NCBI GenBank assembly: GCA_030998225.1
Contig: JAPYXD010000714.1
Coordinates: forward strand, 6,634,001 to 6,698,000
Length of the DNA stretch: 64,000 nucleotides
From: Diplolepis rosae
Lineage: Eukaryota; Arthropoda; Insecta; Hymenoptera; Diplolepididae
Direction of reading: 5' to 3'
Each line of letters begins with the position of its first letter. The stretch's first letter is position 1. The translations under genes were made by a program, and so were the position numbers. The notes beneath the pieces were generated by a model. The model was given only the letters and a program-made list of their open reading frames with translations, was not told where the DNA came from and ran no database searches. Positions 1 to 64,000 of this stretch are shown piece by piece.

Positions 1-1290
1 AATGCGGAAACAGACTGTTAATCCCATATTTTAAATTTCAATAGATGATGTCGTAATTTAAGATGTCAAGTTATCACAAAACACCAATCAGAAAATCAAG
101 ATACGTAAAGCAAAGGTCGCGATGCAATTCAATGGAAACCTTAAAGCACGTGAAACCTTGAAGCCATTCAATTGCCCCTATCTTACCATGTCCAATCCCT
201 ACTACCTTCGGCCGACTATTTGATCCATTTGTTTTTCAAGAATTTCTGAAGTAACTAGCCTCTAAAATAAATCATAAAACATTTCACAGAAACTATTCTG
301 ATCTCAATATTATTTTATTGTTTTCAGTCCATTGAGAAGCTCAGTGGATCCTCAACTTTTAGGTATTATCCTTTTTTAAATTATATCCCTATTAAAAACG
401 TTTGCATACATTTACACCTATAAAAAATTTCTGAAATCTCCAGGTATATTCTTTAAGCCAATAACGAACTAAGGAGTCTTTTCCGAGAAATATCAATTTG
501 TATTCTATTGAAATACATAATAAATATTCAATTTCCATCATCGGGTAAAAAGAAAAGTAAACAAAAACCTATTGAGATGGCTCAACATCAAGTCTTGGCC
601 TCTTTAGGAGGAAAAAGAAACGAAATTCCTAAAAATAATCTCGTGACACAAAAATCGCGAGGTGTCGTTGACCCCTATTACCCTAATTAAACATTAAACT
701 CTGAACCGGAAGTGCGTGTGGATCGAACAAAGCCATCCAGTCCTCACAGACATTTTCGTTCTTGATCTCAGAGAGTGCCACACTGACTTGCGTTTGTTGC
801 CGCTCACCCAATCCCCTAGGTGAGCAGTTTTCAGCTTGGTCAGTGTCTGGGATGGGCGTCGCACGTTCCTTTTTACCTGCGTTTTTTTTTATTACTATTT
901 CTTTTATTTTTACGCATGTATGTGTATTTTAGTTCGATATTAAAATTTTATTATAGTTATAAACAAATGATAGAAATAATAGTTAATGGATATTAATATT
1001 GAACTTTTAAATAAACTTCATACATCATTGAAACATTATAAATAATGAACCAAAATGTCGATCTCACGTATAAATAAACGATATACGATATATACCATGC
1101 ATGGATCGTTACCCGCGCCAACAGAGACGCGTACAGTGGAAAAGTGTGATAGGGATCAATGGGTTTTGCTTTTTACATTATCATCATATGAGAAGGTATT
1201 GGTTTTATGTAAAAAATGACTTTCGAAATTTTCATCAAATCTTTACGTTTTGAGACCAACTGAGTAAAAAAAACGGTTTTTACGAAAGTG
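1..1290. other. No recognisable gene; weak exon-like fragments
   Basis: AT-rich sequence in which I recognise no gene. A short reading frame at 508-690 (60 codons, very basic, containing GKKKSKQKP) has no family I know. A pyrimidine tract plus AG near 327, followed by GT near 360, resembles a tiny exon, but no protein supports it. The GC-richer stretch at 700-870 shows nothing either. This could be decayed transposon sequence. Confidence 0.3.
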
Positions 1291-1479
1291 TCTGTCTGTC
1301 TGTAGTAGGTCATGTGCGGAATAACTCTCGATAGAATAATCAGATTGAATTAAGCTTCTGCACACTTTATCGGAGCCAAAAAAGTAAGGACAAGTTCGTT
1401 AACCAGCCACATCCAATCAAAATTGAGGGATTGAGCACTCCTTTTGTGTTTTTGAAAATAACTTTTTGAAAAAATCAAA

Positions 1480-2165
1480 AATTTGAATACTGGTTTTTGA
1501 TAGTGCTCATAAATCTCTAAAAATTATCCTGATAACATTGTTTGATTAAATCAAAATTAGAAATGTTACAGCATATTCAAATTCGAAAAAAGTCAATATC
1601 AAAATTCCATTTTCCAGTTAAATTATACGAGATACGGAAAAACGTTATGATACGATATTATTTTCTACATCTAGACCTACAAATCTGAATTGTGGCATTT
1701 TTTCAAAAGATGCATATTTTTCTTTTTAATTTAAAAAAAAACTATTGAAAATCAAAAATTCGAATTTTTAACTATAACATGTGGAATACGAAAAAAGCGT
1801 AAAAATACAAAGTTGTTCGTTTCAAAAAGATCTACAAATTTTGTTCCACACAGTTTCTGAAAAGACATATATTTTTTGTTTCAATTCCAAAAAGTACGAT
1901 TAAAATTGAAGAATTCCATTTTTTAGACAAAATATATGAGGTACATAAAAAGCGTTTAGATGAAAAATTATTTGCCTAAATGGGGTCTACACATTCATAT
2001 TGAGAAATTTCTCGACAGGATGTATATTTTATGTTTTGATTTTTAATATTGAAAAAATCCGATTTCTTTCACCAAAATATGTGAGATACGAAATAAGCGT
2101 TGTTCTGCAAAATCGTTTCCTTAAATAAAGTCTACGATTGTTTTTCCCTTTTGAGATATTTGGAA
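1480..2165 (+). repeat. Diverged tandem repeat, unit about 155 bp
   Basis: The phrase 'gagatacgaaaaaagcgt' and close variants recur near 1629, 1780, 1936 and 2089, a spacing of about 150-156 bp. Each is followed by a shared block running through 'aaagtctacaaatt' and a poly-T/A stretch, so I count four to five decayed units. The flank at 2215-2330 ('cagaaaatcgagcacgaagc') is shared with the inverted copy at 62450-63085. The upstream segment near 1290-1400 has a (TCTG)n run, as is common at the edge of such insect repeats. Confidence 0.75.
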
Positions 2166-2577
2166 GAAAATAAATAAATAATTTTAATCATGTAATTTAT
2201 TAAAAAGTTACTGAAATGTATACAGAAAATCGAGCACGAAGCATGAGTGTCATGATGAGAATATGTTCCTTAAGGCCGATAGAGCCTTAAGTAAATTGAA
2301 TTTCCTGTTTAACTGAAACTGAAAAAGAAATTTAGTGAATTTGAGAATATGAGTAATTTACATCATCTTTAATATTATAAAATTGGTTTGAGCTCCAGTA
2401 TTAAATTCTAAGAAATAAAAACTTGTAGACGGGAGTGAGGATTCTATTTAATTGGGACACACATGTATATATATTTAAAAAAAACTATTGATCAATACCT
2501 TTTATTTTCAGAAGCCAGGAAATTCCCAAACAGTAGAACACATGGAGTCGCTCGAGACTTAACCAATTAACTAAACA

Positions 2578-3541
2578 TTACATGGTAAAAAATTCAGTTG
2601 AAAATTACCACGTAGAACAGGGGACATAAAATTATTAGTGATTAACGTGGTAATTTTACCAAAATGGTGTAAAAATAATTTGGAACGGTAAAATCACATG
2701 CAGACAGTAACATTCCCTTAATCTCACTTTCAATGCAGTATAATTTTACGTTTCTTGTTGTAAAATTCAATTGACAATGTAAAATGGCCGGGATGAATTT
2801 CATTGCGCATGCGCTATATATATATCATTTGTAAATTAACACTGACAGTACACTGAGAAAAAAATGCTATTGAATCAAAAGCATTTCTTTCTAAAAGCAT
2901 GTATATCATGGATTCAAATCAATATGCTATAGAATTATTAACATATTTATTGGTTCTTGTAGTATATTTTTATGAATTAATAGTATAAAATTAATAGTAT
3001 TCAAAGCCGAATTTTTTAGTTTATTTTCTTAATTTAACACTTACCTTTACATTGTGAAAACGCGATATAAATGATAAATTAAATAAGAATTTGAAACCTG
3101 CTGCTATTGCACGAGAGTTGGCTTTCTAGGTTATAGAAGTTATAGAATCACTGTTGTAGCGCCGGGCGTTAAAACAAAAATGCATCATGAAGCGTGGAAT
3201 TATAAAATTCTGGTAGATTTACACTCAGTCTGCATTTTTACACTTTCATGGTAAAATAAGTCGCAGTACGCATTGCGAATTTACTGACACGTTGTAAAAT
3301 TAATTACATTCAAATATACGTTACACTATGGTTGAAATTTACCATGTTTAGCATGCGTAATTTTATGTCCCCTGATTCAAGTGGTAATATTAAACTTTCA
3401 CTGCAAACTTCATACAAATACTGTGAAATCACACCGCTTATCGTTGCAAATTCACAATAGAGTCGTATTATTCCTACGTCAATCATAGTAAAATATTTTA
3501 TAATCGATTGGTAATTTTCAACTGGATTTTTTACAGTGTAC
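2578..3541. mobile_element. MITE-like element with terminal inverted repeats
   Basis: The left end reads 'ggtaaaaaattcagttgaaaattacca' and the right end (3505-3538) reads 'tggtaattttcaactggattttttac', an imperfect inverted match. Inner parts also pair: 'ggggacataaaatta' near 2620 against 'aattttatgtcccc' near 3360. There is no coding capacity. A second short repeat starting 'cactgagaaaaaaatgc' near 2851 seems nested inside, and a similar start occurs at 33847. Confidence 0.6.
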
Positions 3542-4394
3542 GGTTGCATTCAGACAACTTCAACACCTTAAATAATCAATCTGAACTGCCCCTGAAAAAT
3601 TATAGATTATAATCGATATTCAAAATTTAGGAATCCTTCAAATAAGACCAGAGTGTGAAATAAAATCAATATACCTATTCCATCTACAAAACATCAATCT
3701 CATATTTTTAGATCTTAAAATTTGGAAAAACTAAAACTAAAAATAAGCATATTTGTAACAAAATTTAAACTAAATTTAAGTTGATTGAAACAGAACGAAA
3801 GTAAGAATTACAAAAATACATAACACAACTAATTAACACTGCTGTACCGCTATTGATAAACCTAAATATTAACTTTAATAACTAACAACCTTTGTTTTTT
3901 TTTAATTTCAAAAATCTAGAAAATTTTTAAAATGAATATAATCGTACCTATTCTAAAAATACTCATTAAAATTGTATTACAATAACTTAAGTGAAATAAA
4001 TAAATTTAGGGGAATGTCGTCAGGGTCGAACCGTTGTCTCGGTTGGATCTTTGCAATATTTCATATAAGACCACTAGCGATATCTATGTGCGAGCGTGGT
4101 AAAAGTACTCTTGGTGACAGCGAACTTTTCGGAGCATTGCTCATTTCAGAGCGCGTTTGTCAAGTGTTGTGCACTCAGTTGCTTTGTGATAAACGAAAAA
4201 GTTTTTTAGCATCGGTGGAAATCATCTCAGGATTTAGAAAAAAAAGATGCTATCGTCAAGGTAAGCATATATGTGTATTATGCGTTTAAGATTTAACAAG
4301 ACAGCAAGGGGAATATTCAATTGTCTAACAAGTTTGGCTGTTGTGTGACGCGTTGAGTTCATGGTGCTTGTTGTCAAGGTAGAATGATTGATGT

Positions 4395-5300
4395 GTGTCA
4401 ATGCTGGTGTTTTCTGCTGAAGAAGAAAAAGCGGTGGTCGGCTATGCCAAACAATGCAGCAACCATTACTACGGTCTAAGTATCATCGAATTGCGAGAGC
4501 TATCGTACCATTTTCTAAAAAAATACATGCAAAATATCCTCCAAACTGGGATACGAACGAAAGGAGTGGGCGTGATTGGTACTATGGGTTTATGGGGCGC
4601 CACCCAGAACTTACGCTGCGCACTCCCGAGCAGACGAGTTCAAATCGTGTAAAATCGTTTTCCAAAGAAAATATGCAGCTGTTTTTTCGCAATCTGGATT
4701 CGGTTTTGTCGGAGCATCCATATCAAGCGGCAGATATCTGGAATATGGATGAAACGGGCTTCTCTACAGTACCAACGAAGATTGCAAAGGTGATTTTGAT
4801 GCGAGGCATGAGAAGAGTAGGCCAAATTTTGACTCAAGCAAGAGAATCCATGATCACTATGTCTAGCGGTTAATGCAGAGGGCAATTCTATCTTACCGTT
4901 TTTTTTGTTCCCTCGCCAGAACATGCAGTCTACGTTAATGGAAAATGCATCTTCTGGGGCCATTGGCTTAGCCAATGGATCTGGGTGGACGCAGAAACCA
5001 GAATTCATTAATTATACGAAGTTCTTCGTCGATGAAGAAGAAGAAATCACCAAAATTGTTGCTGTTTGACAATCACGCTTCTCATCTTTCCGTAGAGGAA
5101 TTGGATTTTGCTGTTCGAAATGGTGTCAAATTACTCTCATTTCCGCCACACTGCAGCCATCGCTTGCAGCCCTTGGATGTCTCAGTTTACGGTCCCGTAA
5201 AAGCTTACTAGAAATCACAATGTAATGCGTGGCAAAAGAACAAAACTGATAAAGGTCTGGAAATTCGACACATCCCATGCTTAGTCCGATCCACACTGGA
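4395..5300 (+). pseudogene. pogo/Tigger-like (CENP-B/jerky type) transposase remnant
   Basis: A broken DDE transposase of the pogo branch of the Tc1/mariner superfamily, which in life would cut and paste its own element. An N-terminal helix-turn-helix portion is spread over two frames (4395-4650 and 4454-4873). The catalytic-domain hallmark IWNMDETGFSTVP (near 4737-4776) supplies the first Asp. The second-Asp block LLFDNHASHLSVEEL follows near 5060-5105, then the FPPHCSHRLQPLDV block near 5137-5184. At least two frame changes and several stops separate these parts, and the third acidic residue is not visible. It cannot encode an active enzyme. The 318-nt frame at 3972-4289 just upstream is probably leader rather than protein. 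Confidence 0.85.
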
Positions 5301-5369
5301 CTTGGCGCTGACGCCTCGAAACTCGAAATTATGAAATATAATAAAAATCTAAAACTGAAATTCAATTAT

Positions 5370-6330
5370 TTTATGATACCCTGAATAGAAGGAAAAAGGG
5401 TATAGGAAAACTTAAAATAAACACCAACAATTACAAAAAATATTAACCTTTACTAATGTATTAAATAAAAAACATATAAAATAGGTTAATGTAACGAGTA
5501 AAAAAATGTATAATTGTCCGACATCTTTCGATAATTTTCAACGCATATATTCTTCCTCTCAATGTAAGGGGGGTGAGTGATGTCTATACTCGTATCTTTC
5601 TAAATCAGGCGCAATGAAATCGCCCTCGTCAGACGGTATCGCGCTTAAAGGCCATAATTGAGGATTCGAGTTTATTCTCCCTTCTCTAATCATAGGCTCG
5701 TACAGTAGACAAATAAAACCAAGAAACAAAATAATAAAATTAATAAAATTTAAAAAAAATAATAAAAATATATACTTAATCCCTCTTCAGGAAAATCTTT
5801 CTCATCTTGTATAAGTTTTTCCGATCCTGACCCCAATCGTCGAGCTAAAGACACAGCTTAAACCGTCGTTCATCTGGTGCCCTTACGATGAGTACCCTTT
5901 TCATTTTTCTCTTCTTTTCCTTTCGCAGTTTTTTACAATAGGTAGAATACATACATATATACATAGAATAGAATAGAAGTAGAATACATAGAACTTTTCA
6001 AGCTTCTTACAAACACCCGTATCTTCTCGTTAAAATTTTTTTTTTAGCGGAACATCCCGGGGATAACCTGACCTTGGTTGGTACTATAATTCGTTAAATA
6101 CATTTTTCTTCCTCCATCTCTCCCTCCAGTTTTCTAGGGAAAGTTTACGGAAACTATTCATTATCCAAGCAACTGAAACACTGAAATAAGAAAAAGCAGT
6201 AAAAACTATAAAATACTATACCTAAGATAATCTGTCACCTTATTTTACATAATTTAACGATTTCACCATCGACCAGTCGATATCTCCTCTCTTGATGAAT
6301 AAAGGGGTCATCAACGACCTTCGACTTTAG
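5370..6330. other. Gene-free AT-rich stretch
   Basis: I find no coding signal, RNA gene or clear repeat here. The stretch contains simple A/T runs and a few GC-richer islands (5570-5700, 5820-5900) that match nothing I recognise. Confidence 0.4.
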
Positions 6331-6439
6331 GAAAACCTTGTGTGCATCAGTGATCACACATCGTGGGAGCTGGCGGCCCCCACCACACTCCCATGTTGGA
6401 GCACACACAATCAAGCGCGCCGCGTCGGTGTGTCCCCAC

Positions 6440-6740
6440 TTGCTCGCTTCGATTTCACGCTTTCGTCTGTTGAGCCAAGATCAAAAATTATGTTTCTGTC
6501 GACTTCGTGTCAAAGTGGCGCGAAGCAGACGACAAATTTAAAATCACCAAGTATATACAGAAATATTAATTCGATTGTGGTAGGGCCCTAGCTGTTTTGC
6601 CTTGTTAGTAATCAGGTGCTGATCCACTTTTTCAAAAATTTGCATTAAGACGAAAGCGAAAAAAAATAGTTCTAATTATATAATATATAACATTATATAT
6701 TAAGGAATGATAAAATATGATATTGGAGTTAAAAAAAAAA
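6440..6740. repeat. Dispersed repeat family, copy 1
   Basis: Two neighbouring modules recur elsewhere in the window. 'cgatttcacgctttcg...ggcgcgaagcagacgacaa' (6450-6540) returns inverted at 35525-35640 and direct at about 60115-60220. 'aattcgattgtggtagggccctagctgttttg...gtaatcaggtgctgat' (6568-6620), with its AT-rich tail, returns inverted at 34905-35300 and diverged at 33485-33700. The overlapping frames at 6338-6591 are not conserved as protein, so this is a non-coding mobile repeat. Confidence 0.8.
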
Positions 6741-7590
6741 AATTAAAATACTTGAGCAATACATAAATTAAATCTAATTATACACTCAAAATTATATAGT
6801 AGAGTTTCTTCTCTGGTATAAGGCAACATTGCAAAAAATTTCATTCAAATAAAATACTCTGAATTCTTTTTGAAATACGTAATATTATTCACATATGAAT
6901 TTCATTATAAAACTGTGAATAAAAGGTTTCAGTATACAAAAAAAACAAAATTACATCTAAATTTGCATATGTTACGTCACATGTACGTAAATACTTACTT
7001 TGATCGAAGATTCCTCGTTTTAAGTTAGGATCCAATGAACCCCCCTTAGGGATGAGGATAAGTCAATGAAAAGACACAATGATTATAAAGTAAGACAATT
7101 TAAGTTTATTTGAATTATAAAAATATTATAAAATTCTAAAGTTAAATATAAAAAGTCAATCCAAATAACTAATCGATGCATACAATATGGCACAGGCAAT
7201 TGGTAAAATAACAAACTAACAAGAGAGACATTCAAATTCATTTTCTGATATAGTAACAAAATGTGAATGATAAATACAACATTCATTTCGGCGTCTGTTT
7301 TACAATTTGTATTCATTGCATTTTACTATTCGATACATTCCAATATCGAACATTTTTTTTTCTGATGTCATAAAAATTTATATTATCTTAATATTATAAT
7401 TTTTTTTTGTTATAAATAATTACATAGTTTTTTTTGAAATTGTATGAACTTAACATAAGGTTACATATGATTTTTTGTTATATAACTAAATACATCAATA
7501 ATTTTTTATTTCATATTCGTAAATTATAAATAACATGCTGTAATATAAAACGTAATTTTATGATGTCGTAGATTAGTAAAAAAATTGTTT
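6741..7590. other. Gene-free AT-rich stretch 3' of the dsRBD-zinc knuckle ORF
   Basis: Very AT-rich sequence with many short T and A runs. For the minus-strand gene block this is the downstream side. I looked for an LTR end or a polypurine tract that would close a retroelement here and found none that is convincing. Confidence 0.4.
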
Positions 7591-7593
7591 TTT

Positions 7594-8052
7594 TCAAGAA
7601 TTATTTTTATATTTTTTATTACGTAAAGGGTTGCGGCAGTTATGAGCTAAATGTCCTCTTTGAAAACACCTTTCACAAGAGTTGGTCCATTTTTGCAGGG
7701 TTTCTTTACTGATTTCATCACTTATTTTGAAAATTTTGATTTCCGGGATTAAGCTTTTTATTTCCATTTCTTCTGAAAATACGTATCTTGTGGAAAGCAT
7801 TTCCAAGAGTTTAGTTGCTGCATTTTGCTTTGCAGACTTCATTTTAGGGGCTGGTTCCCCAATACAAAGAAAAGTTATTTTATTTTTAAAGATTTCGCAA
7901 GTTGCTTGGAACGGTGGCAGTTCTTGGTGTTTTCCAAGCGATTTTACAATATACGAGGGTTCGGAGAAATCATACTCTATGCTTATTTCGTTTAAAACTT
8001 GTACAGCAGTACCTTTCGATATGTCTCTTGTCTGCAAGGCCATTGTTTTGAT
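7594..8052 (-). CDS. dsRNA-binding domain plus CCHC zinc-knuckle protein
   Basis: An open frame whose true ATG is probably at 8043 (starting MALQTRDISKG). The longer frame begins with TTG. Residues about 15-75 fit a double-stranded-RNA-binding domain: helix 1 AVQVLNEISIEYDF, then P-x-Y, a PPFQATCEI strand, and the C-terminal KSAKQNAATKLLEML helix, which in this family carries the Lys/Ala RNA-contact surface. A retroviral-type zinc knuckle follows near the C terminus (CERCFQRGHLAHNC, an intact C-x2-C-x4-H-x4-C). A good acceptor (ttttttgcag) ends 9 nt before the ATG. The host relatives of this fold are Loquacious/R2D2/TRBP-type proteins, while the knuckle looks Gag-like. A role in shielding RNA from the host RNAi machinery is inference. 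The frame is intact, unlike its relative at 12.8-14.0 kb. Confidence 0.7.
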   Translation of the reverse strand: MKTMALQTRDISKGTAVQVLNEISIEYDFSEPSYIVKSLGKHQELPPFQATCEIFKNKITFLCIGEPAPKMKSAKQNAATKLLEMLSTRYVFSEEMEIKSLIPEIKIFKISDEISKETLQKWTNSCERCFQRGHLAHNCRNPLRNKKYKNNS

Positions 8053-8500
8053 CTGCAAAAAAATTACCTGTTTGATTTGATGATTAAATTTATTAAAATT
8101 TTAAAGTTAGTTAGTTTTTTGTTAATAATTTTGTGCTTGTTGGTATATTCACTTTCCGCGTTTCCTAACTCAAAGAGATATTTCATGCAGAGAAAACAGT
8201 GGTCTGTTTTAAGATGTACCAAAAAAGTTTGTTTTTTGCCGATAGAACATATTAATTTATTAAAGTTTGTCGTTACATTATGGGGGTTAAGGAAGAAGTA
8301 GTGATGTATATGCAATATGATTTTAAACAACGAGTAAAAAATTAAAAGGGAAAATTTTTTTAAAAAAGTTACTAATAGATATTGTTTATATTTAGAAAAA
8401 AGAATAATAAAAAATATGGATTGATTTATTATTTTTATTCCTTGTTATTATAAATAATGGTGGATGCTTCGGAATCGACGTCGTTATACAATGCTTCTTG

Positions 8501-8746
8501 TTAGTATAAATGAATAACACATTCGGCACAAGTTACGCATGAATGTGCTCTTTGCCGCATGTAAAAAATTTGTGTATCGCAAAAGGAGCAGTCGAGGCTA
8601 GATAGTTTTAAGGCACAATATAAGTCTTCAGTAACTATGTGATCTATTTGGACGGGTAATGTTACTTCGGTTTCAAAGAAGCTTAGTTCTGTCATCCAAC
8701 AATCCTCGCAAACAAGTTTTTTTTCACGACCATTCATGTAGAAATT
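8501..8746 (-). CDS. Small Cys-rich (CxxC) protein, copy B
   Basis: A 78-codon frame from the ATG at 8737. It has three pairs of zinc-ligand-like cysteines: CEDC near residue 10, CSFC near 52, and CVTC/CAEC near 69-74. The last part resembles the end of the neighbouring 8947-9354 protein in spacing (CxxC, about 13-15 residues, CxxC, then an aromatic/Leu tail), so the two are probably ancient duplicates. A weaker AG lies about 9 nt before the ATG. I do not recognise a named family. It could be a truncated remnant of a longer protein. Confidence 0.4.
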   Translation of the reverse strand, partial: NFYMNGREKKLVCEDCWMTELSFFETEVTLPVQIDHIVTEDLYCALKLSSLDCSFCDTQIFYMRQRAHSCVTCAECVIHLY

Positions 8747-8946
8747 CTCGACCAGGGTTATGCAGCAGTATTCCGATCATAATTGATGTTCAAAATACGG
8801 CTGAACATCCTGCTCGCTTGCTCGAACAATATTTAAGGAATTTGAAATATTTTCAAAACTTACAATTTTTTAGTATTAAGGATTTTATTAAATTTAACAA
8901 AAATTTTCCATGCGTGATTACATGCGTGGAAAGTAGATACGTATAA

Positions 8947-9357
8947 TCATGCAGGGATATTTTCTACTAGAACTTCGGTTCCTTGACTAATATTGAATTT
9001 ATTATTTAAATATTGTTCAATACATTCTCTACAATCAGCTGCTCTTTTTCGCGGAGTAATTAATAATTCTTGACAACCGTAACAATTCATGTATATGCAT
9101 TCCAGTTTACAGATGGAATGCCATGACGTAAAAAATTCACAATTATTTTGATTGTCTTGATCTAGTTTTTCAAAACAGAATTGACAATATCTTTTTGTGG
9201 TTTGGTGATTATAATATAAAAACAATGTCGAAGGTTCTAATTCGAAGCAATAACTTTGTAATAGGTGCGCGTATGCTATCGGATATCCTTGCGGACATAC
9301 ACCGTCTACTGGTCCAAGATGGTTAACAATAGGTTCACTTGGAGTTGGTATCATTTT
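8947..9357 (-). CDS. Cys-rich (CxxC) protein, copy A
   Basis: An intact 135-codon frame. It shows YCQFC near residue 56, CKLEC and CYGC in the middle, and DCRECIEQYL toward the C terminus, a layout suggesting two treble-clef or RING-like zinc sites. There is no signal peptide and no membrane segment. A splice-acceptor-like tract (caatttgtag) stops 3 nt before the ATG, matching the pattern of its neighbours. It lies just downstream of the Env gene on the same strand, so an accessory protein of the same element is the simplest reading. I cannot name the family. Confidence 0.45.
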   Translation of the reverse strand, partial: KMIPTPSEPIVNHLGPVDGVCPQGYPIAYAHLLQSYCFELEPSTLFLYYNHQTTKRYCQFCFEKLDQDNQNNCEFFTSWHSICKLECIYMNCYGCQELLITPRKRAADCRECIEQYLNNKFNISQGTEVLVENIPA

Positions 9358-9697
9358 CTACAAATTGTTAGAATAGATTTATTTTATTAAGGTCTGATAA
9401 GGAGGTTGAATAATAACTTTGTATACATTTTCTAATCATGCAAGGTAAAAGATTTTGCTGAAAGTATCTTACTTTCCGTCAGAAAACAACTTTTATATTA
9501 CAGTTTGTTTTTTCTTTAGTAAGAAATATTAAAGGAGTGGGTACAAAAACTGTCCTTCTGACGGTATAGGATTTACAACGTTCATGCACGTGGTTTTGAG
9601 GAAGATTAGGACGGAATGTGCCTGTATCGGAAAAAATTTCTAAGGTGACTTTGAGTATATATAAAAATGGTAAAAAGAAGATAGAATAAAGGAAAGG

Positions 9698-12643
9698 TCA
9701 AAAGTTGAATGTCAAGTCGGTCAGTAAAGGTTTTGAGACTGAGCTGAAAGGAGTTTTTTGTATAAGTTCTATACGTGTTGGCGTTTTGTTTATTTTTTTA
9801 GATATTTTTTGAATTTTCGATAGTATTAATCCTAAAATTGTAATCATAAGTAATGTGATAATAATTAGTGCCAATGTTAATTTATGTGCACTAGAAATAA
9901 AAATAGATTGAATGATTTTTTGAATGTTAGCATATTTTGTAAGGATAAAGACATGGTTTTCGAAGATTGATAATAGCATGTCTTCTTCTTGTGTAAGAAG
10001 AAGTGTTACATCCCAGTAACTTTTAAAATTTTTTATTTATTATGTTAATATTAATTATGTATCAACATTACACCATAACTATTATTAATATCTCGGGTAG
10101 TAAAATAGTATTGATCAATATTATCGCTATTATGTATTGATTGCCGATGAGTCGATCACGATCAATGAATAAAAATCGATCATTGATTATGGATCATAGA
10201 TAAGAAATTGATTGACTGATCATTGGCAATCAATTAATGATCATACTTCATAAAATAAGTAACACAAATTTTAAACAAATAAATGCAGAAATGAGTAATT
10301 AAAAATGCATTTATTTGGAAACTAGATATAAAATTGGGCAATAGAAGAGAGGAACTCATGACCCCTTGCAGAGATCGTGCCTGGCCACCGATTCGCAATT
10401 CGTACGTGCCTTGCCACCGATTTGCGATTCGAACGTGCTGTGCCACCGATTTACGTTGATCTGCTCCCACTAATAGAAGCATCAATAGTATATATACCCC
10501 AGATTCACCTCTGGAGGTTTGTCATTAAGTTCCGAACAGTTGTCCGGTGTTAGGTCTGGACCGGTAATTCAACATCGTGAGCAGACCCTTCGATAAACAT
10601 AGGTCTCATTGGATTTCTATGAGCAACTCAACATTCGGTACTTGGTGAATAAAATCCTGGGTCCTTAAGTGGTGCAAGTCCCGAAACCGTAGTGCTAGAT
10701 AGTTCCTTTGGATTACATGCATCGTCGTATTTAGTCGTGTCGGTTAATAGTGATTCATTTCTGAAATCGGGAGACTCAATCACGGAGACTCAAACGAAAC
10801 CCAACTATCCTGCAAGGATTTGTGCGCGTTGACTTGCAATAATAGGAGTAATAAACGACAATTCTCTCTTTTCCCCTCTAATTTAAGAGGTAGACAAGTA
10901 AGTTACCAACTAAGTATCATTTTATGAAAACTTATGCAACAACTTATTTATTTATAATAAATTACCTTATATATTCGTAAATTCAGTGTTTTATTATCAT
11001 TGTGAACAACTCAGGGCCCATAGACCTGACAAGTGACAACGTACCCACAAACAAAAATAAATTATCAGGCCTTACCAACCTGTTATAATCAGCTAACCTC
11101 CTCCCTTACATCCAAAAATCCAACCTACCCTCGTCTTTTGCTCGGGACATAACAGAAGTAATACCCTTTTTAGTAAGTGAGGCACTTGAATAGAAATATT
11201 ATATAAAAATGGTGAAATTATAGCAAGAGAAGTGGTTGATTTGCTAACTGGAATTGAATTATCCATTATATTCAAATGGTTTTGAAGATGGTAATATGGA
11301 GTTGATGAATCGAGATTGCAACTTGACTTTGTTTGCAAAATTCCTATTCCTTGAAGTGCAATTAAGGTCTTAGAGTTTTTTCGACATGATAAGAAAATTT
11401 GTCGGGAGAAAATAGTTGAGTATAGCCATCCATGATGAAATTGCAATGGTGTTAGAAAGGGATATTCACTAAAATTGATGAATATTTCACACTTGTATGG
11501 TTGAGAATTTAGAAACATTGATGTTTCGCAAATAGGATTGTTATCGATATTAGATATAGATCTTGGTGGGTGACAAAATGTTTGGAATCCATTTTGATAA
11601 CATGCATTGAGGAAATTTTCATTTGTTGTAAAGTATGATTGGTTATTTGAAGAAATAGCGAGATAAGAATTTTGAAGTTTTATGTAAATAGAGGAAATTA
11701 CGTCAGTATTAAAATCGAGATGTATTGGAATTGGATGCGGTTTAAATAATTGAAATTCTTCACCAGATGGGATTGGTATAGTCATAATAAAAATCAAGTA
11801 CTTATCGAATAAGAAGTATTGTATTTTAGAAAATGGAAGGACCATAGAAAAAAGGGATGTTGAAAGGTGTGGGTCTTCTTTGTTGGATTTAAAGTCTAAG
11901 AAGGTATCAGGAAGTAGCATAGGGTGCCATAAATTAGTTGCGGCATGGGTAATGTAAGTTGGTCAAGGAGTAAAAGAAAAGTTTGAGAAATTTCATGCAG
12001 GTCTTTAAGCCAATTTGCTGCTAATATTCGATATAGGTGAATATTTGGATCTTTTTGAGAATTATGCCATTTTTTGTAGGTCATAATATTGTCAAGTTTT
12101 GAAGAAAGATTTGTAACTATTTGGAAAAATGGATTTGGGAGTAGAAATAAATTTTTTTTGGTCAAGTAAAGGGAGGTTTCCTGTCTCATTTTCAATTCTA
12201 AAAGTACTTTTTGTATCTGTTGCAGGAATGAATCATTAGTTTTAGAAATATTCGTGATATTACGAGCTTGTCTAGATATAAATGATATTTCTTCAACAAA
12301 ATAGTTGATTCGTTGTTCTATAAAATCAAGTTGTGTCTGATGATAGTATAAATTACAATTATTGGCAATATTTGAAAGTATGCAATATTTATATAATTTA
12401 TGTGAGAAATCTTTTATTTTATATTTAAGTACGTCTGGCTGAAAGATATCGATATAAGATATAAAATGGTAATTTTCAGAAAAAAGACGAACTTTTGGAA
12501 TTGTTTCAAAATAAATCCCTGAAGAATGAGAAAATTGTGAGTCTACGAAGTATTTTTCTGCTTTGGAGAAAAGGAGTGGAATTAAAATTAAATACAGTCT
12601 GCATGCTAGTTGATTAAGGAAATTCATTAGGCTTCTCGGAAGG
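9698..12643 (-). pseudogene. env: Baculovirus F-like / errantivirus Env, split and frameshifted
   Basis: An envelope fusion protein of the type carried by errantiviruses. It starts at the ATG at 12627 with a hydrophobic signal-like segment (CRLYLILIPLLF), then the typical N-terminal block YFETIPKVRLFSENYHF. A region with many Asn-glycosylation-like sites and paired cysteines follows. An acceptor (cttttctttttcag) ends 15 nt before the ATG, as expected for a spliced env message. Breaks: a frame change in the overlap near 11896-11920, and a 1151-bp solo LTR at 10004-11154. The frame resumes in register beyond the LTR and reaches a membrane anchor (LALIIITLLMITILGLILS) and a short tail at 9698-9979. 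I do not see a clear furin site. It is dead as a single protein, but the damage is modest. Confidence 0.75.
10004..11154. mobile_element. Solo LTR, 1151 bp, with 4-bp target duplication
   Basis: Bounded by TGTTAC...ATAACA with flanking gaag on both sides (10000-10003 and 11155-11158). It is inserted in the Env frame. The whole unit is the inverted relative of the longer LTR at 18206-20073. It contains three units of a 29-bp repeat ('ccaccgattcgcaattcgtacgtgccttg', about 10384-10460), where the other copy has four. No internal retroelement genes remain, so it is a recombined solo LTR. Confidence 0.9.
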
Positions 12644-12811
12644 CTGAAAAAGAAAAGTAGGATTAATAAAAATAGGATGTTTATATGTGGTTGGATTTAG
12701 GTCTAGAATTTTTTGGAGAAAAGGGGAAAAAGTCTACTAAATGTTGAGGAGTTTCTTGGTAGAACTGGAGGGGGAAATTGGGTTGATTTGTCTACTTTAA
12801 AAATATTTCTT

Positions 12812-14012
12812 CTACGGCGGGAAAATTCCTGTAGATTTTGTAACACTCAAAAGCATGCTACAAAATCTACAGGAATTTTCCCATGGTATTAATTTTGGTC
12901 TTGGATCGGTTTGAATGCTTTGATTTTTGGTTTTTTGCATTTTTTTATCATCATTATTATAAAAATTTTCGTCGCAGAGATCGTATGATCTGATTAGTAG
13001 TAACAATAATTTTAATGCTGCTCTATTTTCTGCTAATTCGCTAGTAGGGCCGGCTTGTATAACAAAATGTTCGTTTATATTAATTTGTGCAAGAAAAAAT
13101 GACTTTGTTTTCGAATTTGGGTCAGGATAGACTGTATATTGCGGTAACGGCAATCCATATTTTATCGTGAAGTTTCTTAAAATTTCCACATGATTTAAAA
13201 ATCCCATGGAGTCTGTTCTGTATATCTTTTTTTGGTAAGTTGGTACGTGGGTAGGCTCGTCGTAGTAATGATCCGTTGCAGTTGATTTCCTGAATCGGTA
13301 TGGAATCTTTATGTTAGAATTTATTGTACTGGTTGGGAGGTCTATATCCGCATTTAAAACATTTTTTAAAGCTTATCGTAGAGAAAGATGATGCAGTATG
13401 ATTATTATTTGTTTTCATTTTATATGAATTTGTTATTTGGCTACTCGTTGAAGGTTTTGGATCGTTTATAGATGATTCTTGAATTTTTACATGCAAATGA
13501 TCCAGTGAGTTTATCAAACTTAGATCACATTTCTCGTCTTTATGCGAAAAAGAATTAATAACTTTCATGGCAGCAAAATCCTTAGCTGTTACTATTGAGT
13601 TTGCTATTCCTGTTTGTTTAGTGTTGTTAATGATACAAATTGCTATGTATGTTGAGTCCTTCGATCAGGTTTTTATTCGTAATACTGTATATTTTGGATA
13701 CTCAAATTTTTTTGAGCGCAAATTTCGTTAAATTTTTTGCAATTTTAACTAATAGAATTTGGTTGGACGTTTTGATTTGTTTCCTTTGATTCATTAATTA
13801 AGGCATTATATAAATTTTGTGCTACCTTTTGCTTTACATTTTCTTTATCTTTGCCACTATTCATTATTATATAATTTTTATATTGTAAATTAATGTGAAA
13901 TAGACATTCATTATTATTGGTTTGTTCAATGAGTATCTCATAAATGAGGGGTGGATCTCCTCTTTGTTGAATAATTTTGTTTAGTAAGATTGTAAAAGGA
14001 ACATGCGACTTT
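12812..14012 (-). pseudogene. Decayed gene with three dsRNA-binding domains
   Basis: Three dsRBD-like modules in order on the minus strand. Module 1 (14011-13745) has helix LLNKIIQQRGDPPLIYEIL and the C-terminal VKQKVAQNLYNAL helix, and follows a good acceptor (aacatcttcag). Module 2 (about 13728-13556) has KKFEYPKYTVL, then STYIAICIINN and VTAKDFAAMKVI, with one in-frame stop. Module 3 (13207-12990) has EILRNFTIKYGLPLPQYTVY, AQININEHFVIQAG and AENRAALKLLLLL. Between modules 2 and 3 lies CFKCGYRPPN, half a zinc knuckle, and the C terminus keeps only SCRFC of another. Frame changes separate the modules. Three dsRBDs is the Loquacious/TRBP layout, although here mixed with knuckle-like cysteines. 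It is related to the intact frame at 7594-8052. Confidence 0.6.
12819..12882. repeat. Perfect 24-bp hairpin at the end of the dsRBD gene
   Basis: Arms 12819-12842 and 12859-12882 are exact reverse complements around a 16-nt loop. The structure replaces the place where the zinc knuckle ends in the intact relative. It could be a snap-back replication scar or an RNA structure. Confidence 0.85.
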
Positions 14013-14021
14013 CTGAAGATG

Positions 14022-15513
14022 TTAGATTTGTATAGAGTAGTGGGTTCTACTAAGTGCTTCTTTTAATTCAGAGTGAGGATAAAGAGTTGTGTTTGTATTA
14101 TTGTGATCTTTACCGGTAGTAGTATTTGCGTAATACGATCCAACTAATCTGTGTAGTGCATATCTATGAATAATGGTATCCGCTATCAATTTAATCCCTT
14201 TAATTATTTTTATTGATCCAATTAAGCCTGCGCTAGTAGTTCCAAAACTTGTGAAAATTGTCCAAAATTTACCCCATGCCGATATAGCAATTTTATCAAT
14301 TACATCTTTATTAAATAAATTCGTTAATGATATTCCTTGATTAATAGTTGGATGTGCTGTTATTTCTCTAGCTAAAGAATTTAGAATCATTGGTTTTTCT
14401 GCTGGAAACATAATATGATCTCGTAGTTGATCACGATTAGATTAAGAACAAATGCCATTTGTCGCTAAGAATGAAGGATTTGTGTATTTCGAGGTTGCTT
14501 CTGTGATAGGTTTGACTATAGTTGGTGCTATGGATTCGACAGGATTTGGAAGCAATTTCTATCAGATTTTTCCAAAAAGGTACATTGGCGGAAGGAAAGA
14601 ATTGCAATTTGTTTGGATACCGGATTTTGTTAATATATGAGTTCGTGGAGAAAGGAAATTGGATTGATATCCTCTAAATATTGGTAGTTGTAGATAACAT
14701 TCTTCAGTTTTGCGTTATTTTACTTCAACCGGTATACATTTTACGATATGTACTACTTCTCCTGCAATTACTGACATATATTCTGGGCCTTTCATTAAAT
14801 GATATGCAAATTCGTCTGTTGATTGGGTTGCTAAGGTTAATGTAAGTATTTCTAAAGACATGCTGTTTCAATATGCATCGTTGAGTAAGAACGTTGTGAT
14901 AAAGTCTATTTATTTCAGTACGTATGTCTCTTTCCACATATATGAATTTAGAGTTAACGTATGTCAAAATGTCCATATTTTAAACTTCTAAATGTTTATT
15001 TTCTAAAAATGAATTTCCAGGTCTGGTTTCACAAATTACGAATTTTGGATGTTCGGTTTGTATTAAAACATAACTACAAACGGGTTTTCTTGTTTTTTCA
15101 GCCAGTACGAAGGTTATATCTTCAGTCGTTAAAGAATAAAAGGTATCAGAATTGTCTGTCGTGTTGTCATAAGTTTTCTTTGCTGGTCCTTCATAAATAA
15201 TTTTATATTTGTTAAAAATACATACGTCATTAGATAATGTATCCCAGAATGTTTGTCCATATTCTACGTTTGTACATAATGTGTCTGAAAGTGTGAATGT
15301 TATTCTAGATCCTACTTTTATTTTATTTGAATTTAAATGAATATTCGCGTAATGTTCTTGTAAATTTATTTTGAATCTGTATTGGACTACGACAGTATTC
15401 CATGTTCCGTATGGGTCAGAAAATTGTGTACCAGTACAGTTTCCATTAGGTGTTACAGAAACTGCTAAAGTAAAAGCTTTGAAATGAAGTTTCATTTACT
15501 TTTAACTTTTATA
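14022..15513 (-). pseudogene. Chuvirus-type glycoprotein remnant
   Basis: A fossil of the class of envelope glycoprotein found in chuviruses and in some insect BEL/Pao-like elements. The first frame (15495-14980) has the block VTPNGNCTGTQFSDPYGTW and later VLIQTEHPKFVICE. A second part (14976-14440) is spread over two frames and includes a segment reading YMSVIAGEV near 14760. The last frame (14411-14022) carries a hydrophobic anchor-like stretch (FGTTSAGLIGSIKIIKGIKL). An acceptor (cttctcttcag) ends 18 nt before the first ATG. The N terminus is short compared with the family, and at least three frame breaks are present. Family assignment rests on remembered motif style, so it needs a profile search. 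Confidence 0.6.
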
Positions 15514-15798
15514 TCTGAAGAGAAGAGGTTACTAAAAATGTTCTTATTGTGTGCATTTGATTACATTGATCTCGTGTATGCGTGTATGCGTCCGGTTCTT
15601 TTGTTTTGATTGCTGAAAAAATATCTTTTATTATTTCTGGATTGTTTAGGTTTCTGCTCCACTTGGGAATATTACAGTCGTCTTGGTTAAAAATTCCAGT
15701 TTGAATTAAATATGGCCAGAGAGTTACCATGTTGATAAAACAGGGAACTATTTCAATGAGATCATCTATGCGTTTGCGATGAATTTGTTCCATTATAT
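15509..15798 (-). CDS. CARD-like small protein
   Basis: A 94-codon frame starting MEQIHRKRIDDLIEIV. The pattern fits a caspase-recruitment-domain helix bundle: a charged first helix, LWPYLIQTGIFNQDD in the second and third, and IIKDIFSAIKTKEPDAY in the fourth and fifth, where CARDs typically have an I-x-T-R-G-P-x-A-Y-like turn. The last 20 residues do not continue the expected helix, suggesting a late frameshift or truncation. A good acceptor (attattccag) ends 5 nt before the ATG. It is the first gene of the minus-strand block and abuts the glycoprotein. Interference with apoptosome signalling is inference. It may also be a captured host fragment. Confidence 0.5.
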
Positions 15799-15940
15799 CT
15801 GGAATAATGTGTTATGTCTGAAATTTCATTTTTATTTCGTTTTATATATTTTTTATTTTATATATAAAACATATATTTTCATTTAAAAAAAATTTATTTT
15901 TTATATTTTACTATTTATCGACAAAATAAAATTTTTATAC

Positions 15941-16202
15941 AATAAAAGATGCTGGTTTACGATCAATGAGGGTCAAATATAAAGAAGAAAACTCTTTATA
16001 GTGTCAAAATTGTTGCGACGTTTCGTTGGCTATGGGTTTGCCAACCTCATCAGGCTTTATAAAAGAAGTTTGACTCATGATTATAAAGCCTGATGAGGTT
16101 GGCAAACCCATAGCCAACGAAACGTCGCAACAATTTTGACACTATAAAGAGTTTTCTTCTTTATATTCGACCCTCATTGATCGTAAACCAGCATCTTTTA
16201 TT
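15941..16202. mobile_element. Foldback element, 122-bp arms
   Basis: Arms 15941-16062 and 16081-16202 are almost perfectly complementary (I see one mismatch) around an 18-nt centre. Both arms carry the hammerhead-like motif. Such motifs are known from the terminal repeats of Penelope-like elements and from retrozymes. This looks like two such terminal units joined head to head. Confidence 0.9.
16090..16126 (+). ncRNA. Hammerhead-ribozyme-like core
   Basis: In order: CTGATGAG (16090-16097), a 6-bp stem II (GTTGGC/GCCAAC) closed by a 9-nt loop, then GAAAC (16119-16123) and GTC (16124-16126). These are the conserved core boxes and cleavage triplet of a hammerhead. Stem III would be the bare palindrome ACGT, so cleavage would probably need a dimer, as described for minimal variants. 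The mirror copy lies at 16017-16053 on the other strand. Confidence 0.6.
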
Positions 16203-16270
16203 ATATTAATATGGAGGGTAACACTACCATTTCTACACTTCAAATTTTTATATCCTTCTTTAAACTGATA

Positions 16271-16271
<1 letters not shown>

Positions 16272-16311
<40 letters not shown>
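16272..16311. repeat. (TA)n microsatellite
   Basis: About 20 TA units. The overlapping minus-strand frame with a run of IYIYIY is an artefact of this repeat. Confidence 0.95.
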
Positions 16312-16313
<2 letters not shown>

Positions 16314-16399
16314 TTTATGATTAAAGTAAAGATATTTTGTTTCATTTTTATTAATTTTGTGCTTACACGTGAGCGTTTTAGTCTATTAATGTGAAATAC

Positions 16400-17842
16400 T
16401 GTGACGTCCTAAGTTTTAAATTAATATAAATATTTCCTACCTAAAGTCTAGAGCCAATTACCCCAACTATGTTCTAACTTTAGGTTCTGTTTATCCTCTG
16501 CTAATCGGGTACGTTCCCTAATTATCCTTGTTGACCAACAGTGGCAGGTCAATCCTTTGTTTAACAGGTATCCTTATTTTGATACCTCGATGAGAATGGC
16601 ACTAAATCCAGTTTTATCGAAATTCACTCCGTTGTTATTAGATTGGTTTTCACGAAGACGTGGAAATTATGGCCACTTAGATTTATTGCGGTACGGCGAC
16701 GAAAACCGGTTCTAATGATGCTGCTCGATCGTACGCTCCCTTAGGCTCCCTTAGACTAGACTTAGACTCGCTTAAACTCGTGTTTAGGCCTTGCAGCCTG
16801 GCTTATATTGTCGTCTGTAGTCTCAACTCGTAGGTAGAAAGTATGGGAATTTGAGTTCCATGGTTTCAATAGCTTTTTCGAAGTCCATTAGAATCTTAGG
16901 TGTCAGTGTAGTGAGTTGAGACTATGGGCCAGTTTGCTGGTGTGCTGCGTTGATGAGCTTAGGGACTCACACCGATTTTCCAAGTCCGTATGGGTCATGC
17001 TTCCGTGGTGTGGTTGTACTCACATCTTCTCTAGGGCTGTGTAAACCCCTACCACCAGGTTTTTAAGTAGATTTAGTCGCAAGAGTCAATGACATTATTT
17101 GTATACATAGGTAAGTAAAAGAGAAATTATAATACAATTGTTGTACATAAATTGTGATTATGATTTGTTTATAATTCTATTAACCTTTATATTTAAACAT
17201 TGTTTTTGTTTATAAAATAACATAATAGTGATTTGAATAGATATTAAAAAGAACATATTTTATAATTAATTGCTGATCGTTGATTAACATAAAATAAGAA
17301 TATTAACAATAATTATAATTATTATAAACACTATTATTATAAAATTTGAAGTAACATTATTATAATATTTGTTGCAACTTTCAATAACAATATGAAATAA
17401 TAATAATAATTGTGATCGATAATTATTTAAAATACAGAAATTGAAGTAACATTTTTATTATTTAATATTTGTTGCATTTTGACAGTTATTGTTAATAACA
17501 ATAAAATATTAATAATAATAGTGATTAATTTTAATACAAAGGTTGAAGTAATATTGTTGTTATATAACATTTGTTGCTTTTCGTTAATTGTTATTATTAA
17601 CAATAGTAATAATAATAGTTAATAATAATAAAAGGTAATATTTGTCGTTATTAGTATTTTATCAGTAAAATCAATTGTTTATTGATATTTTAGTTAATAG
17701 TAATAGTGAAATTATGAATATAGACAATCAGATGTATCTATCAACAATATTTATAACAATAATCAAACGTGTAATATGATATAATAGCATAATAGTATTA
17801 TATAATTATAATATATAATATAACTGTCATGGATACGTGACA
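16400..17842 (-). mobile_element. 3' LTR of the minus-strand gypsy element
   Basis: On the minus strand it begins TGTCACGTATCC, directly after the end of the integrase reading frame, and closes ...GGACGTCACA at 16400. The start matches the TGTCACGTCC start of the LTR at 24632. The inner part (17100-17820) is extremely AT-rich with many short AAT/ATT repeats. The flanking tetranucleotides (atac, ctac) do not match, as expected if the other end of the element lies elsewhere. The exact ends are my reading of TG...CA and could shift. Confidence 0.6.
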
Positions 17843-18205
17843 CTACAGAAGGTTTGCCTTTATAGCTTATTTTGACATTCCCTTTTCCTAATTTTTGCAA
17901 TATATCATAAGGCCCTGTATAATGGCTGTCAAGTTTTTTAATTTTACCTCCTTTTAATAAAAATACGTTGTCTCCAATTTTTACTTCTAAAGGATTTATT
18001 TTTTTATCATAATATATTTTCGATTTTTATTTTGCTAAAATAAGATTCTCTCTTGCTTGTGTTCGCATTTCGTGTAGTTGTTACGAAATTAATTTAATAA
18101 TCATCATACAATGGTAATTTTTCTTGTTGTGATAAAGGTTCACTGGAAGGTTCACGAGCTAGTTTACCAAAAACCAATTCATAGGGTGTGCATTTTGTGT
18201 CTTCA
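17843..18205 (-). pseudogene. pol: Gypsy integrase C-terminal part
   Basis: Continues the integrase begun at 20919 after the solo LTR. The frame picks up with CTPYELVFGKLA, the post-catalytic signature of Ty3/gypsy integrases. Near 17850-17990 it shows VKIGDNVFLLKGGKIKKL followed by YTGPYDIL, the chromodomain-less C-terminal module. One stop or frame change lies between. The frame runs straight to the LTR start. Confidence 0.75.
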
Positions 18206-20073
18206 TGTTACGTCCCGAGCAAAAGTCGAGGGTTGGTTGGATTTTTGGATGTAAGGGAGGCGGTTAGCTGATTATATCAGGTTGGTAAGGCCTGATAATT
18301 TATTTTTGTTTGTGGGTACGTTGTCACTTGTCAGGTCTATGGGCCCTGAGTTGTTCACAATGATAATAAAACACTGACTATATAAATAAATGAAATGATT
18401 TATTATGAATAAATAAAATGTTGCACAGTTTGTTACTTAGGTGATAACCTGTACCACTTCTCAAGATGAGAAGGCAATGTTATGAGTTTTATGCGGTTAT
18501 GAGCCAAATATACAGGTTTTGAGATGCCTATGTATGTAACTTCCGCAGTTGATTGTGGACGTTTTACGCTAATATACTAGGTTTTGAGATGCCTAGGTAT
18601 ACAACTCATGCTCCACATTTAGCGTTATAGTTAATATAATAAGTTTTGAGATGCTTATTTATATATATAACTTACTTGTCTACCTCTTAAATTAGAGGGC
18701 AAAAGAGAGGATTGTCGTTTATTACTCTTATTATTGCAAGTCAACGCGCACAAATCCTTGCAGGATAGTTGGGTTTCGTTTGAGTCTCCTTGAGATAGCA
18801 AAACAACGATAAATTTTGCAGGAGGTATGGTGTAAGGGATGCAAGTCCACCAGCAACTGTGTGATCAATTATCCGCTTACATATCTTGTTTAGTACACGA
18901 GAAATGAATCAAACATGCACTTGTTAACAAGATAGGTTAGTTCGTCCCGATTTCAGAAATAAATCACTATTAACCGACACGACTAAATACGACGATACAC
19001 GTAATCCAAAGGAACTATCTAGCACTACGGTTTCCAGACTTGCACCGCTTAAGGACCAAGGATTTTATTTACCAAGTACCGAATGTTGAGTTGCTCACAG
19101 AAATCCAATGAGACTTACGTTTATCGAAGGGTCTGCTCACGACGTTGAATTACCGGTCCAGACCTAACAACCGTAAAACTGTTCGGTACTTAATGACAAA
19201 CCGCCAGAGGTGAATCTGGGGTATATATACTATTGATGCTTCTATTAGTGGGGGCAGATCAATGTAAATCGGTGGCACGGCTCGTTCGAATCGTAAATCG
19301 GTGGCAAGGCACGTACGAATCGCAAATCGGTGGCAAGGCACGTACGAATTGCGAATCGGTGGCTAGGCACGATCTCTGCAAGGATTCATGAGTTCATCTC
19401 CTCTATTGCCCAATTTTATATCTAGTTTCCAAATAGATGCATTTTTAATTACTCATTTCTGCATTTATTTGTTTATAATTTATATTAGCTATTTTATGAA
19501 GTATGATCATTAATTGATTGCCAACGATCAGTCAATCGATTTCTTATCTATGATCCATAATCAATGATCGATTTTTATTCATTGATTGTGGTCGACTCAT
19601 CGGCAATCAATGGTGATAATATTGATCAATACTATTTTACTACTCGAGATATTAATAAGAGTTATGGTGTAATGTTAATACATAATTAATATTAACATAA
19701 TAATGATTATAATATTTAGACATTATAATTAATGAGGCTGTGCCGATAACTTCTCATTCTCTCATTAGGTTATTAGCACAGCGTTACTACTTTATCGGTA
19801 CGTGGTGTGAGTTACTGACTCATTACCACGGGTGTAATTACCATATAGACAGAGAGCTGTTCTTCTTTATCTCTTATTACCATGTGTCAAACCGATTCGT
19901 CGACGTGAGGTAATATAGGTTTACCTCATGCGCACAGCTACCCGGTCCATATGATAATTTATCATGGGAACACGATTATATTTGAATGGTGTCTTCTTCG
20001 CTATCCTTGGTGTTTGGCGTGTTGCCCTTGCACAGGGGCAATGAAAAATTTTTGAAGTTACTGGGATGTAACA
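18206..20073. mobile_element. Solo LTR, 1868 bp, with ttca target duplication
   Basis: Bounded by TGTTACGTCC...GGATGTAACA with ttca on both sides (18202-18205 and 20074-20077). It splits the integrase frame exactly. It is the inverted, longer relative of 10004-11154. It has four 29-bp units ('aaatcggtggcaaggcacgtacgaatcgc', starts at 19266, 19295, 19324, 19353). It also has three copies of a 'ggttttgagatgcctatgtat'-type unit between 18500 and 18670, and extra sequence at 18790-18950 and 19700-20040 that is absent from the other copy. Confidence 0.9.
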
Positions 20074-20919
20074 TTCATGTACACTAATATTATATGAAAA
20101 CATTGCTAGTTCAAGCCAATCAGCCTATTCTGTAGTTTTTGCAACAAACTGTTTAAGATACTCTCCTAAAACATTATGTAAACGTTCTAATGTTCCATTT
20201 GATTTAGAGTGACAAGCTGGAGTACGAAATTGTTTAATCCTAAAACGTTTTGGCAATCTTTTTAATAAATTACTTTAAAAATCTCTGCCTTGGTCAGTAA
20301 GTACTCCTTTCGGTGATCCAAATATGCAAATAAATTTTTTGACGACAGCATCTGCTATCGTACTAGCTTGGTGATTAGAAAGAGGTATTCCTAAAGAATA
20401 TTTGGTAAAATTGTCTTGTATCGTTAGAATATATAAGTAACCAGATTTTGTCTCAGGTAGTGGACCAACAATGTCCATTGATATTTTTTCAAAAGCAGTA
20501 GTGTGTGTGTCAGTGATTACCATAGGGTTTTTTGTTTTGACTCTGTATGTGATTAATTTTTTCAGTTGACATTGTAAACAGGCTTGAAAATATTTTTGAA
20601 TGTCTACTTTCATATTATCCCAAAAAAATTTCTGGCGAATTCGACTATAAGTTTTTGTAACGCCTTTATGGCCTCCTAATGCTGAAAAATGAACTTCTTC
20701 AATTAAATGAGTTCGTTGTTCCTTTGTTGGATATTGCATTATTCCATTGCAAACTATAATTTTTGTAGTTGAATTTGAAAAAATTGAATCAGAAATTGAT
20801 TTCACTTCTTCCCAAGGTATATGATCAATTCTGGAAGTTTTTGAAATACTAATTGATCGTAATTTAAATTTTTGAGATAATTCATGTAATGAGTGATTTG
20901 ATGATTTTATATTATTCAA
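20074..20919 (-). pseudogene. pol: Gypsy integrase: zinc finger and catalytic core
   Basis: Joins retroelement cDNA to host DNA. The H-H-C-C finger is visible as HFSALGGHKGVTKTYSRI ... CLQCQLKK. The catalytic core follows: KISMDIVGPLPETKSGYLYIL (first Asp) and GVLTDQGRDF (second Asp). The segment at 20270-20100 carries the SNGTLERLHNVLGEYL stretch with the Glu of D,D-35-E. The frame breaks between 20275 and 20270, and the coding part then ends abruptly at the solo LTR. Confidence 0.85.
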
Positions 20920-21250
20920 AGTTCCGGATAAATTGTCCTTAATTTCTTCTTCAATTGGAAGTGCAAAGAGGTAGTAGTTTCCTTTTTCGTTTCTTTTCCT
21001 ATTCCCTTTTGTAAATTTTTAAATTTTGTTAAAGTTTCACGTTTTTCTAAAGTTTTTGATCCGTTGTCGCGAGGAGTTCCATTTGTTGTAACAAAATATG
21101 CATAATTATCTTTTCGCATAGTTAATTGATCGCGAAATTCAACTAAATTTTTCCTTGTTATGGTTTTTTTTGTCTGAGAGTTTATAGGAGGAGGTTATGG
21201 AGGTGGACGGTTATAATTATCATGATCATTATCGCTTTTTCCAGAATTTA
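20916..21250 (-). pseudogene. pol: Pol segment between linker and integrase finger
   Basis: A 67-codon frame (20916-21119) starting MRKDNYAYFVTTNG. Its YAYFVT block corresponds to a YAHFIC block in the second gypsy element at about 42530, so it is a real, conserved piece of this pol lineage preceding the integrase. It is out of frame with both neighbours. Confidence 0.5.
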
Positions 21251-21317
21251 TTTGAGATCTTCGGTTTAGTTTCAAATTTTCATTAAAATAAGGCTCTTCA
21301 AATTTTTCTTCCAAGTT

Positions 21318-21614
21318 TTATTCTTGGTTTTCTTCAAACTTTTCTTCAAAATTTTCCTGAAGATTGTCATCAAAATTTTCTTCAAAATTCTGTTCGAAAT
21401 TCTTTTCGAAATTGTCTTCAAGATCATCTTCAAAATTCTCTTCCAAATGTTCTTCATAATTTTCTCCATCATTTTCTTCGTGTGAAGTTTCAATGTCGTT
21501 GATTTCATCTTCTGAGGTTGAAAAATAATTTTCACTGTCATCACTTTCAAATTCATTAATATTTTTTTGCTTTTTGGCATTCTTCTTTCTGTTTTTTGCT
21601 AGAGTTTGTTTCAA
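21318..21614 (-). pseudogene. Acidic ENFE-repeat part of the pol linker
   Basis: A 98-codon frame that becomes a monotonous series of FEEN/FEDD/FEKN tetrads in its second half. At DNA level it is an approximate 12-bp tandem repeat of 'ttcttcaaaatt'. It lies between the AT-hook segment and integrase. The overlapping basic MKKILK-type frame is the shadow of the same repeat. Confidence 0.5.
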
Positions 21615-21659
21615 ATAATCTAAATAATCAGGATCAGAGTCGGAATCTGATTCTACTTT

Positions 21660-22330
21660 TTATCGGCTTTCTTTTTGCATATTTATTTCTGGTAATTCAT
21701 TTTCATATATTTGTTTTCTTGGTCTACCTCTCTTTCTTTTTGTTTGAGAGGGAACATTTTTTAAATTTGTAACTAGATTTTTTCTTGGCCTACCTCGTGG
21801 TTTTTTCACAAGAGGTTTAGAAGAAAAATTTTCGTCTAATTTTTCTTGAGTTTCATTTCGATTCAAATTTTTCGCTTTTTCTTGCTCTATTCTCTTTTGA
21901 GCTCTTGTAGTAATAGTTTTCCATGGTAAATTTTCGTATTTTTTGGAAAACACTGGACTTAATAAAAATATTGTCATATAAATAAGTCTTGAAGCCATAT
22001 TTTTAAATAAATTTGTGTATTTTAAAATATTCTTACCAATCTCACTAAATAATTCTTCACTAAGAAGTTCCTGAAAATATTCTGGAATTTTTGAGTCAAT
22101 ATTTAATATTTGGGTTTCGGGAATTTCGCTAAAATGATCTACGTCGTCTGGTACGATTTCTGGATTCAAATTTCTTCGTTTTGAAGGTTTTACCTCATTT
22201 TCAGAGTTTTCTTGTTTATTTCTTGTAAAGGTTTTCTTGGGAAACATTTTTTCTTGAGAAGTTATAAAAGTATCATTGTTATCAACTTGTAAATATCTTG
22301 ATTTCTCTTTGTTATCATCAATGGGGTTTC
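21660..22330 (-). pseudogene. Pol linker with two AT-hooks
   Basis: A 195-codon frame (21660-22247) downstream of the RNase H scrap, which ends NADALSRNP near 22335. Near its C terminus are two AT-hook cores, KKPRGRPRKN and KRKRGRPRKQ, about 20 residues apart. AT-hooks bind the minor groove of A/T DNA. In this position, between RNase H and integrase, they could steer integration, but that is inference. The second gypsy element (43.3 kb) has one in the same place. Confidence 0.65.
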
Positions 22331-22335
22331 TTGAA

Positions 22336-23090
22336 AGAGCGTCTGCATTTACATTAATTTTTCCTGCTTTGTGAGAATAAAAGGTTGAGAAGAATCAGGT
22401 CGTTGTAAAAGTGGTTCTTCACATAATTTTGCTTTTAAAATATCGAAAGCTGCTTGTTGTTTTTCTGTCCAATTAAAAGGTATATCTTTTTTCAGAAGTT
22501 GATTTAAAGGACTTGCAATTTTTGAAAATCCATCAATGGAAAGTTTTTTACAGCTATTAACTTTTTTGGATCTGGACGTACTCCATTTTTATCAATTATA
22601 TGACCTAAATATCCTACTTCGGGTCGTAAAAATTCGCATTTGTCTGGTTGTAAATGAAGATTCGCTTTTCTAAGTCTTTCTGCTAAATTCTTAAATTTTT
22701 TTTCAATCTTTGAAATGTGGGTGGTGCAGTTTTTAAACCGAAAGGCATTCTATCGTATTCGTAATGACCGTGAGGTGTAGAAAACGCGATTTTATGCGAG
22801 TCTCTTGGACCCATTTTTATATGGTGAAAACCGGTAGCTAAATCAAACACTGAAAAATATTTTTCTGATCCTAGAGAGTGTTATATGGTGATTGTGAGGG
22901 CTTTATTGTTTTATTTTTTAATAATTCATCGACTTGTCTTGTAATTTCTTTCTTGTGAACTGGGGGAAATCTATGTTGTCTTGAAAAAATTGGAGCGTCA
23001 TCTACAGTAGGAATTGAATGTTGTAATACGTTAGTAGCTTCAAGTGTTTCTCCTGGGATTTGAAATCTGTCTGCATTATTTTTAATTCAT
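22336..23090 (-). pseudogene. pol: Gypsy reverse transcriptase / RNase H remnant, catalytic motif deleted
   Basis: Recognisable RT blocks are [29 protein letters not shown] (with its first catalytic Asp), then KCEFLRPEVGYLGHIID and the thumb/RNase H start NWTEKQQAAFDILKAKL. An internal deletion near 22700 removes the stretch that should carry the Y-x-D-D catalytic motif. Nearly the whole RNase H is missing between 22390 and 22360. Several frame changes are present. Confidence 0.85.
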
Positions 23091-23930
23091 TTTTCTACAT
23101 GTTCATATTCATCTTGATTTAAATGGTCTAATCGAAGAAGTTTTTTAATACATTCTACTCTGTCTTCTTCTGTTACGTTATAAATTTTGCATGACTTAAT
23201 TAGAGAATTGTCAGTTCTTAAAAAGTTATTTGATATTTTACTTGATAAATTTTCGTTATTTGATTGTTTAAAATTATGTAATTTTTCAATTTGTTTATAA
23301 CATTCTTGTTCTTCAAAATCTTCTAAATTAACTATTGGGACGGATAATGTTATTGGTATTTCATTTGTATTTGCAAATTTTAAATAAGCTTTTCCCTTGT
23401 GATTTTTTACAACTGCGTCACCTACGTAGACGCCATATTGGATATGCAATCGAGGTGCATACCCTTCACTCTTTTCTGTATTTTTTATATTAACATAAAA
23501 TGTAACTTTTCGAGCTGGAATAGTAAATGTATTGGCAGATTTAAAAGGGTAACAGTGGTTCTCAATTTCTAAGTATTTTGAAGTATAGTTTATATTCACA
23601 CTATTATATTGAAAAAATTCTGATCCTAATACTCCATCTTCTTCTACTGGGATTTCATTGGGAATAATGTTAAATATTGTTGGATAACCAAAAATGTTTA
23701 TTTTCACCTGTCCTAATGTGTAAAGTGGTAAATCATTAATTCCTGTAAGTTTCAATACGTTTTGGCTATATATTGGTACTTCAGGGTTGAGAACCTTTTG
23801 TTTAATTAAATTTCGAACAGAACCAGCATCATGTGTGTTGGATTTTTTAAACCTTCCGTTGATATTATAATTGATGGAGTTGAAGTGGACTTTGAAATAT
23901 TGATTGTCGTTGTTGTATGATCGTTAAAAG
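23087..23930 (-). pseudogene. pol: Gypsy aspartic protease and linker, active site deleted
   Basis: The main frame (23755-23087) aligns closely with the plus-strand copy at 27469-28193: KLTGINDLPLYTLGQVKINIFGYPTIFN here and its counterpart there, then ILG/VLG-x-EFF. Upstream (23900-23760) the GLKNPTHMM block is present, but the following few bases that should encode D-T-G are lost with a frameshift. The C-terminal half is the linker toward RT. Confidence 0.8.
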
Positions 23931-24122
23931 TGGATGCCAGTGGTTCTCGACTTATGTTTTCCTCAGTGCACCCGTGCACGGGAGAGCCTTGGAGTTTTCC
24001 TGATGAGCTGCTTGTGATTGGTTATTTGGTCGTATCTTGCAGTCTCGTACTAAATGGCCGGGTTTTTTAGAGTAATTGCAAATTATTTCAGTATAATTTA
24101 AATTTTGTTGAGTGTTATTATT

Positions 24123-24590
24123 CTATAAAAATCTATTTTCATATGGTTTATTTCGATTTTGAAACTGTCCCAAGTTAAAGTGTTTATACTGTCCTGGATT
24201 CCATTGTCTATTATTATTATTAACACTATTGTTATTATTGTAAAAATTTCTAGGAAAATTATTATTATTGTTGTATCTTTGTTGTAAAAAGTTATTATCA
24301 TTGTTTCTATAATTATTATTTCTATTTTGTAAATTATTATTGTTATTGTTATTGTTATTAAAATTATAATTTTTATTTCTTAAAAAATTGTTATTCGGAA
24401 AATTATTGTAATTGTTTCTTGAAAAATTATTATTATTGCTTCTTTGACGATTTAAATTACTATATCTTTGTTGCAAAAAATTTTTTTGTTTATTATTAAC
24501 AACTGCCACGTGGGCTTTACTTGAATGAAAACATTTTTCAGTTGTGTGACCTGGTTTTTTACAAATTAAACAAATAGTTTTTGTTTTCAA
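24123..24590 (-). pseudogene. gag: Gag nucleocapsid end with CCHC knuckle and Asn-rich tail
   Basis: Begins with an intact zinc knuckle, CLICKKPGHTTEKC, followed by about 120 residues dominated by Asn/Arg/Phe (NNNNF and NRNNN runs). It belongs to the minus-strand gypsy. Nothing of its capsid is left upstream, because the plus-strand LTR starts at 24632. Confidence 0.7.
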
Positions 24591-24631
24591 GTGCTACGTT
24601 AAATCGCGTTGTTTTATTATTTTTATTATTA

Positions 24632-25130
24632 TGTCACGTCCTGTGACCATCTGTAGTACATAAATAATAATAATAATACTTTTTATGTTAATCAACGAAT
24701 CTACAATTGTAAGGCACGCGGAAGCATTAGGTGCGTAATGTAAACAAGTTGTAAAGGGAAAGAGAGAAGTGAGAAACGATGAATGAGCATAGTAAAGGTA
24801 TTAGCTATTTTTGGAAGAGGAACTCCGTCTCACCGTGTTATGTCAAATAACCTCCCAGACCGGTAGGCACAGGTAGAAGATTAAGCGGGGGGTCTGCCGC
24901 TACGGAAAGAAGGAAAATCGGAGAAGCCAAAGAGTAGGAGTACTGCTCTAGATCTTTTCCTAATATGGCAATTCTGACCACCGGAAAAGACAAGTTTAGC
25001 ACGCACCGAACTCAAAACCAGCATTTAACAAAAACAATTCTTGGAAAACACGTCTACGCGTTGTTCCTGACTCATACTATCAACTAATAGAGGGGATTTT
25101 CCCTAGAATAATAAATATTTGCAGTTTAGA
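24632..25130 (+). mobile_element. 5' LTR of the plus-strand gypsy element (3' edge approximate)
   Basis: Starts TGTCACGTCCTGTGACCAT, and an AATAAA lies near 25110. The gag frame starts 140 nt beyond the approximate end. The first 20 bases also start an LTR fragment at 59688 (ACGTCCTGTGACCAT shared). The 3' edge and primer-binding site are not certain. Confidence 0.5.
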
Positions 25131-25270
25131 AAAAAAATAAGGTTAAGTTAATTAAAGATTTATAAGAAAAGGAAAATTATTTTTATTGGAAAACAAATTA
25201 TAATATTGATAATAAATAAATTTAAAAAGTAAATTTTTGTTGTTATAACAACAAAATATGCAAAACATCA

Positions 25271-25753
25271 ATGTCGGTTCCACCCCAAGACGCCAGTAAA
25301 AAGGGTACTATGACTCGTAGCCAAACTAATAAAAATCCAACTTTAGCGGAAGAAATTAAAAGAACTTCGCAACGTCTGCTTAAACCAAAACGGAAATCCC
25401 GAGAAGATACAGATAAATTCTTGCAATATTCAGAAAAATCGAGTGCTTTAGATCAAACTGATCTTCTAGGCATCATCGTTGGAAGTATTTCTGATCCTGA
25501 TATCAGTGCTCAAAATAAACCAATAATTGAAACAAAAAACCCAAGTAGTTCATTTTTTGACAAATTAAAAACTTTCATCAGACCAAATAATAGCATCATT
25601 ATTGCAGGAGATAAGTACAACGATACACCACAAATTAACCAGTCATTTGACAATACCGCCGGAGATATAACACTAAGAGAAAAATCAATATTTGAAAGCA
25701 TCACAGCAAATTCTACTTTGTATGATAAAACTTTATCTTTAGTCTGCAACTAA
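25271..25753 (+). pseudogene. gag: Gypsy Gag N-terminal frame
   Basis: A 160-codon frame starting MSVPPQDASKKGTMTRSQ, basic at first and then Ser/Asp-rich. It ends at a stop 15 nt before the next Gag frame. No named domain. Its position directly after the LTR and before the capsid-like frame makes it the matrix-like part of the polyprotein. Confidence 0.55.
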
Positions 25754-25755
25754 AT

Positions 25756-26640
25756 AGGACTCCAGAATCCTTGAACCAAACAACAATATTTAACAACCCA
25801 AATTTAGAATTGCAGGAAATCCGAGAAAAATTACCAAATCAAATCAATCAACGTACGCTTGCCGATTCTGCAAATACCGAACAAGCTCTTAATTCACCAA
25901 AATTTTCATACCGGGTATCAACCTCTAGGAAATCTGATAAAGAAGTTTCAATAAATAATTTACCAAATAATTTACCAAGTAATTTGCCGAATAATTTACC
26001 AACACAACCTACCGAAATGAATTTACCGACAAACCAAGAAGTATCTCTACGAGATGCTTCAGAGATTGTTCCATATTTTGACGGATCAAATAAAGTACCA
26101 TTAACAATTTTTATCGAAACTTGTAAAGAAGCTAAAGAAATGGTCACTAATGCAGAAGCAAATTTGGTAAAATTGTTAAGAAGTAAACTTACAGGAGAAG
26201 CAAGAAGATGTATCATCGGAAATTATTACAATAATTTAGAGGGCTTCATTTCAAAATTAAAAACCATTTTTGCCCCTTCAAATCTGTATACCAGCTACAA
26301 GGAGATTCAGGCAGAATACATATGTGGGAAAATGAAAGTGTTTTATCTTATGCAATACGGATACAGGAAATTGCAGCAGAAATCCTCGAATGTCATAAAC
26401 AAAATAATAATGGTAAAGAATCTGCACAATTTGAAAACAACTTAGAAAGAGACGCAATCGATTGTTTTCTTCGAGGTTTAAAACCAGAAATAGAAATTCG
26501 AATAGGAACAGCCAGTAAATTTGACGAAATAGTAAAAAGAACAATACGAGAATAAATAAAATTAACAGCCAGAAACGAACTGCGAAGAGGAAACAGACAA
26601 CATTCATTATTTCAAGAAGTTGAAAAATAAACACATAATA
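25756..26640 (+). pseudogene. gag: Gypsy Gag capsid region, one frameshift
   Basis: The frame at 25771-26445 has an NLPNNLPSNLP repeat, then the capsid-like block VPYFDGSNKVPLTIFIETC and LLRSKLTGEARRCI, typical of arthropod gypsy/Arc-type Gag. A frameshift near 26310 moves coding to 26322-26555 (VLSYAIRIQEIAAEIL and DAIDCFLRGLKPEIEIRIG), then a stop. The two parts join sensibly at family level, so this is a young break. Confidence 0.75.
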
Positions 26641-26679
26641 ACCGAGAATTTGCAAAAACAAATAAAATTAACTTAGCGC

Positions 26680-27440
26680 GAGAAGAACCAAATAAATGTC
26701 AAATCTGTCAGAAAATAGGTCCCACAGCAGCTACTTGTTTTCAGTATATTCAACAAATAAAAAATAAAAACTCACAAGGGAATCAGTCAAGAAATAACTT
26801 AAATAGAGAAAATAATCAATACGAGGGTAATAGGCAGGGTCAGAGAACTCAGTGGAGACCCTCACAGAGATATCAGATACAAAGCCTAAATCAACAAGGA
26901 AGTAGAAACGATTATAGAGACATAAATAGTTTTCCAACCCGACCAAATTTTCCCCAAGGAAATAGAATCAACCAGAACCGAAACTTTAATCGGATTAATC
27001 AAAATATGTATCGCCATCGTAATCAAATTAATCAATGTCGAAATTATAACCAAAATTCAAATTTTAACAGAAATTTTAATCCAAATTCAAATTTCAATAG
27101 AAATTTTATTAAAATCTCATTCAAAGTCAAAACTTCAATCAGGGTCAAAATTTCAATCGAAGCAGGAATTTCAATCAAAACCCTTATTTCAACCAAAGAC
27201 AAAATTATAATGCAAACTACAAGCAAAATAGAAATCAGAATCCATATTTTAATCAGAACCCAAATCCAGGTCAAAATTTTGAACTCGTTTGCTATGAATG
27301 TAACACACTAGGACATACATCTAGGAATTGTAACAAGCAATTTCATATGAATCAACAATTACAACAACCACAACAACAACAGCAATAGCAACAACAAGAA
27401 TTTTATAAACAGGAAAACTCCAATGCCCTTCCCGGAACGG
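26680..27440 (+). pseudogene. gag: Gypsy nucleocapsid: two knuckles and an Asn-rich spacer
   Basis: The first knuckle near 26697-26740 (CQICQKIGPTAATC) has Pro where the His ligand should be. A long Asn/Phe/Arg-rich spacer (NFNRNFNPNSNFNRN and similar) follows in shifting frames. The second knuckle near 27289-27330 (CYECNTLGHTSRNC) is intact. A CAA repeat at 27355-27400 encodes Gln. The unusual double-knuckle-with-spacer layout mirrors the minus-strand copy. Confidence 0.7.
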
Positions 27441-27468
27441 GTGCACAAAGGAGGGCTTAAATGAACTG

Positions 27469-28193
27469 TTGAATGCACCTAACTTTATTGAAAATAAAAC
27501 AGAAAAAGTCAATTTAAGTACAAGCAATACAATTCCTCATATAATTTTATCAGCTGAAGGATTGAAAAATCCTATACACATGATGATAGATACAGGAGCC
27601 GGATCAAATTTAATCAAACAACAAGCAGTCAAAACAAACGTAAAAATAAATAAATTTGAATGTCTAAAGCTAACAGGTATAAATGAACACCCTGTATTTA
27701 CACTTGGCCAAATAACAATCAATATTTTTGGCTACTTGACTACCCTCAACATAATACCGAACGAAGTAACTATTGAACATGATGGTATATTAGGTACAGA
27801 GTTTTTCAGAAACAATGACGCAAAAATGAATTATGCAGAAAAACAGCTTGAAATAAATGACAAAATTTACCCATTTGAAATGCAAGAAACTATATTGGTA
27901 CCAGCAAGAACAATTTCAGATTTTCACGTAAGAATTGAAAACAGTGAACAAAAACAGGGATTTATTCCACAGCTACATCTATGTAATGTAGTTTATTTAG
28001 GAAATGCAATTGTCTCTAATAACAACAATAAAGCGTACATGAAAATATTCAATACAAACATACAACCTCAAAAGTTAACCATACCAACTGTTGAACTAAT
28101 TGATTTTGAAGAAGTACCAATACACGAAGAAAAGGAAACCAACACAAAAACAAATTTTATTAATCAGATTCCAAAAATAAATGATTATATTGG
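27469..28193 (+). pseudogene. pol: Gypsy aspartic protease with intact DTGA, 3' truncated
   Basis: The frame contains MMIDTGAGSNLIKQQ, the retropepsin active site, followed by LKLTGINEHPVFTLGQ and the flap/Gly region DGILGTEFFR. It then has about 90 residues of linker like the minus-strand copy. It is the only protease of the three here with an undamaged active site. The element stops where a (GA)n tract begins, and RT onwards is missing. Confidence 0.85.
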
Positions 28194-28197
28194 AGAG

Positions 28198-28202
28198 GGG
28201 GG

Positions 28203-28298
<96 letters not shown>
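28198..28298. repeat. (GA)n microsatellite
   Basis: A G-run followed by about 46 GA units. It terminates the gypsy copy. The overlapping Arg-Glu and Ser-Leu repeat frames are artefacts. Confidence 0.97.
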
Positions 28299-28299
<1 letters not shown>

Positions 28300-28301
<2 letters not shown>

Positions 28302-29270
28302 TGCGCAGTAGATGCTGCTCTTCAGTGATTAGTAAAATCGCGCTTAAAAGTATAAAGAGATTCATAAAAAATATATAATTACGCATAACGCATGATTTGT
28401 GTTAAGACAAACACGGATCTACTTATAATTAATTGATAATCGCAATTTTTAACGCTTAATTAATGATTAAAATTTCGCACGCAACGGGGGGGATTTGAAC
28501 GCCTAACCTAACGCACGCAAATCAACGAGCCTAACCTAACGCCTATCGAGACTAGTTCTCAGCAGCTCGATAAACCAGGAATGGACTCTTCAGCACGTTA
28601 ATACTTCAGTCATATGATTTGGTTGGCATTTTGTCCATGAAAAGAAATAAATATATTTTTTTTTTTTCTTGTTCAAAAGAATTTTCTGTATTGTAAAATA
28701 TACCTAAAATATGATTTCAATCTTGTTTGAGTGTACTTATATACAAAACCTCAAACTTCGTAAAAGCAAATAAAAAACTTAATAAAGCAAAACTGCTCTT
28801 AATAATTATATAGAAAAGCAACTGAATAGTGTTGAACAAGGTTTCTAGCCTCAAAAATCAAATTTATTTTTCTTAATAACAATTAGAATTACATATTTTG
28901 ATAACAGCGCTATAGCGATACTCCCTTTTTGTTGTACAGATTATTACATCATGAGAGCAAAAAAATATCTAACTTCAGTACTTTTTATACACAACTAGAA
29001 ATTTGAATTATATGGTGTAAAAATTCTAATTTTTTGTTTTACAAAAAAATTATTAAAATAAGATATTTTATATTTACTGAATGTATTTTCCATATTTATT
29101 TGAAAAATGTAATTTCTTTAATCTTCACAAACCTTACTGATATAAAAGTGACTTTTGACGGTTAATGACTAATAACACATGTATATAACGTATGAAAATT
29201 ATTTATTTCCTTATATTCAATGAACAAATAAAATCATATACTATAAACTATGTGTGACACTAATATACAT
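28300..29270. other. Gene-free stretch
   Basis: AT-rich sequence. Two short 'cctaacctaacg' blocks near 28502 and 28532 are the only unusual words. I see no coding frame of note. Confidence 0.4.
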
Positions 29271-29275
29271 ATATA

Positions 29276-31406
29276 TCAGACTGTATGTCTGAGTGATACA
29301 ATGCCTTTTCCATCCGACAAATAATGATGAATGGCTAAGAAGGGAGATAGAAGATTTTCAGCCGAACAACATGTAACCTGATTAGAACTGAAAATTTCAT
29401 AACCATGAATCTCTTCATTGAAAGATTGTGCTATTAATTTTTCACAAATAAAAAGAACACGTTGGTCCCCATTGGCTAAAATATTCAAAATTTTACCAAA
29501 TTCTAAAAACTCATCGGGATTAACTTGGGTTTCAATGGATCATTAAATATTTTGAGATACAAATTGTGGTGCTGATTTACAAGAGAATCCAGAATATCAA
29601 TCAACTCTGTTCTTAAAGATTTCGCAAAACAAACATCCATGATTTGTCTCAAAATAGAGAAGAATTGCCAAAATTCTTTTTCCATATTAATGCCGCCTTC
29701 AACTATATCCTCGACAAGCATGGGAAATATCAAAATAAAGGTATGCATTTCACTTGCAGACATGTGCAACTTCTTCTTATTTATCTCATCGTATCTTAAA
29801 AGGGGTGGCCTATTTCTTAAACCATTTTTGTCGTAATTGAAAGATTTAAGTTTTGCATTAACTCCATCAAGACTCAAAGTTTTATTTGGTCCACAAATAA
29901 GATCATAGAGAATGTGTTGCATGTCGTACTTGCAGACTCCTGCAAGTAAGTCATGGGCTATGTCTTGAAAGAAATTTTTTACTACGTGGAAAGAGTCAAC
30001 AAGGTTCCAAATAGAATTTTCTTTAACACTGGTTTCTTTTTGTTTTTGAAAACCATCTGTGACATATTGCTGAGGGGTTCTCATTAACTCATCTCGAAGA
30101 GGACAGTTCTTTTGATTTTCGTGCTTCCGCATTTTACAAAGTCTACAATAGATGGGTGGATTTGGACCCTCCATAAATCCAGCGGCACTATTGAGGGCCT
30201 CATTGTCACCCAACAGCAAACCTAAAGCAAAGTACATTCTTGTAGGCTGACCCTGTGTATCAACTTCAATTCCCTCTCGCGAAAGAAAGTTTAATTCCTC
30301 CACAAGAACGCTGAAAATGGCATCGTTACCATCTGGAGATGTTTTTCTGTCAGTTGAATTAAATAAAGCAGCCGTGAAGATATTTTCTACTCTTGCACGA
30401 TACTCAGGAGGCAGGCATGGTATTGAGAAATAGACGCCACCTATCTTACTTACCCCTGCGTGGGATCCAAGAGGATTATTTATTCCGAAGTCATCGTAAT
30501 ATAAGAAAATTGGAAGTACAAACTTTTTTCCAAATTCTTTCAATTTTTCTTGCCATAGTTCAGCCTGAACAAAATTAGAAATATTTCTACTTTCATTCTC
30601 TGCTTCGAGGTATTTCAAGTAAGAAAGAGTTCTATCCAGAACTCCTGGTAGAGAGAAAAATGCTTTCAGGACATACCTAAGTGGACAAAATTTTCCTGTG
30701 ACAGTAACTCTATCCTGGATGATTCTGCCTTCGTGTAAAATATTATCAAGTCTATCTCCAACAACATAATCTCTGGGTGTAATGAAACATTTTGTTTTCT
30801 CAATAATTTGTAGCCTGCGATGCTCAGTAGAGAAGGTATTTCGAAAAGGTTTTATTACTGCATCGCTTTGTTGAAACGATTTTCAAATTCTTCTGTTTCT
30901 TTTCCCACTTTAAGGAATGGTTTAATCAATACTAAAATATTCTCCACTAATTCAGCTATGTCTTCCACTGCCTCTTGGACATGATTTCGAGGTAATCTTG
31001 CATTAGCGTATAATTTGCAGATGAAAGTCGTAGCCAAAGATTGCATATGGTTTTCAATGTCTGCAATAGTTAATATTGATGGAGCATCTAACTCGATTTC
31101 AGAATAATTTTGAGCAAGCTCTGGATCAATTTTTTGTACACTAGATGAATGTGCATTGCTTACGTCCAAGCTTTCAAGGCTCTTACCTAATTTGGAACTG
31201 ATGACTGAACTCTTATGCACATTTATACTCTTACTTATTGCAAATAATGAATCCTCTTTAGAAATCCTCTTTCGAGCACGAGTTTCCTCTTTAAGTAAAA
31301 GTTTGCACATATTATGATACTTCCACCATAACTTCCCTTGTGCGCTGTGTTTCTTTACAACTCTTCCATTTACTGTTGTGGATGAATACGGAATAAAATA
31401 AATACC
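29276..31406 (-). CDS. Transposase-like core of the SAM-domain gene
   Basis: The large last exon(s) of the gene that starts at 32968. Frame 31406-30855 is Ser/Lys-rich and ends in a helical block (IADIENHMQSLATTF). A one-base shift near 30855 moves to a frame open from about 30850 to 29503. Its marks are FLYYDDFGINNPLGS, VYFSIPCLPPEYRARVENIF, a Cys cluster IYCRLCKMRKHENQKNC, and DSFHVVKNFFQDIAHDLLAG with its D/H residues. The order resembles Tnp2/CACTA-like (EnSpm/KDZ) transposases and many unnamed arthropod proteins. A short C-terminal frame (29488-29276) belongs to it after another shift. It is nearly intact, but two shifts suggest a pseudogene or sequence error. Family naming is tentative. 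Confidence 0.55.
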
Positions 31407-31529
31407 CTGAAAATATAATTGGATAGGAATAAGTGAAAAAATGGAGCTGCACCAGAGTTGACTCAACATCATGTTTCATATATAGTATCACTTATACATA
31501 AGTTAAACACATGTAGATCCAATCCTTAC

Positions 31530-32968
31530 CCTTATCTCATTTGGAAAAACCTCTTCAATTAGAGCTGTAAGTTCTTGAAATCTCGCAGTGGAAATCCTTC
31601 ACAGACACATAAAATACAAAATCAAATTTTCGATGCTTGCAAAAAAATAGTACCTTATGCGAAAAACAAAGAAACAATTTACTCGGTATTTGAAGTTTTT
31701 AGTTCGTTTTCGAAAATAATGTTTACGAGCAAATTCTGATGTGCAACATCCAAGCCCTGCTCTTCAGGTGATTTCGGCTTTTTTTGTGTTCCATAATAAT
31801 TTACATAGACCCTCTCACCTTTAGGACATTTAAGGTACTCCTGAATGACGTTCTACAAATTAAAAAGAAATTCTGAATATTAAGAACATAGAAAGGAAAT
31901 AAAAATGCAAATGTGATAAATTCTTAGGTTGGGAAATAATCCTAGTTCAAAGCTGATAGAAGGAAAAAAAAAGATGTCCTTTGTCAAGGCGAATTGATTG
32001 AATTTAAAAAAATTAAATCATTCTATTGAAGAATGTGAAATTTTTGGTAATTTGAAATATTGAAAAATTTGTTTTTCAACTTTAACTTCGTAAAGCTGAT
32101 TCAATTATTGTTTTTTTCGTGAAAAGCCCTTACAGTCGTAAGCTTATCTCTTGTCCTCTTGGCTCTTTTCAATTCCAGTAACTCATCAATGGATGCCCTT
32201 TTGCTACACCCCTTAAAAGTTGAAGCTTCTGATTTTTGTTCGACGTCTAAAGGCTCTGAACACACGTCCATGAATTTCAGACTCTCTAGATCCTGATCAA
32301 AATCAATTCTATCTACTAGTACCTAAAACAATTAGCAAACATTTCTTTTCATAAAAATGCAGATAACATATATTGAAACTAATATTACAAGTGAAATAAT
32401 TTTTTATTTTATACATATAAGTTCATTTTTTTAGAAAATAGGTTGAAATTCCTTTTATCGAATAACCTCTTTATTGTTTTTAAAATCGTCCAATTTTTTA
32501 AAAAACTTCAGCTTATCCCCTATTGGAGGAATCAACAACGCCAAGGAGTTGAAGTCCAGTAATTCGAGAGCCGGAATATCGATGTAATTTTCTGTAATTA
32601 ACGTGAAAAAGAGATATTTTGAAAGAGGCATTTAACGCGATAAAAGTGTCAATTCTAGGATAAATTCAAGTTCCAAGCGACATACATATTTGACTCCAAA
32701 ACATTTTTTTAAAAACGTTACATAAGTTACACTCAAAGGGAATATTTTTCGGATCTTGGCTTCGTTTTTTTTTTTATAAAGAAAAGATTGAGTATTTCTT
32801 GTATAAATAAATAAAGAAACTAAATTTGTAGGTTATAGCACCGTTCCATTAGCCTGAACTTAGCTCAAACTTACAAAAAACAATCACTATAAAAGAAACT
32901 TAAATTAACTTACCTTTAAATGCCAACAGGTATGAGGAAAATCCCCACTCCTTTAAAATATCTTCCAT
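31530..32968 (-). CDS. SAM-domain N-terminal exons of the transposase-like gene
   Basis: I read five exons with good borders: 32968-32914, 32591-32467, 32322-32134, 31852-31683 and 31596-31530. The phases join without loss, and the next exon starts at 31406. The start is MEDILKEWGFSSYL. Exons 1-2 together make a SAM domain: L-x-x-WGF-x-x-Y, then a I-x-x-x-LLxF and a terminal IPPIGDKLKFFKKL block, the usual SAM core. SAM domains mediate protein-protein oligomerisation. Exon 3 has a basic KRAKRTRDKL stretch (possible nuclear signal). Donors are GTAAGT, GTTATT (weak), GTAAGG, GTAAAT and GTAAGG. A transposase-like gene with five introns and a SAM head could be domesticated. Confidence 0.6.
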
Positions 32969-33309
32969 ACTATTAGTCTGGTCCCACAATGTGTTGTAGG
33001 GAATGATGACGCGCTCGTAAGGGGAACCCTCGTACAGTTGATTCTACTAAACAAGTGGTCAGCGTTCGTACTATTCTGTTTAGTAGAGTGGACAGAACGT
33101 TGTTTAGTATTTCTGAACCAACGGGTGGTTGTTATTACCATAAATTAGCTTACTAAACGGGAATAGTAGCATGTACTCTAACAGTTCTCTCCGTGTAAAT
33201 TTTACTTAGAATTTTCCATGAATTTCAGATAATCTCAAAAATGTTTATATTAGGTGAATGTTTTTCAGATATCCATAAAATTCCATAGTCAATAAATGTT
33301 TAAAATTTC

Positions 33310-33720
33310 AAGTTAAGGTAATGATTGGAAATTTAGTAGCTTTGTTAGTTAACTATTTTAATCAGAAAATTCTTCATTTTCGTAGATTTTTTCAATTTTT
33401 TAATTAAAAATATATGCATAGGCCACAAAAATGCGACGTGAAAATTTTGAATCATCAGCTACGATTTCGAGGCAACAGAAATTTTAATTCGATTGTGGTA
33501 GAACCGTAGATGGTTTGCACTGTCAGTAATCAGGTGCTGATAGGAAAGACTAGTGAGAGCCTTAGTTAATATGAATTTCTATTAAACTCCTTTCCACACC
33601 ACCGAGGAGATAGACTTGCAGGCGCGTTTTTTTAGTGGTTTCCTCTGTAGGCCTAATCTAGTTTTTCAAAAATTTGCAATAGACGAAATCGAAAAAATAG
33701 AAGAAAATATATTTGGGGTA
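33310..33720. repeat. Left arm of a composite inverted repeat
   Basis: 'aatttagtagctttgttag...cataggccacaaaaatgcg...gaatcatcagctac' matches 34905-35190 in reverse complement. This arm has an extra 110-bp piece near 33542-33655. Together the arms bracket a MITE-like segment and an LTR-like insert, so the whole is probably one TIR element of about 1.9 kb with later insertions. Confidence 0.75.
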
Positions 33721-33846
33721 CTTAAATAACGTGAGTCCCCTTGCCTCTCGCATAACTCAAGGCACATGAAAAGAAATACACCTTTGATCACTTGTAAATG
33801 GATGCTAGTAGATGTCTTTTACCAAGATATTAAACATGATAGATAC

Positions 33847-34121
33847 ACTGAGAAAAAAGATTTGATTGAATCAAAGAAAATAATTTGTTTGAACGACTTT
33901 CTTTGATTTAAAGAAATGATTTGTTTAAATGAAATAAAATTTGTTTGATTCAAACAAAATATCCTTGAACCAAATAAATATTTGTTTGAATCAAATTAAT
34001 TTTTCTTCAAAACAAAGAAATTAATGCATTGACATATGGTCAAAGATATAATTTGTTTGATTTAAGGCAGAAACTTATTTATTTGAACAAATAATTATTT
34101 GGTCGAAAAATATTTTGTTTG
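33847..34121. mobile_element. Short repeat built of ATTTGTTTGAATCAAA-like words
   Basis: Starts 'cactgagaaaaaagattt' and consists of many palindromic TTTGATTCAAA/TTTGTTTGAATC words. The same start occurs near 2851. It is non-coding and MITE-like. Confidence 0.45.
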
Positions 34122-34124
34122 AAT

Positions 34125-34822
34125 TGTGACGTGGTAAATTTTACCCGTCACAAGGAAAATGTTTAATTTAGCAAACTCACCGGTGACAGGCGGGGTTATG
34201 TCCCTGGGGAAAAGGTCGTGAGACGAGAGCCCGCACTTCGTCGTCACCCGAGAGCACTCGAAACACACCTTTCGCGCACTGCACGCACTCACGCTTCCTG
34301 TCCTGTCTGTTCCATGAGCGACACGAGGACAACAGCACCGGAGGACAGCAGCGTCGAACACGAGGCACAGCCGGCTACCGAATCCATGTCAACACTGGCC
34401 GCCATGTCGAGTTTCGAGCCACGATGGATCGACGTTTCGATTATTGCCACCATCGATCGTTGGAGAGCGACGCACCAGACAACCAGATGCCACCACGTGA
34501 CCCAGAAAATGTACCCTAGGGCGCATAGACCCTGGGACTTGATATAAAACATAATTGATATTTAGTATCTTAGACATTTGCTGATATTAAACTCGTACAG
34601 TTTGACGGAGATGAACATTGGTTATAATTGTGTCATCGTGTTACACGCGCCGTTCATTGTAAATAATAGAACCGCGTGCTGAGGAAAATTATTTGCCGAG
34701 GGCAATTTTTATACTAGGCACGAGTTGCTTCTTCGTCTATTGGATATCAATTACCTTGACCATTCTAATAAAATCGTTATTGAATACTATTAATTTACGG
34801 AAATTATATAATTAGGACGACA
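34125..34822. mobile_element. LTR-like GC-rich insert
   Basis: Begins TGTGACGTGGTAAATTTTACC and can be read to end ...GGACGACA. The first half is GC-rich, unlike the flanks, and the frames in it (34218-34547 and others) lack any family. An AATAAA lies near 34768. I could not find a matching target duplication, so the LTR reading is tentative. Confidence 0.3.
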
Positions 34823-34904
34823 TGTTTTCCCAAATTTTTGAAAAATGATTATTTATACATTGCATTCAGAGAAATGTTTTTCAGAATTGGCTACAATCTG
34901 CATA

Positions 34905-35300
34905 CAATGTTATATATTATATAATTAGAACTATTTTTTTTCGCTTTCGTATTAATGCAAATTTTTGAAAAAGTGGATCAGCACCTGATTACTAACAAGG
35001 CAAAACAGCTAGGGCCCTACCACAATCGAATTAATATTTCTGTTTTATTGTAGCTGATGATTCAAAATTTTCACCCCGCATTTTTGTGGCCTATGCATAG
35101 ATTTTTAATTAAAAAATTGAAAAAATCTACGAAAATGAAGAATTTTCTGATAAAAATAGTTGACTAACAAAGCTACTAAATTTCGAGTGTATAATTAGGT
35201 ATAATTTATGTATTACTTAAGTATTATAATATTTTATTTTTTAAACTCCAATATCATATTTTTTCATTCCTTAATATATAATATTCTCTACATAATTTTG
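34905..35300. repeat. Right arm of the composite inverted repeat, copy 2 of the 6.6-kb repeat
   Basis: Reverse complement of 6568-6740 ('ctagggccctaccacaatcgaatt', 'atcagcacctgattactaac') and of 33310-33720. The third module ('gtcgtctgcttcgcgcc...aagcgtgagatcgaagcg', 35525-35640) follows in the order expected for one inverted full-length copy, separated by AT-rich sequence. Confidence 0.8.
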
Positions 35301-36175
35301 TAATTGAATTATTTGAGTTGCATAGCTAAAAAATATTGGAATTGATATTTTGTTTTGAAACTTTGAAAATTTATTGAGTTTAAATTCCAATAGAAAATCA
35401 CTGTTTAAGTTTTTAAATCATCCTAAAATTCAAAATAAAATGTTTATACATTAATTTTAGGTAAATGTTTTTGAAAATATCATAGAAAGAAAGGTTATAT
35501 ATTAAATTATATATTTGGTGATTTGAAATTTGTCGTCTGCTTCGCGCCACTATGACACTAAGTCAACAGAAAAATAATTTTCGATCTTGGCTCAACAGCC
35601 GAAAGCGTGAGATCGAAGCGAGGAAGTGGGAACACATCGACACGGCGCACTTGATTGTGGTGGGGGCCGCCACCCCCCACGTTCTGGGACCACTGGTCTG
35701 CATATTCCACTCGCTTGTGTCTACCAAAAATTATCCAATCCCAAGGGACTTTTACGGCCTGGCCATTAATGTCAATGACCCGATCAGATTCGTTGAACGT
35801 TATATAAGTATGATCACGAAAGGAACTTCCAATTTTTCAGAATTTATAAGCCCAGATAATACATTTTCCTTTTTTAAGTTCCATCGATGATCTCCAGAAA
35901 TTAACCATTCAACTTGCACAGAAACCTTTACAATAGAACCATCCTCATGTATAAAATTCAATTACTTCTTTTAAAACGAGACTTTTATCGTTATCCACTC
36001 TACTATTTTTTAATTTACTTGCATTAGTCGCTTCCTCGCAACAAACATTACACTCTTGTCGCGAAATTGCGAGCATTTGAAGCAAGCCCGCCCGCCCTCG
36101 ATACTAAGAAGACTTAAGGGGCTTCGACTCCTCTGACTATTTATTATAATATATAATAATATAAAATAATATATA

Positions 36176-36290
36176 TAATAATAAACATTAATTTATATAA
36201 TAATATATAATAATAAACATTAATTTATATAATATATATAATAATAAACATTAATTTATATAATAATATATAATAATAAACATTAATCTT
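36176..36290. repeat. AT-rich tandem repeat, ~37-bp unit
   Basis: 'ataataaacattaatttatataataatat' recurs about four times with small length changes. It is a minisatellite with no coding. Confidence 0.8.
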
Positions 36291-36904
36291 TACGTAGCTC
36301 GTTACAAAACCTACCTTCATCAAATCATTACCGTTTCCTTAAAGAGACCATGGATGACCTAATAACTCAACTTTAAACCAAACAAAACAAAAACAAAAAT
36401 TACTTACCTTGAAAATTTTATCAAAAATATCACTATAAATTTTCACCATTTCTTTATGGAAATGATCCCGACGCAAAAGGAGCAAGAATTCAAAACGTAC
36501 CACATATCTACCTAAAATATTACGACTTTCGAGGGGAACTAACATAACCACGATGTAAAGCATCTGATTGGAACGTATTGCGTAATTATTTAAAAGTAAA
36601 ACGTTAATAATACAAGGCAATAAAATAGAAATAGAAATGCACGAAAACATTTAATTCCTTTTGCAAAACAACTAACCACTCTATACAGCCTATACAAAAG
36701 TAAAAACATTTGTAAAACAATTTAAAATACAACTATTGTTGGGAATAACATCACATATATTTTTTTTAAATGTAAAAATTGTTTTTTCTATGAGTTGAAT
36801 CAAATTATATTTTGTATAAATATATAACGATAGTTATAAAATTAAAATGCGATTGCAATTTACAATATTTTTTTTATAGTAAAAAAAAGAGAAAATAGTT
36901 TCCA

Positions 36905-37035
36905 AGAGAGGAATTTCCGTAAGGGTGGTGCCGTTCAGGTACTTAACGAGATAAGTATCGAATATGATTTTTGTAAACCAACATATGAGTTAGAATGTTA
37001 AGGCCAATATTCGGAACTACCCCCGTTTAAGGGAG
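36905..37035 (+). pseudogene. Second locus of the dsRBD gene (5' fragment)
   Basis: One reading frame gives GAVQVLNEISIEYDFCKPTY and, after a stop, a SELPPFK block. The protein at 7594-8052 has TAVQVLNEISIEYDFSEPSY and ELPPFQ in the same order and spacing. Residues before it also correspond. The copy stops before the second half of the dsRBD. The following frame 37080-37319 (79 codons) is open but unrelated to the expected continuation, and I do not recognise it. Confidence 0.75.
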
Positions 37036-37329
37036 TTACTCACCTACCCGCCTAGTCAAAACAGGGTTAAACACACAGGATGACTATATTAGTACTTGAT
37101 CTGTCAACGTCGCATCTTGTTTGTTCGAATGCGCACAGGTGTACAGTCGCACATATGGTCACGTCAGTACCTAAGAAATGTTTCTCAGACATGAAATTAT
37201 ACAATGAATTAAAAAGCTGCAAATCCGTCCAAATGAGGGAAAAAATGATTGCCTCTGGCATCATGGTATATAATTTTTGTGAAGAAAAAATTAACAAAAA
37301 TCTTGTAGGTGAAGCGTAAAAGAATGTTA

Positions 37330-38232
37330 TATTCGACTCAAATTTATCCAACACTAAAATCAAATTGTATAAGTGGATGAACTACTGTAAAAAATATTAG
37401 TAACGTGGGCACCTACCTGAAAATTGTTACGGGACAAAGCGCAATCGCAATTACAATCTATGAATAGTTTTTATCAAACCCAGCCTAATTTTATCTCTAA
37501 TTATATTACCATTCTTATTATATATATAATTTTATTATTTTATCACTATTAATATTTTACATTCTTATTCTTATAAATCCAATCAATGATGATAATAATA
37601 TTATCTATGATTAATACTATTCATGTCGACTCTTCTTTAACGTAAAATAAATATCAACAACACTTCTCATACCCTATTTTTATGATGATGGATATTACCA
37701 ATGATCGAATACATAGAAAATTCCTTTTAATTATTTTAAAACTTTTTTTAATATCTCGATTGTTAAATAATCATCAATATCAAGAATAACGGAAATCAGT
37801 TAATTTATACGTTAATCATTTGACATTTTCAATTTTCTCTCTTTAATTGCAATTAACGGTTTGAATATTTCTCAATATCTCTTACCATTATTGAATATTA
37901 ATTTCCTTTATGTATCATTACTAGTTATAATACTTTTCAGATTCATTTTGCACTAATGTACACATCAACGATCATAATACTTATAAACTGCTCTTTACCA
38001 AAGTATCCGGCATCAGTAAATTAATTATCTGAACCGATTGGACCACAACATTCTACAGCCTATTTAAGACTCATCTCAAAACACCCACCAAGGAAAGATT
38101 CAACTCGTCAAATTCGACCCAACTGGACTCAATCACAAATAAATTTATTTTCAATTAAGGGAAGATACAAACAAGTTTGAATTTTCTATCTTGTTAACAT
38201 ATTTCCGTGGTACTAACTTACAATTTATTTAA
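37330..38232. other. Gene-free AT-rich stretch
   Basis: No coding signal. Short ATT/AAT-rich sequence similar in texture to the inside of the gypsy LTR at 17.1-17.8 kb, but I cannot align it by eye. Confidence 0.35.
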
Positions 38233-38520
38233 TGTGCCACCGGCGCGCAAAGTCGTTTTTTCGCTACAGTTAACAGTAGCACAATGTAGTATATTGCGCT
38301 ACAGAGGTATGAAATGTAAAATTTGAACTGCGCATGCGCTTATAGCCATGTAACGGAGCACAATCTTCTTCTTATTCTTCTTCTTCGTACAGCGTTAGCA
38401 CCTAACTGGCAAAGTCTTGTACATTTGAACTGCGCATGCTCTATTAAAATCCATTACTGCTACACAAGATCGATAAAATCAAAATGGCCGGGACTAGTGG
38501 TGACATATCAAGTGTAATGA
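38233..38520. repeat. Direct repeat A (pair with 54443-54735)
   Basis: About 290 bp, starting 'tgtgccaccggcgcgc' and ending 'gacatatcaagtgtaatga', over 85% alike by eye to the second copy. It has two 'gaactgcgcatg' words, a (CTT)n run and 'aaaatggccgggactag'. This copy continues to about 38690 with AATAAA and a 'cccgaca' end, so it might be a small LTR. No target duplication was found. Confidence 0.8.
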
Positions 38521-39104
38521 TCTCGGCTTTGATCTCCTGCGAGAATTGTCGCTCGTCACGCAATGACCCTCATTGTGCGCCTAGGCACGGAATATACTAT
38601 TGCGTTAATAAACATATTTCATATAATTAATCTCTTCCTTTTCACTGTCTTATAATCCATCCCTCAGAGAGGATCCTTCCGATCCCGACATAAAAGGATT
38701 TTTTTTCACAGAAAGATTTTCTAATTCTTTAAATATTTAAAATGATGAAACATTAAAATTTAAGTATTCATTCCGTTGCTTCCGTCTAGATGAAGACTTT
38801 TGTTTTTTTCGCCCGCCCGACACGATTCCAAAAATAATTAAATATTCGTTAGATAAAAATTTTACGGTTTTAAGCAACTAACGAATCGTGAAGGAACTGT
38901 TGATCTAGACCGCAGACGGGCACGATAAAAGAAAAGTAAAGCAATTACGAGATGTATAGTAGCCTCGCGATGCACAGTAGAGCGCATCAAGATTTTCCAA
39001 AACAGACCGATATATTGGGCATGTGTATGGGCGAACGAAAGGAGGAATGGGAAAATGGCAAAAAGCTGTGACAACAAACAGTCTATGGGTGCACGTGTGC
39101 GGGA

Positions 39105-39106
39105 CC

Positions 39107-39150
<44 letters not shown>
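39105..39150. repeat. C-run plus (CT)n microsatellite
   Basis: A poly-C stretch followed by about 17 CT units. Flanking frames with RERERE or SLSLSL are artefacts. Confidence 0.95.
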
Positions 39151-39152
<2 letters not shown>

Positions 39153-39659
39153 TCATTCGTTTTATTATTCAATTCTTTCTCCGCTCATCCTAGTTCTCAT
39201 ATCATTGCTCTCACTTTACACTCATTCTGCGCATTTCTCTCATTTCATACCTTTATAGTTTATAGCGATTGAGTGCCTATGTACCTTCGCTATCAATTAA
39301 TCTACTTTATAAAACATTAATGCACCTGAAACATATCATGCCGGAATTTTTAGTGTTTTCGTCCCCGACAAACTAGGGTGGTCTACAGACGAGTACGGAT
39401 AAGAATAAGAAACGATAACCTTATGTTGTTCAGGTGTAGTTGCTCTTTTCCATCAAGCTGTGAGATAATCTACAATGTCTAGTTTTGTAGTATAGTACAT
39501 AAGAAGAAGAGTCCTACTTTAACAGGTTCATTTCCTAAAGAAAAGCAGTATAGATAATACAATAAACAAAAAATGTTTTAGCGGTAAATGTATTTTAGAT
39601 TTGAGATTTTTCAACGGCCATGTTCTATGACTGCTTTCATCTAGACCCCGATTGAATTC

Positions 39660-41400
39660 TTATGCTGGTTGAAGGGTCTGGGATGGCAGTTGAATTACGG
39701 AGGTATTCGCTGGTCGTTCCCTTGGTGGTGCAGCAGGTATTACTGTGCGGGTGGAAGTACCTGTCTCCGTAGTGGTTTGTGGCAGAGAGTTCCGTGCGGG
39801 GGTTGGTTCCTGCTCTTCCTTGATGTTAATGGTACTGAGGTCGACACATTGATCATCTCTCGTCCCTAGTGAGTGTCGTTGATTGCATTTGATAATTAGT
39901 TTTGAAATCCTGGGGAAGAGGATGTATATAAGTAGTCCAATAAATATGAGGCCTAGTCCGAGGTAGGATCCGTGGATCATCCTTATTGGGCTGTTTCCTG
40001 CTCGTCGGGCCAGGCTAAAGTCATACAGTTGTTGTTCTAGATGCTCCAAGGATTTGTCGTTAGTTTCGAAGACTTTGTCCCTAGGCGTTGTCTTCTGCGT
40101 CTGAGCAGACGTAGATTTTCTTGTAGGTATGTATCCTTGAAACTCTTGTAGAGCTGGTGACAGCGCAGAGATGTTCAGGTGAAGCAGTGGGGCGTAGATC
40201 ATTTCGGTTTCTCCCTTTCGGTTGCTGGTACCTGGGAGCTTCCTTTCCTTTATTCTAAGGTCGCATCCTGCAGCCAGTTGGATTATGCCGGTTCCTTTTG
40301 ATGTGATTTGGTTGTTGGCCTGATTACGACAGGTTGTAATAGCGATAGTCGGCTCTTGGATAAAGTACAACCATCCGCCTAGGATTTCTATCAAACTCCA
40401 ATCAAACTGGTTTCCATATGTCACTTAAACGTTACAAATTTGGAAGGTGGATAGCGATGGATTCAGTAGAAGCTCTGCTTCGCAAGTTCTGAATTTTCCA
40501 TTCTCGTTTACGGGTAAATTTCCTTTACAAATCTTATAAGCTGGTAGTTCGGTACATGCCGCAACATCCCGGTGGTTCATTAAAACAAAGGTCCTCTGTG
40601 ATTCTTCCACGGCGATGTGGGAGAATTTAGGAAGAATATATTCCTTCCTGGAGTTGTTTCCTAAGATGGCCTGGGGCACTGGAAGTGGATGTAGTTGATA
40701 CACCAGATAGTTAGCTGTTCCCAACAGCGGTAGATCCAGCAATATTTTAAGGACTCCCCTTCTGTATATTGGGGTAGCGGTAGATACGCTGGTAAGTTCC
40801 TCGATGTCTACAGTAGGTCCGGAAGTAGGAAGTAGGAAGTACAGTAGGAAGGACACCTCTGGGTGATGGTCTGGATGTCTCTGCTTCGTTTGCTCGCAGG
40901 ACTCGAGTTAAGGCTTCAGTGTATTCAAGCTCAGTGATCTTCCTGGTGACCTGACTAAGTTCTTGATTAAGATTGGTAAGTTCGTTCTTGAGCGATTTGA
41001 GTTTTTCTTGATGCTGTTGTGCTTGGTTGTGCGTCTCCTCTAGTTGGGACCTGACCAAGTAGGTCTGTTACCCTACTAGTTGCGAAAGGTTGGTCTGAGG
41101 TTCATTTAACTCTTGGATTTTTGCCTGAATGAGCTGACCATCGTCATAGGTTAGGAGTCCAGCTACGGGTCCAATGATTCCGCCTAGGAAACCTAGTAGT
41201 GGAGTTGATGGCCGTTTTCGCATTGCTTTGGGTGACTGAGAGGGGAGGATCTTTTCGGCTCGTTGTTGCATCATCGTTGTCTCTTTCATGAGTTCCTCTT
41301 GGAGCCTTTCGGCTAGGTTGAACTTGGATCCAAGAGCATGACTTGCGATGTCTTGATGGCAGTGTTCTTCGTACCCTGGTTGACAATGTGCGGCTAAGTG
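39660..41400 (-). pseudogene. env: Second errantivirus-type Env, fused to an integrase end
   Basis: The order on the minus strand is a frame 41661-41068 that starts as integrase (FAYNTSVHEVTNFTPYELVFE) and, after a join near 41470, becomes Env. It contains a basic cleavage-like MRKR followed by a Gly-rich hydrophobic fusion-peptide-like stretch (GFLGGIIGPVAGLLT). A coiled-coil-like frame (41058-40747, many Leu/Glu/Gln) follows. Then comes a Cys-bearing frame (40856-40425), and finally 40424-39660 with the anchor YLGLGLIFIGLLIYILF and a Thr/Pro-rich tail. At least three frame breaks are present. It is distinct from the Env at 9.7-12.6 kb. Confidence 0.75.
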
Positions 41401-41469
41401 GTTCATATTATGTATATAGGATGATGGTAGGATCTGGATTTTAATGAAGTCCATGAAGATGGTGATCCT

Positions 41470-42550
41470 CCAGGTACTGGTCCCGAGTTCCGTACCCTGA
41501 GGGAACGAGCTGAGTGTCCTAGCGGCTCCCTCGAAAACCAATTCGTAAGGTGTGAAATTAGTGACCTCATGTACTGACGTGTTATATGCGAACATGGTGA
41601 AAGCGAACATTCGATCCCAATCGTCATAATCATCAGCATAATGCTTTATGTAATCTGTCAATACAATAGGCTTCTATCGAGTGATGTGTTAGTTTGTGGT
41701 CGGTATCCGGAAGCAGTTAGTTGCTTCACGTTAAATAGTCCTTCTAGGTGTTTCATTAATTTGCTTATAAAATCCCCTCCCCTGTCTGTTAGGATGTATC
41801 TCGGCGCGCCATATTGGGAGAAGAGAGTTGTCGCAACCGCTCAAGCAACAGTAGTCGTTTTTAGGTCCGGTATCGGAACTGCAATGCAGTATTTACTAAA
41901 ATTATCCTGCATTGTCAGAATGTGCCTATTCCCTTTTGGCGTTGTGGGCAATTTGTGCATTGGTTCACGAGTACGTGCTCGGACAAGTTTTTGTTCAAGG
42001 CAGCTTCTGCATCCTCGGATGAACTCACTGATTTCGTCCCGTAAACCAGGCCATGTATATCGCTCACTGATATGACGGTAAGTTTTCGTAATGCCCTTAT
42101 GGCCACCTATAAGGCTATAATTTTGGGTCGGATTTCTACAGGTGGAACTTCGATTTTTCTGTGGGAGAGCGCAATGGTGATGTTACCAACCCGGAATATT
42201 TCTGCCACGAGTTCCGTCATTTTATTTTGCGTTAACGATCCCAGCAAATCTCCTGACATCGCCATAAGGCAGGTGGTCTGACTATCCCTTTCTAAAGCTG
42301 TTCGAAGTCTCCTTAATCCCTACCCCACATCCTTCCAGTCGACATTGTCAACGTGTCGTCTTTTTAGGACCACGGAATATGTCTTATGTCTACCGTGCGA
42401 AGTAACAAGGACTTGTCTCTTCTTAGGTCGGCATCCCCAGAGGTCTTGTAGGTCAAGACGCTTGGTAGCCACAAGAAGTTTCGCTATGGGGTTCATAGGC
42501 TCACAATCTTCGCATATGAAGTGAGCATAATTTTTATGTCTGTAGGTTAG
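41470..42550 (-). pseudogene. pol: Second gypsy integrase, decayed
   Basis: The finger region shows VGGHKGITKTYRHI and CRSCLEQKLVRAR. The catalytic core shows QDNFSKYCIAVP and, downstream, APRYILTDRGGDFISKLMKHLEGLF with its Asp. Stops interrupt (near 41850 and 42320), and the C-terminal part is fused to Env. The YAHFIC block near 42530 pairs with YAYFVT of the first element. Confidence 0.8.
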
Positions 42551-42562
42551 AGGTTCTGTCCA

Positions 42563-43690
42563 TTAATTGATGACATTAAGTTCGTCTGTGCAGATGCTAC
42601 TTGGTTTGCGGTCTGTATTTGTGGTGTCCTCATAACGTCTTTCAGAGGAAGGTGCGTCGTCCATATATGGTACTTTGACATCGATGGCGGAGCCAGGATG
42701 GGACATAGTACCTTTGACAGGTTCGTAAAATGGTTGTGCTTGTTCCAGCCTTCTCGGTTTCATCCCTTCTCCTCTTCCTGTTGAGTCTTTTCCGCCATTA
42801 TCTGGGTCGATGACTGACCTTGTGAAGCGCGTTGGTCTGACTGCTGACGTCGCAAGCAAGGATCTTTGAGGGGAAGTTTTCCAATTATTGGAGACTCTGA
42901 TGAAGATTCGATTTCCTCAGGAGCATCCTTAAATCGGACCATGCTTTTTCTCGCAATGGGGCTGACCAAGAGCTTGGACCTGTAAGTCTAGGAGTTGCAG
43001 TTCTAGGGGCACTGTTGTCCGTTTTTGCTACTAGGGTTGGCTTTAAGTTCGGTAAAACACTACGGGATTCGCGAAACACTGGGGGGTCAAAATCGTCACT
43101 ATCCTCATCATCTGACGATGGATCACTGGAAGGGTTTTCGATTAACACCGAGGCCTTACTAATTCTTTTTTGTCTCGAGAGTCGTTTACCAATGCAACTT
43201 TCGTCAAGGTTGGTTGCTTTTGGTTCACTTTGGGGTTTGTGAGCTTCTTGGGGATTTTCGGGAGCCGAATCCTTTCTTGGCCTTCCCCGTCGATAAGACA
43301 TTGCTCCAGCTGAGGTGGACGGTTGTGGAGAAAATGTGGGTTTAGTCCTTACTGCGTTGAAGGGGATGGATCGGGGTACAAAAGGTGTTCCTTTGTTTGC
43401 GAATTTTACACCGGATCCAGAAGTGGGTTGCTTCTTTGTCTGAATGAATTTCCTCGTTTGAGTTGTGTGTTCAGCGGAACCTGGGGGCTCCTGTCTGGTG
43501 GAGGGAGGTTCAGCTTTACTAGGTTCTGCTCGCGATGCACTGGAGCGCGTTATAACCAACACTTTTCTGGTGCTAGAGCGATTTTCCACGGAATTCTGGA
43601 TGTTTTCAGAAGGTTTTGGGAGGGAAGAGGATTTGTACGATTGGTCATAGTTGTTAGAATCCTAGGAATCTGTAGAGTCAGTAGATTCTG
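42563..43690 (-). pseudogene. Second pol linker, with AT-hook
   Basis: The frame 43589-42885 is Ser/Pro/Lys-rich with SYRRGRPRKDSAP, one AT-hook, followed by an acidic PSSDDEDSDDFDP tract. Smaller frames (42969-42760, 42859-42563) continue it after shifts. It sits between the RNase H scrap and integrase, as in the first element, with an AT-hook and an acidic stretch in the same order. Confidence 0.6.
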
Positions 43691-43694
43691 AGTA

Positions 43695-44160
43695 TTGTTT
43701 GTTAGCCTTAGGGTTTCCTGACAAGGCTTCAACCCCTATTTAGTTTCCCTTGTTTATATTCAAACTTATATTGATAATCCTGGAGTCTAAATCGCCATCG
43801 CAGCAACATTGCTCTTGGATTATTAATATAAGTCATTCTGTGAACTGGTTTGCATTCGCAGGCTCCTTACCATACAAATATAGGCTAAAGTTCGTGACAG
43901 CATACGACACCGCCAGGCATTCCTTTTCTGCTTTCGAGTAGTTTTGTTCGCAGGAATTCATCACTTCGGAAAAGTGGACAATGAGCATATCTACTCCGTC
44001 GTTTTCTTGGGTTAATCCAAAGTGGAGAATTGTAAGAAGATTTAGAGTAACCTATTATCTCGCTGCTGTATTATCTTTTAGTTTGCAGAATGACCTTGTC
44101 TGTCGCATCGTAAGGATACCTATATTGTTTCTTGGCAATCACTTCGTTATCCATTGTTGG
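43695..44160 (-). pseudogene. pol: RNase H scrap of the second gypsy element
   Basis: The block SCEQNYSKAEKECLAVSYAV followed by SLYLYGKEP is the RNase H catalytic-Glu region of Ty3/gypsy Pol. The protease frame above ends in the RT-entry block, so essentially the whole RT has been deleted between about 44164 and 44120. Confidence 0.75.
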
Positions 44161-44163
44161 AAT

Positions 44164-45055
44164 TCAGTGCTGGATCAGATGACTGCTGCTAAGCCTCTCG
44201 CCATTTAGGTGGAACATATCAGCGTAGTCATCTGCCCATCTAAGGACGTAATCCTCCTCTTCATCATTTGGATGAAAAATGCGCAGGTTCCTTTTCACTC
44301 TTTCGGCACGCTCTGCATAAGAGCTCAGATGTCCCTGTATGCCAAGGATAGAGTACTCGAGTTCTGAGTCAGAGGATTCTTCACCGGGACATGTACATAA
44401 ATCGACCGGTCTGACCGCCTGGGGGGAAATTCCTATATTTATGTCGTCTTTCGTGGTATTGATGGCAATCGCGTGACAGATGCCATTGTGTTTCGAGACT
44501 GCTGCCTCTACAAGGTAGAGCCCTTCAGGAGTATCCATTTTAGGTGGGTAGCCTTCATCAACCTCTGGGTTTGTGACGCTTATAGCAATAGATTGCCTCG
44601 TTTTAGCTCTAATTTGTAATATTCTGGAAAAATCTTTGATTTCGGTTTTAAGTGATTCTCTGGCTTCCTGTGATTTTCGATCAATGAAAGGGATCGATGT
44701 GATAGGGTTGGAAGCAGTCACTAATGCGTTGTGCCGGAAGGAAATTTGAGCCTGTTCCTGCCTCAAATAAGGTCTCCCGAGAATTCCAACTGGTGAAATG
44801 GGGGTGCTATTTTCCACGACATGTGATTCCACTAGGGTATTTAGTATTGAAAGGCTGATGGTGCCTATCGTACTTCCGGGTGGTTCGGTTATTCTGGTGA
44901 TCGGGATTGATCTTTTCGGGTCAAGAATTAGTTCTTGACGCAAGGCGCTCAGATGTTTGATTAGATTAACGTCCGAACCTCGGTCCGCAAGAAAACTAGC
45001 TTTGGTGTTGCGGAACTCAGGTGCACTCAACTTAACTACGGGTGAGTCTTCGGTT
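44164..45055 (-). pseudogene. pol: Second gypsy protease, DTG changed to DRG
   Basis: A long open frame (288 codons). FLADRGSDVNLIKHL is the retropepsin active-site loop, but the catalytic D-T-G reads D-R-G, which should be inactive. PVGILGRPYL is the second family block. The remaining 180 residues are linker up to the RT entry (SSSHLIQH). An otherwise clean frame with a destroyed active site points to decay rather than selection. Confidence 0.8.
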
Positions 45056-45655
45056 TTGGATCTTATTCGAAAGATCCTACTGAGCTCTCCTGGAAGTGGA
45101 CTGCCTGGAAATGCTCTCGGTGAGTTTGGTTCGTTGCCGCGTCGGAGCGACGAACCTGTTGGGAGTTTAAATGCTCTGGAGGTCCTGGCGACATCGATCT
45201 AGGAGGTTTCATGGCTCCTGGCGGCCTACTATACCCGCGCCACGGTTGATTACCCCCGGGACCGTTCCTGTTCGGGGTGTTCAGAGGGGTACTGCGGCAT
45301 AGGTGGAAGGGGTGGGTATGAGAAGGCGTATTTGTAGGTTGGAGGGTATGGTGGGGGATAAGAGTAGGGGAACTGTGGTGGGTATGAAGGATATTGTGGC
45401 GGGTATTGGTAAAGTGGTTGGCGTAAGTATGTCAGATTGCGTAGGTTGGAGACTTCTGGTGCAACACCACCTTTTGCCCTTTCTGCCTTATCTGGTTTAA
45501 CCATTTGTCTTGTATAAGGGCTAGGTGTTTGCGCGCGTTCCGGAATTTTCCCGTTTTGCCGCATGATGTGGTAAGATGACGCGGAGGGCCTTGCTCTTTC
45601 CGCTTGCCTTAGTCTTTCTTCTATGTTATAATGGGTGACCTCCGCTGAAACGTCA
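45056..45655 (-). pseudogene. gag: Second gypsy Gag C-terminal part, Pro/Tyr-rich
   Basis: The frame continues from the insertion edge at about 45655 through EERLRQAERARPSASSYH to a Pro/Tyr-rich end (repeats such as YPPQYPSYPPQFP, 45250-45420). No zinc knuckle is visible. The downstream frame break precedes the protease. Confidence 0.55.
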
Positions 45656-46950
45656 AAAAAAAATTAAACTTATCAAAGCGGACCCGAGGACTCGGGATTA
45701 CTCTCGGCGTCACCGGCGTTACTTAGGCGACTTCTAAAAATGAGCGCCTGGCGTCTCCCGACGCAATATTCATAAACTGATGACCCTGAAAATAAAAACT
45801 TAGCTTGCAACAAGAAAAAGCGAAGCCAAGCAGGAGTTCCGGCTAGGGCGATTGTGGATTCGAGAGTCCGGATCAGGTAAGGTTTTAGGTTAGGGAAGGA
45901 ATCTTAAACTAAAACATAGGAGCTCTTGCATAAACAAAATAAAATAAATTAAGCAACTTATAGGTTAACTACAGCTACAATTTATTCATTGGTGGGCAAG
46001 GCCCTGGCTCGACACAAACGCAAAATGATAGAAGAAATGAAATATCTTCGCCAATAATGGCACATGGCACATGAGCCTTGTACATAGGCTCTGAAAAAGG
46101 CTGAGAGCCACGCGGTTTAACAGAATAAAAATTTCTTCATGTCCCGGAATAGACTCTCAAAGACTTACCAGAGATCTGGCCGCGACCTCGCGCCTCACTT
46201 CGTCCAAATCAAAATCCCCGGTGGCGTCTATTAGTAGGTGGAAGTTTAATAATTTTCCCCTTAGCTATTTACCACTCGGGTGACAACGACAGAATAGAGC
46301 TGCACGCCAAAGGTGTCGCGCAGTTTTATTACATCAGCTGGAAAGGCTAGCGCACGCGCATGAAGCTCAGTTTTGCACGGGCGACTCGTCTTGTGAGGAC
46401 GACGGCGCCAGGCAACCAATGAGCTGAAGCGTCTATCGTTCAGCTTGCCCCATTGGCTTAAAACGTAGAGGGGTGCGTTCAAATTACGTAGAGTTTGTAC
46501 TGCACAACACAGCAGTTACAAACAGGCAATACAATTAAATACTATTATGTAGTAGTACAAATTATTTTATACATATGGTGTGGCAATTCCAACTGAATAT
46601 GCGCTGTATATATTAAACATAAGAGCAGCGTCGTGACGGCATTGGACTTTATGGCATGCAGCACGTGGTTGGTTTTAGATGCCATGCCTGCCGGGTGATG
46701 CCCTCTGTGGCTTGCCTGTGAACCCTTCTGCGTGCGATGGTAACACAGCGATCTCCTTAGTGGCGCCTTTCTAGCTGGTGTTTTTAAATGAAACAAATAA
46801 AAAAAGAAAACGGTCAGAAAAACCATCAAAAATAAAAGAATTTTATGAGCAGCTCTCAGACTATCCCTGACAGTGTTGAGTTTTAATTAAAAAAGGTGGC
46901 TTGGGCTCGATCCTGTCCTTGTCGGTCGAGGTAAAAAAAATTTAACGTAA
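45656..46950. mobile_element. Unidentified insertion splitting Gag
   Basis: Gag coding stops at about 46955 and resumes at about 45655, so some 1.3 kb was inserted. The segment is GC-richer in places (45680-45780, 46150-46480), with no RT or transposase. A word 'tggcttgggctcgatcc' near 46897 resembles a primer-binding site, but the ends are not TG...CA. A solo LTR or a nonautonomous element are both possible. Confidence 0.4.
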
Positions 46951-46951
46951 C

Positions 46952-47275
46952 CTACCACGGTACAATGTGAAGGGCATGTTCGAGGGCCTCACCAAGGTCC
47001 TTCGGATTTCTGGTGTCTACAACTGTAGACATTTTGTCCGGGAGACCTTTAATGATGGCGTCTGGTGTACAATCCACCACCGGTTTCATCATGGTGGTAC
47101 TCTCACTTATCTCATGAGTAGTATCGACATAATGAACCTGCGTATACTTATCCTGGATTGCATGTTTTGCCCCACTCAGCAAACCCTGTACCCGTTCGTA
47201 ATAATCGTTTACGGTTTCCGTTTTGTGTTCCCATGTATGGATACTTACGAGTACAGTTATTAATAACAATTAGAA
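46952..47275 (-). pseudogene. gag: Second gypsy Gag capsid fragment
   Basis: ETVNDYYERVQGLLSGAKHAI and later PDAIIKGLPDKMSTVVDTRNP belong to the retrotransposon Gag capsid family (Retrotrans_gag-like). The N-terminal half is absent. A CA/CAA-rich stretch lies just upstream (47285-47320). Confidence 0.75.
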
Positions 47276-47329
47276 TATATACAGATGCATATGCACACAC
47301 AACAACAACAACAAAATATACAGAAGTAA

Positions 47330-48600
47330 AAATGTATTAGATAGTGGCCTATTATTAAAACTGGAAATTTTCAGGCTCACAATAGGAAAATGTCGTCTTT
47401 ATTATCTCAGCTGTAGCAATTCAAGAAACTCAAAGTGTCGACCTTACTAGCAATGAGCTAGTGATAAAAAAGAGGTGAAATCGAACTTTGTCTGACGTAT
47501 TAAACTTCAACGGTGAAGAAATTGAATCACTCTGAAATTTGTCCTGTTTCTGATTCTGAGTCTAATACGATAATTTCAGTGTCAGAAATTTTGCTCTCGG
47601 AAATATTCCATTTAGGGCCCTTCCAATAAGAATGTAAATTTTAGCAGTGTATTTAGATACAGAACTCTTGAGAAGAAAATATATATACAATTGGGATGAA
47701 ATTTATTATTAATTTTTTTCAAGAAGTGGAAAAAAAACAAAAAATGAATAATAAAACAAATCTATTATTACTGTAGAAGTCTGTTAGATTTTGATCGAAT
47801 AGAATTTTCATCTAACGGGACATAGAATAAGGAGTATTCGAACTCTCGACGTGGCCAACAGAGTCTATGACTCAACGTACGTACCACAGAGGGGACGAAA
47901 TTCTAAGAAAATTCAAACCAGAAGATTCTGATTTGAATGTTTCTCTCCTTATTCTATGGAATAGGGGGAATTATCAATTCAATCGCTCAACGGTCACAGC
48001 AGAGTCTGTGACTCAACGTACGTGCTTCAGAGCGAGAGAACCACTAGAATTTTTATTGAATTAATAATTCAATCTAAACTCTGTTATATTATTCTCCTCC
48101 CGCGGTATGTAAATTTTAAGAAATATTTGGGAATCCTGACAACAAATATTTATTGTTGGGCTGAGATTAATGATAAAGTATAGTAAATGAGTCAAAAGAA
48201 ATATGCAATACACGTGTGTCAAGAATAGAGAGGTAGACAAGCTTATTATTTGGAACTGGACGCTCTTTGAGACTCTTGTTTTGAATTGTCCTTCTGCTGA
48301 AAAGCATAAAGGGTAATTTCCTATACGAAAAATATGTCGAGATAGGTAATTTAAAATAATGATTGAGCCATTTTTCTTCGAAAATGAGCAAGGAGCCGCC
48401 GTTGCGGTCAATGCCGTCCTAACACGAGGCTAGGCATACCTGTTAAAACCAAAGACCCTCTCTATCGAAGCAAAACACCACCCGCGGGACTACCTTTCGG
48501 CTTTGAGATTCTCGGGCGATTGGTTTCGGCTTATAGTCGGGTGCCACTCTTTCGTCGTGCGTTCGCCCAGAACGTATCCTCTAGCCGCCTGCCTATTAGG
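47330..48600. other. No recognisable gene
   Basis: Contains a short direct duplication ('cagagtctatgactcaacgtacgt' near 47860 and again near 48002), and otherwise AT-rich sequence. The frames at 48061-48411 are shadows without any family. Confidence 0.4.
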
Positions 48601-48601
48601 C

Positions 48602-49729
48602 TTAACCGACCAGCCGCACTAGCCAGGAGAAGGATAAGATTCCTCCCCTAACCGTCGTGGCAGCCCAGTCCGCCCAAGACTCGCGACTTGGAGCGTAGGC
48701 CCCAATGCGATTTCTACTTGCCCTCCCCGTTGTTTCGCTCCCGACCCCATCGAGATCTCTCGTCTCCATCACAAGTGTAACGAATGACTCGATGAGCGTC
48801 CAGGTTCGTTCAAACTGGGGCATCAGAGAGACCATTGTGTCAGGAGTGAGCTCAGCTCCCACTGCCTGACCAACGGCCACTCTTGCCATGCCCCACTTTG
48901 CGCAGACGAAGAGTGCGTGCTCCGCATTATCCACAGGGGAATCACAGTAGCAACACATCTCCTCGCCTCACTTCTTAAAGTGCCTTAGGTTCGCGTTGAA
49001 ACAGCCATAGCCTGAGAGCGCTTACGCCAAGTTAAAGTCGACTTCCCCGTGCTTTCTGTTCTCGACGAGTCTGCGCCTTCCATCCTTGCGGATGGCTTCC
49101 TTCGCGCGAGCGATTTCCTGCAGGTCGGTACGGGTAAGCTCCTTGCGGCGCTAAAAGGTCTCCTGCCTTCCGTGTGCCCATAAATCTATTAGCGGAATGC
49201 TCGCCAGGACCAACACAGCACTCGTCGAAGCATTTCTGTATACAGAAACTATTCTTAGCGCGACTGATCTCTGCGCTGAGAACAGTTTCCTCTGGATAGC
49301 ATGGTTCTGCAGGGCATTTTTCCAGACTGAAGCTGCATCATGAGGCGGCTTCGAAAGCACCACGCTCGCCACCAGTCTCCTCTTTGCTTCCCTGGGTCAA
49401 TCAACAATTGGCATAAGCCGAGCCAAGTTTGCTCCACATTAGATGGCTTTGGCAGTTGCAATCTGTAAGTTTTCGCTGAAGTTAAGCCTTCGATCCAACT
49501 GCACCCCCAGGTACTTGATGCTTGTTTTCCATTCGACCTTATGTTCTCCGAGTACGATCCTCGGGTACTGAAAGGATCTCTTGTCCGTGACGAGCAAAGC
49601 CTCGTTTTTTTCAGGGGCCACTTTCAGGCCTCTGCTATCCAACAAACACTTTGTCCGCCACAGGCTTTCATTGATCCTGCGCAAGGCCACTTGCCACACA
49701 GCCAACGTAACAATCGATCTTTTGTGCAC
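48602..49729 (-). pseudogene. R1-clade LINE: RT end to C-terminal zinc knuckle
   Basis: The frame 49729-49439 is the RT thumb (GLKVAPEKNEALLVTDKRSF and KYLGVQLDRRLNFSENL). The middle (49461-49020) holds the region with YRNASTSAVLVLASIPLIDL, in two frames. The end (48958-48602) shows MCCYCDSPVDNAEHALFVC, the C-terminal CCHC-like knuckle of R1/I-type elements. Frame changes and stops are present. The GC content is higher than in the flanks. 5' truncation is typical for LINEs. Confidence 0.8.
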
Positions 49730-49740
49730 CGTTTTCGAAA

Positions 49741-50115
49741 ATCGAATAATCAGCCAAAATTCTTATGTCAATTGGCCGCCTCGGAGCTGTGATTCGACCC
49801 CGTTAGACTATTTTTTAGGCGAGCCGTTAAGGATAAATGTTACGCTAAACACCCAGAGACGATTGAGGCCTTGAAACACGAAATCGAAGTTGTCATTTAT
49901 GGGATTGAAGCCCAAACAAGCGAAAATGTACTGAAAAATTGGGTTGATTGAATGTGGTACTGTAAGGCCAGCCGTGTCAGTCATTTGAATGATATTGTGT
50001 TTCATTCTTGAATAGAAAGGTTCAATCTTTTTAATAAAACCATACTTTATAAAAAATATCCATAAGTTTGTTTTTATAGCCGATTCAAATTTCAAATGTA
50101 ATATGGCCCACCCTA
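49741..50115 (+). pseudogene. Tc1/mariner-type transposase C-terminal fragment
   Basis: The frame reads NWPPRSCDSTPLDYFL, the catalytic-third-Asp block of mariner-like enzymes, then a tail with LKNWVD and YCKASRVSHLND. A terminal-repeat-like 'atatggcccaccctata' follows at 50100-50117. It abuts the R1 LINE directly, so one was inserted in the other. Confidence 0.75.
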
Positions 50116-50652
50116 TAATAGCAGAAAGAAAAAGGCAACCTCCATGTCATCACCCTTGAATTCTTTATTCTCATACTTTCGTTGTAGTTACTTTATATTT
50201 ATGTGCTCAATCTTATAATAGGATTACTGGTGATTTTAGGATAGAAAGGATTGATTGAGCATTCTCTATTAAAACTTATTTCTATTTTGCATGTACACCC
50301 GATATAAGTTTTCGTATAATTTTTAGAATAGTTTTTTTTAATAAAAATATCATGCATTTCAATCAATAATCGATTTCTTTAAATTAACTTTATTTTATAA
50401 TGCAATGCCAAAAATAATAATAACATAGATATATATATATATATATGGACAAATAAATTATTTTTTCTAAGGTTTTAAAGCTGATGGTTTAGAGGGTGAG
50501 ATGCTAGAAGTGGATTCTCTTTCAGTTTGAATCTAGGGTTTATTCTTTGATACAGACACCAATGTTTTCAAAGTGTGTTTTGAGCTATTTTTTTCTTCCG
50601 TTGTAAGATAATTTAATTCAGATCCAACTGATACTTTAAATTCTAGGAGTTC

Positions 50653-50990
50653 TTAGTCTAGGGAAATTTTAACTTCGCCTTCCTTAGGGTCTGGTTTTAC
50701 TACCTTATTACTAATTATGAGACCTATGTACGCTGTTTCCTTAAAAAAGTCGCAGTTTTCAGGATGTATTGAAAGGTTATCTTCTATTAGTTGTTTAAGA
50801 TGACGTCTTCCTTTCATTCCATGGTCTTCTAAGTCATCAACACATACTGTGGTATCATCTTTATGGGCAAATAATTCAGTGCCCTGCAGCCCTAGTAGAA
50901 CTTGGTCCATTAGGCGTCAAAAAGTGGTAGGAGAATTTTTCAATTGCATGGGAATTCATATATACTAGGATAAAAAATAGATTCTTCATA
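50653..50990 (-). pseudogene. Gypsy RT fragment with altered Y-x-D-D
   Basis: MDQVLLGLQGTELFAHKDDT carries the palm block in which the usual Tyr-Leu of Y-L-D-D reads His-Lys, followed by HPENCDFFKETAYIGLIIS. Only about 110 residues remain. It is not continuous with the other gypsy elements here. Confidence 0.75.
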
Positions 50991-51139
50991 TGAATACATT
51001 TAATTACATTTATATTTCCATAAATTAATATAAAGTAACTTTAAAAAATTTATCCCCAGAATTGGAATTTTATTATTGCGAAGTTTGAATAAGTTTTCAC
51101 TGTTTCCCGAAATATGGCATTACCAGAGCAGGGTGCATG

Positions 51140-51900
51140 TAGCTTAAGATAGTTCGCTATTATCTAAGTAGGGAGGATGAAAATTCTTTCAAAATTTTAA
51201 GAGGGGTCCCGTAGTGACCGTTGCGGCTGTATACGTACCCTGTCATGTAAGTAGTGGGATTGTTGATCCTATTCGAGAGTGAAAGATCGGGATGTTCAGT
51301 ATGTTGTATAAGATGGCGTGCAGATCGTCTGAAGTCATAGGCTGATTCCTTTTTGTCGTAGCGGGGGGTTTGACGGGTGTGTCCGGAAGAGAGAAAATCG
51401 ACCGTGGTCTTACGGGCTTAACGGTGACCTTCTTGGGGGAGGCGATCCTGGATGGTTTCCAAGGTCCTTTTAGATTATTCGAGCGGATCAGTACTGGGTC
51501 GAAGGCTAACGCTAGATGCGTATGAGAAATACGTTGGTTATCTTAGAGCGAAGAATGCCAGCAGGAGTCTTCGGGTGGTACTGAACGCGCTTGTGTCGGT
51601 CACGGGTTCAGGGGAGAAACTTTCTAGTGGCGCCCCCCTGGTAGACCGGAGAAGAGAGATACTGGAAATCTATCGGGCTCTGTGGGAGGTATTCCAGGTT
51701 GTTGGACGATATCCAATCAGGCACGTATAGTAGAGCCGATGTCCGTGCAACAGATGTTTCTCGGTGGAGGAGGTAGTCCTCGTAAACCCTGGTCTGGTAA
51801 GGCAAGATGGTGCGTTCGTGACCCAGATCCTTCTGTTAGCCAGGTGGAACTGTCCCAGTAGCGTAACGAGAAGATGCTTCGCCTTGCTTCCGCTAATATG
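51140..51900. other. GC-richer segment, not identified
   Basis: Open frames exist on both strands (51452-51730 plus, 51608-51805 and 51670-51969 minus), but none shows a motif I know. The base composition resembles the second gypsy element, so an unrecognised retroelement leader or Gag piece is possible. Confidence 0.3.
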
Positions 51901-51904
51901 GACG

Positions 51905-52660
51905 GAGAGAAAGGGAGTGAATGTTTTAGATTTTGAAGATGAACGCTCCGGCGCACCGAAAAAATTCAAAGACGAAGAATTGGAGGTTTGACTTAAAGAA
52001 AACTCATGTCAGACGCTAGATAAACCTGCAGAATCATTAGAAGTGAATCATACAACAGTTTGAAACGTTTAAAAGCATTCGGAATGATTCAAAAGCAAAG
52101 AAATCAAGTGCTGTACGAGTTGAAGCTGAAAAAGGTCGAACGACATCTTTTCACGTGTGAATAACTGCTCCAACGGTAAAAAAGTAAAGGTTATTTGTAT
52201 CGTATCGGGACTGGTGATAAAAATGGATACACAACGATAACACTAGGCGTAGAAAATCGTGTGATAAACCGAGCCATGCATCAATATCGTCGAAAAAAAC
52301 AAATATCCGTGGTCCCAAGCATCTGTTCTGCATTCGATGGGATTAGCTGGGTGTTGTTTATCTTAAGCTGCACAAACCGAACTAAACCTTTAAGAAAGAT
52401 AGATATCGATTACAATTGATCTGTTTGAGCAGAAAATCTAAGGAAAAACGGCTGATATACGAAAGGAGGCATGACAAAGTTATATTGCAGCATGACAACG
52501 CTGGGCTACATGTTACAAAATCGCTGAAAACCTACTTGGAAGTGCTTGGATGAAAAGTCCCATCACACCTGCCGCATTAACCAAACATTGCCCCTTTCAA
52601 TTATTACTAGTTCTGATCGATGATACATGACCTGGCTAGAGAAAAAGTGTATAACTCAGC
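51905..52660 (+). pseudogene. Mariner transposase, heavily decayed
   Basis: Pieces in order across frames: DFEDERSGAPKKFKDEELE (end of the HTH region), SLEVNHTTV, KKVERHLFTCE, a YRIGTGDKNG block where the first catalytic Asp (TGDE in the family) falls, and a later LQHDN-type block near 52488 for the second Asp. Many stops. It is of mariner type and separate from the fragment at 49.7 kb. Confidence 0.75.
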
Positions 52661-52994
52661 AAAACTTGAGGTTTCACAGAGGTTTTATTTTTGCACGGAA
52701 AACTTAATCTTTCCAAATTTTGAGTTGCTTAATTCATATCTAAGATAAGAGTTTTTCTACAGTACCTCAGGATTCCCCTAACCTAGAGCAAAAATTATAC
52801 CTTCAAATAAGAAAAAATCAGATCGATAGCTATGATACATCACGATAATTTGTATTTTGTATTCTGTCCAGCGTATCGTGCAGGGCTTCACTAGACTAGC
52901 GCGCCAGGCCTCATTTCATTTCATTATTCAAACCTCTTCCTGTGGTCCAATTAAATTTCCGAATACACTTTTGTGTTCAGGATTTAAGGTAGTT

Positions 52995-53631
52995 GTCGTG
53001 CCAAAAATCAGTCTCTGGAAAAAGAAGTTTTTCTATGATTTCAAGACTGGAAATTATATCATCAGCCGTGTCGTATGTAAGGAAAAACACTCTTTTTAAT
53101 GAAAAAATTTAAAAATTACGAAAAATAATTTTTTTTGTAACAGGATTTTTCCTTACTATCGCTTCTTACCAATTTTTTGAAAATGATTGGTTTCTTAAAT
53201 CATAGCTTATTTTTTAGGAAAAAGATGCTCTAAAACTTAACCGTTCCCAATTTTTGAAACTGAATCAATTATTATCAAATACAGCAATTTGTTTATAAAA
53301 ATTTTGTTTTGGATAATTGATTTTTAAAGACTTCAGCCATTAAAGAATTTATTTTTAAAAATTGGAAACTGTTAACTTGTAGAGAATATTTTCACCGTAA
53401 AAATAAGCTATGATTTGAGAAACTTCAATCATTTTCAAAAAATTGGTAAGAAGCGATAGTAAGGAAAAATCCTATTACAAAAAACATTATTAAAAAATTA
53501 TTTTTCGTAATTTTTAAATTTTTTCATTAAAAAGAGTGTCTTTCCTTACATATGACACGGCTGATGATATAATTTCCAGTCTTGAAATCATAGAAAAACT
53601 TCTGTTTCCAGAGACTGATTTTTGGCACGAC
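52995..53631. repeat. Inverted duplication containing an exon start
   Basis: Arms of about 52995-53268 and 53358-53631 are reverse complements with small differences. Each arm includes a T-rich intron-like stretch, an acceptor-like 'ataatttccag' and the same 18-codon exon start (SLEIIEKLLFPETDFWHD). Outside that point the two sides differ. Confidence 0.8.
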
Positions 53632-53800
53632 TCGCGTGTCAACTCAATGCCAAAGCACATGCAGAGTAATTATTTGCCACAACGTATGCTCGAATGGACT
53701 CAAGTTTTTATGTACATATTTTCATTGTACTCAGACCTGAAGGCTACCGACGTGATCACTGATAGTTTATTTTATATCCAGAAGATGCTGTCTAGACAGA
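53571..53800 (+). CDS. Unknown exon-like segment
   Basis: After the acceptor at about 53570 the frame reads SLEIIEKLLFPETDFWHD and then SRVNSMPKHMQSNYL, LEWTQVFMYIFSLYSDLKATD and VITDSLFYIQKML. It looks like a helical, conserved protein rather than noise. I do not recognise the family, and a donor site is not clear. It could be an exon of a host gene or a captured fragment, since its start is duplicated in inverse orientation 600 bp upstream. Confidence 0.35.
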
Positions 53801-53919
53801 AGAATTTTATATTGATCTATTTCATTATTGATACTTATACTATTTTATCCAAGTAGTATATAATTTTTGGGTGGGAGAAATATATTATATTATTTCCTTA
53901 CTTATTATGTTACTTACAG

Positions 53920-54123
53920 TGTTATAGAATTGTGTCAAGCATTTGTTGAAGAACGAGGAGGTGTTTCTGGACTGAGTGTATTAAGAACTTTCCGACTATT
54001 GAGAATACTAAAATTGGTACGCTTTATGCCAAACTTACGACGGCAACTTTTTGTAATGCTGCGGACAATGGATAACGTTGCTGTATTTTTCTCACTTTTG
54101 ATGCTATTTATATTCATATTCAG
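53920..54123 (+). CDS. Ca-alpha1T: T-type voltage-gated calcium channel alpha-1 exon (repeat II S3-S5)
   Basis: A 204-bp exon with a good acceptor (atgttacttacag) and donor (CAG|GTAAGTA), phase 2 on both sides. The protein runs [15 protein letters not shown] (S3 end), then the voltage sensor [19 protein letters not shown] with Arg/Lys at every third position (S4), the linker [19 protein letters not shown], and the hydrophobic S5 start [10 protein letters not shown]. This order and the wording fit repeat II of Cav3 channels. The donor falls within FIFIF(S), matching a split Ser codon. No other channel exon is visible within 54 kb upstream or 10 kb downstream, so introns are huge or the exon has been moved. 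Confidence 0.85.
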
Positions 54124-54442
54124 GTAAGTAAACCACGTTTAATTTATTAGGTAGCACAATTGCGATAAAAACCCCTTAAGAATGTACTTAAACTCGAAGC
54201 CTGAATAATGTTTTCTTCCATTAGTATCAAAGTATTCAATTGATTTGAAATAAATATTTTCTGTATCATGTGAAGTGTCTAAAATAATTTTGAACATAAT
54301 ACATTTGCGATAGTGTCTGCCGCACGCATTTGTAAATAAATTCTTCATGTACTAAGTAAATTCATATCAACGCCCCAAACTCAGAGTCTGCGCGTCTGCT
54401 AAGCAGGGCACAATTCAATCATCTGATTGAGATATTATTTTA

Positions 54443-54735
54443 TGTGCCACCGGCGCGCGAACTCGTTTTTTCGCTACAGATAACAGTAGCGCAATGTAGT
54501 ATATTGCGCTACAGAGAAATGAAATGTAAAAATTGAACTGCGCATGCGCCTATAGCCATGCAGCGGAGCAACATTCTTCTTCTTATTTTTCTTCTTCTTC
54601 GTACAGCGTTAGCACCTTATTGGCAAAGCCTTGTACATTTGAACTGCGCATGGGTCTATCAAAATCCAATACTACTACACAAGATCGATAAAATCAAAAT
54701 GGCCGGGACTAGTCGTGACATATCAAGTGTAATGA
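54443..54735. repeat. Direct repeat B (pair with 38233-38520)
   Basis: Same sequence and orientation as the first copy, with a slightly longer (CTT)n part. It ends at 'agtgtaatga', after which the copies differ. It lies about 320 bp after the calcium-channel exon, in its presumed intron. Confidence 0.8.
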
Positions 54736-55398
54736 CTAGCGCCGCAAACAACCACAATACTAGATTAGATACGAGTGTACGCATAAAAACTCGTATACGC
54801 ACCGAAGTCACATAAAATAGAATACGTGCCAATGCACACAATTCGGGAAATGAAGACCAAAAAATCGCCCTTTTTTAGTTTTTTCTTTATAACATTAAAT
54901 GTAATCATCCCATCTTAATGACATAATTTGGAAAGTTGTATACAGTTGAATTGCGAATAAAATGAGCTGTCGCTTGATCTGATTGGACAATTGAAAGCGG
55001 AGAAAATTTGGAAAAACTAGGAAATTCAGCTTTTTGTTAAACAAATTAATATCTCATTTAATTTTTAACTTTTTAGGTTGAGGTTTAGTGGAAAAGTAGC
55101 AGGCTTTATGCTCGTTAAATGTATAAAAAAACGGACACTTTAAGATAATACGTTTCCGCGCTATTGACAATTAAATTTATTTAAGACGTTAATTGTAAAA
55201 TATCTACTTGCGGCAGAGGTGGTCCGATTGTTATTTTGAAAACGGCTTTTAAAAATATAAATCAAGCACAACAGAACGTCAACCTAGGTTTTTCGCTAAA
55301 ATGTTGTGAAGTTTATTTAAAAAATGCCCAAACATCGCTCCAAACGCTTGAACGCAGCAAAGTGACTGAGTGGAGGGAGGAGAAGGCGAGTAGGAGAA

Positions 55399-56515
55399 GC
55401 GCGTATATATAGTAATAGTAGCGCACAGCGCGACGCATTTAATATTTAATTTGATTATCTCGGCACTAGCTGTTGCTAATTTATTACTTTTTTTTATATT
55501 TTAGCGATAATAGACTCAAGGACATTTTTACTTATTCCCAATTTAGAAAATAATTAAAAAATAAGTCGCTATTGTATATTTCATGGAACACATAAATTTA
55601 TTCATATGATTAATACATAAGTAAATTAAGAGTAATTTGCATTTCAATAAAGCTAAAATGAAATCGACATTTGCTTTAGATACTTTGCCACCTACAGAAG
55701 GAGCAGCAAAACAACATGCATTCCGTGTTTTCTATCAAGTACAATGTTGGTTAGGAAACACAACTCTAAAAACAAACTGATTGGGGTTGGTGAGTTAAAA
55801 ACGATCTCTTTATACCTGTAGGTAGTGCCGATAAACCGATACCTCAAAAATTGTTTGACCAAATTTCATGTTCATGCAGTAAAAAGGGATGCATTGATAA
55901 CTCGTGTGGCTGTAAAAAAAGCGGTTTGAAATGCTCGAACCTTTGCGTTAATTTTTGCGACGACACGTGCTCCAATTTAGAAGCAACTAATGAGCCGACT
56001 GTGTCCAACGATGAATGCATATTGAACGATGATGTGGTTGATGAATTGGTGAACGAAGAAAATGATGAATTTGTTATTAATTTATTACTGGAAAATGCTG
56101 AAATCGTTGAGGAAAATACTGAGGAAATAAAATATTCTAAGCCTGCGAGAAAAAGAAAGGTGTAATTTTGTGCATAATTTGATACTGCAGAAGTATGAAA
56201 ACTTTGTATGTCAAAAACCGCACTTGATCATCACTTATTATTCAATAAAATTAATTAATTTACACTAAAATGAAAAATTACTCTTAATTTAATTATGTAT
56301 TAACCGAATAAATAAATTTATGTGTTCCATAAAATATACAAGAGGGAATTATTTTTTAATTATTTTCTGAATTGGGAATAAGTATAAATGTCCTTGAGTC
56401 TATTATCGCTGAAATATAAAAAAAAAGTAATAAATTAGCGACAACTAGTGCCGGGATAATGAAATCAAATATTAAATGCTTCGCGCTGTGCGCTACTACT
56501 TGTATTACTTATGAC
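55399..56515. mobile_element. TIR element with 240-bp arms around a CXC ORF
   Basis: Left arm 55399-55650 and right arm 56275-56515 match in inverse orientation ('tagtagcgcacagcgcga...gcatttaatattt', 'ataatagactcaaggaca', 'ttatggaacacataaatttattc'). The inside encodes the Cys-rich ORF below. The terminal edges are approximate and I see no clear target duplication. Confidence 0.75.
55658..56165 (+). pseudogene. Cys-rich CXC (tesmin-like) ORF
   Basis: An upstream piece (55658-55780) reads MKSTFALDTLPPTEGAAK and FYQVQCWLGN, then breaks. The frame 55851-56165 has CSCSKKGCIDNSCGCKKSGL, KCSNLCVNFCDDTCSN, a CXC-type zinc-cluster pattern as in tesmin/TSO1 and in the C-terminal part of some transposon proteins. 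An acidic tail and a PARKRKV basic end follow. Probably the C-terminal exon of a transposon protein whose main body is lost. Confidence 0.55.
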
Positions 56516-56519
56516 GCGC

Positions 56520-57094
56520 CTTACCGCCACTTAGGGTAATGGCGGCCAAGCGACCCCACAAATTGGCGACCACGTAAAATTTTCATCATTCAGCACGATA
56601 TGAATAACTGTTTTCAAATATAAATAAAAGGGCGCCAATCACCCAAAAGGGGTGATGACGAAATCTCTTGCCCGTCTAGCTCGGCGTAGAAGGATTTCGG
56701 GGTGTACGTCAATGTCCAGCCTGGTCAATGTCCTGACTAGTGTAGTGCATTCGAGTCTTCCATGAAAAAATAGAACACGATAAAAATACATAAATGATAG
56801 GCATATGCATAGTGGTCAGGACGATACCAAAAGAAACATCCAAACCGTTCGATAGATGGCGCTAAATCTAAAATTAATTTAATTTTAATAGAAAAGAAAA
56901 AGAAGATTTTTCTTTTTTAATAACATTCAACACTAAGAAATATAAAATTGGGAGCAATAATTATTTATTGCGAGATATGGTTTTTATGATATTTTGCAAT
57001 TACGAATTGATTTATTTACAGAACAAATTTAATAATTTTGAAACAATGTGAAAAAAATTGACGAATGAGTTGTTTTTAGGTTATTTTTTATTAA
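56520..57094. other. No recognisable gene
   Basis: A GC-richer part (56515-56790) with no frame, then AT-rich sequence. The last 60 bp before 57101 ('gtttttaggttattttttattaatttcaa') is the left remnant of the 100-bp minisatellite that continues at 58972. Confidence 0.45.
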
Positions 57095-57100
57095 TTTCAA

Positions 57101-58971
57101 TCAGCCGTATGCATCAGAAAAGAAAATGGCGCTCCGTTAGTGTCCTAAGTTGAATTCCTAAGTTAGTTTGTCGAACCGTCACACGCGGCGCTAACTGTAC
57201 CATCACTCCCTGAAAATGCACAGTAACATACGAAGAATTTGATAAAAAAAATTTTAAAATATATTATTCAATGCCATAAACAAATAAAAGAGATCAGACT
57301 TTAAATAATAATATTATTTGACTATTTTGAAACATTCAGCTGATATTAAAATTTAAATATTAATATCTCTTTTATTCCGTTTTGGCATTGAATAATAACT
57401 TTTTTTAAATTTTTATATTTAATTGTCTACATATCACTGCATTTATATTATTTTCTTGAGGTAAAATTAAGTTGAAAAATGGAAAAAGAAATGAAAAATT
57501 CTGAACAAGGAACGAAGTTGATGAGAGTTGTAATTAGTTGGAAATCATTATGAATAATTAAAGAAAATAGAATATAAAATAAGGTGAATATAATTTTTTT
57601 TTAAAAATAGTTAACTAATAATAATAAAAACAGTATAATAAGAAAAATTAATTTTTTTTTCATTTTCAAATCCAAAAGTAGTCTATCTACGTCCGTTTTC
57701 ATCCTCTCTAACATTCACGAAACGTGAAAGTTGAAATTTAGGGAAACAAAAAGTTGTAAAAATTCAAAGTATTTTCATACCTAAAAAGCGGATTCTACAA
57801 ATTGTGAAAATTAATTATTAGAAACAAAATAGAAAATATGTAACTTAGAAATACATTAAAAGTATTTTTATATTTTTTTTATGAATGATTTCACGAATTT
57901 GTACTTTTACAACTGTGTTTCCCTAAATTTACACTGTCACAGCATCCACGTAAAAGTGATTACAGGTTCTTGCATAGACAGCGGATATTTTCCGTAAATC
58001 TACCTTTGTGGTAGATGAACAAAAATTTTAAAAATTCATTGCTTTAGGTGTTATTGAAAATGGTTATACTATGAAATTTGGACTTTTTTTGCATTATTTT
58101 TGTCAATGCTGCACAAAAACACTTTCCTTTTTAGGTCACTAAATGAAAAATTTCATTACCTCTGACGCGATTTCTAGAAATGTAATTTATTTGATCTATT
58201 ACTAAAATTATGAGCTTTGAGGGGCATCTGATACTCGAGAAGAGTAGCAAGTTTATATGAATAATTTGTTCCAGTTTCTACTTGTTTGTGTCCAAAGTAC
58301 ATAAAATGTTGTTTCCAAAATTTCGTGAATGTTAGAGAGGATGAAACCGGACGTAGATAGACTACTTTTGGATTTGAAAATGAAACAAAATTCAATTGTT
58401 CTTATTATACTGTTTTTATTATTATTAGTTAATTATTTTAAAAAAAAAATTATATTCACCTTATTTTATATTCTATTTTCTTTAATTATTCATAATGATT
58501 TCCAACTAATTACAACTCTCATCAACTTCGTTCCATGTTCAGAATTTTTCATTTTTTGTCCATTTTTCAACTTAATTTTACCTCAAAAAATAATATAAAT
58601 GCAGTGATATGTAGACAATTAAATATAAAAAAAGGAATAAAAAAGATGTTAATATTTAAATTCTAATAGCTGAATGTTTCAAAATAGTTTTTGTACGAGA
58701 TAAATATGAATGAAAAGGGGAAAATTTAATTTAAAATATTCAAATAATATTATTATTTGATGTCTGATCTCTTTTATTTGTTTATGGCATTGAATAATAT
58801 ATTTTTAAAATTTTTTTATTAAATTCTTCGTATGTTACTGTGCATTTCCAGGGAGTGATGGTACAGTTAGCGCCGTGTGTGACGATTCGTTAAAATAACT
58901 TAGGAATTCAACTTAGGACACTAAGGGGGTCAAGTTAGAATCGAGAAATACGGGCTGATGCATACGGCTGA
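57101..58971. mobile_element. 1.87-kb foldback element with target duplication
   Basis: The ends are TCAGCCGTATGCATCAG and its exact inverse, with flanking tttcaa on both sides. The arms pair over most of their length: 'gtgtcctaagttgaattcctaagtta' at 57140 against 58921, 'cactccctgaaaatgcacagtaacatacgaag' against 58850, and 'tctatctacgtccg' at 57680 against 58360. The middle, about 57950-58150, differs. No protein is encoded. Confidence 0.85.
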
Positions 58972-59687
58972 TTTCAATCAATTCAGTCTGTATTAGGTAA
59001 ATTTGATGTAAATTGAACATAATTCATTTCTTTAAGACAAATTTAATGTTTTTTAGGTTATTTTTTATTAACTTCAAACAATTCAGTCTGTATTGAATAA
59101 ATTTAATGTGAATTGAACATAATTCATTTCTTTAAGACAAATTTAATGTTTTTTAGGTTATGTTTTATTAACTTGAAACAATTCAGTCTGTATTGAATAA
59201 ATCTAATGTGAATTGAACATAATTCATTTCTTTAAGACAAATTTAATGTTTTTTAGGTTATGTTTTATTAATTTCAAACAATTCAGTCTGTATTAGGTAG
59301 ATTTGATGTGAATTGAACAGAATTCATTTCTTTGAGAAAAATTTAATGTTTTTAGCTTATTTTTTATTAATTTCAACCAATTCAATCTGTATTGAATAAA
59401 TTTAAAGTGAATTGAACATAATTCATTTCTTTAAGACAAATTTAATGTTTTTTTGGTTATTTTTTATCAATTTCAACTAATTCAGTCTGTCCAGAATAAA
59501 TTTAATGTGAATTGAACATAATTCATTTCTTTAAGATAAATTTAATGTTTTTTAGGTTATTTTTTATTAATTTTAACCAATTCAGTCTGCATTGGATAAA
59601 TTTAATGAGACTTGAACATAATTCATTTCTTTATGAAGAATTTAATGTTTTTTAGGTTATTTTTTCTTGATTTCAAACAATTCAGTC
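58972..59687. repeat. 100-bp minisatellite array
   Basis: The word 'attcagtctgtattgaataa' and variants begins at 58981, 59081, 59181, 59281, 59380, 59480, 59580 and 59680, so seven full units and the start of an eighth. Units are 90% alike or better by eye. The array is cut at the right by an LTR start, and at the left by the foldback element. Confidence 0.95.
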
Positions 59688-60105
59688 TGTTACGTCCTGT
59701 GACCATTAACATTTATTTATTTATAATATTGTAAAATTATTCGCAATAAAACATGCATAAACGATATGTTTTGGAAGATATTGATTATACGAAATAAAAT
59801 GTACGGTAGTAAGATTGTAATAGGGAGAGAGAAATAGTAAGTTATACCAGAGATGAGTTGGGAGATTGCTAAAGTAATTGAATAAGAGAATTTCACAAAA
59901 GTGGGCTGATAAACGCGCCCTCTGAACGCGTTACGCAAAAGGTGTACTTTGCGCGTCGGTAAATAATGAAAGTTAGAAAATCCAGAAATGATTTACCATC
60001 AGAATTTCTATGGAGGGGCGGTGCCCTTGTTTCTTCCTCGTCGCTCTTGCACGCGAGAACGACACGTCCCACTTCTCCTTATTCTCCTCGCTTCCTTCAT
60101 GCAAT
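59688..60105 (+). mobile_element. LTR fragment of the gypsy family at 24.6 kb
   Basis: Starts TGTTACGTCCTGTGACCAT, sharing ACGTCCTGTGACCAT with the LTR at 24632. It lies directly in the eighth minisatellite unit. No right edge is clear. By 60110 the sequence has become the dispersed repeat also seen at 6450 and 35600. Confidence 0.45.
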
Positions 60106-60109
60106 GCTA

Positions 60110-60225
60110 TTTTTAGATTTCACGCTTTCGGTATTTCGGTTATCGAGTCGGAATTGAGAATTGTGTATTTCTGTCGAAACCGTGCAAAAGAGGCGCGAAG
60201 CAGACGACAATTTCAAATTTACGAA
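60110..60225. repeat. Dispersed repeat family, copy 3 (partial)
   Basis: 'gatttcacgctttcgg...ggcgcgaagcagacgacaatttc' corresponds to 6450-6540 and, inverted, to 35525-35640. The frames 59966-60294 over it are not conserved between copies. Confidence 0.75.
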
Positions 60226-60229
60226 ATAT

Positions 60230-62440
60230 GTTATTTAAGAGACAACACTTTTTTCCGATATTTTGGAAAAAATCTGCCTAAAATAAAAATCTGAAATATC
60301 GTGTGAAAATTTATAAGCATTTGAACACTTCAAAAATAAACTTTCAGTAAAATTTGATGCCAATAAATGTTCCAAATTTGAATCAATATATATTTTCCTA
60401 TTCAAATTTCCATACTTCTTATCAATTTTGTGCATTTAAAAACTTTTTAGTTAGAGAAATATTTTCTATTAAGAAGAGATAAACATAAAATTCAAGTTTA
60501 AAATTTACATTCTCAGTTTTATGTTAGCAATATTTTCATCTCACATTTTTGTAGCCTAAGCACAGACTAATCATTAAAAAAATGAAATGGTCTATGGAAA
60601 GGAAAAATTTTCTAACAGATGTGGATAAATTAAGAAGCTAAAATATGTGTTCATTAATATCTTCATATGAACATGTAAATATTTATCGATATTAAATTTT
60701 ACATAAAAATTTTTGTCCGAAGTGTTCAAATCTTGTTACAATATGACAAGATCATATGGACGAGTTCAATTTTTTTAATGAAATATTTTGTAATTTTTAA
60801 TTTGTCTGTTCTTCTGAAATCGGAGGAAGATTTGAACAGTAAACAACAAATTTTCCAATGGAATTCAAGGTCAATAAATGCTTAAAGTTTTATATTAAAA
60901 TTTTAATTACAAAATTTTGAAGCTTTGTAACTATAACATTTTTTGGAATTTACATCTTCTACATGACAATTTGTATATATATATATATATATATATAAAC
61001 TACCATCGGAAATTACAGAGGTTGACCTGGAGTTTCAACTTTCGTTAAAGTGATTTATTTTATAGAAAGATATTACAAAAGAAATTTTAATTTAGATCTC
61101 TTTGAAGGAAATTAATAAGTATGTATATAAGTATGTATATGTATACCTAATTAAAATATTTTTAGAAAGTCTTTTCTGGATTCTATATGCTGGGGTTGAA
61201 CATGTTACAAAAAGTCGTGTAATTTTAAAAATGTGTATCCCCATACCAATGAAATCTTAAAGTGTGCTGTTCGATAAAATATTAGATATAATATATTTTA
61301 CTTTTGAATAATCAAACCTTTTATTTATACTTATATATTGAAATTTTCATTTATAATATGTTATGTATTCTGAAAGTTTTTTCAAAATGTTTTATTCTAA
61401 AGGATTTATTTTCAATTTTACTTCATACCAAATTAAAGTTAGTGTACGATTTCGTGTGCTAATTTTGATATAATTTATGTATTTTTCAAATATTTAAACC
61501 TTTTATACTCAAACATTCAGTATTATTTTGAATTCAAAATGTTTTAATAAATTGCATTGGCTTTAGGGTCCATAAATGAAGAAGTCTATTATAAATTAAA
61601 TCAAGGGTCATTACAATTTACTATTTTAATTCTTTTAATAAAACATTGAATAATTTAAAAACATTAAACATATTAATACGTTCATAGTTACATACTTAAG
61701 TTTAAAGAATTTAAAATATTTCTGTGGAAAAAAGACGTTTTCGAATGCACCGGGTTTCAAGCCCGGGTATTTCGATTGCCGGTCGACTGTATGTACATTC
61801 GTGTAAAAATATTAAATATTTTGAAAATGTTTTTTCAAGTATTTTACTTTATAGTAATGATTTGTCGAATTTACTTCACACCGAATAAATATCAAAGTGC
61901 AAGATCGCATGCGAATTCAAATACAATTTATGCGTTTTTTGTAATACTTAAAACCTTTCTTTACACAGACACTTCCATCGGAAATTAGAGGTTCATATGT
62001 TATTTAAGCTATTGTTAAAGTAACTTAATTTTTATAATAAAAGGTTAACATTTTTTCATGATGCTAAAATAAAAGTTAACACAGTTTTGCTTCTAATAAT
62101 CCCAAGTTAAGAGCATAATATTAATTTTGTAAAAATATACTACAAAAAATCTGCCCGCTTCGTGGGCACATTCTCATGGCGCGCTTCGCTTGCAAGTTTG
62201 AGCGCGCCTGGGGCGCGCGATTCGATCGTCGCACTCGGTCTTATATTCTTCGGACCGTAAAGCCAACTAAGAACATGAACAATATTTGAATATTAATACT
62301 AAGGGTCGATATAAGTCCTGTTTCATTATTATTTAAATTTATTACTTGTAATTTGATACTTAAGTTCAAGTCAATTTTATAATATTATCGATGTGAATTA
62401 CATTTTCTCAAAGTTACTAAATTTATTTTTGATTTCAAAT
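60230..62440. other. Gene-free AT-rich stretch
   Basis: Includes a (TA)n microsatellite at 60974-60998 and a short GC-rich island at 62150-62260 ('gcgcgcctggggcgcgcgattcg'), which looks like a piece of another repeat. Frames in it are short and without family. Confidence 0.4.
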
Positions 62441-62449
62441 GAAAAAAGA

Positions 62450-63085
62450 AATTCAATTTACTTAAAGCTCTATCAGCCTTGAAAAACACATTCTTATCAT
62501 GAAACTTGCGTTTCGCGCTCGATTTTCTGTATACATTTCTGTAACTTTCTAATAATTTACAAGATTACAAAAAATCTATTTTCTTCCAAATATTTAAAAA
62601 AGGAGGAGAATTCATAGACTCTTTTAGAGAAAACGAATTTTTGTATTATCGCTTATTTTGTATCACACATATTTTGGTTCAAAAATGGAATTTTTTATTT
62701 TCAATATTGTATTTTTTAAAACCAAAACATGAAATATATATCTTGTCAAAAAATGTCCTACTGAGAAGTTGTAGACGGCATTTGGGCAAATAAGTTTCTA
62801 GCTCAACGTTTTTTTCGTATGTTACATATTTTGTTCAAATAATGGAATTTTTTTAATTTTAATCGTATTTTTTAAAATTATAATGAAAAATATACGTTTT
62901 ATTAGAAACTATATCTGAAAATATTTGTATATATTATTGAAACGAACAATTTTCCATTCTTACGTTTTTTTCGTATTTCACATATTTTAGTTAAAAAATT
63001 GAATTTCGGATTTTCAATGGTATTTTTTTTTTAATTAAAAAGAAAAATATACATCTTATGAAAAAATGTTGCAGTTCAAACTTGT
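62450..63085 (-). repeat. Inverted copy of the ~155-bp tandem repeat
   Basis: Reverse complement of 1480-2330. 'gcgctcgattttctgtatacatttctgtaactttctaataattta' matches 2180-2250, and 'cgttttttcgtatgttacatattttg' recurs near 62645, 62806 and 62960. It is cut at 63100 by the TIR element. Confidence 0.8.
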
Positions 63086-63100
63086 AGATCTTTATATCAT

Positions 63101-64000
63101 ATAGGTTTGGTTTCGTCGGTCTTGCGGTCAATAAAACAACATTCTATAAAAAAACTCCTTCATTATATTTGGTCAAAAATTCTCCTATGTTTCAACCTCA
63201 CTGCGGGTCTTTTTCAAGGAATATATATGTCACTAAAAATTGAACAAATCAATTTACCATCAAAATTCTTTTTCCAAAGAGAACTATTTTATATGTTGTG
63301 TTGATATAATAAATAAGTACTTACATAAATTACAAAGAAACGAAAACACACATGAAGATTCAGTCTTATTCTTGAAAATGTTTTATTAAAATTAAAGCCT
63401 CAAAGATTGAGGGCTTCAATAATTTTAAATTACATTATAATACGGTGTGTACAATCCGATGAAGCAACGCAAACTTTAGGATAGAGAGACGAAGATACGA
63501 TAAATTGAATTAAATTCACCAACACGGAGAAACTTTTTATATCAATTTTTACTATAGTATTTTTCAATTTAGGGAAAAACTTATGACTTTGGGAATTTTT
63601 GTTAGTAAAAATACTAAACTTTATAATAATGATATGAAACTTTAGTATAAACTATAGTAAAATTTGCTATGGACTATGCTGAAGTTTCATATCATTATAA
63701 TAAAGTTTAGTATTTTTACTAACAAAAAATCCTCAAAGTGATACGTCTTTCCCTAAATTGAAAAATACTACAGTAAAAATTGATATAAAAAATTTCTCCG
63801 TGAATGAAAAGCGAGCTAAGGCTTGAGAACACAAACTTGAAAATCATATGTTAAATAATGCCATGGCAAATTCGATTAATATTCATAATTTCAGCCTTGC
63901 AATTTATTGAAATATTAATATTTTTATTGATATAAATTGATTCAACAATTTTTCTTTAATGTTGTTTTATGAACCCTAAGACCGACGAAACCAAACCTAT
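63101..64000. mobile_element. TIR element ending at the window edge
   Basis: 'ataggtttggtttcgtcggtctt' at 63101 is matched exactly by its inverse at 63978-64000, with weaker pairing for about 20 bp more. There is no transposase. A frame at 63107-63304 has no family. The right flank is outside the window. Confidence 0.85.
63523..63802. mobile_element. 280-bp foldback MITE nested in the TIR element
   Basis: Ends CACGGAGAAA... and ...TTTCTCCGTG. The arms pair nearly completely ('tatcaatttttactatagtatttttcaattta' against its inverse, 'taaactttataataatgatatgaaactt' against its inverse). The target duplication is not clear. Confidence 0.85.

What the first reader, a model, noticed from the sequence alone, without database searches (positions are those of the whole stretch)
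7594..15798. Same-strand cassette: CARD-like ORF, two unrelated envelope genes, dsRBD and Cys-rich ORFs
Seen: six or seven reading frames in one orientation, coding for a CARD-like protein, a chuvirus-type glycoprotein, a three-dsRBD gene, an F-type Env, two CxxC proteins and a dsRBD-knuckle protein. Known: CARDs control apoptosome assembly, and dsRBD proteins are used by several insect viruses against RNAi. Inference: this is the 3' accessory part of one or two env-bearing retroelements, or an integrated virus, that gathered anti-defence genes. I know of no described element with this set.
Basis: partly seen in the sequence, partly recalled or inferred. Interest (0 to 1): 0.9.

Follow-up and report, generated by a model that had tools for sequence, protein, structure and literature searches.

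The report
Retroelement with two envelopes, CARD, dsRNA-binders
A repeated virus-like jumping element in an animal (probably arthropod) genome carries, behind its reverse transcriptase and integrase genes, two unrelated cell-entry genes plus a gene that looks like a cell-death adaptor and several that look like double-stranded-RNA binders, a gene set that points to an unusually well-armed insect-type retrovirus.

Summary
On the minus strand, 15811 to 7594 carries, in order: a CARD-like gene, a chuvirus-type fusion glycoprotein (GP), three dsRBDs, a baculovirus-F-type Env, two Cys-rich genes and a dsRBD-CCHC gene. Upstream on the same strand lie Ty3/Gypsy protease, RT, RNase H and integrase pieces. 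From the window's own 758-Mb genome I took 8-kb stretches of 20 of the 39 other places found: 20 of 20 keep one strand and this order (17 with three or more genes), 11 have both envelopes, 7 the CARD, 7 a gag-pol piece upstream. Database proteins join integrase to CARD, CARD to GP, GP to dsRBD and dsRBD to F. CARD, GP, dsRBD, F-core and Cys-rich frames show purifying selection between copies (pN/pS 0.30-0.57; same DNA out of frame 0.73-1.20). So it is one large LTR retroelement with an accessory gene block. Anti-RNAi and anti-apoptosis roles are inferred. The CARD is real as a gene but weakly placed as a CARD: of five members whose scores I saw, one passes Pfam's cut-off, and the fold model is poor. 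The window copy is dead.

The parts
24126..24593 (-). Gag nucleocapsid zinc-knuckle region of the same element (CX2CX4HX4C visible)
   Evidence: ORF; only a weak Pfam hint (zf-CCHC_2 0.29 on 24126-24590); matches same-strand upstream sequence in 2 of 20 copies
23090..23923 (-). aspartic-protease region
   Evidence: 48% identical to the protease ORF of element B, which matches gag-asp_proteas 0.0012, below cut-off; no Pfam hit of its own
22352..22880 (-). broken reverse transcriptase and RNase H pieces
   Evidence: RVT_1 2.1e-10 and 1.9e-4 (the latter below cut-off), RT_RNaseH_2 3.6e-7
20278..21018 (-). integrase, zinc-binding and core domain
   Evidence: Integrase_H2C2 2.3e-19, rve 9.1e-11 on 20278-20919
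18206..20073 (.). later insertion: solo LTR inside the integrase, 4-bp duplication TGAA on both sides
   Evidence: junctions; inverted copy
17766..18026 (-). integrase C-terminal SH3-like domain
   Evidence: SH3_Tf2-1 5.5e-4, below cut-off; joined to CARD in P0101
15512..15793 (-). CARD-like gene, C-terminus lost in this copy
   Evidence: 46 homologs; PF00619 in 22 of 34 rows at E<=0.1; pN/pS 0.46
14025..15495 (-). chuvirus-type (Monjiviricetes) fusion glycoprotein, N-terminus deleted, frameshifted
   Evidence: PF24664 8.5e-46, 2.6e-15, 1.6e-27
13748..14062 (-). dsRBD 1
   Evidence: dsrm 0.019, below cut-off; pN/pS 0.38
13317..13664 (-). second half of dsRBD 2 and linker
   Evidence: no dsrm hit of its own; relative P0156 scores dsrm 1.7e-6 and maps with dsRBD1-2 to 13864-13362
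12815..13372 (-). dsRBD 3; intact relatives end in a CCHC knuckle and a proline-rich tail, both lost here
   Evidence: dsrm 8.3e-4, below cut-off; 57 homologs; A4
11156..12696 (-). baculovirus-F-type Env, main part, frameshifted
   Evidence: Baculo_F 1.2e-18 and 4.5e-4
10004..11154 (.). later insertion: solo LTR in the F gene, 4-bp duplication CTTC on both sides
   Evidence: same family, opposite orientation, as 18206-20073
9701..10003 (-). F Env transmembrane end (the ORF of 9701-10036 begins inside the solo LTR)
   Evidence: hydrophobic stretch; follows the F body in other copies; no Baculo_F hit of its own
8950..9357 (-). Cys-rich gene CxxC1
   Evidence: pN/pS 0.38, controls 0.96 and 1.15; alignment A5
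8504..8776 (-). Cys-rich gene CxxC2
   Evidence: pN/pS 0.30, controls 1.05 and 1.20; alignment A6
7597..8043 (-). dsRBD plus C-terminal CCHC knuckle, 149 aa, open in this copy
   Evidence: dsrm 3.9e-6; zf-CCHC_3 2.9e-4, below cut-off; 63 homologs; A3
6970..7224 (-). remaining 3' end of the 3' LTR, ending GTGACGTAACA; its 5' part and the polypurine tract are deleted here
   Evidence: similarity of copies stops at this point

Best explanation
It is the 3' accessory region of a multicopy Ty3/Gypsy-type LTR retroelement (LTR - gag - PR-RT-RH-IN - CARD - chuvirus-type GP - dsRBD gene(s) - F-type Env - CxxC1 - CxxC2 - dsRBD-CCHC - LTR). Shown: the gene set, its order and strand in many copies, its linkage to gag-pol pieces, LTR sequence at its ends, and purifying selection on most frames while the element spread. 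Inferred: the element was or is an enveloped retrovirus-like agent. The two unrelated fusion proteins serve entry into cells, perhaps different ones. The dsRBD proteins bind double-stranded RNA and shield it from Dicer-2; the dsRBD-CCHC family is the best candidate because it keeps the basic KK-x2-K motif at the start of the last helix. The CARD-only protein docks on CARD proteins of the host apoptosome and blocks cell death. The Cys-rich proteins are small zinc-binding cofactors of unknown target.
For: Same strand and order in 20 of 20 fetched copies, non-trivially in 17; both envelopes in 11; CARD in 7; a gag-pol piece on the same strand upstream in 7. 19 of 19 multi-part homologous proteins, of 166 examined, agree with the window's order; 9 of these, by my reading, join different genes or domains. 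P0101 joins the integrase end to CARD, P0102 CARD to CxxC2, P0158 GP to dsRBD3, P0133 dsRBD3 to F; P0107 joins CARD to the GP N-terminus. pN/pS 0.30-0.57 in frame for CARD, GP, dsRBD1, dsRBD3, F core, CxxC1, CxxC2 and dsRBD-CCHC; 0.73-1.20 out of frame. Polypurine tract followed by TGTCACGTCC (TGTCACCTCC in one of three), and a common terminus ACGTAACA. The C363 copy has LTR sequence at both ends.
Against: No function was measured. The CARD assignment is weak: no CARD among the PDB matches by sequence, a low-confidence model (pLDDT 68) and no significant fold match (best E 2.7). dsRBD3 lacks the basic motif (A4), and the window's own dsRBD-CCHC copy has lost one of its lysines (A3). No clean target-site duplication was found for a whole copy: TTTA vs TGTA in C363; in C427 the two LTRs are only 70% alike. 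A 5' LTR turned up in only 3 of 12 stretches looked at. F's N-terminal part and tail are not distinguishable from their controls (0.73 vs 0.79 and 0.91; 0.73 vs 0.66 and 0.94).
Confidence: 0.78

Rival explanations
1. Chance pile-up: several unrelated elements (two env elements, a viral integration, host genes) nested side by side in one repeat-rich place.
For: The window is full of nested elements: two solo LTRs, a second Gypsy element head to head at 25226-28311 and a third with its own F env at 39660-45198.
Against: The same order and strand in 20 of 20 other copies, and joined proteins elsewhere.
Confidence: 0.02
2. The dsRBD-CCHC, dsRBD and CxxC proteins are not defence blockers but handle the element's own RNA (export, packaging, translation), in the way of retroviral nucleocapsid or Rev-type proteins; CCHC knuckles fit this.
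For: Both dsRBD families end in the knuckle CX2CX4HX4C (A3, A4), as in Gag nucleocapsid.
Against: dsRBDs recognise duplex RNA with little sequence preference (established knowledge); CARD and dsRBD in one element fit evasion better (inference).
Confidence: 0.35
3. The block is an integrated RNA or DNA virus that only lies beside Gypsy sequence, or a separate mobile unit.
For: Chuvirus GP and baculovirus F are viral genes; 13 of 20 stretches show no gag-pol piece on the cassette's strand (8 kb may often end before it).
Against: Pol pieces upstream in 7 of 20, P0101, LTR termini beyond the last gene shared by copies; no polymerase, nucleoprotein or capsid domain of such a virus turned up in the Pfam scans of the frames, though none was searched for specially.
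Confidence: 0.04
4. The CARD-like gene is another small helical protein and not a death-fold adaptor.
For: Of the five full CARD-type proteins whose scores I saw, only P0090 passes the curated cut-off; Foldseek best E 2.7; under VIA-align an unrelated membrane protein ranks above the CARDs.
Against: 22 of 34 aligned rows match PF00619, and the only other family matched in more than one row (3 rows) is at E 0.059 or worse; CARD entries (Apaf-1/caspase-9, MAVS, Dark/Dronc) recur among the weak fold matches.
Confidence: 0.15

Closest known systems
Insect endogenous retroviruses / errantiviruses (gypsy, ZAM; Metaviridae)
   Same: LTR elements with a baculovirus-F-type env as a third ORF (PMC12992720, passages seen)
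   Different: here a second, unrelated fusogen, a CARD-like gene, several dsRBDs and Cys-rich genes also follow pol
BEL/Pao elements with a captured chuvirus glycoprotein (Anakin, mosquitoes)
   Same: LTR element with a Jingchuvirales-type glycoprotein (PMC10084718, passages seen)
   Different: that is Pao; the same paper reports no clear evidence of such capture by Gypsy, whereas this is Gypsy-type pol
Bdelloid rotifer LTR retrotransposons with extra ORF3s
   Same: capture of diverse additional genes behind pol (PMC5408684, passages seen)
   Different: those ORFs are lipase, exonuclease or paramyxovirus-type env; no dsRBD or CARD in the passages seen ('double-stranded RNA' and 'dsRNA' occur 0 times in the main text)
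Insect-virus dsRBD suppressors of RNAi (IIV-6 340R, DCV 1A)
   Same: small viral dsRNA-binding proteins; a dsDNA-virus example is PMC4231766 (search listing seen only); the names 340R and DCV 1A are recalled
   Different: those belong to exogenous viruses and carry no CCHC knuckle as far as I recall
Viral CARD proteins (equine herpesvirus 2 E10; recalled)
   Same: CARD carried by a virus
   Different: herpesvirus protein; no retroelement example found in the searches named

Membership tests
Ty3/Gypsy LTR retroelement (Metaviridae) | PR-RT-RNaseH-IN order | tested here: met
   PR region 23923-23090 (by similarity to element B), RVT_1 and RT_RNaseH_2 22880-22352, IN 21018-20278 and 18026-17766, all minus strand
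Ty3/Gypsy LTR retroelement (Metaviridae) | RT phylogeny within the family | not tested
   RT is broken in the window; no tree was built
Ty3/Gypsy LTR retroelement (Metaviridae) | LTRs TG...CA with polypurine tract and target-site duplication | tested here: inconclusive
   TG...CA ends and polypurine tract seen; LTR sequence at both ends of C363; no perfect duplication
Errantivirus / insect ERV | F-type Env | tested here: met
   Baculo_F 1.2e-18
Jingchuvirales-type glycoprotein | PF24664 match | tested here: met
   8.5e-46
dsRBD | dsrm profile above cut-off | tested here: met
   window dsRBD-CCHC 27.8 vs 23 bits; P0156 28.9 vs 23. Below cut-off: window dsRBD1 and dsRBD3, P0110 20.4; no hit: P0134, P0131
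dsRBD able to bind dsRNA | basic KK-x2-K motif at the last helix (recalled) | tested here: met
   K68, K69 and K72 nearly invariant in A3, but M at 68 in the window copy; motif absent in dsRBD3 (A4). Binding itself was not tested
CARD | PF00619 above cut-off | tested here: met
   met by one relative, P0090 (25.5 vs 23.9 bits); P0065, P0066, P0075 and P0083 are below; the window ORF has no hit
CARD | six-helix death fold | tested here: inconclusive
   two low-confidence models; weak CARD matches without significance for the first; the second was not searched
RNAi suppressor / apoptosis inhibitor | activity | not testable with these tools
   needs experiments

The most novel reading that the evidence does not exclude
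A 'complex retrovirus' of arthropods: a Ty3/Gypsy endogenous retrovirus that uses two independently acquired fusion systems (chuvirus class and baculovirus-F class) and carries dedicated suppressors of both main insect antiviral responses, RNAi (dsRBD-CCHC proteins) and apoptosis (a CARD-only protein), as a stable, selected gene block in at least dozens of copies, possibly hundreds.
Probability: 0.5. Interest if true: 0.93.

Novelty: new variant of a known kind. Interest (0 to 1): 0.83.

Why it matters
Insect endogenous retroviruses are described as gag, pol and one env (PMC12992720, passages; otherwise recalled). An element with two unrelated entry proteins, a CARD-like gene and four dsRBDs would be the insect counterpart of complex retroviruses, and would suggest that LTR elements in insects fight RNAi and cell death with genes of their own. 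It also offers an answer to why chuvirus-type glycoproteins are so abundant in some arthropod genomes: PMC10084718 found them next to Gypsy fragments in Hymenoptera without clear evidence of capture, and PMC6540820 found 224 of them in an ant-specific lineage (passages seen of both); a Gypsy-type carrier would explain both. Each accessory protein is small and can be tested singly.

Tried and rejected
Viral contigs: dsRBD-CCHC and CARD queries found no relative in IMG/VR (15 and 438 pattern matches, 0 confirmed). PDB by sequence: for CARD singly nothing better than E 0.27; its profile meets a designed helical repeat protein (9.4e-5, but no single stretch better than 7.8) and two chains at 0.29 and 0.98; nothing for CxxC1 or CxxC2 singly or for the CxxC1 profile; the dsRBD-CCHC profile meets Dicer-like 1 (0.0018). 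Rfam: no match in the window at gathering scores. NCBIfam: only matches below the cut-offs, among them RNaseIII 0.0015 on dsRBD1. The second CARD model was not fold-searched. Splice-acceptor idea: pyrimidine-AG stretches lie before the starts, but 27% of the 179 minus-strand ATGs in 7000-18100 score as well as the CARD and dsRBD-CCHC ones; F (1.1%) and CxxC1 (3.9%) stand out; not used. CxxC1 and CxxC2 as paralogs: BLASTP E 0.003 for a single comparison, hhalign probability 4.6%: undecided. The two dsRBD-CCHC families are probably related (hhalign 81%, E 1.3e-5). CxxC3 (8064-8444) dropped as a gene, although P0034 and P0042 join a short stretch of it to the dsRBD (by eye). 5' LTR: found in 3 of 12 upstream stretches (L040, L045, L047), not in L038, L044, L046 or L050-L055. 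Clean TSD of a whole copy: not found. Absence from print: nine of ten paper searches list no paper that by title or abstract start describes this gene set; listings were partial (30 of 83; 30 of 31; 15 of 17; 15 of 49; 11 of 12); the library lacks most subscription journals; I read passages only and one abstract with outline.
Full report
What is there. All genes of the finding lie on the minus strand. Read 5' to 3' (falling coordinates) they are: CARD-like ORF 15793-15512; chuvirus-type glycoprotein (GP) 15495-14025 in several frames; dsRBD1 14062-13748; half of dsRBD2 13664-13317; dsRBD3 13372-12815; F-type Env 12696-11156 and 10003-9701; CxxC1 9357-8950; CxxC2 8776-8504; dsRBD-CCHC 8043-7597. 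Pfam confirms GP (8.5e-46), F (1.2e-18) and the dsRBD of the last gene (3.9e-6); its knuckle (2.9e-4) and two other dsRBD pieces (8.3e-4; 0.019) are below the cut-offs. The Cys-rich proteins match nothing better than E 0.56.

The copy in the window is dead. Two solo LTRs of one family sit inside it, one in the integrase (18206-20073, duplication TGAA) and one in F (10004-11154, duplication CTTC). A deletion joins CARD to GP: the tail of the window's CARD ORF matches a stretch between the two ends of the deleted GP part in 7 of the 20 other copies, and in three places of the genome search the two parts of the CARD query lie apart. GP, F and the dsRBD stretch carry frameshifts or stops.

What lies upstream. 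On the same strand follow, from 24593 down to 17766, a Gag knuckle region, a protease region, RVT_1 and RT_RNaseH_2 pieces, and an H2C2-rve integrase with its C-terminal domain. This is the Ty3/Gypsy order. The 2 kb between integrase and CARD hold repeats and a 132-nt hairpin.

Are the genes families? Searches of 5.8 billion predicted proteins gave 63 relatives for the dsRBD-CCHC frame, 46 for CARD and 57 for dsRBD3. Full-length forms are 15 of 63 (147-149 aa), 21 of 46 (93 aa) and 2 of 57 (P0110, 194 aa; P0134, 193 aa, 59% identical). Several database proteins are joints of two genes. P0101 joins the integrase end to CARD, P0102 CARD to CxxC2, P0158 GP to dsRBD3, P0133 dsRBD3 to F, P0156 dsRBD1-2 to F; P0107 joins CARD to the GP N-terminus. 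Of 166 proteins, 147 map as one chain and 19 as several; 19 of 19 keep the window's strand and order, 9 of them, by my reading, across different genes or domains (P0101, P0102, P0129, P0131, P0132, P0133, P0156, P0158, P0164). They look like internal deletions of one kind of element.

Other genomic copies. The window's genome (758 Mb, 428 contigs) answered two searches. The piece 7594-8500 has 40 matches, which is all that were scored out of 724 candidates; the CARD piece 43 matches from 40 scored of 1161 candidates. Candidate numbers are not confirmed copies. Of the 39 places other than the window I took 20 (the 19 best scoring and one lower), with 8 kb upstream. In 20 of 20 the genes found are on one strand and in the same order; 3 of the 20 show only CxxC2 and dsRBD-CCHC, so 17 are informative. 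Both envelopes are present in 11, GP in 11, CARD in 7, dsRBD1-2 in 11, dsRBD3 in 14, F in 16, CxxC1 in 16, CxxC2 in 20; a Gag, protease or integrase piece lies upstream on the same strand in 7. Two stretches have such a piece on the other strand only. Loss is expected, since copies are old: over a weakly constrained stretch of 21 copies the median pairwise divergence is 7.7%, range 3.2-12.2%.

Ends. Similarity downstream of the last gene stops at one common point...GTGACGTAACA, at 6970 in the window and in six other copies looked at. In three other copies a polypurine tract is followed by TGTCACGTCC (twice) or TGTCACCTCC (once), giving LTRs of 682-794 bp. The C363 copy has this LTR at both ends, 562731 and 581708, with gag pieces after the first. 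Its flanks read TTTA and TGTA, not a perfect duplication, and its LTRs are 84-94% alike; in C427 the two LTRs are only 70% alike; C202 has a damaged pair. In all, 3 of 12 stretches taken on the 5' side held this LTR; several were guessed places.

Selection. Between the copies (8 to 21 per gene, window included) pooled pN/pS is: CARD 0.46, GP 0.53 and 0.50, dsRBD1 0.38, dsRBD3-CCHC 0.57, F core 0.44, CxxC1 0.38, CxxC2 0.30, dsRBD-CCHC 0.57; the same DNA read out of frame gives 0.73-1.20 for these genes. The first part of F (0.73), its tail (0.73) and the frame CxxC3 (0.80) do not stand out from their controls. Pairs are not independent and no significance was computed; leaving out any one copy moves no value by more than 0.08.

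Compared with what is known. Insect ERVs carry an F-type env as third ORF (PMC12992720, passages). Chuvirus-type glycoproteins were captured by Pao elements; for Gypsy, PMC10084718 (passages) reports association in Hymenoptera and no clear evidence of capture. This element supplies such a case, in a genome whose name is not given. Extra genes in LTR elements are known from rotifers (PMC5408684, passages). I found no description of an LTR element with CARD or dsRBD genes in the searches listed under Tried and rejected.

Verdict. A real, repeated, selected gene block of a Gypsy-type endogenous retrovirus; new in its gene content as far as the searches reach; function open and testable.

Noticed in passing
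36867-37454 (+): A diverged dsRBD-CCHC relative (31% identity) lies on the plus strand about 9 kb downstream of a second Gypsy element, B (25226-28311), whose protease is 48% identical to that of the main element: a sister lineage may carry the same last gene.
   Followed up: partly
39660-45198 (-): A third Gypsy element with an F-type Env (Baculo_F 6.9e-8 and 7.1e-8) and an integrase 35% identical to that of the main element; apart from its own F, no cassette gene matched next to it with confidence.
   Followed up: partly
12809-12865: The window copy of dsRBD3 ends in a short inverted duplication: the stretch matches the same protein part on both strands, where intact relatives have the CCHC knuckle.
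   Followed up: no
15931-16212: 132-nt inverted repeat, 97% complementary, 18-nt loop, just upstream of the CARD gene; may be a fold-back element.
   Followed up: no
17383-17617: 102-bp tandem repeat, 2.2 copies, AT-rich, between integrase and CARD.
   Followed up: no
P0086, P0106: Two CARD homologs run on into a shared segment (a common WDYEASFWHCS stretch) that I did not place; it may belong between CARD and GP.
   Followed up: no
4972-5208 (+): DDE_1 transposase piece (8.8e-9); the neighbouring ORF 4421-4873 looks like its other part by eye, with no Pfam hit.
   Followed up: partly
58871-59769: 100-bp satellite, about 7 copies.
   Followed up: no
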